Positions 1-64,000 of a stretch of 64,000 nt of DNA are shown here, in pieces. This DNA is from Aplectana chamaeleonis (Eukaryota > Nematoda > Chromadorea > Rhabditida > Cosmocercidae). The translations under genes were made by a program, and so were the position numbers. The stretch is from NCBI GenBank assembly GCA_029168955.1, contig JAPDOI010001524.1:1-64000 (forward strand), in the 5' to 3' direction. The notes beneath the pieces were generated by a model. The model was given only the letters and a program-made list of their open reading frames with translations. It was not told the origin of the DNA and made no database searches. Each line of letters opens with the position of its first letter. The first letter of the stretch is position 1.

Positions 1-1520
1 CGGATTTCGAATAAATTAGTTCATTTTTTATTTCGAACGAACGAATTTCGGAAAACTCGTTTATTTTTATTTCGAACGAACGGATTTCGAATAAATTCGT
101 TCATTTCTATTTCGAACGAACGAATTTCGAATAAATTCGTTCATTTTTATTTCGAACGGAACGAATTTCCAGAATAAATTCGTTTCATTTTTTATTTCGA
201 ACGAACGAATTCCGAAGGGATTCGTTTCATTTTCATTTCGAACGAACGATTTTCGAATAAATTCGTTCATTTTTATTTCGAACGAACGAATTTCCAAATA
301 AATTCGTTCATTTTTATTCGAACGAACGAATTCAAAAGAAATTCGTTCATTTTTCATTTCGAACGAACGAATTTCGAATAAATTCGTTCATTTTTATTTC
401 GAACGAACGAATTCCGAAGAAATTCGTTCATTTTTTCATTTCGAACGAACGATTTTCAGAATAAGATTCGTTCATTTTTATTTCTGAACGAACGAATTTC
501 AGAATAAATTCGTTCATTTTTATTTCGAACGAACGAGATTTCCGAAGAAATTCGTTCATTTTATATGTATCAGAACGAACGAGATTTTCGAATAAATTCG
601 TTCATTTTTTATTTACACACATCGAACGAACGGAATTTCAAATAAATTTGTTCATTTTTATTTTCGAACGAACGAATTTCGAATAAATTCGTTCATTTTT
701 CTATTCTGAACGAACGAATTTTGGAATAAATTCAGTTTCAAATTTTTTTGTTTCGAACGAACGAATTTCGAATAAATTCGTTCATTTTCCTTTCAGACAC
801 GAACGAATTTCGAATAAATTCGTACATTTTTCATTTCGAACGAGACGAATTTCGAAAAAATTCGTTGCCATTTTTAATTCGAACGAACGAATTTCAGAAT
901 CAGTCAATTCGTTCATTTCTTATTTCGAACGAGCGAATTTCGAATAAATTCGTTCATTTTTTCATTTATCGAACGAACGAGTTTCGAATAAATTCGTTCA
1001 TTTTTATTTCGAATGAACGAATTTCGAAGAAATTCGTTCATTTTCATTTCGAAGGAGCGAATTTCGAATAAAATTCGTTTATTTTTCATTTCGAACGAAC
1101 GAATTTCGAATAAATTCGTTCATTTTTTATTTCGAACGAACGAATTTCGAAGAAATCCGTTAATTTTTCATTTCGAACGAGCGAATTTCGAACAAATTTG
1201 TTCATTTTTCATTTCGAACAAACGAATTTCGAATAAATTCGTTCATTTTTTATTTCGAACAAACGAATTTCGAATAAATTCGTTCATTTTCTATTTCGAA
1301 CGAACGAATTTCGAATAAATTCGTTCATGTTTCATTTCGAACGAACGAATTTCGAATAAATTCGTTCATTTTTTATTTCGAACGAACGAATTTCGAAGAA
1401 ATTCGTTCATTTTTCATTTCGAACGAGCGAATTTCGAATAAATTCGTTCATTTTTCATTCCGAACAAACGATTTTCGAATAAATTCGTTCATTTTTTCTT
1501 TCGAACGAACGAATATTCGA
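1..1520. repeat. ~40-bp CGAA/TTCG satellite array, truncated by the window edge
   Basis: The stretch is built from a unit of about 40-41 bp made of a CGAACGAACGAATTTCG part, a short A/T linker, AAATTCGTTC and a T-rich spacer. Within each unit GAACGAATTT and AAATTCGTTC form an imperfect inverted repeat around a few bases, so each unit could form a small hairpin. Units differ by scattered substitutions and 1-6 bp indels. The array is already running at base 1 and ends near 1520, where it fades into ATTCGAAATTCGAATACTCGAATG. Open frames rich in RTNEF or NERIS repeats on both strands come from the repeat and are not genes. Related but less regular sequence lies at 62.2-62.5 and 63.0-63.5 kb. Confidence 0.95.
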
Positions 1521-1559
1521 AATTCGAATACTCGAATGACAAATAATTTAAGCATCCAT

Positions 1560-1752
1560 AGCAATCTCTGAAAAAACTGCATCGGCGGCAGACAAACCCT
1601 GCCTTGAAAGCTTGCAGGGAAGAAGCTACTCAGATTTTAGAACTATGATGATAGTACTCGATTTTTCATGCCCTTCGACTCACGTCCTAGGCACCCCTAT
1701 ATTTCTATTGCGTGTGCCGTAAGCAGCATATCCAATAAATAAATAAATAAAC
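1560..1752 (+). mobile_element. Probable 3' tail of a non-LTR retrotransposon with (AATA)n end
   Basis: The segment ends in CGTGTGCCGTAAGCAGCAT, a few bases, then an AATAAATAAATAAATAAA run at about 1734-1751. Short tetranucleotide tails after a non-coding 3' end are typical of CR1/RTE-type non-LTR elements. No reverse transcriptase sequence precedes it, because the satellite abuts at about 1520, so this would be a 5'-truncated fragment. It could also be a plain microsatellite beside unrelated sequence. Confidence 0.35.
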
Positions 1753-1911
1753 TGAATTTGCCCCCGAAACAGAGGATAATAGATTTGATGCATTGCGCGA
1801 CGCTGATCAGGCGACTATACGCCCTGAGAAAGCCGTGTCTCTATATGACCGGCCAATATAAAGTAACATCAAACGAAACAAGAAGTATTAATGGAAAGCA
1901 GCAGCTCTTAA

Positions 1912-2466
1912 AGGCAGTGGTCACGATGAAAAACGTTATCCACAAAACTACAAAAATCAGCTTAGATCAAAAACAGCTGAAAAACTGTGAGAAGAGTAGT
2001 ACGCGGTGAAAAACGGTCTAGAATTAGAGTTTCTAGGGCCCCAAAGAAGCTAGTTCGTGCACGTGCACAGCGATGACGAAACAGATCGCAGTCTCATGCC
2101 GAGCAGTCAAAAATCATCGACATTCAGAGGAACAGAACTAAATGCAAATTTAACGAATAAAAACAGTTGAATAATGAAAGCATCACTTCAGTCAATATGT
2201 TTTTGACTAGATGTGTACATATATTCGAAGTTTCATTGATTGACGTTCAATTTCAAGCTGGCTGATGTTCTTGATATAAGAGGTCATCGTGCCGATGATG
2301 TGGAGAGGGCTCGTCCACCATCAAAAGACAAGAAAGTTCACGTTTTAAATTTGGCCCAAAACAGTGGTTTTTCCGCGATTTTTTCTTATAGGTCCTACTA
2401 CTCGAGACCCAGGAAAGGATTTGGAGAGAAAAAGACGACAAGCATATTTGATCGCGACCACTGCCT
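1912..2466 (+). mobile_element. TTAA-flanked miniature element, family G, copy 1
   Basis: A ~555-bp element without coding capacity, bounded by AGGCAGTGGTCACGAT on the left and the inverted form ATCGCGACCACTGCCT on the right. TTAA lies directly outside each end (1908-1911 and 2467-2470). A second copy lies in reverse complement at 52232-52781 and is alignable along its length, for example the CAGTCAAAAATCATCGACATTC block, the stretch around GTGCACGTGCAC and the pair TGGCCCAAA/TTTGGGCC. TTAA duplication plus short TIRs resembles piggyBac-type transposition, but the termini are not the usual CCC type. The right TTAA is shared with the next element. Confidence 0.8.
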
Positions 2467-2563
2467 TTAAAGGCAGTGTTCGCGCCCCGTGCCGCAGACC
2501 CGCCCCTTGAAAAGAACAAATGAAGACTCAGATTGTAGGGAATGATCAAGTGAAGGAAGTGCT

Positions 2564-4955
2564 GAGGCCGGATTCATCAATCTTACCGCGGTTAGTGTGT
2601 TACCGCGGTTAGCGAAACCGGAGCTTAACCACCTAGTTTGGCTGCGGTTAAGCCTTACTGCGATTCACCAAACGCGATTTAAGATAAGATATAGTGTTAT
2701 CAACCAGAATCTGTTGACATCAATCGAAGATAGATTTGTTTCTTATAGCGAAATTAGAGTGAGTGGTCGAATTTGAACGTGTTGCATGCATGTTTGTAAT
2801 TAATAGAAGCTGTGTTCATGTTTGAAATCGCACTTTGAACGATCTTTGGCCCGATTAGACAGGCAAGAAACTGATTGAATTCGCACGGTTCTACGCGGTG
2901 TCATAACATCCGCATTCAGGGTAAAATTTCTTAACGTATTTGGCTTTGCTCAAAATGATCCTGAGTCTAGTTGCTTAGCACAAAGTGTTGTGATTTTGCA
3001 CTGTACAGATATGAGCAACAGATTTGCCTATTTTATACTTCATCGCTAGGGTCACCTAGAAAAGAAAGAAAAAGGGAGTTTCTTTATGGCAAGCGAAATG
3101 TGGCGGTGGCACAATCCGGGGCTATTCCTACTCTTGAAGGCTTGCGCATCACGCTGGGCGCGGCCTTATGGTTCGAATACTTTCTACAGCGTGCCCACGC
3201 GCGTGAGAGGAACTAAGGATGAGTTCTTCACCATGGAATGATGACTCGTAATGAAGTTGATGCATGAGTGATGGCAAAGCGATATGAAAACCGGTATGGG
3301 CGTTGTCGCCTTGGCTGAGCGGAAGTGAGGCTGGGCGTGACGTCAGGCTATTCATACTCCAACGCCCTACGCCGCGCTGGCCTTAATAGAGTATGACTAC
3401 ATTTAGATTCATCAAGCACCAGGGCGTGGCATCACAGCAAGAATGGCCTGATGCCAGGACCTCGCATCACGCGCGGAGCGCCCGTTCACGCCATGGCGGC
3501 GACGGCTGTAGGGACTTTTTCGAAACTTCATTATTAACCAATCCTTAATTTCATCCCGTTTTCATAATTATCAACTCCACTACTATCCTCTGCTTTACCA
3601 CGAAAGTTGAACGCGTGTACAGATTTTGCCATCACGGCAAAGTATAGACTCAATTTATTCAGCTCAGCCGCTAGTAGCGTCGCAGCTGGAGTATTCGCAT
3701 GGTATCTGCAAGCGCGTGGCGCGGCTCAAAACGGCATTCGTATTCCAATCTAGGCCTGCGCGTCACGCGCGTTAGCGATATGGGACATGAATAGCGCCTA
3801 AAAGGAAGAAGAAAGGAAAAAAAGCGAAGAAAGAGGCGCATCTCGCATTTCCCGTTGCTGCGCACGCTCTTCGTAAAGCCTTACTCACTTGCGCATGCCG
3901 TTTCATTCTTCTGTTGCACGCTCCTTATGAAGCGCTACTCACATTCCGTGTCGCCGCCTACGTTTCTTCTTAAAAAGCGCTTTTCCAAAGGTATCCACTA
4001 TGCTGCGCACGTTCTACATGACGCTATTCTTATTTCACAAAGCTGCGCACGCTCTGCATGATGCGCTACTCTTTTACCTACCACGAGGGCCCAGTTCACG
4101 TGAAGCGCTGCAACTGGCTTTGTACTATGCGTCACACCCCTGTATGAAGCGCTACTCCACTTTCCACGACGCGGCACAGATTCTACGCATGAAGCACAAA
4201 TCACTTCACACATCGCGGCGCACGCTCCACGATTAAGCGCAACTGACATTCCTACGACACAGCGCTCCCTGTACATCGAAGCGCTACTCGCTTTCTACGA
4301 CGCGGCGAACACTCCATATGAAGGTCAAAAATTACTTCGCCAAAATTTGCTGCGTTTGACAGCTCTCCTATGTTACTAACATCTACGTTACCTAAGTAAG
4401 CTCCAGATACGACGCACGATCAGATTTTGATCAGCAAAAGGCGTCATAGATCCATGCGTAAGAGCTGAGCCAGAATGAGCTATAAGAACCCATTTGCCCG
4501 AAAAAGTCGCCTGACGCTGTCAACAGAGGCGATAATGGAAAGCGCTTCGACGGAGCATGATTTTTCTTGATGATGAGCGGTTGGTTAGCTGCTAACCGAT
4601 GCCCTCACCCGCACCCCAACATGTGGTTAGCGTAACCCGTGGCATAACCCAGTTCTCCTCCGGTTAATGAGTGTATGAATCGCAGGTAAATGCTCTTGGT
4701 CGACCGGTTAAGCTAACTTACCAGGAGGAAATGCAATGATGAATCATAACCTAGAATACCCAACAAGACAGAACAAATTCACGTCCAGAAAGCTCCCTTC
4801 ATTTTTCAGCGGCTGTGGTAAGCCATTTACCGGTGCTTTCAACTAAGCGCTACGCTTCTTTCAACCGGTCGGTAAGCGTGTGAAAAACTGATAACGGTTG
4901 CGGTTAGCCGATAACGCTAACTTACCACCGAAAATGCTTTGATGAATCCGGCCTC
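2564..4955. mobile_element. 2.4-kb element with 17-bp terminal inverted repeats
   Basis: The ends are an exact inverted pair, GAGGCCGGATTCATCAA at 2564-2580 and its complement ending at 4955. Subterminal regions on both sides are rich in GGTTAGC/GCTAACC blocks (2585-2660 and 4570-4930), giving further imperfect inverted symmetry. The interior has no transposase-like frame; it holds a degenerate minisatellite at about 3850-4320 and a GGCTATTCATACTCC block near 3343. No convincing target duplication is visible (GCT left, TGA right), so the superfamily is undetermined. It is probably a non-autonomous DNA transposon. Confidence 0.65.
3850..4320. repeat. Degenerate minisatellite inside the 2.4-kb TIR element
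   Basis: Roughly ten diverged units share GCTGCGCACGCTC, then TGAAGCGCTACTC, then a CACTTTC-TACGACGC block. Spacing is irregular, about 40-58 bp; two clear unit starts at 4002 and 4043 are 41-42 bp apart. The block CTTTCTACGACGCGGCG near 4290 resembles the core CTTTCTACGGCGTCCGGCG of the array at 30.2-33.3 kb, suggesting a distant relation or convergent composition. Short frames here are repeat artefacts. Confidence 0.55.
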
Positions 4956-5170
4956 TGATGAGTGAGCTGTTTGCTTCATTGCACTGATAAGTATTATCCT
5001 TGTAGCGGTCGATTCCTCCACGCTCAAAAACGTAAACAAGGCAGGGCCTATCTTGGCTCAAAAACGCGTCTTTCGTGTCCTTTTTGAGCATGCCTTGCTA
5101 TATAGGGCACCAGACCTTTCGTAAACCGTGGAGATATCGGAAGTGAAATTTACGTGAACACTGTCTTTAA

Positions 5171-5587
5171 AAGAAGGTCGAATCGGCCGCGATGGCGCTT
5201 TTTCTATAATTTCACGCATCCTGTAGTAAGAGAAATCAAGTAAAGTCGATCACACAAATTTTACCCGTAAATTTTATGAGAGCCTCGTGCGAAATCATAG
5301 AATCCCTCTCACAGCTTAACCAGGAATCTTGTAAAGCATGTATTAGCAATTCGGAGCTGTCTAGACCTGAACACGCTACAAAACCGTCTTCTAAAAAGCA
5401 CCACTAACCAGCAGCTCTTTCCCATTGATTGTACAAATCTAAGATAGCGGATCTCATTCGGGCAGCGAATCCCTTGTCCTCATCGAGCTCGCCGTAGCTC
5501 TGCTCATAGCAGTTCTGAAAAATGCCGAGTTATGGAGCAGACTACCTGAAACGAATTCGCAAGGATGAGCAAGGCCCCGTCCATAGC
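5171..5587. other. No recognisable feature
   Basis: Sequence between the right end of element H and a hairpin. I see no open frame of note, repeat unit or terminal repeats. Confidence 0.5.
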
Positions 5588-5790
5588 AGACGTCCGGGTG
5601 GTGGCCATCGCGTATCAACTTCCCTGCGGAGGCGGAGAAACGGGGGAGGAGCGAGATTCCTAATTGGACGCAACAGCCGGGGGGTCGGGCCTAGCCCGTG
5701 TTGCGTCCAATCAGGAGCCTCGCTCCTCCCTGTTTCTCTCGCCTCCTCCAGGGGTCGTTGACTACCATGATGGCCACCACCCCAGACGTC
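5588..5790. repeat. ~200-bp GC-rich hairpin (inverted repeat)
   Basis: Two arms of roughly 90 bp fold on each other. CGTCCGGGTGGTGGCCATC at the left pairs with GATGGCCACCACCCCAGACG at the right, and inner parts GGGGGAGGAGCGAG and CTCGCTCCTCCC also pair. The innermost pair is ATTGGACGCAACA / TGTTGCGTCCAAT around a short GC loop. GACGTC occurs at both outer edges. It may be a foldback miniature element or a single-locus inverted duplication. The 79-codon frame across it is incidental. Confidence 0.8.
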
Positions 5791-5983
5791 CTAGCGTCAA
5801 GTGACCGTAAAGTGACGCTGGAAGTTTTGCATCTTCAGCATTTGTTATTGATCTGACTCCCCAGCGACCACTGCAGCCGGCCAGTCGCTGACGGTGGAGG
5901 CATAGTGACTGTAAGGGCTGTCTCTAATATTATCGATACCTTCGTTAACCACGTGCCGTCCTCGGACACGTTGATTGCGCCAG

Positions 5984-6036
5984 CCGTCGAGCGTCATGCG
6001 CCAGCGTCTGAGCGCTGGCGCATGATGCTCCGACGC
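5984..6036. repeat. Short GC-rich hairpin
   Basis: TCATGCGCCAGCG and CGCTGGCGCATGA pair around a 5-base loop (TCTGA). Pairing extends outward through GAGC/GCTC and CCGTCG/CGACGCC with one or two mismatches. No poly-T or gene context suggests a terminator. I record it only as a structural inverted repeat. Confidence 0.65.
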
Positions 6037-7994
6037 CTTGACGCTTTGCCGCTGGTCGTCTGCTATGGACGGAGCCTAACTCACGCGCAGTCCATTTCCA
6101 GCCATGACATGTCCGTCGATTGTGGCAATAGTAGTGATTAGTGCATGAATTTCCTCACTGCTCACCCCGAATTGGGACGGATTGTGCTGAGCAGTTCCCA
6201 TTGCCCTGCAACGCTTGAAAACAGTTCATGCTTAGAAAACCCCTAGGTCTGCACTTCTAACCGATAGTAGCAGTTCCAGTCATTTCGGATCGCTGGACGA
6301 CACTCGATGATCTTGTCGATTTGGAGAAGAATTGCCAACAGCTCACCCAAGCCAAACCATGCGCGGAGCATTTTCCGCTCAGACGCTCCAGGAAAATCTT
6401 CAGCGCTGAAAAAAGCGAGGAAAAGGTAATTCAACGACTTCCAAAATGTACGAACCCTACCTCAATGCATGTAATCCCCGGAGTTGGAAGAGCAGGTTAC
6501 GGAAAATTAGACTAGCTCTAGCTAAAAACCGTGACAGATCCAACAGAACTGGCAAAAATCCAGCCATATCGCGGACTGGGCGGCATTGGTCTGCACCGTC
6601 AGAGTCTGGAGAAGGATTTGGGTTGAGACTGGTAATACGGGAGTAGGGAACTAAAAAATGAGCTTCTAACACAGTCAGTCATACCATGACTATCGTAGAG
6701 TAGCAGAGAGGGGAAGAACTTTTCAGCAGCTTCAATCCGGATATCAGCGATCTCATTTAGTATATCCGCTAAGGTGGCAGCACATCCGTCAACGATGGCA
6801 CATCCACTCCGTGTGAGGCTTTCCACCTGACGAGCCGCGCACAGATCGAGACTCTGAAAGACTAAAAATGGGAAGAGCAGGTGGCGAATGGCGAATCGTG
6901 GGAGATCGCAAATACTGATATTGAAGGCGACATTCACAAAGAATTTGCTTATAGTTTGTTCCAGAGTTCGTCGCCATAAAAGAGGTTACGGCTGCTAAAT
7001 GAGGTAAAGTCTGTTCGAATGAGACTGTCCACCCATGCGGTCGGCGTGTGTGTCGAGCGGCCATCGCAAAGGGATTTTCCGGACGAACTTTCCCACGGCT
7101 GCAGACAGCTGGTTGGGATATCATTCATCTTTCGTCTAATATTCCTGCTATTCGACTTAAAAGTCCAGAAAATGCTTTTGCGAGATCCACTGGACATGCA
7201 CGCCGACCGCGTGGGAGGACAGACTCCTTCGGACCGATTTTAGAAGTGGTTCAAAACGTCGAAAAGCTGGCAGGAATACCTTGAACTCGACGAAACTCAA
7301 CAACGAGGTGCACCGAACAGGAATCGCAGCCGTCTAACAGTTCGGCTGTTTCTCCAGACTTTAACAAATCTCCGTTCGGGAGGACAAGTAGGACTGTCAG
7401 GTTTCTCCGATTCCTGTTGGGTGCGGCTCGAGCCGAGGATGGTTCGAGATACTTCGTCGCAGCGATTAAAGCAGAACTGACACAGTTCATTTCAAAACTG
7501 GACACTAATTGTATGTCGTAGACGTTGGCCGTAGCGCGAAAATCACTTTGGGGGAGCGTTTCGTCTCTCTCCACATACAATACTGGACCAAGTGATATCG
7601 CTCCAGCCCCGAAGCGGCTGGAGAGGTTTGGTTTTGCCTAGGCCTTGTGATCACTTACAATTTTATAAAGTAGTTAATAAAACCATTCAAACAAATTCCT
7701 AGCAGATTTCCTTCTGGATATAGGTGAATGGGGCCAAAACACACCACCTGTCAAAATTTGGGCCAAATCGGTTCACAAATAACAAAGTTGTGAGCCCTAA
7801 AGCTTGAGAAAAATTCATGGTGTGCGCCGTAGGCCGTGGGCCGTAGGCCGTCACGCTTTCCATTCACCGTTGTTGAAACTCTTGTCAGGAGTAGCCACTG
7901 CCAATGATAGCAGGCGATCAATTGGGCAGGTAGGTAAGTTGGTAGGGGGTACGTAGGCTGGTGAGTGATCGATTTCTAGGCCAGTGGGGATTCA
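6037..7994. other. Unassigned sequence with one imperfect inverted repeat at 7010-7255
   Basis: No gene is recognised. Several frames of 60-112 codons overlap on both strands without a clear winner. The best-looking one, minus strand 7251-7580 (VYDIQLVSSFEMNC..., ending GIPASFSTF), matches no family I know. An imperfect inverted repeat pairs 7010-7085 (around ACTGTCCACCCATGCGGTCG) with 7165-7255 (around CGACCGCGTGGGAGGACAG), arms about 80 bp. GCCGTAGGCCGTGGGCCGTAGGCCG at about 7829-7853 is a short GC-rich tandem motif just before the satellite. Confidence 0.4.
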
Positions 7995-8917
7995 GATGAC
8001 GTCATCAGGACGTCGTGAAAAGTGCTTCAGGCTTCTGAAGACGTCATCGGGATGTCGTGAAAAGTGCATTGGGCTTCTGATGACGTCATCGGGATGTCGT
8101 GAAAAGTGCTTCAGGCTTCTGAAGACGTCATCGGGATGTCGTGAAAAGTGCATTGGGCTTCTGATGACGTCATCGGGATGTCGTGAAAAGTGCTTCAGGC
8201 TTCTGAAGACGTCATCGGGATGTCGTGAAAAGTGCATTGGGCTTCTGATGACGTCATCGGGATGTCGTGAAAAGTGCTTCAGGCTTCTGAAGACGTCATC
8301 GGGATGTCGTGAAAAGTGCATTGGGCTTCTGATGACGTCATCGTGATGTCGTGAAAAGTGCTTTAGGCTTCTGAAGACGTCATCGGGATGTCGTGAAAAG
8401 TACATTGGGCTTCTGATAACGTCATCGGGATGTCGTGAAAAGTGCTTCAGGCTTCTGAAGACGTCATCGGGATGTCGTGAAAAGTGCTTCAGGCTTCTGA
8501 TGACGTCATCAGGATGTCGTGAAAAGTGCTTCAGTCTTCTGAAGACGTCATCGGGATGTCTTGAAAAGTGCTTAAGGCTTCTGATGACGTCATCGACACA
8601 TCGTGAAAAGTGCCCCAGGCTTCTGATGACGTCATCGGGACGTCGTGAAAAGTGCTTCGGGCTTCTGATAACGTCATCGGGATGTCGTGAAAAGTGTTTC
8701 AGGCTTCTCAAGACGTCATCGGGATGTCGTGAAAAGTGCATTGGGCTTCTGATGACGTCATCGACACATCGTGAAAAGTGCCCCAGGCTTCTGATGACGT
8801 CATCGGGACGTCGTGAAAAGTGCTTCGGGCTTCTGATAACGTCATCGGGATGTCGTGAAAAGTGCTTCAGGCTTCTGGAGACGTCATCGGGATGTCGTGA
8901 AAAGTGCATTGGGCTTC

Positions 8918-9690
8918 TGATGACGTCATCAGGATGTCGTGAAAAGTGCTTCAGTCTTCTGAAGACGTCATCGGGATGTCTTGAAAAGTGCTTAGGGCTT
9001 CTGATGACGTCATCGGGACGTCGTGAAAAGTGCCCCAGGCTTCTGATGACGTCATCGGGACGTCGTGGAAAGTGCTTAAGGCTTCTGATGACGTCATCGA
9101 CACATCGTGAAAAGTGCCCCAGGCTTCTGATGACGTCATCGGGACGTCGTGAAAAGTGCTTCGGGCTTCTGGTAACGTCACTGGGATGTCGTGAAAAGTG
9201 TTTCAGGCTTCTGAAGACGTCATCGGGATGTCTTGAAAAGTGCTTAGGGCTTCTGATGACGTCATCGGGACGTCGTGAAAGAAGTGCCCCCAGGCTTCTG
9301 ATGACGTCATCGGGACGTCGTGGAAAGTGCTTAAGGCTTCTGATGACGTCATCGGGATGTCGTGAAAAGTGCCCCAGGCTTCTGGTGACGTCATCGGGAC
9401 GTCGTGGAAAGTGCTTCCGGGCTTCTGATGACGTCATCGTGACGTCGTGAAAAGTGCCCCAGGCTTCTGATAACGTCATCGGGACGTCGTGAAAAGTGCT
9501 TCGGGCTTCTGATGACGTCATCGGCACGTCGTGAAAAAGTGCTTTGGGCTTCTGATGACGTCATCGGGACGTCGTGAAAAGTGGTTTGGGCTTCTGACGA
9601 CGTCATCGGGACATCGTGAAAAGTGCCCCAGGCTCCTGGTGACGTCATCGGGACGTCGTGAAAAGTGCTTCGGGCTTCTGATAACGTCAT
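8918..9690. repeat. Higher-order duplication inside the 42-bp satellite, copy 1
   Basis: The order of unit variants here (a TTCAGTC unit, a TCTTGAAAAG unit, CCCAGG, TTAAGG, ACACATCG, TTCGGG with CTGGTAACGTCACTGG, and so on) recurs at 10504-11272 with an offset of about 1586 bp. Small differences exist, for example an extra-base variant around 9277-9292. Rare variants in the same order show block duplication and not chance similarity between units. Confidence 0.75.
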
Positions 9691-10503
9691 CGAGATGTCG
9701 TGAAAAGTGCATTGGGCTTCTGATGACGTCATCGGGATGTCGTGGAAAGTGCTTCAGGCTTCTGAAAGACGTCATCGGGATGTCGTGAAAGTGCATTGGG
9801 CTTCTGATGACGTCATCGGGATGTCGTGAAAAGTGCTTCAGGCTTCTGAAGACGTCATCGGGATGTCGTGAAAAGTGCTTCGGGCTTCTGATGACGTCAT
9901 CGGGATGTCGTGAAAAGTGCTTCAGGCTTCTGAAGACGTCATCGGGACGTCGTGGAAAGTGCTTAAGGCTTCTGATGACGTCATCGTGATGTCGTGAAAA
10001 GTGCTTTAGGCTTCTGAAGACGTCATCGGGTTGTCGTGAAAAGTGCTTCAGGCTTCTGATAACGTCATAGGGATGTCATGAAAAGTGCTTCAGGCTTCTG
10101 GAGACGTCATCGTGATGTCGTGAAAGTGCTTCAGGCTTCTGAAGACGTCATCGGGACATCGTGAAAAGTGCCCCAGGCTTCTGATGACGTCATCGGGATG
10201 TCGTGAAAAGTGCGACGTCATCGGGACGTCGTGGAAAGTGCTTAAGGCTTCTGATGACGTCATCGGGATGTCGTGAAAAGTGCTTCAGGCTTCTGGAGAC
10301 GTCATCGGGATGTCGTGAAAAGTGCATTGGGCTTCTGATGACGTCATCGGCAGATCGTGAAAAAAGCCCCAGGCTTCTGATGACGTCATCGGGACGTCGT
10401 GGAAAGTGCTTAAGGCTTCTGATAACGTCATCGGGATGTCGTGAAAAGTGCTTCAGGCTTCTGGAGACGTCAGCGGGATGTCGTGAAAAGTGCATTGGGC
10501 TTA

Positions 10504-11272
10504 TGATGACGTCATCGGGATGTCGTGAAAAGTGCTTCAGTCTTCTGAAGACGTCATCGGGATGTCTTGAAAAGTGCTTAGGGCTTCTGATGACGTCATC
10601 GGGACGTCGTGAAAAGTGCCCCAGGCTTCTGATGACGTCATCGGGACGTCGTGGAAAGTGCTTAAGGCTTCTGATGACGTCATCGACACATCGTGAAAAG
10701 TGCCCCAGGCTTCTGATGACGTCATCGGGACGTCGTGAAAAGTGCTTCGGGCTTCTGGTAACGTCACTGGGATGTCGTGAAAAGTGTTTCAGGCTTCTGA
10801 AGACGTCATCGGGATGTCTTGAAAAGTGCTTAGGGCTTCTGATGACGTCATCGGGACGTCGTGAAAAGTGCCCCAGGCTTCTGATGACGTCATCGGGACG
10901 TCGTGGAAAGTGCTTAAGGCTTCTGATGACGTCATCGGGATGTCGTGAAAAGTGCCCCAGGCTTCTGGTGACTTCATCGGGACGTCGTGAAAAGTGCTTC
11001 GGGCTTCTGATGACGTCATCGTGACGTCGTGAAAAGTGCCCCAGGCTTCTGATAACGTCATCGGGACGTCGTGAAAAAAGCTTCGGGCTTCTGATGACGT
11101 CATCGGCACGTCGTGAAAAGTGCTTCGGGCTTCTGATGACGTCATCGTGACGTCGTGAAAAGTGGTTTGGGCTTCTGACGACGTCATCGGGACATCGTGA
11201 AAAGTGCCCCAGGCTCCTGGTGACGTCATCGGGACGTCGTGAAAAGTGCTTCGGGCTTCTGATAACGTCATC
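10504..11272. repeat. Higher-order duplication inside the 42-bp satellite, copy 2
   Basis: Partner of 8918-9690. It includes the rare GGTAACGTCACTGGG unit and the later GTGGTTTGGG, ACGACGTCATCGGGACATCG and CTCCTGGTGACG units in the same order. The offset is not a whole number of 42-bp units, because of small indels. Confidence 0.75.
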
Positions 11273-14200
11273 GGGATGTCGTGAAAAGTGCTTCAGGCAT
11301 CTGGAGACGTCATCGACACATCGTGAAAAGTGCCCCAGGCTTCTGGTGACGTCATCGGGACGTCGTGAAAAGTGCCCCAGGCTTCTAACGACGTCATCGG
11401 GACGTCGTGAAAAGTGCTTCAGGCTTCTGATGACGTCATCGACAGATCGTGAAAAGTGCCCCAGGCTTCTGATAACGTCATCGGGACGTCGTGAAAAGTG
11501 CTTCGGGCTTCTGATGACGTCATCGGGACGTCGTGAAAAGTGCCCCAGGCTCCTGGTGACGTCATCGGGACGTCGTGAAAAGTGCTTAGGGCTTCTAATG
11601 ACGTCATCGGGACGTCGTGGAAAGTGCTTCAGACTTCTGATGACGTCATCGACACATCGTGAAAAGTGCCCCAGGCTTCTGATAACGTCATCGGGATGTC
11701 GTGAAAAGTGCTTCAGGCTTCAGGAGACGTGATCAGGATGTCGTGAAAAGTGCTTCAGGCTTCTGAAGACGTCATCGGGATGTCGTGAAAAGTGCTTCAG
11801 GCTTCTGAAGACGTCATCGGGATGTCGTGAAAAGTGCATCGGGCTTCCGAAGACGTCATCGGGATGTCGTGAAAGTGCATTGGGCTTCTGATGACGTCAT
11901 CGGGATGTCGTGAAAAGTGCTTCAGGCTTCTGAAGACGTCATCGGGATGTCGTGAAAAGTGCTTCGGGCTTCTGATGACGTCATCGAGACGTGTCGTGAA
12001 AAGTGCTTCCGGGCTTCTGATGACGTCATCGGGACGTCGTTGAAGAAAGTGCTTCGGGCTTCTGATGACGTCATCGGGACGTCGTGAAAAGTGCTTCAGG
12101 CTTCTGATGACGTCATCGAGACATCGTGAAAAGTGCTTCAGGCTTCTGGTGACGTGATCGGGACGTCATTAAAAGTGCTTCGGGTTTCTGATGACGTCAT
12201 AAGGATGTCGTGAAAAGTGCTTCAGGCTTCTGAAGACGTCATCGGGATGTCGTGAAAAGGGCTTCAGGCTTCTGATGACGTCATCGGGACGTCGTGAAGT
12301 GCCCCAGGCTTCTGATGACGTCATCGGGACGTCGTGGAAAGTGCTTAAGGCTTCTGATGACGTCATCGGGATGTCGTGAAAAGTGCTTCAGGCTTCTGGA
12401 GACGTCATCGGGATGTCGTGAAAAGTGCATTGGGCTTCTGATGACGTCATCAGGATGTCGTGAAAAGTGCTTTAGGCTTCTGAAGACGTCATCGGGATGT
12501 CGTGAAAAGTGCTTCAGGCTTCTGATAACGTCATCGGAACGTCGTGAAAAGTGCTTTGGGCTTCTGATGACGTCATCGGGACGTCGTGAAAAGTGCTTGG
12601 GCTTCTGATGACGTCATCAGGATGTCGTGAAAAGTGCTTTAGGCTTCTGATGACGTCATCGGGTTGTCGTGAAAAGTGCTTCAGGCTTCTGATAACGTCA
12701 TCGTGATGTCGTGAAAAGTGCAATGGGCTTCTGATGACGTCATCAGGATGTCGTGAAAAGTGCTTCAGGCTTCTGAAGACGTCATCGGGTTGTCGTGAAA
12801 AGTGCTTCAGGCTTCTGATAACGTCATCGTGATGTCGTGAAAAGTGCTTCAGGCTTCTGAAGACGTCATCGGGATGTCGTGAAAAGTGCTTCAGGCTTCT
12901 GAAGACGTCATCAGGATGTCGTGAGAGTGCATTGGGCTTCTGATGACGTCATCGGGGTGTCGTGGAAAGGGCTTCCAGGCTTCTGAAGACGTCATCGGGA
13001 CGTCGTGAAAAGTGCTTCGGGTTCCTGATGACGTCATCAGGACGTCGTGAAAAGTGCTTCGGGCTTCTGATGACGTCATCGGGACGTCGTTAAAAGTGCT
13101 TCGGGCTTCTGATGACGTCATCGGGACGTCGTGAAAAGTGCCCCAGGCTTCTAACGACGTCATCGGGACGTCGTGGAAAGTGCTTAAGGCTTCTGATGAC
13201 GTCATCGGGACGTCGTGCAAAGTGCTTAAGGCTTCTGATGACGTCATCGGGACGTCAAGGAAAGTGCTTAAGGCTTCTGATGACGTCATCGGGACGTCGT
13301 GAAAAGTGCCCCAGGCTTCTGATGACGTCATCGGGACGTCGTGGAAAGTGCTTCAGGCTTCTGATGACGTCATCGGGATGTCGTGAAAAGTGCTTCAGGC
13401 TTCTGAAGATGTCATCAGGATGTCGTTAAAAGTGCTTCAGGCTTCTGATGACGTCATCGGGACGTCGTGAAAAGTGCTTCAGGCTTCTGATGACGTCATC
13501 GGGACGTCGTGAAAAGTGCTTCAGGCTTCTGATGACGTCATCGGGACGTCGTGAAAAGTGCTTCAGGCTTCTGATGACGTCATCGGGACGTCGTGAAAAG
13601 TGCTTCAGGCTTCTGAAGACGTCATCGGGACGTCGTGAAAAGTGCTTCAGGCTTCTGATGACGTCATCAGGATGTCGTGAAAAGTGCTTCAGGCTTCTGA
13701 TGACGTCATCGGGACGTCGTGAAAGTGCTTCAGGCTTCTGATGACGTCATCGGGACGTCATGAAAAGTGCTTCGGGTTTCTGATGACGTCATCGGGACGT
13801 CGTGAAAAGTGCTTCGGGCTTCTGATGACGTCATCGTGACGTCGTGAAAAGTGGTTTGGGCTTCTGACGACGTCATCGGGACATCGTGAAAAGTGCCCCA
13901 GGCTTCTGGTGACGTGATCGTGACGTCATGAAAAGTGCTTAGGGCTTCTGATGACGTCATCGGGACGTCGTGAAAAGTGCCCCAGGCTTCTAACGACGTC
14001 ATCGGAACGTCGTGAAAAGTGCTTCAGGCTTCTGATGACGTCATCGGGACGTCATGAAAAGTGCTTCGGGCTTCTGATGACGTCATCGGGACGTCATGAA
14101 AAGTGCTTCGGGCTTCTGATGACGTCATCGGGACGTCGTGAAAAGTGCTTTGGGCTTCTGATGACGTCATCGGGACGTCATGAAAAGTGCTCCAGGCTTC

Positions 14201-17200
14201 TGATGACGTCATCGGGACGTCATGAAAAGTGCTTCGGGCTTCTGATGACGTCATCGGGACATTCTGGAAAGTGCTACGGGCTTCTGATGACGTCATCGGG
14301 ACATCCTGAAAAGTGCTTCGGGCTTCTGATGACGTCATCGGGATGTCGTGAAAGTGCTTCAGGCTTCTGATGACGTCATCGGGACGTCGTGAAAAGTGCT
14401 TCGGGCTTCTGATGACGTCATCGGGACGTCGTGAAAAGTGCTTCAGGCTTCTGATGACGTCATCGGGATGTCGTGAAAAGTGCTTCAGGCTTCTGATGAC
14501 GTCATCGGGACGTCGTGAAAGTGCCCCAGGCTTCTGATGACGTCATCGGGACGTCGTGAAAAGTGCTTCAGGCTTCTGATGACGTCATCGGGACGTCGTG
14601 AAAAGTGCTTCGGGCTTCTGATGACGTCATCGGGACGTCGTGAAAAGTGCTTCCGGAGCTTCTGATGACGTCATCGGGACATCGTGAGAAGTGATTCAGG
14701 CTTTTTATGACGTTATCGTGACGTCGTGAAAAGTGCGTCGGGCTTCTGATGCCGTCACGGGGACGTCGGTAAAAGAGCCTCGGGCTTCTGATGACGTCAT
14801 CGAGACATCGTGAAAAGTGCTTCAGGATTCTGATGACGTCATCGAGACATCGTAAAGAGTGCTTCAGGCTTCTGGTGACGTCATGGGGACGTCGGAAGAT
14901 GTGCTTCGGGCTTCTGATGACGTCATCGGGACGTCATGAAAAGTGCTTCGGTCTTCTGATGACGTCATCGGGACATCGTGAAAAGTGCTTCAGGATTCTG
15001 ATGACGTCATCGGGACATCGTGAAAAGTGCTTCGGTCTTCTGATGCCGTCACGGGACGTCGGGAAAAGTGCTTCAGGCTTCTGATGACGTCATCGGGACG
15101 TCGTGAAAGTGCTTCAGGCTTCTGATGACGTCATCGGGACGTCGTGAAAAGTGCTTCAGGCTTCTGATGACGTCATCGGGACGTCGTGAAAAGTGCCCCA
15201 GGCTTCTGGTGACGTGATCGTGACGTCATGAAAAGTGCTTAGGGCTTCTGATGACGTCATCGGGACGTCGTGAAAAGTGCTTCAGGCTTCTGATGACGTC
15301 ATCGGCAGATCGTGAAAAGCGCCCCAGGCTTCTGATGACGTCATCGGGACGTCGTGGAAAGTGCTTAAGGCTTCTGATGACGTCATCGGGATGTCGTGAA
15401 AAGTGCTTCAGGCTTCTGAAGACGTCATCGGGATGTCGTGAAAAGTGCTTCGGGCTTCTGATGACGTCATCTAAAGGTCATGAAAAGTGCTTCGGGTTTC
15501 TGATGACGTCATCGGGACGTCGTGAAAAGTGCTTCGGGCTTCTGATGACGTCATCGTGACGTCGTGAAAAGTGGTTTGGGCTTCTGACGACGTCATCGGG
15601 ACGTCGTGAAAAGTGCTTCAGGCTTCTGATGACGTCATCGGGACGTCGTGAAAAGTGCTTCAGGCTTCTGATGACGTTATCGGGACGTCGTGAAAAGTGC
15701 TTCGGGCTTCTGACGAAGTCATCGGGATGTCGTGAGAAGTGCTTCAGGCTTCTGATGACGTCATCGGGATGTCGTGAAAAGTGCTTCAGGCTTCTGATGA
15801 CGTCATCGGGATGTCGTGAAAAGTGCTTCAGGCTTCTGAAGACGTCATCAGGATGTCGTGAAAAGTGCTTCAGGCTTCTGATGACGTCATCTGAACGTCC
15901 TGAAAAGTGCTTTGGGACGTCGTGAAAAGTGCTTCGGGCTTCTGATGACGTCATCGGGACGTCGTTAAAAGTGCTTCGGGCTTCTGATGACGTCATCGTG
16001 ACGTCGTGAAAAGTGGTTTGGGCTTCTGACGACGTCATCGGGACATCGTAAAAAGTGCCCCAGGCTTCTGGTGACGTCATCGGGACGTCGTGAAAGTGCT
16101 TCAGGCTTCTGATGACGTCATCGGGACGTCGTGAAAAGTGCTTCAGGCTTCTGATGACGTCATCGGGACGTCGTGAAAAGTGCTTCAGGCTTCTGATGAC
16201 GTCATCGGGACGTCGTGAAAGTGCTTCAGGCTTCTGATGACGTCATCGGGATGTCGTGAAAAGTGCTTCAGGCTTCTGATGACGTCATCGGGACGTCGTG
16301 AAAAGTGCTTCAGGCTTCTGATGACGTCATCCGGGACGTCGTGAAAAGTGCTTCGGGCTTCTGATGACGTCATCGGGACGTCGTGAAAAGTGCTTCCAGG
16401 CTTCTGATGACGTCATCGGGACGTCGTGAAAAGTGCTTCAGGCTTCTGATAACGTCATCGGGACGTCGTGAAAAGTGCTTCGGGCTTCTGATGACGTCAT
16501 CGGGATGTCGTGAAAAGTGCTTCAGGCTTCTGAAGACGTCATCGGGATGTCGTGAAAAGTGCTTCAGGCTTCTGAAGACGTCATCGGGATGTCGTAAAAA
16601 GTGCATCGGGCTTCTGATGACGTCATCGGGACATCGTGAAAAGTGCCCCAGGCTTCTGATGACGTCATCGGGACATCGTGAAAAGTGCCCCAGGCTTCTG
16701 ATGACGTCATCGTGACGTCGTGAAAAGTGCTTCTGGTTTCTGATGACGTCATCGGGACATCGTGAAAAGTGCTTTGGGCTTCTGATGACGTCATCGTGAC
16801 GTCGTGAAAAGTGCTTCTGGCTTCTGATGACGTCATCGGGACATCGTGAAAAGTGCTTTGGGCTTCTGATTACGTCATACCAATGTCGTGAAAAGTGATT
16901 CAGGCTTTTGATGACGACATCGGGACGTCGTGAAAAGTGCTTCCAGGCTTCTGATGACGTCATCGGGACGTCGTGAAAAGTGCTTCAGGCTTCTGATGAC
17001 GTCATCGGGACGTCGTGAAAAGTGCTTCAGGCTTCTGATGACGTCATCGGGACGTCGTGAAAAGTGCTTCAGGCTTCTGATGACGTCATCGGGATGTCGT
17101 GAAAAGTGCTTCCAGGCTTCTGAAGACGTCATCGGGATGTCGTGAAGAAAAAGTGCTTCAGGCTTCCAGAAGACGTCATCAGGGATGTCGTGAAAAGTGC

Positions 17201-20200
17201 TTCAGGCTTCTGATGACGTCATCGGGACGTCGTGAAAGTGCTTCAGGCTTCTGATGACGTCATCGGGATGTCGTGAAAAGTGCTTCAGGCTTCTGATGAC
17301 GTCATCGGGACGTCGTGAAAAGTGCTTGGGGCTTCTGTTGACGTCATCGGGATGTCGTGAAAAGTGCTTGGGGGTTCTGTTGACGTCATCGGGATGTCGT
17401 GGAAAGTGGTTCGGGCTTCTGATGAAGTCATCGGGACGTCGTGAAAAAGTGCTTCAGGCTTCTGATGACGTCATCGGGACGTCGTGAAAAGTGCTTCGGG
17501 CTTTTGATGAAGTCATCGGGACGTCGTGAAAATTGCTTCGGGCTTCTGATGAAGTCATCGGGACGTCGTGAAAAGTGCTTCAAGCTTCTATTGAAGTCAT
17601 CGGGACGTCGTGAAAAGTGCTTCAGGCTTCTATTGAAGTCATCGGGACGTCGTGAAAAGTGCTTCAGGCCTCTGATGACGTCATCGGGACGTCGCGAAAA
17701 GTGCTTCGGGCTTCTGATGAAGTCATCGGGATGTCGTGAAAGTGCTTCGCGCTTCTGATGACGTCATCGGGACGTCGTGAAAAATGCTTCAGGCTTCTGA
17801 AGACGTCATCGGGACGTCGTGAAAGTGCTTTGGGCTTCTGATGACGTCATCGGGATGTCGTGAAAAGTGCTTCAGGCTTCTGATGACGTCATCGGGACGT
17901 CGTGAAAAGTGCTTCAGGCTTCTGATGACGTCATCGGGACGTCGTGAAAAGTGCTTCAGGCTTCTGACGACGTCATCGGGACGTCGTGAAAAGTGCTTAA
18001 GGCTTCTGATGACGTCATCGGGACGTCGTGAAAGTGCCCCAGGCTTCTGATGACGTCATCAGGATGTCGTGAAAAGTGCTTTAGGCTTCTGAAGACGTCA
18101 TCGGGTTGTCGTGAAAAGTGCTTCAGGCTTCTGATAACGTCATCTGAACGTCCTGAAAAGTGCTTTGGGCTTCTGATGACGTCATCGGGACGACGTGAAA
18201 AGTGCTTCAGGCTTCTGGAGACGTCATCGGGACGTCGTGAAAAGTGCTTCAGGCTTCTGATGACGTCATCGGGACGACGTGAAAAGTGCTTCAGGCTTCT
18301 GATGACGTCATCAGGATGTCGTGAAAAGTGCTTCAGGCTTCTGAAGACGTCATCAGGATGTCGTGAAAGTGCTTCGGGCTTCTGATGACGTCATCGGGAC
18401 GTCGTGAAAAGTGCTTCGGACTTCTGATGACGTCATCGGGATGTCGTGAAAAGTGCTTCGGACTTCTGATGACGTCATCGGGACGTCGTGAAAAGTGCTT
18501 CGGGCTTCTGATGACGTCATCGGGACGTCGTGAAAAGTGCTTCAAACTCCTGATGACGTCATCGGGACGTCGTGAAAAATGCTTCGGACTTCTGATGACG
18601 TCATCGGGATGTCGTGAAAAGTGCTTCAGACTTCTGATGACGTCATCGGGACGTCGTGAAAAGTGCTTCGGGCTTCTGATGACATCATCGGGACGTCGTG
18701 AAAAATGCTTCGGGCTTCTGATGACGCCATTGGGACGTCGTGAAAAGTGCTTCAGGCTTCTGATGACTTTATCGGGACGTCGTGAAAAGTGCTTCAGGCT
18801 TCTGAAGACGTCATCGGGATATCGTGAAAAGTGCTTCGGGCTTCTGATGACTTCATGGGGACATGCTGAAAAGTGCTTCGGGGTTCTGATGACGTCATCG
18901 GGACGTCGTGAAAAGTGCTTCGGGCTTCTGATGACGTCATCGGGACGTAGTGAAAAGTGCTTCAGGCTTCTGATGACGTTATCGGGATGTCGTGCAAAGT
19001 GCTTCAGGCTTCTGATGACGTCATCGGGATGTCGTGAAAAGTGCCACAGGCTTCTGATGACGTCATCGGGACGTCGTGAAAAGTGCTTCAGGCTTCTGAT
19101 GACGTCATCGGGATGTCGTGAAAGTGCTTCAGGCTTCTGATGACGTCATCGGGATGTCGTGAAAAGTGCTTCAGGCTTCTGATGACGTCATCGGGATGTC
19201 GTGAAAAGTGCTTTGGGCTTCTGATGACGTCATCGGGATGTCGTGAAAAGTGCCCCAGGCTTCTAACGACGTCATCGGGACGTCGTGAAAAGTGCTTCAG
19301 GCTTCTGATGACGTCATCGGCAGATCGTGAAAAGTGCCCCAGGCTTCTGATGACGTCATCGGGATGTCGTGAAAAGTGCATTGGGCTTCTCATGACGTCA
19401 TCAGGATGTCGTGAAAAGTGCAATGGGCTTCTGATGACGTCATAAAGATGTCGTGAAAAGTGCTTCAGGCTTCTGAAGACGTCATCGGGATGTCGTGAAA
19501 AGTGCCCCAGGCTTCTGATGACGTCATCGGGACGTCGTGAAAAGTGCTTCAGGCTTCTGATGACGTCATCGGGATGTCGTGAAAAGTGCTTCAGGCTTCT
19601 GGAGACGTCATCGGGATGTCGTGAAAAGTGCATTGGGCTTCTGATGACGTCATCAGGATGTCGTGAAAAGTGCAATGGGCTTCTGATGACGTCATCAGGA
19701 TGTCGTGAAAAGTGCTTCAGGCTTCTGAAGACGTCATCGGGATGTCGTGAAAAGGGCTTCAGGCTTCTGATGACGTCATAAAGATGTCGTGAAAAGTGCT
19801 TCAGGCTTCTGAAGACGTCATCGGGATGTCGTGAAAAGTGCTTCAGGCTTCTGAAGACGTCATCAGGATGTCGTGAAAAGTGCTTCAGGCTTCTGAAGAC
19901 GTCATCGGGACGTCGTGAAAAGTGCTTCGGGCTTCTGATGACGTCATCGGGACGTCGTGAAAAGTGCTTCGGGCTTCTGATGACGTCATCGGGACGTCGT
20001 GAAAAGTGCTTCGGGCTTCTGATGACGTCATCGGGACGTCGTGAAAAGTGCGTCGGGCTTCTGATGACGTCATCTGAACGTCCTGAAAAGTGCTTTGGGC
20101 TTCTGATGACGTCATCGGGACGACGTGAAAAGTGCTTCAGGCTTCTGGAGACGTCATCGGGATGTCGTGAAAAGTGCATTGGGCTTCTGATGACGTCATC

Positions 20201-23200
20201 GGCAGATCGTGAAAAAAGCCCCAGGCTTCTGATGACGTCATCGGGACGTCAAGGAAAGTGCTTCAGGCTTCTGATGACGTCATCGGGACGTCGTGAAAAG
20301 TGCCCCAGGCTTCTAACGACGTCATCGGGACGTCGTGGAAAGTGCTTAAGGCTTCTGATGACGTCATCGGGATGACGTGAAAAGTGATTCAGGCTTCTGG
20401 AGACGTCATCGGGATGTCGTGAAAAGTGCTTCAGGCTTCTGAAGACGTCATCAGGATGTCGTGAAAAGTGCTTCAGGCTTCTGAAGACGTCATCGGGATG
20501 TCGTGAAAAGTGCTTCAGGCTTCTGAAGACGTCATCAGGATGTCGTGAAAAGTGCTTCAGGCTTCTGAAGACGTCATCGAGACGTCGTGAAAAGTGCGTC
20601 GGGCTTCTGATGACGTCATCTGAACGTCGTGAAAAGTGCTTTGGGCTTCTGATGACGTCATCGGGACGTCGTGAAAAGTGCTTCGGGCTTCTGATGACGT
20701 CATCGGGATGTCGTGAAAAGTGCTTCAGGCTTCTGAAGACGTCATCGGGATGTCTTGAAAAGTGCTTAGGGCTTCTGATGACGTCATCGGGACGTCGTGA
20801 AAAGTGCCCAAGGCTTCTGATGACGTCATCGGGACGTCGTGGAAAGTGCTTAAGGCTTCTGATGACGTCATCGACACATCGTGAAAAGTGCCCCAGGCTT
20901 CTGATGACGTCATCGGGACGTCGTGAAAAGTGCTTCGGGCTTCTGGAGACGTCATCGAGACGTCGTGAAAAGTGCGTCGGGCTTCTGATGACGTCATCTG
21001 AACGTCGTGAAAAGTGCTTAGGGCTTCTGATGACGTCATCGGGACGTCGTGAAAAGTGCCCCAGGCTTCTGATGACGTCATCGGGACGTCGTGCAAAGTG
21101 CTTAAGGCTTCTGATGACGTCATCGACACATCGTGAAAAGTGCCACAGGCTTCTGATGACGTCATCGGGACGTCGTGGAAAGTGCTTCGGGCTTCTGATG
21201 ACGTCATCGGGATGTCGTGAAAAGTGCTTCAGGCTTCTGGAGACGTCATCGGGATGTCGTGAAAAGTGCATTGGGCTTCTGATGACGTCATCAGGATGTC
21301 GTGAAAAGTGCTTCGGGCTTCTGATGACGTCATCGGGACGTCGTTAAAAGTGCTTCGGGCTTCTGATGACGTCATCGTGACGTCGTGAAAAGTGGTTTGG
21401 GCTTCTGACGACGTCATCGGGACATCGTGAAAAGTGCCCCAGGCTTCTAACGACGTCATCGGGACGTCGTGAAAAGTGCTTCAGGCTTCTGATGACGTCA
21501 TCGGCAGATCGTGAAAAGTGCCCCAGGCTTCTGATGACGTCATCGGGACGTCGTGGAAAGTGCTTCAGGCTTCTGATGACGTCATCGGCAGATCTAGAAA
21601 AGTGCCCCAGGCTTCTGATGACGTCATCGGGACGTCGTGGAAAGTGCTTCAGGCTTCTGATGACGTCATCGACACATCGTGAAAAGTGCCCCAGGCTTCT
21701 GATAACGTCATCGGGATGTCGTGAAAAGTGCTTCAGGCTTCTGAAGACGTCATCGGGATGTCGTGAAAAGTGCATTGGGCTTCTGATGACGTCATCAGGA
21801 TGTCGTGAAAAGTGCTTCAGGCTTCTGAAACGTCATCGGGATGTCGTGAAAAGTGCATTGGGCTTCTGATGACGTCATCAGGATGTCGTGAAAAGTGCTT
21901 CAGGCTTCTGAAGACGTCATCGGGATGTCGTGAAAAGTGCTTCAGGCTTCTGAAGACGTCATCAGGATGTCGTGAAAAGTGCTTCAGGCTTCTGAAGACG
22001 TCATCGAGACGTCGTGAAAAGTGCGTCGGGCTTCTGATGACGTCATCTGAACGTCGTGAAAAGTGCTTTGGGCTTCTGATGACGTCATCGGGACGTCGTG
22101 AAAAGTGCTTCGGGCTTCTGATGACGTCATCGGGACGTCGTTAAAAGTGCTTCGGGCTTCTGATGACGTCATCGTGACGTCGTGAAAAGTGCTTAGGGCT
22201 TCTGATGACGTCATCGGGACGTCGTGAAAAGTGCCCCAGGCTTCTAACGACGTCATCGGGACGTCGTGAAAAGTGCTTCAGGCTTCTGATGACGTCATCA
22301 GCAGATCGTGAAAAGTGCCCCAGGCTTCTGATGACGTCATCGGGACGTCGTGAAAAGTGCTTCGGGCTTCTGATGACGTCATCGGGACGTCGTTAAAAGT
22401 GCTTCGGGCTTCTGATGGCGTCATCGTGACGTCGTGAAAAGTGCTTAGGGCTTCTGATGACGTCATCGGGACGTCGTGAAAAGTGCCCCAGGCTTCTAAC
22501 GACGTCATCGGGACGTCGTGAAAAGTGCTTCAGGCTTCTGATGACGTCATCGGCAGATCGTGAAAAGTGCCCCAGGCTTCTGATGACGTCATCGGGACGT
22601 CGTGGAAAGTGCTTCAGGCTTCTGATGACGTCATCGACACATCGTGAAAAGTGCCCCAGGCTTCTGATAACGTCATCGGGATGTCGTGAAAAGTGCTTCA
22701 GGCTTCTGGAGACGTCATCTGAACGTCCTGAAAAGTGCTTTGGGCTTCTGATGACGTCATCAGGATATCGTGAAAAGTGCTTCAGGCTTCTGAAACGTCA
22801 TCGGGATGTCGTGAAAAGTGCATTGGGCTTCTCATGACGTCATCAGGATGTCGTGAAAAGTGCTTCAGGCTTCTGAAGACGTCATCGGGATGTCGTGAAA
22901 AGTGCTTCAGGCTTCTGAAGACGTCATCGGGATGTCGTAAAAAGTGCTTCGGGCTTCTGATGACGTGATCGGGACGTCGTGAAAAGTGCTTCGGGCTTCT
23001 GATGACGTCATCGGGACGTCCTGAAAAGTGCTTCGGGCTTCTGATAACGTCATCGGGATGTCGTGAAAAGTGTTTCAGGCTTCTCATGACGTCATCAGGA
23101 TGTCGTGAAAAGTGCTTCAGGCTTCTGAAGACGTCATCGGGATGTCGTGAAAAGTGCTTCAGGCTTCTGAAGATGTCATCAGGATGTCGTGAAAAGTGCA

Positions 23201-24863
23201 ATGGGCTTCTGATGACGTCATAAAGATGTCGTGAAAAGTGCTTCAGGCTTCTGAAGACGTCATCGGGATGTCGTGAAAAGTGCTTCAGGCTTCTGAAGAC
23301 GTCATCAGGATGTCGTGAAAAGTGCTTCAGGCTTCTGAAGACGTCATCCGGATGTCGTGAAAAGTGCTTCAGGCTTCTGAAGACGTCATCGGGATGTCGT
23401 AAAAAGTGCTTCGGGCTTCTGAAGACGTCATCAGGATGTCGTGAAAAGTGCTTTAGGCTTCTGAAGACGTCATCGGGTTGTCGTGAAAAGTGCTTCAGGC
23501 TTCTGATAACGTCATCGGGATGTCGTGAAAAGTGCTTCAGGCTTCTGAAGACGTCATCAGGATGTCGTGAAAAGTGCAATGGGCTTCTGATGACGTCATA
23601 AGGATGTCGTGAAAAGTGCTTCAGGCTTCTGAAGACGTCATCGGGATGTCGTGAAAAGGGCTTCAGGCTTCTGATGACGTCATCGGGATGTCGTGAAAAG
23701 TGCATCCGGCTTCCGAAGGGGTCATCGGGATGTCGTGAAAGTGCTTTGGGCTTCTGATGACGTCATCGGGACGACGTGAAAAGTGCTTCAGGCTTCTGGA
23801 GACGTCATCGGGATGTCGTGAAAAGTGCAATGGGCTTCTGATGACGTCATCAGGATGTCGTGAAAAGTGCTTCAGGCTTCTGAAGACGTCATCGGGATGT
23901 CGTGAAAAGTGCTTCAGGCTTCTGAAGACGTCATCAGGATGTCGTGAAAAGTGCTTCAGGCTTCTGAAGACGTCATCGGGATGTCGTGAAAAGTGCTTCA
24001 GGCTTCTGAAGACGTCATCAGGATGTCGTGAAAAGTGCTTCAGGCTTCTGAAGACGAAATCGGGATGTCGTGAAAAGTGCTTCAGGCTTCTGAAGACGTC
24101 ATCAGGATGTCGTGAAAAGTGCTTCAGGCTTCTGATGACGTCATCGGGATGTCGTGAAAAGTGCATTGGGCTTCTGATGACGTCATCGGCAGATCGTGAA
24201 AAAAGCCCCAGGCTTCTGATGACGTCATCGGGACGTCAAGGAAAGTGCTTCAGGCTTCTGATGACGTCATCGGGATGTCGTGAAAAGTGTTTCAGGCTTC
24301 TCAAGACGTCATCGGGATGTCGTGAAAACTGCATCGGGCTTCCGAAGACGTCATCGGGATGTCGTGAGAGTGCATTGGGCTTCTGATGACGCCATCGGGA
24401 TGTCGTGAAAAGTGCTTCAGGCTTCTGAAGACGTCATCTGAACGTCGTGAAAAGTGCTTTGGGCTTCTGATGACGTCATCGGGACGTCGTGAAAAGTGCT
24501 TCGGGCTTCTGATGACGTCATCGGGACGTCGTTAAAAGTGCTTCGGGCTTCTGATGACGTCATCGGGACGTCGTGAAAAGTGCCCCAGGCTTCTGATGAC
24601 GTCATCGGGACGTCGTGGAAAGTGCTTAAGGCTTCTGATGACGTCATCGGGATGTCGTGAAAAGTGCTTCAGGCTTCTGGAGACGTCATCGGGATGTCGT
24701 GAAAAGTGCATTGGGCTTCTGATGACGTCATCGGCAGATCGTGAAAAAAGCCCCAGGCTTCTGATGACGTCATCGGGACGTCAAGGAAAGTGCTTAAGGC
24801 TTCTGATGACGTCATCGACACATCGTGAAAAGTGCCCCAGGCTTCTGATGACGTCGTCGGGAC

Positions 24864-25163
24864 CAGGGATGAGCGGAATAAAAATATGAAATTTCGGAAA
24901 TCGGTTTTCGGGTTTCGGAACAAAAAAAAAATTTCTCGGGTTTCGAAAATCGGGCGCGAAACGCCTGAAAATGCGCGGAAATGCGGTTTTCGGAACGCGA
25001 AACGCGGAAAAATTCAAAAATCACCTAGTGTTTTCTTACGTCCCGGATGACCCGATATTTTCGCATTCCGCAACGTTTTCTGCGGTTTTCGGAACGCGGA
25101 ATGCCAAAATTGCGCGAAACTGCGGGTTTCGGAACGCGAAACGCGGAACTCCGCTCATCCCTG
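24864..25163. mobile_element. 300-bp hAT-type miniature element inserted in the satellite
   Basis: The ends are an exact 13-bp inverted pair, CAGGGATGAGCGG and CCGCTCATCCCTG. The flanks are GTCGGGAC (24856-24863) and ATCGGGAC (25164-25171), an 8-bp direct repeat with one mismatch. CAGGG termini and 8-bp duplications are typical of the hAT superfamily. The interior is made of GAACGCGAAACGC-like and TTTCGGAA-like words, with inner inverted symmetry and no coding frame. Satellite units continue on both sides, so the satellite predates the insertion. Because the target is a repeat unit, part of the 8-bp match is expected; the clean TIRs carry most of the weight. Confidence 0.85.
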
Positions 25164-25317
25164 ATCGGGACGTCGTGAAAAGTGCTCCGGGCTTCTGATA
25201 ATGTCATAGGGACGTCGTGAAAAGTGCCCCGGGCTTCTGATGACGTCATCGGGACATCGTTAAATGTGCATCGGGCTTCAAGTGACGTCTGTCTTCAAGA
25301 CGTCGTGGAAAGTGCAT

Positions 25318-25490
25318 AGCGGTTCATGTAGTATGTGCGTAGTGCCGCGAAATGTGAGTAGCGATTCATTTGTAGCGTGCTTCTCAAGTTGATTGCTTAC
25401 TGATTATCGCATCAGTCCAAAAAGGTTGATAAGTTTTGGATTTTTTTTTCAGGGATATTACTGCGTAATATCAGGAAAAAAGTGAACAAT
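25318..25490. other. Spacer with a small palindrome
   Basis: Non-repetitive sequence after the satellite. GATATTAC and GTAATATC form a short hairpin at about 25454-25472. Nothing else is recognised. Confidence 0.4.
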
Positions 25491-26099
25491 TCTATCCAAA
25501 AGGGGTCTTCCAAGCAAAAGAGGTTTGGTTCGCGTCAGAAACTTTTCAACAAAAAGGGAACAATAGGAAAGTGAAGTGAGGGGAGTGTACAAAAAGTGAA
25601 CAATATTTTCTCCGAGCGATATTCTCGGTCGACTCTTCTATACAGCGAAAACAAACCGTTGCGGTATTTCACGAGGAAGAGCATAATGGTTAAAAAAAGA
25701 CTTTTATTCGTTTACGAGATTATATTGGAATACTCTTGCTTGATGTTGTATCTCAATTGTTTCATTTTTCCCAAGAGCTGGAGCTAACCGTCTGCTCTGG
25801 CCAGGTTGACATCATCTCTTTCAATGAAAACTTCAATGAAACTGATGAACTACATGTACATTTTTAACGGTTCTCCCATGATCGGAGTTATTTTTGAAAC
25901 CACAAAAGTACTTCCGAGTAGAATACCGCAACGATTTGTTTTCGCTGTATAGAAGAGTCGACCGAGAATATCGCTAGGAGAAAATATTGGTCACTTTTTG
26001 TACACTCCCCTCACTTCACTTTCCTATTGTTCCTTTTTTGTTGAAACGTTTCCGACGCAAACCAAACCTCTTTTGCTTGGAAGACCCCTTTTGGATAGA
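25491..26099. mobile_element. Foldback element with ~175-bp inverted arms
   Basis: The left arm 25491-25664 (starting TCTATCCAAAAGGGGTCTTCC, including AGGAAAGTGAAGTGAGGGGAG and GTCGACTCTTCTATACAGCG) is matched in reverse complement by 25921-26099. The spacer is about 255 bp. A few substitutions and small indels separate the arms, so it is not recent. No target duplication is clear and no protein-like frame is present. The spacer frame at 25596-25787 (RSTLLYSENKPLRYF...) lies partly in the arm and is probably incidental. Confidence 0.85.
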
Positions 26100-27689
26100 T
26101 CAAATTTGCACCCTTGCGAATATTGTTTTTCATGTATCTTGGTCTTATCGCTGCGAAACTTGATGAAACATCAATACGTTGTAGGGCATCATAGAACATA
26201 CGCAACTACCGCATGTTTGAGTTCAAATTTTAACGTCACAGTTTCTTAAATTTATTCAATACGCTGCGAAAGGTAGACGTGAAAAACGGCGCAGAATATG
26301 ATAGAGCAGAAAACAAATTGAAAAATTACCACGCAAGAAGAATACTAGAAGCTTTGCGTTCGAAAGAAAAAAAAGAAGGGGGTACATTTTCAAAATTCAA
26401 TTTCAAGGAGAGGAGGCAAATGCAAAACCAGCCCTACATGAGGAACTGTTTAATCCGAGATTAGTTTTGGGAAGCCCATATCAAATTTTCTCCCAGTTTC
26501 CACGTGTCCTAGAGGTTACAAATTTGTACCATTTCGACTTGTCATTTCTCAACATTCCACTCAAGATCTTGAAGATCACGCACACATCATTTCGCTTACG
26601 GCGAGACTCAGGCTCCGTCAATACGTGGCGAGAGCGTGCGATTACGCAAAATCGATGGTCATCGTGGGCAGACGATTCGCTAGCCGCTCACAGGCGCTCC
26701 TTTCTCGCCCGCTCGCTCTCGCGCGCTTACACCAGCACCACGAAGCAAGCTGCAAGTTTCAAGCTTACTGCTCCATCACTGAGGCAAGTGGCATTAAACC
26801 TGTAGCAAAACTACTGCCCTTGATTTCCATGATCCCTCCACGAAAGTCGAAAGCAGTGGGAAATCATCAGCCGTTGCGCCGACTCGAGCGATTCATCACC
26901 CGATCAAGCGTTGTCAATCGAATCAACGATACTCAGATAAAAACAGCCCACTTCCCGCCGGCCAAGCCGCGCTAGTCGACTTCGCGCGGCCCCGATTTCG
27001 TGAGCGTGGCACAGCGCCCCACTTCCCGCGGAGAGGCTTTCCCGTCTTCCCGCAGTGTCGGTGGGCAGCCGGCTACTCCTGGGGGTCATCGAACACTCTC
27101 TCATCGATTCCCACTTTGATGTCATCATTGCACCACCCACTAGAGTGGAGCCAATGAACGATTGCTGAGCAGATAACGCGGTGTTGAAACCCTTTCCGAA
27201 ACCCGCGCTGTGTGCAACGCTGGCCTTGGGCAGGTGAACCATTGTCCGTTAATGACATCTGCGAATGGGAGGACTGCAAGAACCAGTGAGTCTAGGAAGC
27301 TTTCCCGTAGGAGCTCACTCCTTACTTGTCAAGAGCAGTTCAAGATGAAACTTCCAGAAGCAGATTTTTGAAATTTCGTTTCAACAGACCTTGAGGGTGA
27401 TTTCTAGATGTGCCGCTAACTGCTTTGGGATTGTCTTCTGTCAGTCATCAGATCAGCCGTAAGGCGGTGGCAGAAGGGCCGCAGAGTGCTTGTTCACCGT
27501 GTTTGGGCAGTCAACGAAGCGGCGCTGTCGACTGTCCGCGACCGATCTATTGGCTATCCGCGGGAGGGGATACGGGACATCGGCTAATGGTACCGCGGGA
27601 AGTGTAATGTTTCTATCTGAGCTGGGTAGGGGTTGCTCTGCTCTGGCGTTGAGGAGCGTCGAGAGGCGCACAACAGCGGGAACGCCCGC
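26100..27689. other. Unassigned sequence; possible short coding remnant at 26279-26464 (+)
   Basis: No family is recognised. A 61-codon plus-strand frame at 26279-26464 has protein-like composition (KNGAEYDRAENKLKNYHARR, then ALRSKEKKEGG) and could be an exon, but no splice signals or neighbours support it. Frames at 26467-27279 overlap on both strands and look incidental. The minus-strand end near 27690 grades into the LINE C-terminal region. Confidence 0.3.
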
Positions 27690-28948
27690 TCCGCTCTCGC
27701 CACGTATGGACGCTGCCTCAAGGAAGTGTAATGACAGGTCTTGATTTCTCCTTTGGGGACCAGGGACTCTAGCATACGAAAAACCGTTCATTCTCAGGAA
27801 CACTTTGCGAGTGAAATTTTCTTTTGTCCTTTCCAAAAATTGAATATCTCTCTTTTATACGGACTGAATACTGAAATCATCTAACATATAACTTGATACG
27901 CACGCGATAATACATTTTTGTTACAAGTTGACAAGGCTTTGAAAATATGAAATGTGCGCACTGAAGCTCTGTTACAAATAGCATGATAATGAGCTGAGAA
28001 ATCAAGTTCATTATCATAGTGGAAACCTAAAACCTTCACATGGGAAACACATGTTAGTGGGTGGCCATCGAGCACGTAAGTGACCGGAGTACTGGGAACT
28101 CCCATTCTTATGTGAACCGTTTTCTCAGGGGCGTCAATTAGTAAAGAATTCAATACGTCTTTCTGTCTTCATATAACTTGTCAGAACCAAGCGGCTTTCA
28201 ATTTAGCGATTCCATCCTATTTAGATTGGATCCGACTCACTCATTTCTGAATATCCATCCAAATGAACCGAAATTTTCATGCTTCAAAATCAGATTCACC
28301 GAAAAAACGTGAAAATCCGAGAGATCCTGAATCCGAATCACCGAAAAAACGTCAAAATCCGACTGATCCAAATTCCGAATCACCGAAAAAACGTAATTTT
28401 CGGATTGATCCGAGATCCAAATATCCGTTTAGCCTCTCTCTCCGATTCACTCGGATTATCCGATGTTGTTATTTTGAATCTATCTATTTGAGTCGTATAT
28501 CCACGACCCTTGATTTTTGAGTTATCCGAAATCCGAGTATCCGAAATTTTTTGATTCGGATCCAATGTATACTATTTAGCCAAGTCTAATAAACGATTCG
28601 AATGGGCATTTCTTCTATATATCGCTTCTTCCAATTCTAGCTTGAGACCGGCGGGTGGCAAATTTCAACATTTAGACCAGTCAAGTATCCTTTCCAGAGC
28701 GGCCTGAACATTTTCGACATCAACGATCGACTCTATTTTGTTATATATTTTCACATCATCGGTGAGTCGTTTACAGACCACTCCAGTATCTTCGAAAAAA
28801 ATGGGAAGTTCAGCTGTGTAGACATAGAATAAAATGGGCGACAGAACACCTCCTTGTGGTACCCCGCTACTGACTAACCTGCTGGATCAAAACATGATGA
28901 TGAGCATCTATTTCGCTTCGAAATTCATGGACCAGTCGAGCGTTGGAC
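27690..28948 (-). pseudogene. Broken LINE (non-LTR) reverse transcriptase, interrupted by two elements
   Basis: Read on the minus strand, 28874-28808 encodes VSSGVPQGGVLSPILFYVYT, the conserved RT block before the catalytic site. LTDDVKIYNKIESIVDVENV then stands where YADD-type LINEs have their catalytic aspartates, followed by ERILDWSK. At 28153-27881 comes a later block, VTYVLDGHPLTCVSHVKVLG then FSAHYHAICNRAS, typical of CR1/jockey-like C-terminal RT regions. Minus-strand 27836-27690 continues with ERTKENFTRKVF and RRNQDLSLHFLE, like the 'VQRRFTRR ... L.SLE.RR' end of such proteins. In-frame stops and frameshifts make it non-functional. It is split by a miniature element at 28225-28571 and cut at 28948 by the 6.4-kb hAT-like element. 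Confidence 0.85.
28225..28571. mobile_element. 347-bp miniature element inserted in the LINE
   Basis: ATTGGATCCGA at the left is inverted as TCGGATCCAAT near the right, and CTATTTAG flanks both sides (28217-28224 and 28572-28579). The uninterrupted site is present at 35814-35821 in a second LINE fragment, which confirms the boundaries. The interior has about three ~40-bp tandem repeats around GAATCACCGAAAAAACGT, AAATCCGA words, and no coding capacity. The 8-bp duplication suits hAT, but the termini are not the usual CAG type. Confidence 0.85.
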
Positions 28949-29567
28949 CAGGGCTGGGCACGCGTCCCGGGTAACCTTAGGGGGGTGCATATTAGACGTT
29001 GCAGAGAGGGCAAAGGAGGGTGCCTAAACCGAACACCAAAAAAAGAACGAAGTGCATTTTTTGTCGAATTTCAGGAAAAAATAGTACGCACTATTCTTCA
29101 AATTTGTCATATCTTCTTCCCCGCTTCTTGAGTTGAACACGAAAAGAATTCAAATTATTGATAGAGATGCAGGTTGTGTTCGCAATAATTCATAGTTGCT
29201 GTCAAGGTTTGTTTCGATGAAGGATTAAACACTACTCTGTTATCTTGTAGCAAGTAAGGATTGATGTGGTGTCATGTTTCTTTGATGCAACGTTCATTGA
29301 TTACGCGGGTGGCTACCGATTCGAGGCAAAGATACTAAGACAGCGCCCAGAAAAGCTATCGTTCAAGTTCAAAAAAAAAAAGATTGGCGAACTCATGTTT
29401 AGCCTAGGTCGCTCATTTTGGGCCGGTCGAAGCTAGGCTTATTGAGCTTATCATGTCAAAGTCTCCTTATCACTGTTCTATTTTGCCATGACCGACCGCT
29501 CCGCTGCTTACTCCGCCCGGACTCATCCGAGCAGGCTAGGCTTTATTTCGACAGTTTAAAAGTACAG

Positions 29568-30199
29568 ATTCCTGAAAGTTTAGGTTCCTGGCAAAAGTAA
29601 AGATTTGGCATGGCCATAGAAATATACTCAGTTAAAAAGGGAAGATAAAGAAAAATGAAAAAAGGTTTTGAAATATTCCTGAGAACGATTTGGCGTAGAA
29701 TAATTTGTTTTTCGGGAAATGAAGTGAAATAGTTTAAAGTATGATTTGGCAGTCCAGTTTGAACAAACTATTGATAAGAGTTGTGCAAAACGAGAGATCG
29801 CATTGTCTGTGCTTCTCCGTAGAACATATCGAAGCGAAATCACGCGTGTTGATTTTACTTCACCTAATACGTGAAGACCGCGGCACTACAGCTCCCGAAA
29901 GTTTCGATGCTTCCCATTTCACGCGTGATTTCGCTTTGATATGTTCTACGGATAAGCACAGACAAGGCGATCTCTCGTTCTGCACAACTCTTATCAATAG
30001 TTGGTTCAAACTCGACTGCCAATTCATACTTTAAACTATTTCACTTCATTTCCCGAAAAACAAATTATTCTACGCCAAATCGTTCTCAGGAATATTTCAA
30101 ACCTTTTTTCATTTTTCTTTATCTTCCCTTTTTAAATGAGTATATTTCTATGGCCATGCCAAATCTTTACTTTTGCCAGGAACCTAAACTTTCAGGAAT
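29568..30199. mobile_element. 632-bp foldback element, family member 1
   Basis: The arms of ~280 bp are near-identical inverted copies: 29568-29845, starting ATTCCTGAAAGTTTAGGTTC, and 29920-30199, ending in its complement. The spacer is about 75 bp. Marker words are TTTGGCGTAGAATAATTTG and AAATGAAGTGAAATAGTTTA. A diverged member with the same word order lies at 53890-54404. Plus-strand sequence just right of each member is also similar (CCGAAAGGTTTCCTTTCT vs CCTGAAGGTTCCCTTTCT), so the family may be longer than the foldback. Confidence 0.88.
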
Positions 30200-30239
30200 T
30201 TCATTTATTTTTCCGAAAGGTTTCCTTTCTAACATGATT

Positions 30240-33200
30240 TATGTCTGGTGGTGTTAGATGAAAGTAAACCCACTGATGTCCTGCCCCCTTCTGTGACGTC
30301 CTGCACTCCAACTGATGGCCTGCACACTTTATTTGACGTCCTGCACACTCCCACTAGTGTCCTGCACCCTTCCACTGATGTCATACACACTTTCTATGAG
30401 ATGCTGCACACTCCCACTATAGTTCTGCACGCTCCCACTGATGTCCTGCACACTTTCTATGTCATCCTGCGCACTCCCACGAATGTCCTGCGCACATTCT
30501 GTTACATCTTGCACGCTCCCACTGATGTCCTACACACTTTCTACGGCGTTCTGCGCACACCCATTTGAGTCCGGCACTTTCTACGGTGTCCAACGCACTC
30601 TTATTTGGGTTTCACACACTTTCTACGGCGTTCTGCGTACACCCATTTGGGTCACAAGCACGCTCACGCCGATCATTTTTCCGCAGGGCTACCGTAACCC
30701 TCCTCAAAAATTTTTCTGAGTGTCAGCTTGGATATAAGCACATCGTAATAGCCAACAAACGCGTTTGCACAATTTCGGACCTCCTCAGCCACTTCCCGGC
30801 GGCTTCTCGAAGAGAACGGTGTGTGAATGAATGCATACCGCTCCTCTGCCCTTTTATACCCCGCATGTTATGAGCGTGTGTTATCATTCGTTATCATGTT
30901 TTGCTCAAGAATGGTTACGGTAGCCCTGCGGAAAAAATGATCGGCATGGGCGTGCTTCTATTTGGGTCCCGCACACTTCCTACGGCGTCTTGCGCACTTT
31001 CACTTTGTCACCGCACACTTTCTACGGCGTCCGGCGCACTCTCATTTGGGTCCCGCACACTTTCTACGGCGTTCTGCGCACGCCCATTTGGGTCCCGCAC
31101 GCTTTCTACGGCGTCCGGCGCACTTCCACGTGGGTCCCGCACACTTTCTACGGCGTCCGGCGCACTCCCACTTGAGTCCCGCACACTTTCTACGGCGTCC
31201 GACACACTCTTATTTGGGCCCCGCACACTTTCTACGGCGTCCGGCGCACTCCCACTTGAGTCCCGCACACTTTCTACGGCGTCCGACACACTCACATTTG
31301 GGTCCCACACACTTTCTAGGGCGTTCTGCGAACACCCATTTGGGTCCCGCACACTTTCTACGGCGTCCGGCGCACTCCCACTAGGGTCGCGCACACTTTC
31401 TACTGCGTCAGGCGCACTCCCACGTGGGTCCCGCACACTTTCTACGGCGTTCTGCGCACACCCATTTGGGTTCGCATACTTTCTACGGCGTCCGGCGCAC
31501 TCTCATTTGGGTCCCGCACACTTTCTAGGGCGTTCTGCGCACACCCATTTGGGTCCTGCACACTTTCTACGGCGTCCGGCGCACTCCCGCTTGGGTCCCG
31601 CACACCTTCTACGGCGTTCTGCGCACACCCTTTGGGTCCCGCACACTTTCTAGGGCGTCCGACGCTCTCTCATTTGGGTCCCGCTCACTTTCTACTGCGT
31701 CCGGCGCACTCTTATTTGGGTCCCACACACTTTCTGGGCGTTCTGCGTACACCCTTTTGGGTCCCGCACACTTTCTTACGGCGTCCGGCGCACTCCCACT
31801 AGGGTCGCGCACACTTTCTACGGCGTCCGACACACTCTCATTTGGGTCCCGCACACTTTCTACGGCGCCCGGCGCACTCTCATTTGGGTCCCGCACACTG
31901 TCTACGGCGTCCGGCGCACTCTCATTTGGGTTCCACACACTTTCTAGAGCATTTTGTGCACACCCATTTGGGTCCCGCACACTTTCTACGGCATCCGGCG
32001 CACTCTCATTTGGGTCCCACACACTTTCTGGGGGCGTTCTGCGCACACCCATTTGGGTCCGCACACTTTCTGCGGCGTCCGGCGCACTCCCACTTGGGTC
32101 CCGCACACTTTCTACGGCTTTCCGCGCACACCCATTTGGGTCCCGCACACTTTCTACGGCGTTCTGCGCACACCCATTTGGGTCCCGCATACCTTCTACG
32201 GCGTCCGGCGCCTCTTCCCACTAGGGTCGCGCACACTTCCTACAGCGTCAGGCGCACTCCACGTGGGTCCCGCATACTTTCTACGGCGTCCGGCGCACTC
32301 TCAGTTGGGTCCCGCACACTTTCTAGGGCGTTCTGCGCACACCCATTTGGGTCCCGCACACTTTCTACGGCGTCCGGCGCACTCCCACTTGGGTCCCGCT
32401 CACTTTCTACTGCGTCCGGCGCACCCTTATTTGGGTCCCACACACTTTCTAGGGCGTTCTGCGCACACCCATTTGGGTCCCGCACACTTTCTACGGCGTC
32501 CGGCGCACTCCCACTAGGGTCGCGCACACTTTCTACGGCGTCCGGCGCACTCCCACGTGGGTCCCGCACACTTTCTATGGCGTCCGGCGCACTCTCATTT
32601 GGGTCCCGCACACTGTCTACGGCGTCCGGCGCACTCTCATTTGGGTTCCACACACTTTCTAGAGCATTTTGTGCACACCCATTTGGGTCCCGCACACTTT
32701 CTACGGCGTCCGGCGCACTCTAATTCGGGTCCCACACACTTTCTAGGGCGTTCTGCGCACACCCATTTGGGTCCCGCACACTTTCTGCGGCGTCCGGCGC
32801 ACTCCCAATTGGGTCCCGCACACTTTCTACGGCTTTCCGCGCACACCCATTTGGGTCCCGCACACTTTCTACGGCGTTCTGCGCACACCCATTTGGGCCC
32901 CGCACACTTTCTACGGCGTCCGGCGCACTCCCACTTAGGTCCCGCACTTTTTCTACTGCGTTCTGCGCACACCCATTTGGGTCCCACACACTTTCTACGG
33001 CGTTCTGCGCACACCCATTTGGGTGCCACACACTTTCTACATCGTCCGGCGCACTCCACTTGGGTCCCGCCCTCTTTCTCCGGCGTTCTGCGCACACCCA
33101 TTTCGGTCCCACACACTTTCTAGGGCGTTCTGCGCACACCCATTTGGGTCCCGCACACTTTCTACGGCGTCCGGCGCACTCCAACTTGGGTCCCGAACAC

Positions 33201-33300
33201 TTTCTACGGCGTTCTGCGCACACACGTTTGGGTCCCACACTTTCTACGGCGTCTTTCGCACTCCTGCTGGGGTCCCGCACACTATCTACGGCGTTCTGTG
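30240..33300. repeat. 42-bp minisatellite built from two 21-bp halves
   Basis: The regular unit is GTCCCGCACACTTTCTACGGC (21 bp) plus a second 21-bp half, either GTCCGGCGCACTCCCACTTGG or the variant GTTCTGCGCACACCCATTTGG. The halves resemble each other, pointing to a 21-bp ancestor. The left part (30260-30560) is made of diverged ~21-bp monomers with GATGTCCTGCACAC cores; the right part (30960-33300) is regular 42-bp. The period being a multiple of three leaves frames open on both strands, giving Leu/Arg/Ala/Ser-rich pseudo-proteins up to 293 codons. These are not genes. The array lies wholly inside the hAT-like composite. Confidence 0.95.
30654..30959. mobile_element. 306-bp TIR element inserted in the minisatellite
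   Basis: Left AAGCACGCTCACGCCGATC and TTTTTCCGCAGGGCTACCG are matched in reverse complement at the right end by CGGTAGCCCTGCGGAAAAA and GATCGGCATGGGCGTGCTT. Terminal symmetry is about 45 bp with a few mismatches. ATTTGGGTC flanks both sides (30645-30653 and 30960-30968). Because the target is a tandem repeat containing that word, the apparent 9-bp duplication is only suggestive; 9-bp duplications would fit a Mutator-like element. The interior is unique and non-coding. Confidence 0.75.
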
Positions 33301-34023
33301 GCGCACTTCTGAGTCACAGCGTGCGGCGTTCCAAAAAGTACTTCCGAGATCCCGCCGTATTGATTGAAGCGTTGCCCCGTCAAATCCTGAACAAAAGCCT
33401 ATCAGTAACGGTGTTTATTTCACTAGTTCATTTTTACGAATGAGTAAACATCGGATGGTTTATAATAACATGTTTACGTGTTTCTGTCTTTCCTGACCCT
33501 CGATTTTGGGGTTCCACAAAAACTGAGCTACAAACTTCAAAATTTGACAAGAGCTAGGTGCAATCATAACCAACTTTCTGGCCAAAAATCAGCTTCTTAG
33601 CTCAACTATAAGTGTTCCAACAAGATCGTGAACGCCAACTGAAAAAAAAGGAGATGAACATTATTTCGACCAAAATGACGTGGTTTTGACACTTTTTCTC
33701 GAATCTCAGGTTACCATTCCGGACCATTTTTGAACAGTTATTCAGCTTTCTAAAGTATACTAACTGCAAGAAGAACTGTCTTCCTACGTTTACTCTGGAC
33801 CCTGATACTGAGATCAGGGGTTGCGCGATGGCGAATCAAAGCCAAATCTGGTGAGCGCTTCGCGCTCACCACAATAGCACAGTCAGCATCACAACTAGTC
33901 AATAGATTTTTATTCATGAGAATGTTTCTAATGAAGAGAGCCAATTGTAAAAATTGAAGACTGCAAGTTACAATGAAAGAAGCAAATGACCGTTTCCTCC
34001 TCATTGAGAAGTGCCCTGATCAT
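33301..34023. repeat. Dispersed repeat K, copy 1 (about 33480-33900)
   Basis: The order CCAACAAGATCGTG, a poly-A word, a CACTTTTT...TC block, CCATTTTTG, then CCAAATCTGGTG followed by GCGCTTCGCGC and CACCACAAT matches 54960-55520. The GGTGAGCGCTTCGCGCTCACC segment (33849-33869) is a small perfect hairpin. K copy 1 keeps the uninterrupted site (GATCGTGAACGCC) for the 151-bp hairpin in copy 2. No coding capacity. 33301-33480 has no recognised content. Confidence 0.55.
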
Positions 34024-34907
34024 AAAAACCCGAGTTTTATCCACCTTGAATGCCGCAATCTCTCATAGACTAGGCTAGCCGTGCGATCTGGTGTTTGTCC
34101 GCAGCTACACAACGCGCACTGGAGTGGACGCGCACGCAATATTAATTAAAAAATGTATTTTATTACAGAACGGGGCGGAGAAAATGATTGAAACTGAAGT
34201 AAATGGTAGCAGGCAGAAATAGGATTCTTTCAATGTATACAGTATAGAAATTTAATGTAAACAAACTTAGTTGGAGCGGAGTGAATTTTTTGGACGTGTT
34301 AAGGTTCATTCAAATGAACCTAGTTGATTAAAAACACCAATAAACATAGAACTAAGAGCATTGCGAGAAAGAGGAGAATCTGGCAAACATTTCAATGGCA
34401 ATAGGTTTGATATTCAATGTGATTTAAGGACCTTTAAACTCGTCCCGGTTTTGTCCCGGTTTTGTCCCGGTTTTCGGGGTAAAACCGGGACGAGATTTAA
34501 GGTCCTTAAATCACATTAAAAACCGGTCCCATTGATGCTAAAGTGTTTGCCAGATTCTCCTCTTTCTCACAATGTCCTTTGCTCTCAGTTTAATCCTAGT
34601 TTTAATCAACTAGGTTCTTTTGAATGAACCTTATCACGGCTAAATATTTACACCCGCTCTAACTTTGTTTATTTACATTAAATTTCTAAAGTGGGTACAT
34701 CCAGAATAGACTACCTTTACCATCTTCTATTTCCTTCAGTTTCAATCCTTTTCTCCTCTCCGTTCTGTAATAAAATACATTTTTTATTAATATTGTGTAA
34801 GCGTCCATTCCTGTGTGCGCTGTGTAGCTGCGTACAAACACCGTATCGCACGGCAAGCCGATTTTTTAAGGGATAGCGGCATTCTAGGAGGGTAAAACTC
34901 GGGTTTT
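34024..34907. mobile_element. 884-bp foldback element, almost wholly palindromic
   Basis: The left arm starts AAAACCCGAGTTTTA at 34024 and the right arm ends with its complement at 34907. Each arm is about 430 bp, with inner matched blocks such as TGTATTTTATTACAGAACGG and AACCTAGTTGATTAAAA. The centre (about 34430-34510) pairs AAGGACC / GGTCCTT and holds three direct TGTCCCGGTTT repeats. Arms differ by many point changes, so it is old. No target duplication is obvious. It lies inside the hAT-like composite. Confidence 0.88.
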
Positions 34908-35354
34908 CTACTCCCTACGAATCACATGAATCCTAACATTGTTCCACAACACAAAATAGTCCTGATTTCCACATCAGAACAATCAAACACAGATTAACTA
35001 ATCCTTCATAGGTTTATGAAAACATTCGACAGAGAACATTAATTATCGCAATAGTAGTAGTTCTGTTGTTGGTAATTGTTCAATTGTTTTGTATTGAAAA
35101 ATGTTTTATCTTTTGTAATAACTTACCGTCTTACTACCAAATTTCTTTTGTTGCCATTTTCGGAATTTTCTCTAATCAGTGCTTTTTTATATTCTTGTTT
35201 ATCAAAATCAGGAAGTCAAGATCATGGCTGTCCAACTATTCGGAAAACAGCCGATTTCGATGTCCCATAAGGGGGTGGCTAAAAATTACCGAGCTAAGGG
35301 GGGTGCATATTCATAATCGCCATGCCGGGACGTGTGCCCAGCCCTGCGTTGGAC

Positions 35355-35726
35355 ATGCCAATGCAGTGCCGGTCTCTGGATAGTTCCAAAGCGAACAATT
35401 CTGTAGAGATGATTTCGCAACAAAAAAAAACCATAGTTTGCCTAATTTTTGGTTTTCAAAGACTTGGAATTTTTAAAGCGATGTTTTGAGGAAATAGCCC
35501 CATTTCGACCTATTGCAGTGAAATTTTCCTTCACTTCTGTATTCAAGAACGTGTGCATTTCAAATTCATTCAAGAGTAGGTTGTGCTTTATGTTGCCCTA
35601 TAAAATATTTAAGTTTCATCAAGCCTCGCTAAGATTAGGCCAAGATAGATAGAAGAACAGTAATAGCAAAATGCGAAATTAATATCTCTCCTTCCAATTA
35701 AAATCTCTGTCGGCCATTTTCATTCG
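35355..35726 (-). other. Possible upstream LINE remnant beyond the hAT-like insertion
   Basis: If the 6.4-kb element is removed, this minus-strand sequence should lead into the RT block at 28874. Weak RT-like reading is possible (RIVRFGTIQRPALHWH), but stops and frame changes prevent a firm call. Nothing else is recognised in this stretch. Confidence 0.3.
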
Positions 35727-35910
35727 ACTTCGTATTAGTAAAGACTTCAATACATTTTTCTGTCTTCATACAACTAGCCAGAACCAAGCGGCTTTCAATT
35801 TAGCGATTCCATCCTATTTAGCCAAGTCTATTAGACGGTTCAAATGAGCAATTCTTCTACTATATATCACTTCTTCCGTTTCTAGCCGAGACTGGCGGTT
35901 TCCACATTTT
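35727..35910 (-). mobile_element. Second LINE fragment with the uninterrupted insertion site
   Basis: It aligns with 28145-28224 plus 28580-28670: TTTCTGTCTTCATA, AACCAAGCGGCTTTCAATTT, GCGATTCCATCCTATTTAG, CCAAGTCTA and the following ATATATC.CTTCTTCC block. It lacks the 347-bp element and shows a single CTATTTAG at 35814-35821. It is a short truncated copy with no usable frame. Confidence 0.75.
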
Positions 35911-36336
35911 TTATTGCAATTTACTGAACTTCCCGTGTATTCCAAATACTGTTGAATGTTCCTAGTTAAAGGCAAAGTACAGTACACCCTCAGACATGAA
36001 TTTTGTGAATTGTACGTAAATGTGTAGCAGGCCCCTCCCGTATAGTACGTGCCAAAAACGAGATCTCAATTCCTTCAAATAAGCGAGATATAAGTGAACT
36101 CCACAGGCCCGACCTCCTTCGCTCACCACCACGGGCCACGCCCCTTCGAGATCTCCGAACTCGATAGCGGCTGGATGGATGGATGAATTCTCAACAAGTC
36201 GTCGTTCTTCAGTACATTGACGGACTGTCTCCTTATCTTGGCTCGCTCTCGCGCAACGATCGAGAATGAAAAGAAATATAGGACTGAGACAACTCGTCCA
36301 CTATTCTTTTTACCATTTGAATATAGGCATCTTTAA

Positions 36337-37283
36337 AGGCAGTGTTCACGATAAAAAATGTGTTTCAGTTTCCACTTGGAATGGGTTGTGGAGGGGCACA
36401 CTGTAACGCCAACGTCGAAAGAACGCATGAAAACGAGCCAGGAAGAGCCCCAAAAGAGCCCGAATTTGCCACTTCGAGCGCAAGGCAAACTCCAAAAGCG
36501 CAAGGCCCACCCTCCGATGAACAAATCAAAACCCGAGATCGTGAGATGAGCGATGGTTTCCGATCAATAGTCCCGTTCTTCCCTTCATTCTCAACTTCTC
36601 TCTTTACTCAGGTCATCTCGCATACATCGGCTGCAAAAGACGGAAGTTACAAGCCTCGGACGATCGTCCACCATGCTTCCTTAGCTCAACTTTTAAAGGC
36701 AGCAGACACGCTCGAAAAAGTTATTGAGATAACTACATCAGTGGAGTCATGCAGGCCCTAGAAGAGCCCTCACGAAGTTGTAAGCATTAAAAACGATTGC
36801 AAATGACCGTATTTGAGCCGTAGTCAGTCACAAAATCATCCTTGCTCCACCCATCGATACGGGCTCCGCCCCTCCGAACAGGTATTCAATGCTCGATTGC
36901 GGACACTTTAGATTACTTTTTAGGCTTCTAACGGCGTAAGCGTTCCAGAAAGGGCCGTACGAGTACATTAGCGTCATTATCCCAACAAATTTGTTGCTAG
37001 CTCCGCTATTTCAGCCAGTGCCGTACAACTCGTCCATTTCTGGGCCAATATAGAACGTACCGTTATATCTTAATTTCCGTCGATTTGTTGTCGTCTTTTT
37101 CGGTATTTCTGAATACTAACAGCTTCAGACCTTCAGTTTAATCCATAAAATTGATATCATTTTTGAGCGTGCCTGCTAACTTTAAGAGACCACAACTCCG
37201 TTTCCAGAAGGTCTTGTACGATTCCTACCGTTTTCAAGATAGGTGGAAGAAGAGAATAACGATGTCTATCGTGAACACTGCCT
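36337..37283. mobile_element. TTAA-flanked element, family C, copy 1, nested in F1
   Basis: TTAA at 36333-36336 and 37284-37287; the ends are AGGCAGTGTTCACGAT and its inverted form. Without D1 it is about 460 bp and aligns with C2 (48879-49374, reverse) and with the right part of C3 (49923-50408). The 139-codon plus-strand frame at 36342-36761 is just element sequence; the same region in C2 and C3 is interrupted differently. F copy 2 retains the equivalent site without C. Confidence 0.85.
36697..37181. mobile_element. TTAA-flanked element, family D, copy 1, nested in C1
   Basis: 485 bp between TTAA at 36693-36696 and 37182-37185. The left end is AGGCAGCAGACACGCTC and the right end GAGCGTGCCTGCTAACT, a diverged inverted pair. 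C3 shows the uninterrupted site (around CAATCTTTGAGGGACCATAA near 50275). Family D copy 2 is next door at 37625-38086. No coding capacity. Confidence 0.8.
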
Positions 37284-37624
37284 TTAATGAGTCATAACTC
37301 TGTTAATAGGGGGTATTGCACGGTTTCAGAGATACCACTGTGATCAGCGTGCGAGTCTCTCCAAGACCAGCACAAAAACTGAAAAATTATTTTCTGGGGG
37401 CACTGTTCCTTTAATCTCAGCACACACAAAATCTGTTAGGATTGAAAGGAGATTTGAACCCTCTAATAAGAGCAAAATGATGTCATTCGCTGATATTCCA
37501 AAAAAATCACATTTGGGTTTGAAAAAACTTGTGAAAAAAAACTGAAACTCGTTATACAGGGTAGAGAAGTCAGCAACTGCAGACCTTTCTACCTCGTAGA
37601 ACGAGCCCGGTCCCAAAAGATTGA

Positions 37625-38086
37625 ATGAAGCAGACACGCTCAAAGAAGTTGCTTAGGTACGTTACTGGGGTGTATGGTCCCCAGTAGAGCGCTCACGCCG
37701 TTGAAAGCGTCAAAAACGAGTCAAAACTACTAAATTTGAGCACGTCGAAGTCGAAAAAATTCGTTAGCTCCGCCCTCCTACAAGAAATTTTCGTTTGAAC
37801 ACGATATCTTTGGCTAGTTTTTGATGCTTCCAACGAGGTCAGCGTTCTGGTACAAGCTGTAAAAGTCTATCGGCTTCGATATCCGAGCTGTTTTAAAGGG
37901 TAATATTCGCTGCTTCAACTGCGCGCGGTGCAACTCGTCCACTTTCACCCCATACCAAAAACAATCTTTACTCTTCTATCTGCATTCAGTTTTCGTTAGT
38001 TTTATCGTTAACTTTCCATACAATCAGCTCCAAACCTTCGATTTATGCCATAAAAATAATACTATGTTTGAGTGCGTCTGCTGCCT
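37625..38086. mobile_element. Family D element, copy 2, flanked by TTGA
   Basis: The left end reads ATGAAGCAGACACGCTC and the right end GAGTGCGTCTGCTGCCT. Direct flanks are TTGA at 37621-37624 and 38087-38090. It aligns with D1 over its length at moderate identity (for example CAACTCGTCCA.TTTC and AAAAACGA.T.CAAA blocks). TTGA on both sides suggests that a variant target was duplicated. 37415-37620 between F1 and D2 has no recognised content. Confidence 0.7.
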
Positions 38087-38105
38087 TTGAATTTATGTAA
38101 GTACC

Positions 38106-40017
38106 ATGGGCAAGATCAAGCTTATTAGTATTTCTTTTGCCATCGATCACTTTTCAAAAAAAAACAACAAAATGCCCAGAATCTTTTTTGGGGAAATGAT
38201 CGATAATTGGCAGAATAAACGTCGTCCCTTCATCATTCAGTTAGCGAGCCGCACTCAGATTTTCAAAGCAGATCATAGGGAAGCAGCACTTTATGCGCGA
38301 CGAAAGCAACTGAAAATGCCTTTTTGGCAAGAAGTCTGTATTAGCGAGAAGGTAAATCAACATTTTACATGATAGAAAAACTTTGCTGTTGGAAAGAAAG
38401 ATTCCCAAAGAAAAAAGAAAACTCTTAACCAGGCAAGGTAAATTGGCGTAATCCAGCACCCCAATTACACCCATTTTCTACGTCTTTCAAGTAACTCTTC
38501 CTTTACATTTACCTCGAATATGACGAGATCAATCCCTCTTTCTCAAGTTCTATGTTTACCAGGCTGTTTCTTTCTTGTCCAATTGTGAACATTCTTGTTC
38601 ATAGACGGCCATTTCGCATTTCTTTCACCTACACATCCTTCCTTATTTTATCGCCCTACAATTCCTGTCATAAGTATACACCTTGACAAACCTTCAGGAA
38701 AATACGTGTTTCTCTCGCAAATATTTGGTTCCTCAAATGGCATCAATAGACCAGCCGAAATCGTGCAACATCCAATCATGCCAAAAGATTCCTGTTTCCC
38801 TCGTGAAAATTCATAGTTCCCCGAAAGTGCCGGCTATTCGCAGCGGACCGTCTTGTCTCCTAGGCTCCGATCACTACCCAATCCCTAATTTTTAATAGAA
38901 AAGACGACAGTCTGCCCTATCGTGAACGCTGCTTTTAGGTGAAGCGGTCACGACCAAATGCAGCTCAACAATTCTTCCTGCAAACTATCTCATATATATT
39001 CGAAGCTATTTTTTCCAGTGATTGTTGAACTAAAGTGCTAAAAGCAATTATGAGTGGAGGACGAAAATGAGCGCTCTCATGACTTGCTCCCAAAGCCCCA
39101 ATTTTTCGAAGCCCCGGTTTTTCGATTAACAAGGATTTCACCACCGAAAATCGCTGATGGTGAACTGCTCGAAAAGCTTCTATCAATTTTGAAACGCAAA
39201 CCAAAAAGCCGTAATAAGTCACAGGCCACCCTTTGAGGTGACCAGCTGGAGTTGGTAGTCGCGACAATAGAACGAGTAAAAACGCCTTTTCCTGAAAACA
39301 AAGAAGAAAAATTTCTATGATACTTGATAATGCATGTTAAAGGCCGTAACAATCAGTTGAGAAAAAAGCAACGAGTCATTTAGTGGCCTGGTGATGTTCA
39401 TATCCGTTGAGTGCGACTTCTTGGAGTGAGCAGCTGCCAGCATTTTCGGAGGACGCGCAAAGGTTGGTGACTCTCTCATAAGGAGACGACCGAAAAAAGG
39501 GAAGAAATCGTCTCGTTCTAGATCTTTTCCCACCACATTTTCTCAGGTGGTCCCGCTAGCATTGTGTTTTTTCTTCCCTGATCCGAAAATTACAGGTGGC
39601 ACTCTCGATGAGAGCTGCCCAACCGCATTCAAACACATTTGGAAACCAAGGAGATCAACACTTTCTGTCGGTAAGAAGTTTGCCTACCAAGAGCCGGTCA
39701 ACGAATCCGTTCCGCAGTGTAAACTCTCTTCAGCCGGCGAAAAAAAGTTACCGGAAAAGTTCAATGAGGCGTGGTATACTCCAAATATTTCGGCGAAGAG
39801 TCTGCGCACGAGCTACAGTCGAATCGATACTTCGCTTTCCTTGTTTTACGGATCGATTGAATTCCCGCCACGATGGAAATTGTTCGATACGATGTATTGT
39901 ATCATATCTCAAGAAAGACGCGATGTTATATCGCTATCTTGTGAGCGGAGCGGTGGTTTCTCCATTTCTACTATTGTGTGTGGAGATTGCCAGGATCTCG
40001 CAGTCTTTCCGCCATAG
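38106..40017 (+). other. Unrecognised stretch with possible exon-like frames
   Basis: Three plus-strand frames have protein-like composition. 38106-38372 (MPRIFFGEMIDNWQNKRRPF...) has a possible splice donor GAAG|GTAAAT at about 38351. 38683-38895 ends CLLGSDHYPIPNF. 39547-40017 (156 codons) contains KKLPEKFNEAWYTPNISAK and follows a TTACAG|G acceptor-like site at 39595. I recognise no domain, and overlapping frames on the other strand are nearly as long. A right end of the TTAA family (ATCGTGAACGCTGCTTTTA) lies at about 38919-38937. A low-expression host gene or an unknown element remnant are equally possible. Confidence 0.2.
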
Positions 40018-41005
40018 CTCCGTACTCTTATCGGCACTATCCAAGACGGGAGGGGGGGGGCGCTCAGGATTCAAGTCAGAAATGAAGTGATCCACCGATC
40101 GGTAACGCTACCAGTCGAAGTCTTTCTATAGAATTTCAATAGCAACATTGCTTGACAGAGCAATATCAAGCATTTTTCATAGGGTTTTTTGTTCATTTCT
40201 ATGGGTAAATCTTGGGTGCCCCCCCCGTCTAGGATAGAGCCCTCTTATCATCTCAGCCCTACCAGAAACCGAAGGGATTTTATCCATGAACAATCGTGGG
40301 GTATTCTCTCTGAGAGCCTGGGCTTGAGGTTTTGTATGACCTTGCGGTTGAAACGCGGCACTAAGGACCTTCACATCAAGTTGCTCCCTTCGAGTCGGAA
40401 TACTTGCAGGTTTCCCCTACTGCTGCATAGGGTAGCAAGATAGGTTTTTATGCCCCACTAGTTGCACCAGCATGCTGCTTCCTAACGGAGCTTTCCCACT
40501 CCAATTCTTGCCCAAGGTGCTTCAGTTTTCGCTCCAAACTTCTGCGCTTCAATAGTGCCACACTTTTGCTGTCGATAACACTCACCAAAAGGTCACGAAG
40601 AACCTCATTCCACAAGTACCAGAGTGAATGGCTTCCAAGGAGCATGATAATCCATCAACCGACATTATAACACGGCTATAAATGAGGTGGAGGTGTGTTT
40701 ATTTACACTTATCATGTCTATTGGGTTACGGTGGATGAAATCTGCGGTTTGAGTTTTATAATTTTGTCATGAACATCGATAAAGTGATGTCACGTGAGAT
40801 TTCTGCGCCGCGGCTACCCCCCCCCATCCAGTGATCGACGATATACATGTGTTATCACTTCGACAGTCATGTTTTAACGTTAGGAGCCGATCGGGTCCCC
40901 GAAGTTCTACACCGCTGTTCGGGGGGCACTCAGAACTGAAGTGAAGAATGGAGCGATACCGCTTTCAGAAATCGATGTCATTCCTTGGGATTTCTAGAAG
41001 ATAAC
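40018..41005. other. Unassigned sequence with G/C homopolymer runs
   Basis: No gene or repeat unit is recognised. Runs of eight or more G or C occur near 40052, 40216 and 40816. The block GTGATAACG-like and CCCCCC words recur near 41660-41770. Confidence 0.4.
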
Positions 41006-41655
41006 GGGCTGTAGTAAACCCCCTCAAAATGAAGTTAAGATGGTCTTAAACGATCGTATGAAGAAATGTTGGAATGATCTGTAAGATTATCTTGATGATA
41101 TGGTGAAGGATATGAATCTCATCTGTAAGCGCATCATTCAGATGATGAACATTTTTAAGATGATGCTAATTTCATCAGGTTAGCTGAACTTCTACAGATC
41201 ATCTGGACAGAGAAAACCGAGAGAGCACGCACTCCCGCAGAAGCTCGTCTTATCTTTAAGAGTAACCCCGGAGCGCCTCTTATTCTTCAGATGAAATACC
41301 AGTTATCATTATCAGCTATCACAAAACAACAAACATCTCATTTCATTCATTGGGAACGAAAGCATGGATTTGGTCGATTAGAGAATGACCACCTGCAAAA
41401 TGAGGTCCGGCTTTTCTTATTCTCACACGTATAATCATGTGTTATCATATCATGAATATGCGAGGACGACCGCTTTAGGGCGAATCACCGCTAATGAAAT
41501 GAATACGGGCCTAAGATCAGCGACCAGTTGTGACTGATAGCGATAATTATGAATCAATACGGAATTAAGATAATCTGAAACTTGTCTGGAAGAATATCGG
41601 ACCATCTTATCGGAATAATATCAGATCATCTGATAGGGGTGGTTTACTACAGCCC
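41006..41655. mobile_element. 650-bp TIR element
   Basis: Inverted ends GGGCTGTAGTAAACC at 41006 and GGTTTACTACAGCCC ending at 41655 match exactly. AAC lies directly outside both ends (41003-41005 and 41656-41658), a possible 3-bp duplication. The interior is AT-rich with repeated AGATGAT/ATCATCT words and holds no recognised frame. The superfamily is unclear; 3-bp duplications occur in PIF/Harbinger, which usually target TWA. Confidence 0.75.
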
Positions 41656-41814
41656 AACGAGTGATAACGTTATCACATTTTCGATGACGTAAGAATTTTC
41701 CGTTTTCATGGATGAAACTTGAGTGCCCCTCCCCCCGAATTAGTTTTGCTCCCCTGCCCCCCCCCCGACCAGGAAAGCAAAACCGCAGACCAGAATATCG
41801 GAAGCCTTGGGATG

Positions 41815-41910
41815 GCATGTTGTCTATGTTTCGCCCTCTCTCCGCACAAGCATGCGAGGGAGCAGAGTGAATTTGGCTTGAAACCAGAGGATAGCTAGAA
41901 GCGGAGCTCG
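41815..41910 (+). repeat. Dispersed repeat L, partial copy
   Basis: Contains CTCTCTCCGCACAAGCATGC, GAGGGAGCAGAGTGAATTTG and AACCAGAGGATA, matching 43305-43425 (plus strand) and 62745-62875 (minus strand). Non-coding. Confidence 0.55.
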
Positions 41911-42157
41911 AAGCGACTGGCATGGAGGTCGTAATGTGCCCTGTTCGCAACCTTATCCGTTTTCACATTGAAAATTCAAGAAAAGTTTTTCAACTTAAAT
42001 CCTATTGATAAAATTGAGCTATCCCGAAGTCTCATGTGTACTTGTTGGTTTCTTCTAAGATCAATTGAGACCTTCTTTGAAAATCACCTTTTATTGGCAA
42101 TAGTTCGGTGTATAACACCTTATCAAGCCTGTAATGTTTCAAATATGCAGCAAGTAT

Positions 42158-42760
42158 CTACTCAGAACGTCGGAGGGCCGCGCCCCCGTACCCACCACTC
42201 AGCGAGGCGGGGCCCTCTCCGCGCCTGGCGCCCTACAGGTCCCCGCCCCAGCCCCATGACTCATTATTGCCGCGACGCCCGGACATCAGAGCAAAAGGGC
42301 GCGGGGCCCGGGCAGATCATCTCCACGTTGTCATCGCTTCAATGATTGACTCCTTCTATAATGATATCCGGGAACCACCTCTCCCACACCCTGGGCGAGG
42401 TGCTATACCCTTCTCCAAAATTTTCCAAACCCCACGATGGGTGTCCCCTTCAAGTCTAATCATTACCCCGCATAGTGCGCGATGATGTAAGTACTTACAC
42501 AGTGTTGCCTGCAGGTAAGTCACCATAAAATTTTGCTCCGTATGTGGCACGGGATTGATTCTGGCGTTCAACGTATCATGCGATTTGCCCGAGCGAACAT
42601 GTTTTCCTCTGTTCTGAATTTTCTCTGCAGGACCAAGCTAACGAAATTTGGTGGCGCCCCCGCCCCGCGCCTATTGATTCTCCTCTCGCAAAACATGGCC
42701 CCCGCCGCTCGCCCTTGGTCGGAAATTCCCGGGGGCACGGCCCTCCGACGCTCTGAGTAG
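42158..42760. mobile_element. 603-bp GC-rich TIR element
   Basis: The ends CTACTCAGA.CGTCGGAGGG and CCCTCCGACG.TCTGAGTAG form an inverted pair extending through the GGGCCG.GCCCCCG block, about 30 bp with two differences. The subterminal zones are very GC-rich (GGGGCCC, GCCCCCGCC) while the middle is ordinary. No clear target duplication is seen and no protein is encoded. Confidence 0.7.
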
Positions 42761-44589
42761 CAGGGTGGTAGAAAACAATGCAAAGTACTATCCAAGCGAG
42801 TCGCAAAGCCGATTAGTGCGGTCTACAAAAACCCTTTTTGAAGTTGGCAAAATCAACGGCGCTGACAAGCTCACCCTCTACGAGATCCCGATTCTATTGG
42901 ATAAAGCAGCAGTTCTGGTGTGTGCAAATGTTAAGGGTTTCCTCAATGGATACTGTCATGTGATAAGGCGCATTGCATCTATCATCTCATCCCTGTTGTT
43001 GATTTGGGGAGCCAGGTGCTTTATCTCCGGTGCTTCCAGTCTTTTCCTTTCCTGAGGAGCTTCCACTGAGCAGTGTAGAACTGTTGCTTTCAAATGCGGA
43101 GGGCTTTACAAGGCATGGTAAAGTAAACGATGTCTTGAAAAACCATTATTGGGGTACGCGTTTGGGTTTCTGATAGCTCTTTGGTGTTCATCAAGCCGCT
43201 TGTATCTCAGGAAGTCGGAGCTCGCCAATCGCGCCCATTTCGGGCCTCGCTCGCCACCCGCTCACCTCTCATTTGAAAGCGCTCGCCACCCGCTACCCCC
43301 TCTTCCTCGCTCGCGTCTGCGTGCGTCTCCTTCTCCCCACACTTTTGCTGTCTCTGCGATCGCTCCGAACAAGCGCACGAGGGAACAGAGTAAATTTGGC
43401 TCGGAACCAGAGGATAAGTGCACAAATAAGCATAAGCTAAGTTGTGTTCAGACGAGTCGGTCTTCTGACGGACAACTCGTCCATCGAGCTCACTTCAGAA
43501 GTTTCAACCCCTCCCCGAAATCCACGAGCAGCCCACGCACTGGACGAGTTACACTCCGCAGCCGCAGTGAAGGTTACCGGCGAGTAAATATTCATAGCCG
43601 CTGAACCTGCCTACCCACCTCATAGTGTGCCACTGACCCCCGGAGAAGAGCGGCTTGCGGATAAGATCTCCCCGCTCTTCGATTTTATGTACATATCACT
43701 ATAAATAGATTATCGTGAACTAAAAAACGAGAAAAGCGAGTGGGGTTCGGGGAAGGCCCACGCTGTGGTGAAATGGAGGGGGGGGGGTAGATGCATGGTC
43801 AGGCCCTGCTATGACGAAAGGAAGGTGACGAAAGGTTCAAAACTCTGATGTTTCCGAAGAAGCTAACTGATTATTGAAACAGTTCAATACCTGAACTCTC
43901 CAAACTTGGAACGGTTTAATAATTGAACTCCCCAAATGATTACAATATTCGAAATAAAGAATTAGTGAATTTCCGGAGTGAACTCCATATACAAGAAAAG
44001 AGCTCCTTGGCTATGCTTTTGTTCCGTTTTCCTCCTCTGCAGCTCGCCACGAAGATATTTTCAGTAGAAAAAAATCTGTTACATCACTGGCTGGATAATT
44101 TGAATATTTGATCGATATGAGCACCCTGGTTTCCGTTGAGATTTAGAAAAATGTGATCTCGTTAATGAGAAATATGGCTCTATTTGTTATAATTCAATCA
44201 GAAGAAACACTCGAAGTTCTGAGATTTCTTTATTAATTCAAAACTGACTGTAAAAAATCATTCTTGAAAATCCTGGACTCTCTGAAATTTTTAAAAATAT
44301 GTAGTGTTACTATGGAAAATAACCGGTGCCATCGCAGCAGAGGAGGGGGAGGGAGGCCCTATGATATCGCACATGGACACGCCCATTTTTTATGCCGCAA
44401 CGAGTTTTTTGATTTTGGAGTGGCAGAAAAACCCTGGGTTATTGTTTAAATTGCGCGGCGGCACGGAAAAATGAGCGTGGCCAAGTGCTTAACCACAACC
44501 CCCCCCTGCAGACGAAAATTCCGGATAAACGAAGCGAAAGTTCAAGAATGGCATGAATTTCAAGCGGAAGCCACATTCAATAGGTCGCC
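42761..44589. other. Unassigned sequence with dispersed repeat L at 43305-43425
   Basis: 43230-43300 has two CTCGCCACCCGCT blocks, shared with 44590-44800. 43305-43425 is the best copy of repeat L (GTGCGTCTCC, ACACTTTTGCTGTCTCTGCG, GAACAGAGTAAATTTGGCT). A ten-base G run lies at about 43778. No gene is recognised; the 96-codon frame at 42765-43055 has no known relatives. Confidence 0.4.
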
Positions 44590-44817
44590 ACCCGCTATCT
44601 TTCCGTCGGCGACCAGCGCTAGGCGAGCGCGCCGACGTGGTGTTGCGAGCGCGCCACCGTAATGTGGCGAGCGGGTGGCGAGCGCCAGCATGCCAGTGCT
44701 CGCCACACGCTACCATTCCGCTCGCGGGCCGCGCGAGGCGCTGCGCGCCGCCGGACTTTTGGTTAGCGGGTGGCGAGAGCCAACTTTCTGAGATAATGGC
44801 CTCATAGTCTAGCCAAC
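44590..44817. repeat. GC-rich repeat with GCGGGTGGCGAGCG words
   Basis: GGTCGCCACCCGCT, GCGAGCGGGTGGCGAGCG and GCGGGTGGCGAGAG occur in both orientations over ~200 bp, with GCGCGCC and CGCGCCGCCG words between them. Related blocks occur at 43230-43300. It abuts the truncated 3' side of the Penelope-like element. Confidence 0.55.
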
Positions 44818-45503
44818 GTAACTTTTCCCACAGCCTTCACGTGTGACAACATACACAGTACCACCTAGTTGGCAGATTTTCCGTTCTGTGCAGTATAAAC
44901 AGTTGCGTCTACCACACTTCTCTTCGTACATCCTTGATGACGTCAGGATTTCCTTCATATTAGGTGGTGGACGCAAAACAAGCTTCACAGGCAGGCACGA
45001 TGTTGCTCAAGATCCTGGCATGACCGTCATTCATATAAGGGAGCACTAAGGAGATTCCCTCCGCCACGTAGACGGAACACCACGAACTCGGTTCTGTTGA
45101 TGTGTATCTGTTTTCATCTAGAATTCTAACAATTTCGCCGTTCATCTCCAGAGATTCTCGAGAGCACAATTTCTGTTTCGTCTTCATCAGATTCCTTACA
45201 AAGTTCTTCTTCATGGAAAGTGGGTGTGCACTGCGAGAATGAAGCATGATGTTTTTTGACACGGGCTTCCTGTACCATATGTACTCCTTGATGCCATGCC
45301 TGATTCAGACCTCAGCGCTGAGAAATGTTAGGAATCCATTTTCACTAGGGAACTCTGCTGTGAACTGAATGTTCGCATCGTACGAAATCAAATTCCTGAG
45401 CATGGTGTGTAGACCGGGAGCAGCGGATCCTATGACAAACACATCGTCAAAATAGCGCTTCTAGAATAAGATCAACGTGTCCAAAGATCTTCTCTCTATT
45501 TCA
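44818..45503 (-). pseudogene. PLE reverse transcriptase, downstream half with GIY-YIG linker
   Basis: It begins NEIERRSLDTLILF, stop, KRYFDDVFVIG (YFDD catalytic block at about 45455-45443), then FTAEFPSENGFLTFLSAEV followed by a stop. IWYRKPVSKNIMLHSRSAHP and SMKKNFVRNLMKTKQKLCS match the 'YRKPT....HP.SHKR..V..L..RA..LCS' part of PLEs. After a frameshift near 44985 comes PPNMKEILTSSRMYEEKCG then RRNCLYC and GGTVYVV, the cysteine-bearing linker and start of the GIY-YIG domain, cut off at 44818. The reading frame YP|NEIERR joins across the miniature-element insertion. Confidence 0.85.
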
Positions 45504-45507
45504 TTAA

Positions 45508-45992
45508 AGGCAGTGTTCACGATGATTTTCGTTCCTGAGTTTTCCACTCAAAACGATGGTTTGGTCACCAAGAATTACCAAAATTATGAAGAAACGGCGA
45601 GAAACGCACTAAAACGCTTTATTTCAGTTAGATTATTTCCTGGTCTGGACTAGTTGTCCGGTTGTATGATCATGTTATCGGTGGTTGTCACGGGTGAAAA
45701 ATGGGGTTAATCGGAAACGGAAGAACATTTTTTTGCAAAACAGTATTAGTTAGGGTGCGAAGCAAAGAACTGAGCAGCAGTAAGTGAAGAATTTCAGTGC
45801 ACGGACCCACAAGAGATTTCAGTGCCACCACAAACAGTTCCAGTGAGAGTAAAAAGGCGGGGTGAGAGTAAAGGATTTCGTGCCCTTCTGATGCGCTTTT
45901 CTCGATTTCTTCGTCATTTCAGTTCTGCCCGGAGGCAAAACAATCGATTTATCCATTTATCTCAAAATTGAAGATTATCGTGAACACTGCCT
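45508..45992 (-). mobile_element. TTAA-flanked family A element, copy 1
   Basis: 485 bp between TTAA at 45504-45507 and 45993-45996, with ends AGGCAGTGTTCACGATGATT and AATCTTCAATTTTGAG-type subterminus then ATCGTGAACACTGCCT inverted. It is tandem with copy 2 in the same orientation and opposite to copies 3 and 4 (52108-53157, 56578-57059). Diagnostic words: GAGTTTTCCACTCAAAACGA, GTGAGAGTAAA and AACAATCGAT. It lies in the PLE reverse transcriptase. Confidence 0.88.
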
Positions 45993-45996
45993 TTAA

Positions 45997-46480
45997 AGGC
46001 AGTGTTCTCGATGATTTTCGTTCCCGAGTTTTCCACTCAAAACAATGCGTTGGCAACCAAGTGTTGCGAAAAATACGAAGAAACGGCGGGAAACGAACTA
46101 AAACGTCTTATTTCAGTGACATTATTCCCTGTCCTCGACTAGTTGTCCGATTGGATGAACATGTAACCGATGGTTGCCACTGGTGAAAAATGGGGCTAAT
46201 CAAAAATGGAAAAATATTTTAGGCATAACAGTACTAGTTAGGGTCCGAAGGAAAGAGCGGAGCAACAGAGAGTAGCGAGTTGCAAAAGACGGGTCCACAA
46301 AAGATTTCATTGTCACAACGAACAGTTCCAGTGAGAGTAAAAAGGTGGGGTGAGAGTAAAGGATTTGGTGCCCTTCTGGGCCGTTTTTCTCGATTTCTTC
46401 GTCATTTCAGTTCTACCCAGGTGCCAAACAATCGATGTAGCAAATAATTTAAAAATTGAAGATTATCGTGAACACTGCCT
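45997..46480 (-). mobile_element. TTAA-flanked family A element, copy 2
   Basis: 484 bp, directly following copy 1 and sharing the TTAA at 45993-45996; the right TTAA at 46481-46484 is shared with element B1. It is similar to copy 1 throughout (GAAGAAACGGCGGGAAACG, GTTCCAGTGAGAGTAAAAAG), with substitutions showing that the two are independent copies and not a very recent duplication. Confidence 0.88.
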
Positions 46481-46484
46481 TTAA

Positions 46485-46945
46485 AGGCAGCATACACGCT
46501 CGTAAACGTGATTGAGATAACTATGGAAATAGAGTGGTATGGCCCAGATTACAACGCCTACTCATTTTGAAGTGTCAAAACCGACCCACAATGCCGCTAC
46601 ATGAGTTAGAAGTTGGCTCCGCCCTGTATTCTCACGCCCCCTGTATTTGTCCTTTTCCTGCAACGCAAGGTTGCTGGGTCATATTCACCGGTGGTACTGT
46701 TGGTAGATTGCCTAACAAGTGAACCACACACGTCACTGTCGTCGAAGATGACCCAACAACCCTTCGTTGGACGAAAAGGGCAAATACAGGGGGCGTGAAA
46801 ATACAGGGCGGGGCCAACTTCTAACTCATGTAGCGGCATGGTGGGTCGTTTTTCACACTTCAAATTGCGTAGGCATTATGTTGTAAGCCATACGGCTCGA
46901 TTCACGTTGTTATCCCAACCACGTTTACGAGCGTGTATGCTGCCT
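46485..46945. mobile_element. TTAA-flanked foldback element, family B, copy 1
   Basis: The ends AGGCAGCATACACGCTCGTA and its inverted form bound 461 bp. Flanks are TTAA at 46481-46484 and TTAG at 46946-46949. Most of the element is an inverted repeat with arms of about 180 bp (CATGAGTTAGAAGTTGG, GGGGGCGTGA and AACAACC words) and a ~60-bp centre with ATTGCCTAACAAGTGAACC. Both strands therefore give the same pseudo-peptide (PLHELEVG...HAPCICPF), which is not a gene. Confidence 0.88.
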
Positions 46946-46949
46946 TTAG

Positions 46950-47990
46950 GGTACACAACAGCTAACAATGGTGCGATTCTTGATCCCATGGCTAGGCCAC
47001 GTTACTGACAATAAAACTCTCCGTCGAACTGGAAGATAATGTATTTTTGTTTTTCACCTTCATCAACATCAAGCAAGTTTGTTCCTTCGGTGAATTTATG
47101 AGTTTTCACCATTGCATAGTATGTTGGGATTGTGGATGATGTCGGTGCATAACGCTTCACCGTATACGAATCCATTATCTTGCTCAATATTCGTTGAACG
47201 GTCTGTCGGAGCTCATTGGTACACCTTCAAAATTACGTCGAGTTGATCTTTCATATACTTCTGTATCAGACAAAGATTTTTGGCTAAATCGTTTATCCAA
47301 GGCCTGCGTCATCACCACAAAGTCGCCTCCTCTATCGCTTATACTGTAGCGGAGTTCGTTGCGTAGAGAGAGGAGTTTTCTCAGCCCTCGTTTTTCGGCT
47401 TCTCTGAATTTGTTGCTCGACCCATCTCCCTTTCTGGTCTATAAGCTCCGTCCAGATCAAGCTTTAGCTTAGCCAAAGCAGGCTCTAGCGACGTGGCTTG
47501 TTTGGGTGATGTAATAGATGTTCGGGGGAAAGGCATGGAAGCGGTAAAGGAATGTATTCGATCCATAACGGTATGGCTTGAATTTTCACGCCATCGAAGC
47601 TTATACGCGAATTTGTAAAAGCCGCACATCGCTGAGTTGTGGACTCCTCTAGTAATTCCGGTAGCGATAGCAAAAGATAGTCCGAGATTTAACACCCTAT
47701 TATTTAATAATTACTGCAATCCCTGCCCTACTGAGGAGCCCCGGGGAGTGTAGTTTTCACTCGATCTTTCTTAAGTTTCTGCGGTTTCCGCCCTCCAAAG
47801 CCAAACCGACGTATCTCGGTTTGGAGCGCGGTATTTTCGAGGGCTCGCTGCAGTGCAATTTTGAGTATTACCCTCAAGTATCTATGGGGCCAAATAGACT
47901 CCTGCCGCTGAAAGGCGCGGCAGTATGCATTGGAGGTGAATCGATCGAGCGGCGCCGCATGAACGATACTTCTCCATCGCATGCTTCCGC
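46950..47990 (-). pseudogene. PLE reverse transcriptase, upstream half
   Basis: From upstream to downstream: ENTALQTEIRRFGFGG...RKPQKLKKD (about 47810-47750), NLGLSFAIATGI (about 47690), DRGGDFVVMTQALDKRF (about 47337-47285; the 'DKGG..VVM' block of PLEs), YYAMVKTHKF (about 47130-47100; equivalent to 'YGLPKIHK') and FQFDGEFYCQ, stop, then RGLAMGSRIAPLLAVVYP (47015-46950; the 'GLAMGSPLSP' block). The distance between the THKF and GEFYCQ blocks is too short, so the middle of the RT palm is deleted. Frame changes occur between blocks. The N-terminal assignment is less certain than the RT blocks. Confidence 0.8.
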
Positions 47991-48413
47991 GGGTTTCGGC
48001 GACGGGAGTCTATTCGGACCCTTGAAAGCACAGAACACCCAGAAAGCTGTGTTTCAGTTTTTAAGTTGATCTTGGAGAGAGTCACACGCTGATCACAGGG
48101 GTATCTCTGAAATCTTCCAAGACCCCCTAGGAACAGAATTATGGCTTCTTGGCCTATATTTTGATGGGGAGAAATTGGTGGACGAGTTGTCTCAAGCCTG
48201 TACACAGCGTATCATAAAGATAGGTCACCCCCTGATTTTGTCTATCTCGTGTTTGTTGAGCAAGATAGATCTTTTTCGTCAATACTACTGTGATCAAGAA
48301 GCAAAATAACCCCTCTATACCTATTTTGGGTTAGATCGAATGTTTGTGCACTTTTCTAGAATAAATGAATATTTTAAATCGCGTATCAAGAAGATAGGAC
48401 ACCCCTGGGTTAA

Positions 48414-48874
48414 AGACAGCATACACGCTCGTAAACGTGATTGAGATAACCACGGAAATAGAGTGGTATGGCCCAGATTACAACGCCTACGCATTCTGAA
48501 GTGTCAAAAACGACTCACAATGCCGCCACATGAGTTAGAAGTTGGCCCCGCCCTGTATTTTCACGCCCCTTTTATTTGCCCTTTTCCTGCAACGCAAGGT
48601 TGCTGGGTGATATTCACCGTTGGTATGTTGGAAGATTGCCTAACAAGTGAACCACACACTTCACTGGCGGCGAAGATGGCCCAACAACCCTACGTTGGAG
48701 GAAAAGGGCAAATACAGCGGGGCGTGAAAATACAGGGCGGGGCCAACTTCTAACTCATGTAGCGGCATTGTGGGTCGTTCTTGACACTTCAAAATGCGTA
48801 GGCATGATGTTGTAAGCCATACGGATCGATTCGCATTGTTATCCCAACCACGCTTATGAGCGCGTATGCTGCCT
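48414..48874. mobile_element. TTAA-flanked foldback element, family B, copy 2
   Basis: 461 bp, closely similar to B1 (46485-46945) including the inverted arms and the ATTGCCTAACAAGTGAACC centre. Left TTAA is 48410-48413; the right TTAA (48875-48878) is shared with C2. Equal length to B1 indicates a coherent, still alignable family. Confidence 0.88.
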
Positions 48875-48878
48875 TTAA

Positions 48879-49374
48879 AGGCAAAGTTCACGATAAAAAT
48901 CGTTTTTCTGTTCTCCCACCTATCTTGGAAACGGCTCCATACTGATTCCAATGATGTCTCTGAAATCGCGCAAGACCTTCTGGGAACGGAGTTATGGTCC
49001 CTCAAAAACTTAGCTAAGGAAACATGGTGGACGAGTTGTCCGAGGCTTGTAACTTCCGTCTTTTGCAGCCAATGTATGCGAGCTAACCTGAGTAAAGAGA
49101 GAAATTGAGAATGAAGGGAAGAACGGGGCTAATGATTGGAAATCATCGCTCATCTCACGGTCTCTAGCATTCATTTGTATACGTCGGTGGGCGTGTGTTG
49201 CGCTTTTTGGGTTTGCCTTGTGGTCGAAGTGGCAACTTCCGGTTCTTTTGGAGCTTTTCCTGGCTCGTTTTGATGCGTTCTTTCGAGGTCAACGTTACAG
49301 TGTGCCCCTCCACTACCCATTCCTAGTGGAAACTGAAGAACATTTTTTATCGTGAACACTGCCTTTAAATCTGA
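48879..49374 (-). mobile_element. TTAA-flanked element, family C, copy 2
   Basis: 496 bp from AGGCAAAGTTCACGATAAAA to TTATCGTGAACACTGCCT, between TTAA at 48875-48878 and 49375-49378. It is the reverse orientation of C1, without the D insertion (CTTAGCTAAGGAAACATGG continues directly). It has a CTTCCGTCTTTTGCAGCC block and a GGTGGGCGTGTGTTGCGC block. No gene. Confidence 0.85.
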
Positions 49375-49922
49375 TTTCCCGTTCGATAAAATGGTGTGAT
49401 AACAAACCTAATGGCCGATAAGCCTTCTTCGCACCTCTTCTGCAGCAAATATTCAATTTCGTATACTTTCGACCAATCTGATCTGCCTTTGCAAGCCGAT
49501 TTTGCTCCATTTCTCGGTTATTGCCTGTTGGAGCGCAGAAATCGAGAGAAATCGCCGGCCATTGGCTCAGATCCGACGAACTAAAATATTCCGGAGAGTT
49601 TCTATTTTGGTAAGATCAGGACTGTAGACCACCCACTCTGGACAAGACAGTTATTGCCGAACAAAGAAGCCGACCGGAAAACTGCTCACGTGAACTTTCT
49701 GGTTGTCCTGCTCGATTTGTCGGCCGATAACATGGGGAAATGAATGTAGGTGTTACTCTGATATGCTCTGGTACTCACTGGAGATCATCCGACTGCTGCA
49801 CTCCAGACCATCAGACTTATCGAGATTCAAATTCTTCTCGTCAAAAACCAGTGCCTATACACAAACACACACAGTAGGTCTCCACTTTAGCCTTCGGACC
49901 TGCGCTCGCGGATCTTTCTTAA

Positions 49923-50408
49923 AGGCAGTGTCCGCGATAAAAACCATGTCTGATTTTTTGGTGGAGATCGGCAGCTGCGGTGCCTAGCGCAATCCAAACG
50001 TTGAAAAAAACTAAGAAGAATGAGCTTAGAACGGTCCCCGACGGCCCCAAAGTTGGATACCCGTCAGTTCGTCACACCCAGATGCACTTTCCACGCCCAC
50101 CGACGTGAGTAAATGAATGCTCGAGATTGTGAGATGAGTGATGATTTCCGATCAATAGCCCCGTTCTTCCCTTCATTCTCAACTTCTCTCTCTACTCAGG
50201 TCAGCTCGCATACATCGGCTGCAAAAGACGGAAGTCACAAGCCTCGGACAACTTGTCCACCATGTTTCCTTAGTTCAATCTTTGAGGGACCATAACTCCA
50301 TTTCCAGAAGGTCTTGTACGATTACAGAGACATCATTGGAATCAGCATGGAGCCGTTTTCAAGATAGGCGGGAAAACAAAAAAACGATTTCCATCGTGAA
50401 CACTGCCT
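49923..50408. mobile_element. TTAA-flanked element, family C-related, copy 3
   Basis: 486 bp between TTAA at 49919-49922 and 50409-50412, with ends AGGCAGTGTCCGCGATAAAA and ATCGTGAACACTGCCT. The right two-thirds (50110-50408) match C1 closely (GATTTCCGATCAATAG, TACATCGGCTGCAAAAGACG, ATTTCCAGAAGGTCTTGTAC). The left ~180 bp are more diverged from C1. It sits in the loop of the large foldback. Confidence 0.8.
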
Positions 50409-51418
50409 TTAACCTGTTAGAGCATTTGCCCGTCAAAAACGTCTACAGCTTGAGTTCGCCAGCAGTCGGATGATCTCCAGTGAGTACTAAAGGATATCAA
50501 AGTAACACCTACTTTCATTTTCCCATGTTATCGGCCGACAAAGTTGCAACTTCAAGCAAGACAACCAGAAAGTTCACGTGAGCAGGTCCCCGATCGGCTT
50601 CTCTGCTCGGCAATAACTATCTTGTCCGGAGTGGCTAGTCTACACTCATTATCTCAACAAAATGAAGAATCTCTGGAATATTTTACTTTGTCGGATCTGA
50701 GCCAGAGACCGGCGATTTCTCTCGATTTCCGCGCTTCAATAGTGAAAAACCGAGAAATTGAGCAAAATCTACTTGCAAAGGCAGATCAGCTTGGTCAAAA
50801 GTATACGAAATTGAGTATTTGTTGCAGTAAAGGTGCTAAGAAGGCCTATTGGCCATTAGATTTGTGATCACACAATTTTATCGAACAAGAAATCTGATTT
50901 GACCCAGGAGTGTCCTATCTTTTTGATAAACGATTTAAAACATGAATTTATTCTAGAAAAGTGCACAAACTATCGATCTAACCCAAAAGAGCTATACGGA
51001 GTTTATATCACATCCTGACCACAAAAGTATTGACGAAAAAGATCGATCTTGTCCAACAAATACGAGACCGACAACTTCAGGGGGTGTCCTATCTTTATGA
51101 TACGCAGAGTATTTCTCTTCATTCGCAATCGTTGCGCGAGAGCTAGCCAGCCTATGGAGACAGTCCCGCAATGGACTGAAGAACAAAGACTCGTTGGGAA
51201 TTCATTCATCCACCTTGCCGCTAAAATCTGGCAGGGGTTGTGGCCCGTGGTGGTGAGCCAAGGAGGTCGGGCCTGTGGTAGTCGATGATATCTCGCTTAC
51301 TGGAAAGAATTGAGATCTCGCACTTAGTACGTGTTATACAGGAGGGGTGTGCTACACAATCAAATAACAATCGCGAAATTCATATCTGAAGGTGCACTGT
51401 GCCTTCAAGTAGAGGAGT

Positions 51419-52103
51419 TTCCGGGCGATCTTATCGCAGTTCGTAGAGGATAGAGCTAGGATGAAAACAAAACCTTCGGGACCTCAGTGTTGTCATTTCA
51501 AAAGAAAAAGCGGCGTTGTCCCGTTCCGGAGAAAGGCGCGGTTCTGGACAACGAGAAAACGGATACTGGGCAACTTTCTCCAGAACTTTGAGGTTAGGGT
51601 AGGGATGTTAGGTATCAGTTTCAACAGAATTTCACGGAGATGCCAAATCTTTTTTTAGAATGATGAAAATCTAAAATTTTAAGGGGAAACGTACGTTGTC
51701 CCGTCTACGAGTGCTATTACATCGTTATGTAAAGAGACGTTCTTCACTGTTATAGAGCTGATATTGTTCCCTATTACAACATTTTCGTAATTTAACTTTG
51801 TCGGTAGCTTTTTCTCCATTGAAAACACCCCCTATATTCTATTTCTGGCCCAAAATTTATACGTCCTCCCCTAAAAACTTCTAATTTTTGAAAATTCTCA
51901 CGTACCCCCGTTGTCCGGCCGGATAACATCCGCCTGATCCTGTGTGATCTGCATCGATCTATCGTGTGCAGACGCATCCTAAGTGGGCATTTTGCCAGAG
52001 TTCCCAACACCCCCCCCCGAAATCAGCTGTTACTCGCACTGTTTCAACAACCTTCTCCCTTTCTCGACGTGGTTCCTCCGCATTTTTTTACTTTTTTGAT
52101 CCC
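51419..52103. other. No recognisable feature
   Basis: Ordinary non-repetitive sequence. GTTGTCCCG occurs three times (about 51514, 51695 and, as GTTGTCCGG, 51910) without a regular period. A ten-base C run lies near 52008. No supportable coding frame. Confidence 0.45.
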
Positions 52104-52107
52104 TTAA

Positions 52108-53157
52108 AGGCAGTGTTCACGATGATTTTTTATTTTGAGATTATACGCTATATTGATTAAGTGGCCCCCGGGTAGAACTAAAATGACGTAGAAATTGAGA
52201 AAAACGCACCAGAAGTACACGCGATCCTTAAAGGAAGTGGTCGCGATAAAATATGCTTGTCTTTTTTTTTCCTCTCTAAACCCTTTTCTGGGTTTAGAGT
52301 AGTAGGACCAATGAGAAAAAATCGCGAAAAAACCGCTGTTTCGGGCCAAATTTGAAGCCTAAACTTTCTTGTCTTTTGATGGTGGACGAGCCCACTCCAC
52401 ATCATCGGCAGCGATGATCTCTGATATCAAGAACATCAGCTGGCTTGAAATTGAATTTCAATCAATGAACGTTACCCTTCGGACTCATCTAGTCAAAAAC
52501 ATTGACTGAAGTGCTTGCTTTCATTGGTCAACTCTTTTCATTACGTAAATTTGAATTTATTTCTTCCTCTGAATGTCGATGATTTTTGACTGCTCGGCAT
52601 GAGGCTGCGATCTTTTTTTTTGCGGCGCTGTGCACGTGTGCACGAACTAGCATCTTTGGGCCCTAGAAACTCTAATTCTAGCCCGTTTTTCACCGCGCTA
52701 CCTTCATAGTTTTTCAGCTGTTTTCTATCTAAGCTGATTTTTATAGTTTTTTAGATAACGTTTTTCATCGCCCCATTGCCTTTAAGTATCACCCCGCCTC
52801 TTAAGTATCACAGGAAGTGTTTGTTGTGGCAATGAAATCTTTCGTGGACCCGTCCTTTGCAATAATTATCTACTCTCTCTTGCTCCGTTCCTTCCTTACA
52901 AGGCCCTAGGACCCAAACTAAACCTGCTTTCATAAAATATTCTTCTATTTTCGATTGACCCAATCTTCCACCGGTGACAACCACCATGAACATGTTCATC
53001 AAACCGGAAAACTAGTCCATGTTGTAGAATAGTGCCACTGAAATACGACGTTTTAATGCGTTTCTCGCCGATTCTTCGTAATTTTGGTAACACTTGGAGG
53101 CCAACGCATTGTTTTATGTGAAAAACTCGGGAACGAAAATCATCGTGAGCACTGCCT
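52108..53157 (+). mobile_element. Family A element, copy 3, interrupted by family G copy 2
   Basis: TTAA at 52104-52107 and 53158-53161; ends AGGCAGTGTTCACGATGATT and AATCATCGTGAGCACTGCCT-like. Without the insert it is about 496 bp and matches A4 (56578-57059) in order: GGGTAGAACTAAAATGACGT, GCCTCTTAAGTATCACAGG, CAACCACCATGAACATGTTC. The orientation is opposite to A1 and A2. Confidence 0.88.
52232..52781 (-). mobile_element. Family G element, copy 2, nested in A3 at TTAA
   Basis: 550 bp with ends AGGAAGTGGTCGCGAT and ATCGCCCCATTGCCT, flanked by TTAA at 52228-52231 and 52782-52785. The uninterrupted site GAAATCCTTAAGTATC is present in A4 at 56698-56701 as a single TTAA. That makes this the clearest proof in the window of insertion with TTAA duplication. 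It is reverse complementary to copy 1 at 1912-2466. Confidence 0.92.
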
Positions 53158-53458
53158 TTAATTATTCGCATGTATCGTTCCTCCCTCCCTCTTCAATCCG
53201 GCGTCATATTCAACAGTTCTAGTTTCGTCTTTGTAATGTTACAGTAAATATATCATTTCCATGATGTTCCTGCTGTAACGCTTCGATTTGAAATTTCGTC
53301 TTGAAATGCGGCTGGCCCGCTACCATGTTTCATTTTGAAAAAAAAATGCCTACGGCTAACTTCCAATATACTTTCTCAAAATTCAACCGTGGTTCATTTT
53401 GGCACTTTCTGCCCCAGTGATTTTTTATTCATTTACAAAAATTACTGGAAAGTGAACG

Positions 53459-53824
53459 TTGCTATATGCGATGAAAACGTGGAAAGAAGTTAGGGGAGGG
53501 GAGGGCCACTCAAGAATTATCCGAAGAATTGCAAAGAAACTGATTAATGAGGACAGCGCCGAAACTCGCCTATTTCATGTACCTGAGCCGTACTTTGGTG
53601 GGATCTCATACTTTCGGCGGAATTCCCCAACTCGTTGCAAATGTTGCGAGGATAAAATATGGACCAGTGTTCAGGGAAGAAGACAGTATTTTGTGATAGC
53701 ATTCAGCAAATTGAAAAGTTGTTTGGCTGATAATTGGGAGCACACAGCTATTCCACGGAAATTTCGAAAAAAATATCAAATTTTGCTTATTCAAATTTTG
53801 CGGAAAAGAAAACGGCATGGGTGA
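53459..53824 (+). other. Unrecognised 121-codon frame, possible exon remnant
   Basis: The frame MLYAMKTWKEVRGGEGHS... contains KKLINEDSAETRLFHVPEPY and a CKCC motif, is Lys/Arg-rich at the end (RKKYQILLIQILRKRKRHG), and finishes against GGGTGAGTC, which could be a splice donor at about 53819. No family is recognised, nothing adjacent supports a gene, and a 79-codon frame overlaps on the other strand. Treat it as hypothetical. 53162-53458 has no recognised content. Confidence 0.2.
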
Positions 53825-53889
53825 GTCTCGCGCTTGCGAGCGCAAACCTCTAGCGGAGCGATCGACTCTTCCTTTCTCGAAAGTCGATT

Positions 53890-54404
53890 TCTGAAAATTT
53901 AGCTTCCTGACAAAAGTACCGATTAATGGTCAGAAAAAGTTTCAAAAATGTCTTGAACTATCTTTAAAAGATTATTTGGCGTAAAATAGCCTGGAGTAAT
54001 AAAAAAGCTAGGAAATGAAGTGAAATAACCTGAAATGCGATTTGGTGGTCGACAATTTCACAAGCTTCTCCTTTAAACTCATCAAAATGATATCAAACGC
54101 AATATGGAATGGAGCGTCGCGTTCACATAGCTTGACCCATGCTGATTCCCTTATTACAGCTTTCAAAAATTGCTTAATGTTTCCGTTGCGCGCTTGAATT
54201 CGTTTTGATAAGTCTAACGGAGAAGCTTGAGGAATGGTCGACCACCAAATCGGATTTTAGGTCATTTCACTTCATATCCTAGCCTTTTTATTACTCCAGG
54301 CTATTTTACGCCAAATAATTTTTTAAAGATATTTCAAGACATTTTTGAAACTTTTTTTGACCATTACCAAATCGTTACTTCTGCCAGGAAGCTAAATTTT
54401 GAGA
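53890..54404. mobile_element. ~515-bp foldback element, diverged relative of 29568-30199
   Basis: Arms starting CTGAAAATTTAGCTTCCTG (left) and ending in the near-complement at 54404 share the word order of the other member: CTTCCTGACAAAAGTA, TTTGGCGTAAAATA, GAAATGAAGTGAAATA, GATTTGGTGG. The arms are about 190 bp around a unique spacer. It is not inside a hAT-like element, so the family moved independently. Confidence 0.8.
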
Positions 54405-54519
54405 CATGTCACATAATTTTCCTGAAGGTTCCCTTTCTGACTTCAATTTTGCTCAACGATTTCCATTTCGGTTTGATGAAACATCCAACAGACGATATTG
54501 TCCTATGAGTACAATTTTT

Positions 54520-54830
54520 GAAACCTATAACCCAAAACCATAAAAAATCCCACTCATTGCCGCATTTTGTGCAACATGTACGAACTCGATATTATTGATC
54601 ATAAATATTTGATCTTGCTTGATGAGAAGAATTTCCCAAACCAATGACTCAACAATCAAAAATCATTGCGGCATTTTGTGCAACATTGGAAAAAATCAAT
54701 ATTATTGATTGGTATTTAACGATAATGACAGATGAGCAAAATTTCTCAACCAAGGAAACCAATCCCACCACCAATCACCACTCCTCGCCGCATTTTGTAC
54801 GAAAAGCGATAATATTGATTATCGATCGAT
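54520..54830. repeat. Three diverged ~110-120-bp tandem units
   Basis: CCGCATTTTGTGCAACAT recurs with changes at about 54560, 54669 and 54788, each followed by a TATTATTGAT word and an ATTTC.CAACCAA word. Small inverted TATTATTGATC/GATCATAAATA words occur within units. No known family. Confidence 0.65.
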
Positions 54831-54959
54831 GACGTGTCACGAGTACGAATTCTGACAAAAACAGTAATTACCTCCGACGGCTTGTGGTAATTGGCTGCAG
54901 ATTCACCCACACACTACGGTCTCCACAGCCGTAGCAGAAAAAGCAGTTTTCGGGCTCCA

Positions 54960-55540
54960 CGGCCTCTGGTATGTAAACCCACGATTTTGAGGTACCCTTC
55001 AAAGTTAAGGTATCGAGTTTAAATTGAAATAGGAGCGACCTGCATCGATTTCCAGCCTCCTGTCCGAAAATGAGCTTCCTAGATCAATTTTTGGTGTACC
55101 AACAAGATCGTGTAACATCGGCGTGGATCGCGAAGAGACTTCACGTTCACTGTTGAAGGTTGGCGCAAACTCCGTGCACCTATGATATAGCATATGACAC
55201 CGAGTTTGCGCCAACCTTCAACAGTGGACGCAAAGTCTCTTCACGATCCATGCCGACGTTACGCCGTCTAAAAAAAAGAGATTAACAACAGAAACGCGCG
55301 GTCTTTCACTTTTTACTCGGAAACCAGTGAACCACTCCAAACCATTTTTGGATGATATTACCAACTTTTTACGCTCTATTCAATGCAATTTAGCTCTGAT
55401 TTTCAAGTTCACTCTAAACTGAGATTTCGAAAAAAGGGGTTGAGCGCGGGCCCGATTCAAAACCAAATCTGGTGCGCGCTTCGCGCGCACCACAATCAAA
55501 GGAATTTCGGTCGAAAAAACAGTTTTCAAAGGGGTGTTTG
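54960..55540. repeat. Dispersed repeat K, copy 2, with an inserted hairpin
   Basis: Partner of 33480-33900 in the same orientation: ACCAACAAGATCGTG, AAAAAAAAGAGA.TAACA, CACTTTTTACTCG, CCATTTTTGGA, then CCAAATCTGGTGCGCGCTTC. The GGTGCGCGCTTCGCGCGCACC segment (55472-55492) is a perfect hairpin, as in copy 1 but with compensatory-looking changes (A to C on one arm, T to G on the other). Confidence 0.6.
55112..55262. repeat. 151-bp hairpin inserted in repeat K
   Basis: Arms from GTAACATCGGCGTGGATCG to its near-complement ending GTTAC, with inner GGTTGGCGCAAACTC / GAGTTTGCGCCAACC around TATGATATAGCATA. K copy 1 reads through the same place without it. A shorter relative of the core lies at 56272-56335. 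Confidence 0.75.
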
Positions 55541-56573
55541 CGTTTTTTTGTTCAACACAGCTGTTATACAGGGTGCCGAAGATTTCACCATAGATGGAAA
55601 ATTCAGAAACGAAATTCGTCGTGGACGATGCCTTTAGGTTATTGACTAAGAATGATTGCTATGAAGTTCTCGCCCTGCATCTCAAGAGAATCTCTCACGT
55701 ATCGCCGCGACGGCAGTATGATCCCGGCCTGAGACTGCCCTCCACTCTCGAATCAAAACAATAAGAAGCAGTTCAGTTTGAAGAAAAATCTATAAAATTA
55801 ATAAAAGACTACTATAACGAGAAGAATTAGCCAAAAAGTTATCGAGAAAACCCTAAAGATAAGATGCTCCAGAACAAGTTTGAGCTGTGAAGTGTTTCCT
55901 TCAAACACTGAAAAAGAGATAAAAAATACTCGGACTGAATTTTCAGACCGAACTGCACCACTCTCGGCGTTTTCCGTTGGTTCGCGTCCAAACCCAGACA
56001 ACACCACCACCACAACCGCACCGAAGCGATCACATAGCTCCTGCTCCTTCAGCGAAGAACAGCGACCAACGACGTAATCGCTACTTCAGAACAGATCGCG
56101 GCGATGAAAACTCCGCGTCAACGCGATCAGCCAATGTTACAGTGAAGAAACAGGTCGGTCATCTTCAAAGTAATCACTAAAAACTCATCGCGACGTTTTA
56201 GAACAAGGTCCGCTTTCACAAGTACAGCTACAGCCGGAACTGATCGTGTTGATACTTCGCGCTCCTTATTGTGCGTTGGCGCAAACTCGGCGCACGCATG
56301 TTATAACATATGCCCACCGAGCTTGCGCCAACGCAGAACAAGAAACGTAAAGCATAAGTACGATCCGTGCCAACTGCACATTTTGCGTTTTGTCTGCGCT
56401 TCAGAGCCGCACAGTGCCGATCTTTTGCCATCCTCTCCTGATTCGAACAAAACTATGAAGGGCGGTTCGCACGTTCTTTGTAGCTGTTAACAAAACCATT
56501 TCATATGTTCCGGGGGAAGAACAGAATGTCTTAACCTGAATGTCTCGGACAGCACACAAGGAGGCAGAAAATT
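55541..56573. other. Unassigned sequence with TTAA-family end and hairpin at 56272-56335
   Basis: CGTCGTGGACGATGCCTTTAG at about 55617-55637 resembles a decayed right end of the TTAA families; no partner was identified. TGCGTTGGCGCAAACTCGG and its complement (56272-56335) form a hairpin with TGTTATAACA at the centre, related to the core of 55112-55262. Frames across it are symmetric artefacts. Nothing else is recognised. Confidence 0.45.
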
Positions 56574-56577
56574 TTAA

Positions 56578-57059
56578 AGGCAGTGTCCACGATAATCTTC
56601 AATTTTGCGATTACTCGCTATATCGATAAAGTGGCCTCCGGGTAGAACTAAAATGACGTAGAAATTGAGAAAAACGCATCAGAAGTACACGAAATCCTTA
56701 AGTATCGCCCCGCCTCTTAAGTATCACAGGAAGTGTTTGTTGTGACAATGAGATCTTTTGTGGACCCGCCCTTTGCTATTCTCTACTCTCTATTGCTCCA
56801 TTTTTTTCCTTAGGGTCCTGAATAATCCTGCTTTGCATAAAAATTTTCTTCTATTTTCGATTGACCCAATTTCCACCGGCGACAACCACCATGAACATGT
56901 TCATCCAACCGGACATCTAGTCCATGTTGTAGAATACTGTCACTGAAATGCGACTTTTTGGTGCTTTTCTCGCCGTTTCTTCGTAATTTTGGGGACACTT
57001 GGAGGCCAACGCATTGTTTGTGAAAAACTTGGTGACGAAAATCATCGTGAACACTGCCT
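56578..57059 (+). mobile_element. TTAA-flanked family A element, copy 4 (uninterrupted)
   Basis: 482 bp between TTAA at 56574-56577 and 57060-57063; ends AGGCAGTGTCCACGATAATC and CATCGTGAACACTGCCT. It matches A3 closely and carries the empty target (single TTAA at 56698-56701) of the G2 insertion. Internal direct repeats CTTAAGTATC occur twice at 56697-56725. No protein is encoded. Confidence 0.9.
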
Positions 57060-57063
57060 TTAA

Positions 57064-57471
57064 TCGAAGCTAGAGCCAAAGTGTACAAAGCTAACCAGAT
57101 AAAATAAGCTTGACGATGTCTGGGATAGCAGCACAAGTTCATTTATCACCTCAGCACGTCGCGTCATCCTCTGTCGCCTTCGTTGGGGGCGAATGAAGTG
57201 ATGGTCAACTCGAGGCGCAGAATAGTAGAGGGCTATTCATACTCCTCAACGGCACGCGCGTGACGAGCGGGCGTGGCGTATGAAAACCTTCAACGCGCGT
57301 GACGGGCGTAGGATGACTATGAATACTCCAGCGGCAAAGATATAGCGGAGACATTTAATGATGGCCTGAGCTGTGTCGTCCGAGGAAATTCTATACACGT
57401 GTTCTCCATCGTAGTAGCAGAGAATATTACTAATTTTAATATGATGAAACGAAATGAAATTGATGTATGCT
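57064..57471. other. Unassigned sequence with a dispersed GGCTATTCATACTCC block
   Basis: GGCTATTCATACTCC at about 57229 followed by CG-rich GCGCGTGACG words recurs in similar form at about 3343-3375, with weaker relatives at 3725-3800 and 60660-60740. This may be a short dispersed repeat. No gene is recognised. Confidence 0.4.
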
Positions 57472-60400
57472 CAGGCAAACTGGGGCGTCGGAACAGGTTC
57501 ATAAGTTGTCATCTCATAAACCGTTCCATGTTGACAAGTCAAATCGCGCGTATTGTCAGCCTGAGACCTGCCCGTTCCCCAGCAACCTCCACCTGTTGTC
57601 GGGCTGTTGACAACTCGATGTGTCGCGTTTATCGGCCTATTTAGCAGCAGTTCACATCCTACAGGACTGTTTCATCTAGCTTGGGAACTAAGGTTTCCGT
57701 TTTCGATCTAGTCTGACGCGTGCACCAGGCGGCTGGCCCTGCAGGGTTGGCGGCTGGCCCTGCAGGGTTGGCGGCCTCACTGAAAGATGGGGTTTCGATT
57801 CGCGCGGGGTGATCTACCGTAGCAGCCCCGTCCATTCACCAGACTAAAATGATTGCGCGAACTCTACTTTGCACCGAAACGCGTCGCGATCGGACCACCG
57901 ACACGCGTCGCCGTGGTCGCCCAGCCTCCACTGGGGTCACCACCGGATAGGCAGGACCTCCAGATGCTGGGCGGGGCCAATGTACCACAAGCTTGGGTAA
58001 TTGAACCGGCTGCGCTCTCATCATTCACAGCATGCCTGAAAAATGCGTCGTATACTCCCCTTGTATCTAGAGCGCTAGCTGTGCTACAGCTCGACATCGA
58101 CGAGATGATAACTCGCAGCCGTAATTGCAGTGCAACAGCTCGACATCGACCAGAGCATAACTCGCGGCCATGACCCCGCCGAATATATCGGCACGTTGGC
58201 CAGCGGTGACTCATGGTGGGCGGATCAGCCTATTGTCGACGCCCAAATTCGCCAGAGTAAGTAATGATACAAACTCAGGCAAACTGGGGCGTCGACAACA
58301 GGTTGATAAGTTGTCATCTCATAAGCCGCTCCCTGTTGACAAGTCAAATCGCGCGTATTGTCAGCCTGAGACCTGCCTGTTGCTCAGCGACGTCCGCCCC
58401 TTGTCGGGCTGTTGACAACTCGATGTGTCGCGTTTAGCGGCCTATTTAGCAGCAGTTCATATCCACAGGACTGTTTCATCTAGCTTGGGAACTAAGGTTT
58501 CCGTTTTCGATCTAGTCTGACGCGTGCACCAGGCGGCTGGCCCTGCAGGGTTGGCGGCCTCACTGAAAGATGGGGTTTCGATTCGCGCGGGGTGATCTAC
58601 CGTAGCAGCCCCGTCCATTCACCAGACTAAAATGATTGCGCGAACTCTACTTTGCACCGAAACGCGTCGCGATCGGACCACCGACGCGCGTCGCGGCGGG
58701 GTCGCCGAGCCACCACTGGGGTCACCACCGGAAAAGCAGGACCTCCAGATGCTGGGCGGGGCCAATGTACCGCAAGCTTGGATAATTGAACCGGCTGCGC
58801 TCTCATCATTCACAGCATGCCTGAAAAATGCGTCGTATACTCCCCTTGTATCTAGAGCGCTAGCTGTGCTACAGCTCGACATCGACGAGACGATAACTCG
58901 CAGCCGTAATTGCAGTGCAACAGCTCGACATCGACCAGAGCATAACTCGCGGCCATGACCCCGCCGAATATATCGGCACGTTGGCCAGCGGTGACTCATG
59001 GTGGGCGGATCAACCTATTGTCGACGCCCCAATTCGCCAGAGTAAGTAATGATACAAACTCAGGCAAACTGGGGCGTCGACAACAGGTTGATAAGTTGTC
59101 ATCTCATAAGCCGATCCCTGTTGACAAGTCAAATCGCGCGTATTGTCAGCCTGAGACCTGCCTGTTGCTCAGCGACGTCCGCCCCTTGTCGGGCTGTTGA
59201 CAACTCGATGTGTCGCGTTTAGCGGCCTATTTAGCAGCAGTTCATATCCACAGGACTGTTTCATCTAGCTTGGGAACTAAGGTTTCCGTTTTCGATCTAG
59301 TCTGACGCGTGCACCAGGCGGCTGGCCCTGCAGGGTTGGCGGCCTCACTGAAAGATGGGGTTTCGATTCGCGCGGGGTGATCTACCGTAGCAGCCCCGTC
59401 CATTCACCAGACTAAAATGATTGCGCGAACTCTACTTTGCACCGAAACGCGTCGCGATCGGACCACCGACGCGCGTCGCGGCGGGGTCGCCGAGCCACCA
59501 CTGGGGTCACCACCGGAAAAGCAGGACCTCCAGATGCTGGGCGGGGCCAATGTACCGCAAGCTTGGGTAATTGAACCGGCTGCGCTCTCATCATTCACAG
59601 CATGCCTGAAAAATGTGTCGTATACTCCCCTTGTATCTAGAGCGCTAGCTGTGCTACAGCTCGACATCGACGAGACGATAACTCGCAGCCGTAATTGCAG
59701 TGCAACAGCTCGACATCGACCAGAGCATAACTCGCGGCCATGACCCCGCCGAATATATCGGCACGTTGGCCAGCGGTGACTCATGGTGGGCGGATCAACC
59801 TATTGTCGACGCCCCAATTCGCCAGAGTAAGTAATGATACAAACTCAGGCAAACTGGGGCGTCGACAACAGGTTGATAAGTTGTCATCTCATAAGCCGCT
59901 CCCTGTTGACAAGTCAAATCGCGCGTATTGTCAGCCTGAGACCTGCCTGTTGCTCAGCGACGTCCGCCCCTTGTCGGGCTGTTGACAACTCGATGTGTCG
60001 CGTTTAGCGGCCTATTTAGCAGCAGTTCATATCCACAGGACTGTTTCATCTAGCTTGGGAACTAAGGTTTCCGTTTTCGATCTAGTCTGACGCGTGCACC
60101 AGGCGGGTGGCCCTGCAGGGTTGGCGGCCTCACTGAAAGATGGGGTTTCGATTCGCGCGGGGTGATCTACCGTAGCAGCCCCGTCCATTCACCAGACTAA
60201 AATGATTGCGCGAACTCTACTTTGCACCGAAACGCGTCGCGATCGGACCACCGACGCGCGTCGCGGCGGGGTCGCCGAGCCACCACTGGGGTCACCACCG
60301 GATAAGCAGGACCTCCAGATGCTGGGCGGGGCCAATGTACCGTAAGCTTGGGTAATTGAACCGGCTGCGCTCTCATCATTCACAGCATGCCTGAAAAATG

Positions 60401-60607
60401 CGCCGTATACTCCCCTTGTATCTAGAGCGCTAGCTGTGCTACAGCTCGACATCGACGAGATAACTCGCAGCCGTAATTGCAGTGCAACAGCTCGACATCT
60501 ACCAGAGCATAACTCGCGGCCACGGCACCGCCAAATATCGGCGCTTTGGCCAGCGGTGACTCAAGGTGGGCGGATCAACCTGTTGTCGACGCCCCAATTT
60601 GCCAGAG
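57472..60607. repeat. Four tandem copies of a 785-bp unit
   Basis: Unit starts (CAGGCAAACTGGGGCGTCG) are at 57472, 58276, 59061 and 59846, exactly 785 bp apart for the last three. The first unit is longer because a 21-bp GGCTGGCCCTGCAGGGTTGGC segment is doubled at about 57731-57771. The two middle units are almost identical; the outer edges of the first and last are more diverged, as expected from unequal crossing over. Inside each unit, ACAGCTCGACATCGAC followed by ATAACTCGC.GCC is itself duplicated. Plus-strand frames (DLQMLGGANVPQAWVIEPAA...) and minus-strand frames (MSHRWPTCRYIRRGHG...) repeat with the unit; I recognise no family and neither strand is favoured. Confidence 0.95.
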
Positions 60608-61987
60608 AATGATGGATCATTCGGTACGGGCCCTGTCGCCACGGCAGAGCTGGGGGGGGGCGTGGCGTCAAGTCATCCATACTTCAAAGCCACGTCCACG
60701 CGTCGCGCGCTAGCGTTGTAGACAATGAATAGTCCCTAAAGAGGGTATCACTTCGGTCCACGTGACTTGCTAGCCGCAGTGTTATGCAGACACTCCAGCA
60801 AGCAGATGTGCGCCGTCCCATTGGCCCCTTCACCCTCCACATTTTCGCCAGCCCCTTTCATGGATTGACACCTTGAGACGACCACCCCAGATGGAAGGAT
60901 GCAGAACCGCCGCGCAGATAGGGGGAGCAACCGTATGGTAACGATCCAGCCCACTGCCAGGCGGCCGAGGAGAAAATATTCTTTTTCCTGATTCTACATC
61001 AAGAGGCACCACAAGCCTGAGCGCGGGAGAGCGGTATGCTTCACGCTGTCTCCTCGATCTATTTGGATCCAGCGCAAGAGCGCCATTCCCTGTTTAGCAA
61101 ACGAAAACCACATTTTCGCACACTATTGATTGTTTCAAAGCCCAAAATCCGCGGTCGAAGTATAGCGTCGTTCCGAAACCCGGCAACTGGTCTCAATTTC
61201 TTTCTTTGAATCACCCCTGATCTGGAGGTACGATACCGTGTTCATAGAAAATGCTGTCAGAAGGTGTACCATGACGCTGTGAAAAATGCTTCAACTTGAA
61301 GAAGGACCCATCGAGAGAAGCTGTCCACATCGGAGTGAAATTCCAGCCCGCGGTTGCAGAGATCCGCGGTTGCGACACGCAGTGCAATCAAAATTTTTCT
61401 TGAATCACGGGATCCCAACACGATAAGTCTTCGTCTAATCTTCAAGCAGCGGTTGTCTAGAAATGTGATTGCGCTGCCGACTACACGGCATCCGTCGCAA
61501 CCCACCACTTGCGCCGAATCAGTAGTCGTGCACGAGACGGGCGCGCTGCCGCAGCCATACCAGCAGTAGTGGGACACACTGTATAATGCAGTAGAAAACA
61601 TAAGAAGGAATACAAAGAGAATGTATAGGAATAAACCTAATCTGCTGGCTATTCCAGGCTTCGAATTGGGCGCATAAGACGAGAGACGAGATATTGTGTG
61701 AACTATTCCTTGAGAAGAACATTGACCTACGAAGCTCTCGGAAACTTGGCTGCGGTAGATATAGCAAAGTGATCACGGGGCACTTTGTTTCGAGCGGACA
61801 AGCAGTAAGTGGTTCAGAAGATTTCAGTGCATTCCAAAGTAGGTGACGCCTGTCATTTTCTCATCCTCCCACATTCCGCTATTGTGCACAGTCGAGCTTC
61901 TAGAGCCGTCATAACCGCATTGGTCTTTTCTTATTCCGTTTCCATCGATTAAGCCATGCTAGAGCGCAGAGAGCCCACTATAGTTAT
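60608..61987. other. No recognisable gene or repeat
   Basis: Mixed-composition sequence. A G run lies at about 60649-60658 and a CG-rich block resembling 57230-57340 at 60660-60740. Frames of 60-114 codons occur on both strands without known relatives; the longest (minus 61257-61601, KIRRRLIVLGSRDSRKILIA) is unsupported. Confidence 0.4.
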
Positions 61988-62243
61988 GTACAGGCCATAA
62001 AACGGCCAATGTCTCACCGTCGACTGCGTACCACGCGCTGCGCGACCGCACGCGCGTCGGAAGCAGACGGGTTTTGGCCGCCGCGCGACGAGTTTTGGCC
62101 GCCGCGCGACGTTTCGGCGCGATGCGCGGCGGCCGAAACTCGTCGCGCGGCGGCCAAAACTCGTCTGCTTCCGACGCACGTGCGGTCGCGCAGCGCGTGG
62201 TACGCAGTCGACGGTGAGACATTGGCCGTTTTATGGCCTGTAC
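61988..62243. repeat. 256-bp near-perfect palindrome, very GC-rich
   Basis: GTACAGGCCATAAAACGGCC at the left pairs with its complement at the right edge. Pairing continues with few mismatches through ACCGTCGACTGCGTACCACG, CGCTGCGCGACCGCACG, CGTCGGAAGCAGACG and TTTTGGCCGCCGCGCGACG to a ~25-bp centre near 62115. CGCGCGACG-type words are repeated in direct orientation in the left arm. The two long frames (plus from 62009, minus to 61959) are mirror images. It is probably a foldback element or a recent inverted duplication; no target duplication is clear. Confidence 0.9.
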
Positions 62244-62480
62244 GAACGAAATTTCCGAAGCTTTTTCGAAAGTTTTTTTTTTCGAATTTTTTTCGTTTGT
62301 TTTCGTTTGTTCGAAAATTTGTCGAACAAATCCTTTCCAGTTTCTTTCGTTCGAAATTTCGTCGAACGAATTTTTTTTTCGATTTTCTTTCGTTCGCATT
62401 CTTTCAAACAAAAATTTTCCAATTTTCGGTCGAACAAGATAAGATTTTTCGGGGTTTTTTTGTGCAAAAATCGTTCGATT
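62244..62480. repeat. Irregular TTCG/CGAA-rich repeat
   Basis: Runs of TTTTTTTTCGAA, TCGTTTGTTCG and CGAACGAA words without a clean period, resembling decayed versions of the left-edge satellite. The Phe/Arg/Ser-rich frames are low-complexity artefacts. Confidence 0.6.
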
Positions 62481-62999
62481 TTTGAGACGCTCTCAGGTTG
62501 CGCTATTTCGTTATTCCTCAGGCTGAACTGATCTGGGCGTGACCGAGCAACTCATTTCCTTTAATAAGTTGTGCTTGGATCCGGAGAATATAGAGCCTTT
62601 CTCGCTCACTTGAGTCCGGGCGGAGCAAGCAGCGGAGCGTTCGGTTATGGCAAAATATAACAGATTAGGCGAATTCTTCGATTAAGAGACTTCGACATGG
62701 TAAGCTCGATCAGCATCACATCGACCGGCTTCAAATGAGTGATTCAAATATTCCAAGCCAAATTTACTCTGTTCCCTTGCGCGGTTGTGCGGAGCGAGGA
62801 CAGAGACAGCGAGAAAGTGTGAAGAGAAGGAGACGCAGCAGACGCGCAGACGCACGCGATGAACGGAAATAAATTTCACTCGGAAACAGAGAATTCATGT
62901 CTTCGACTAGAATGCTCGCCACATGAGTCGAAATCGAACACGTGTGGAAAATTGATTCTCTGACCGAGCATCGTAAATAGAGCGTCGAGTCCAGTTTCG
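62481..62999. other. Unassigned; holds repeat L on the minus strand at 62745-62875
   Basis: 62600-62660 contains TGAGTCCGGGCGGAG and AGCAGCGGAGCG.TCGGT, the complement of a block at about 29488-29530. 62745-62875 is repeat L in reverse (AGCCAAATTTACTCTGTTCC, GACAGAGACAGCGAG, GGAGACGCA). No gene is recognised. Confidence 0.45.
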
Positions 63000-63540
63000 A
63001 AAATAAAATCTGAAAATTTCAAAAAAAAAAGTTTTGAAAAAAAATTCAAAATTTCGCACACAGTAAAAAAAATCCGGGATCCTGAACGACTTCCGAAAAA
63101 AAATCGGAATTTCGATTAATTTCGAAATTCGCTTGTTCGACCTTCGATTTTTCGTAAGTTTTTCGAAATTCGTTCGTTCGGAAATTTTTTCGAATGACAA
63201 AAAAATCCAAAATTTCGAATGAATTTCGAAAAAATCAAATTTTTGATAAGTTTTGAGTTTTATCGGTTCGACATCCGAAATTTTGGAAGTTTTCCAAATT
63301 TTGTTCGTTCGACATTTTTTCGAACGATTTTTTTCACTTTTCGTTTGTTTGAAAAGATTTCGAGCAAAAAATTTTTCGATTTTCGATCGTTAAAAATTTT
63401 TCAAGCTTTTTTTCATTTTTTGCTCCTTCGGAACTTTCTTCGAACGATTTTTTTCATTTTTCGTTCGTTCGAAAACATTTCAAACTAAAAATTTCGATTC
63501 TCATTCGTTCGACATTCTTTTCGAAATTGTACAACTACAG
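63000..63540. repeat. Irregular TTCG/CGAA-rich repeat, second block
   Basis: TTCGTTCG, TTTTTTCGAA and ATTTCGAA words recur about every 30-45 bp. TCGAATGACAAA occurs here (about 63191) and at the right margin of the left-edge satellite (about 1531), supporting a relation between the two. Low-complexity frames are artefacts. Confidence 0.65.
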
Positions 63541-64000
63541 AGCCTAAACTCTTACTCTGTGGTATTTGCCTGCACAATTAAAATGCACGCACTGCCGCAT
63601 ACCATAATCAAAAAATTGATTTAATAGCCACCACCATCGCCACTTTCCTTCCTAGCTTCATATTAACTCTGCGTCTCCGCCGCATCCTCCGCCTCTACCG
63701 CCGCGATGTTGGCCAAATTCACACCGCGGGTGGGGCAAAGGAGCAGTTCGGCTGGCACACGTGACGCGCGCGACGAAAAAGCGCTGCGCTCACGTTAACC
63801 GCGGTCCCCCCGAAGTAAAAGTGGTTGGCGATCGATTACTGCACCCCAACAACGACGTGAACGCAGCGGTTTTCCGTCGCGCGCGTAACGTGTGTCAGCC
63901 GAATTGCTCTCTGCGTTGTAGGACGGCCCACTTGATGGAAACAGAGCATAGATGTACTCTCAAGTGAAGTCAAATTGTTTTTCACACCTCTGCCTCAGCT
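63541..64000. other. No recognisable feature
   Basis: Unique sequence with a pyrimidine-rich CGCC/CCTCCGCC stretch near 63675-63705 and several GACGCGCG words. No coding frame, repeat or terminal repeat can be supported. Confidence 0.4.

Follow-up and report, generated by a model that had tools for sequence, protein, structure and literature searches.

A 42-bp minisatellite within a probable rolling-circle element nested in a hAT-type element of Aplectana chamaeleonis

Short terminal inverted repeats (TIRs) of hAT transposons are of the consensus type CAGNG, and members of this superfamily are flanked by 8-bp target-site duplications (TSDs). Canonical Helitrons insert between A and T, create no TSD and carry a 3′ hairpin, according to the rule as it is quoted in PMC4067079. 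Further criteria for these elements are a 5′ TC, a 3′ CTRR and a palindrome of 16–20 nt whose distance to the 3′ terminus is about 11 bp. Parts of PMC4067079 and PMC7492417 describe HINE/DINE-1 elements as non-autonomous Helentrons that have subterminal inverted repeats, an inverted partner in the left part, central tandem repeats and a 3′ palindrome, prefer TT as their target and lack a TSD; the HINE tandem repeats selected in the oyster study have monomers of 100–500 bp. The portion of PMC4067079 on a Phytophthora proto-Helentron gives it a 5′ TT, insertion at A/T and a 3′ CTAG. For the non-canonical FoHeli Helitrons of Fusarium, part of PMC5148889 reports inverted repeats at both ends and multiple 5′ termini, which are attributed there to self-insertion. 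An architecture like that of the inner element characterized below was not described in the titles and abstract openings that made up our literature search, which left subscription papers mostly outside.

The outer hAT-type element

The window, which is the whole 64,000-nucleotide stretch of DNA that was analyzed, includes a composite insertion at positions 28941–35354. The original prediction treated this region as one insertion of 6398 bp, and its outer limits were confirmed. The sequence CAGGGCTGGGCAC is present at 28949 and its complement ends at 35346, giving TIRs of 22 bp that are 95% identical (left, CAGGGCTGGG, 28949–28970; right, 35325–35346). The 8-bp flank CGTTGGAC, to which no strand is assigned, occurs at both 28941–28948 and 35347–35354. 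However, 28949–35346 comprises two nested insertions, a hAT-type element of 2092 bp and a separate inner element of 4306 bp.

The hAT-type element lies on the plus strand in two parts. Its left part (28949–29568) holds the left TIR and a subterminal repeat, CTTAGGGGGGTGCATATT, at 28976–28993, and its right part (33875–35346) holds an internal foldback of 883 bp (34025–34907) and the right TIR. The termini are not a product of chance: both ends are present in the genome at high copy number. Genome searches were evaluated for the best 40 scored matches, window counted, of 2143 candidates for the left 300-bp end and of 2125 candidates for the right. The left part has 39 scored matches besides itself, at 95–97% identity. 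Among the matches listed, eight copies with both ends have a length of 2069–2092 bp. The TSDs are 8 bp long and perfect in all nine copies compared at both ends, and the target consensus is approximately GYYSSRAC (55 ends).

In its 8-bp TSD, short TIR starting with CAGGG, high copy number and lack of detected coding sequence, the outer element is the same as other non-autonomous hAT elements; it differs in being 2.09 kb long with an internal 883-bp foldback. Consistent with the prediction of no visible transposase, Pfam returned only weak matches below the cut-off (best E 0.0066) for the 10 ORFs submitted, which were 5 of the 18 ORFs of at least 45 aa in one hAT copy (L062) together with 5 ORFs of the inner element that include one overlapping pair. 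The view that the outer element is a non-autonomous, coding-less unit of hAT type, bounded by its TIRs and TSD, is supported by the perfect TSDs of these nine copies. Rfam gave no match within the window at gathering scores. The insertion had also been placed inside a LINE. This placement is half supported: an RVT_1 (reverse-transcriptase) fragment is present in the left flank (E 2.7e-5, below the Pfam cut-off), but no frame crosses the joined flanks.

Architecture and target site of the inner element

The inner element, designated family B, occupies 29569–33874 on the plus strand. Its insertion point lies between adjacent A and T nucleotides of the hAT element and shows no TSD; its ends are ambiguous by 1 bp. 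Among 60 fetched hAT end-loci, 52 continue unbroken through the empty site ACAGA|TAGCA, and two of the other eight are the window's own. Empty sites are known for two copies of the inner element. We consider two successive, nested transposition events to be the correct reading of this locus, with a probability of about 0.93. The 2.09-kb hAT-type element would first have inserted by cut-and-paste beside the LINE reverse-transcriptase fragment, duplicating 8 bp. Later, a non-autonomous rolling-circle element (Helitron-like, of HINE type) would have entered its interior between A and T with no duplication, and the 5′ palindrome, the 42-bp minisatellite and the 3′ hairpin would have come in as parts of this second element.

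From 5′ to 3′, family B consists of a TT tip, a subterminal repeat, a long inverted repeat, the 42-bp array, a 3′ hairpin and ACAA. The 5′ tip is TTCCTGAAA or TTTCTGAAA, i.e., TT(C/T)CTGAAA, and the 3′ tip is CACCACAA. The long inverted repeat (29569–30199) has two arms, 29569–29848 and 29920–30199, separated by a 71-bp spacer, and the subterminal repeat AGATTTGGC lies within it at 29601–29609 (element position 33). A link (30200–30268) that is 97% conserved in copies L066–L068 and 89% in L069 connects the palindrome with the minisatellite (30269–33294). The array has a half-period of 21 bp, is diverged at 30269–30655 and homogeneous at 30958–33294, and is interrupted by a 302-bp block (30656–30957) with inverted ends of about 45 bp. 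It is followed by a 3′ tail (33295–33840) with no ORF of at least 100 aa wholly inside, the second subterminal repeat GCCAAATCT (33841–33849), the hairpin GGTGAGCGCTTCGCGCTCACC (33850–33870) and the terminal ACAA, ending at 33874. The array and the two foldbacks that had been noted in the interior are all present. The second foldback (34025–34907) is that of the hAT family, and the first foldback and the minisatellite are those of the inner element.

The subterminal pair is found at +33 and at 26 from the 3′ end in five of six copies, among them the copy on C71, where the repeat is altered at both ends to AGGATTTGGC; the sixth, at 53888–55495, has none. A pair of 9–10 bp was reached in just 1–5 of 300 shuffled ends. 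An unusual feature is the pattern of identity between the palindrome arms, which are 88–99% alike inside one copy versus 52–62% between lineages.

The 302-bp block might have been a late MITE of the window copy alone. This was rejected. The block is also present in L066, L067, L068 and L069, with five such blocks in L068, where the fetched sequence stops inside the last one. Blocks with ends found share the phase of the array, which indicates one old event and later duplication of block and array together. The frames that stay open through the array were likewise rejected as coding sequence, as those tried have no Pfam match over the cut-off.

The A|T target was read in additional copies. Twenty further family B 5′ ends were fetched, of which 8 are ends of the inner arm and 12 (11 distinct) are outer ends. 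An A precedes the 5′ tip in all 12 outer ends, and likewise in the 7 remaining copies that were read at this end. A T follows the 3′ end in 20/20 further family B ends and in 5/6 others, the exception being L069, in which CACCACA is followed by G.

Rolling-circle affinities

Family B probably belongs to the rolling-circle class. Insertion between A and T without a TSD (the 3′ flank of L069 excepted) and a 3′ hairpin are shared with canonical Helitrons. In contrast, TT(C/T)CTGAAA and ACAA replace TC and CTRR, and the 21-nt hairpin is 4 nt, not about 11 nt, from the end. The proto-Helentron of Phytophthora has the same 5′ TT and A/T insertion, but it ends with CTAG instead of ACAA, and no coding sequence was found in family B. 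Inverted repeats at both ends and multiple 5′ termini are common to family B and FoHeli Helitrons, which differ from it in end sequences and target.

Family B might be a genuine Helentron/HINE that has changed its target preference from TT to AT, a tentative proposal compatible with nesting that we rate at clearly under even odds. Subterminal inverted repeats are present in 5/6 copies and central tandem repeats in the window and five other copies; the 3′ palindrome, the inverted partner in the left part and the lack of a TSD also agree with the published descriptions. An autonomous Helentron partner would encode Rep/Hel and an endonuclease and have the same ends. However, the target of family B is A|T, its hairpin is 4 nt from the end, its 5′ arms are 280 bp long, compared with 7–12 bp for the HINE/DINE-1 inverted repeat, and its repeat unit is 42 bp, compared with the 100–500-bp monomers noted above.

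Rep/helicase genes are present in this genome, with 42 PF14214 matches among 44 candidates, several of them in open frames of 966–3351 aa. No family-B ends are present in the 3 kb that follow six of these genes, although these stretches may end before the 3′ end. In the proposed mechanism, a trans-acting Rep/helicase would nick and unwind family B, starting at the 5′ terminus and continuing as far as the 3′ hairpin; the array could lengthen or shorten through slippage or unequal exchange.

Dispersed copies and the origin of the composite

Family B is dispersed in the genome. For the 5′ arm, the best 40 scored copies of 2100 candidates include 39 besides the window at 96–99% identity, and the inverted partner arm is present in 38 of the 40 (window counted; one partner is partial). 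For the 3′ tail, the best 40 scored copies of 2698 candidates include 39 others at 92–97%. Copies L066–L069, which were chosen from the best matches and are not a random sample, each have the foldback, link, array, 302-bp block and array, and the tail and hairpin are reached in three of these four (L066, L067 and L069), the L068 stretch ending earlier. A fifth copy is located inside another hAT copy on C71, where the foldback and the array were observed along with the same hairpin at the 3′ end. The 42-bp array is present in all five further copies fetched, with lengths from about 0.8 to >3.8 kb, blocks included.

These copies bear on whether the foldback at 29569–30199 could be a separate foldback element or MITE and the array with its tail a second element, so that the inner region would combine two insertions. 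At the end of the right arm there is likewise a complete 5′ tip beside an A, which is what an inverted insertion would produce, and L121 and L122 show family B inserted into its own 5′ end, which may be compared with the self-insertion proposed for FoHeli. Nevertheless, this explanation is highly improbable. The window copy, L066, L067 and L069 each combine the foldback with the array and the tail; L068 has foldback and array, and C71 has both of these with the same hairpin. Moreover, the link is present in 4/4 sampled foldbacks (this sample is not random), and a homologous arrangement exists in the distant element described below. The palindrome may have originated through such an inverted self-insertion.

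The original prediction offered two accounts of the array. The first, an unusual 6.4-kb hAT-type cargo vehicle moving as one unit with the minisatellite aboard, is very unlikely and is unsupported for the window copy. The TIRs are intact and the TSD is perfect around the whole composite, and other members of the family provide a precedent: the hAT copies on C815 and C459, whose right flanks differ, have an internal LINE in common, at the same spot and 96.6% identical over 1.8 kb. Composites of the outer hAT family may therefore be able to move. However, most hAT members seen are 2.09 kb long without the array, and the inner part is delimited by ends of its own and belongs to a separate family dispersed through the genome. 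The exact left junction of the composite occurs only in the window; 53 other matches have 1–2 mismatches, and none of the 12 whose flanks were checked is in a hAT element. There is no sign in these data that hAT has moved this array. The second account, local tandem amplification that swelled a small hAT after insertion, has almost no likelihood, because although the variable arrays of the inner element indicate that arrays change size, the same order of palindrome, link, 302-bp block and array recurs in four further copies, whose sites are unrelated, and these dispersed copies contradict local swelling.

Two nested events thus remain the preferred reading, and possible relatives of the inner element are found elsewhere in the window. 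A distant family-B-like element (53888–55495, plus strand) has a 5′ inverted repeat (53888–54407), a 3′ hairpin, and A and T flanks. It has three repeats with spacings of 109 and 119 bp, and neither a 42-bp array nor an exact subterminal repeat was found in it. A probable giant element, family A, is located on the minus strand at 7601–26092, its ends being inferred from comparison with L065 only. Its 5′ inverted repeat is at ∼25452–26092, its 42-bp array at ∼25279–7991 and its 3′ hairpin at 7601–7623. The best cyclic alignment between minisatellites A and B was reached by 3/300 and 2/300 shuffles. It is possible, but on balance doubtful, that families A and B and the 53888–55495 element form one rolling-circle lineage with a long, self-homogenizing 5′ palindrome that works in the transposition cycle (and, for A and B, a 42-bp satellite as well), and that this lineage seeds the minisatellites of the genome, including the 17-kb array in the window.

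Recognition of the nesting removes a false "6.4-kb hAT." Should the 5′ palindrome turn out to be necessary, this would add a new type of terminal structure to those of rolling-circle transposons. The minisatellite is inherited with the mobile family to which it belongs and is not a local accident, and the array thereby gains a vehicle. Since the array is carried by a mobile family, satellite dispersal in this large nematode genome can be traced copy by copy.

The array lies in a second, nested element

The region 28941..35354 was originally predicted to be one 6398-bp hAT-like insertion carrying a minisatellite and two foldbacks. The positions of the termini, the 8-bp flanks, the array and both foldbacks are as predicted. 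The single insertion is not: copies elsewhere join 28949-29569 directly to 33874, and 29569-33874 is a separate element. Nor does the array belong to the hAT element, since it lies inside 29569-33874, a family (family B) with copies elsewhere. The inner 4306 bp and the 2092-bp hAT core sum to 6398 bp.

We searched the window's own genome (1.04 Gb, 2087 contigs) with 302 bp from the left end and 300 bp from the right end of the outer, non-autonomous hAT-type element (28949-29568 and 33875-35346). Each gave 40 scored matches including the window, among at least 2143 and 2125 candidates, respectively, at first look. When 60 end-loci are aligned to the window, nearly all continue straight from 28949-29569 to 33874, with the dinucleotide AT common to both, and a single match spans this join in 52. 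The other eight are the window's own L001 and L031, plus L018, L035, L041, L054, L055 and L058, which are broken at other places or stop before the join; a longer stretch of L054 crosses it after all. Among the matches listed, eight hAT copies with both ends measure 2069-2092 bp, and two further copies have lengths of 1748 and 3330 bp. In every one of the nine copies compared at both ends, the two 8-bp flanks are identical, and the target consensus approximates GYYSSRAC (55 distinct ends). The second foldback (34025-34907) belongs to the hAT family.

The 20-base left junction between the hAT element and family B occurs exactly once in the genome. Allowing up to two mismatches yields 54 hits, versus 4 for a reversed control pattern; this search is blind to composites with more than two changes. 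No hAT flank was found at the 12 examined of the 53 other looser hits (best, 19 of 40 bases), eight of which resemble family-B-type ends elsewhere and four of which are weak matches.

The hAT copies on contigs C815 (L054 with L131) and C459 (L055), which lie at different places and have distinct right flanks, contain a common internal segment that joins the hAT sequence at 33928 in window coordinates and is 96.6% alike across 1.8 kb. The C815 copy is 5980 bp long, with a perfect target-site duplication, GCCCCAAT, and contains a unit with minus-strand open frames of 891 and 334 amino acids. This unit appears LINE-like from a reading of its protein, of which a 127-amino-acid piece had no Pfam match over the cut-off. 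Judging from the right flanks of both copies and the left end of the C815 copy, either the hAT element may have moved together with the LINE, or the LINE may have struck one site twice. The shared segment counts against a flat "no" on cargo for this hAT family.

Structure and target of family B

Searches with the 5' 332 bp and the 3' 576 bp of family B each gave 40 scored matches, the 39 others being 96-99% and 92-97% identical, respectively. An inverted partner arm adjoins the 5' match in 38 of 40, one partner being partial. In all four further copies taken from the best hits rather than at random (L066-L069), the order is foldback, 69-bp link, diverged array, 302-bp block, then homogeneous array. 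The tail and hairpin follow in three of them; the stretch fetched for the fourth stops earlier. The fifth copy belongs to a distant lineage and sits within another hAT copy at another site (contig C71). It has the B array, and its right palindrome arm is interrupted by an element of a second type, family A, whose 42-bp array is of another kind. In L068 the 302-bp block occurs five times in one array as a higher-order repeat, the last cut by the stretch end. Two other hits, L072 (C21) and L076 (C14), have identical 25-base 5' flanks, reflecting either segmental duplication or an uncollapsed haplotype.

Family B inserts between A and T. Twenty further 5' ends were fetched, eight of which are inner arm ends; A precedes TTC in all 12 remaining (11 distinct flanks), as it does the 5' tip in the window copy, 53888-55495, C71 and L066-L069. 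The 20 further 3' ends all finish with ...GGTGAGCGCTTCGCGCTCACC ACAA and then T, although the query itself stopped at that T, which could bias the result by one base at most. T is the 3' flank in five of six other copies, the exception being L069. At the two sites where hAT sequence gives the empty state (ACAGA|TAGCA in the window, GA|TT in C71), there is no visible duplication. Five of six copies have a 9-10-bp inverted repeat set in by 32-33 bases at the 5' end and by 25-26 at the 3' end; it is altered at both ends together in C71, and 53888-55495 has no exact match to it. In L121 (C243) and L122 (C887), family B has inserted into a copy of itself, within the 5' subterminal repeat (AAAGA|TTTGGC), so that two 5' ends stand in tandem.

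The palindrome arms are 87.7-99.3% identical within a copy, and only 52-62% across three lineages (window type, C71 and 53888-55495). Columns altered alike in both arms, versus one-arm or mixed changes, number 90 versus 9 of 212 for window-C71 and 70 versus 29 of 214 for window-53888-55495, with distant-arm alignment uncertain and the C71 arm assembled from pieces around its insert. The counts are 14 versus 20 of 264 for window-L069 and 0 versus 9 of 279 for window-L066. The pattern could reflect either mutual correction of the arms or a palindrome formed anew in each lineage. Correction, if any, is slow: arms in the window's subfamily match each other (97.1%) no better than arm 1 matches those of other copies (97.1-99.6%). 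In L069, by contrast, the two arms resemble one another more (95.0%) than they do the arms of other copies (89.4-91.3%).

Relatives and other 42-bp arrays

A still more distant relative of the inner element, at 53888-55495 of the window, has a 5' palindrome and nearly the same 3' hairpin, but where the 42-bp array would be it has three repeats at spacings of 109 and 119 bp. The window's 17-kb, 42-bp minisatellite appears to sit in a giant family-A element of ~18.5 kb (~7601-26092, minus strand), with an inverted repeat at its 5' end and a hairpin at its 3' end; L065 holds a nested 3.6-kb relative. In L061 (C1369), from ~966 of the reverse strand, a hAT copy holds a different element whose start, A|TCCTTATACTTAAAGC, resembles a canonical Helitron 5' end; after this start comes a 42-bp array with homology to minisatellite B. 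The element is inserted within ~10 bp of the C815/C459 LINE site. Periods of 41-42 bp, with unrelated sequences, occur in four (L015, L017, L019 and L041) of the 25 tandem arrays present in 87,000 bases of flank, and in several in the window, including 4-1521 and 28285-28394. A 488-bp unit also forms two tandem copies (83% matches) at 45504-46490.

The Helitron N-terminal domain has 42 genome matches, several in long open frames. One such protein shares 74% identity with a protein of Nippostrongylus brasiliensis, followed by matches to Haemonchus (61-62%), a mite entry (Galendromus, 62%), Ancylostoma and Necator. By this single transposon protein the host would probably be a strongylid-type nematode, although genes of this kind can cross between species. 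Six 3-kb stretches downstream of these genes contain no family-B ends; one has an inserted family-A 5' end.

Classification

Judged by its structure, the inner element would work as non-autonomous, HINE-type rolling-circle elements do. Against the definitions in PMC4067079, PMC7492417 and PMC5148889, its termini do not fit a canonical Helitron and its target does not fit a Helentron or HINE; it resembles the proto-Helentron in its 5' TT and A|T insertion. It is therefore filed as a non-canonical Helitron-like element, in no named family. Helentrons carrying tandem repeats are already described for flies and oyster (PMC7492417, PMC9659126). As far as the literature searched shows, the long 5' palindrome, alike within a copy, is new; the 42-bp unit is new too, and so is an A|T target for an element of this kind.
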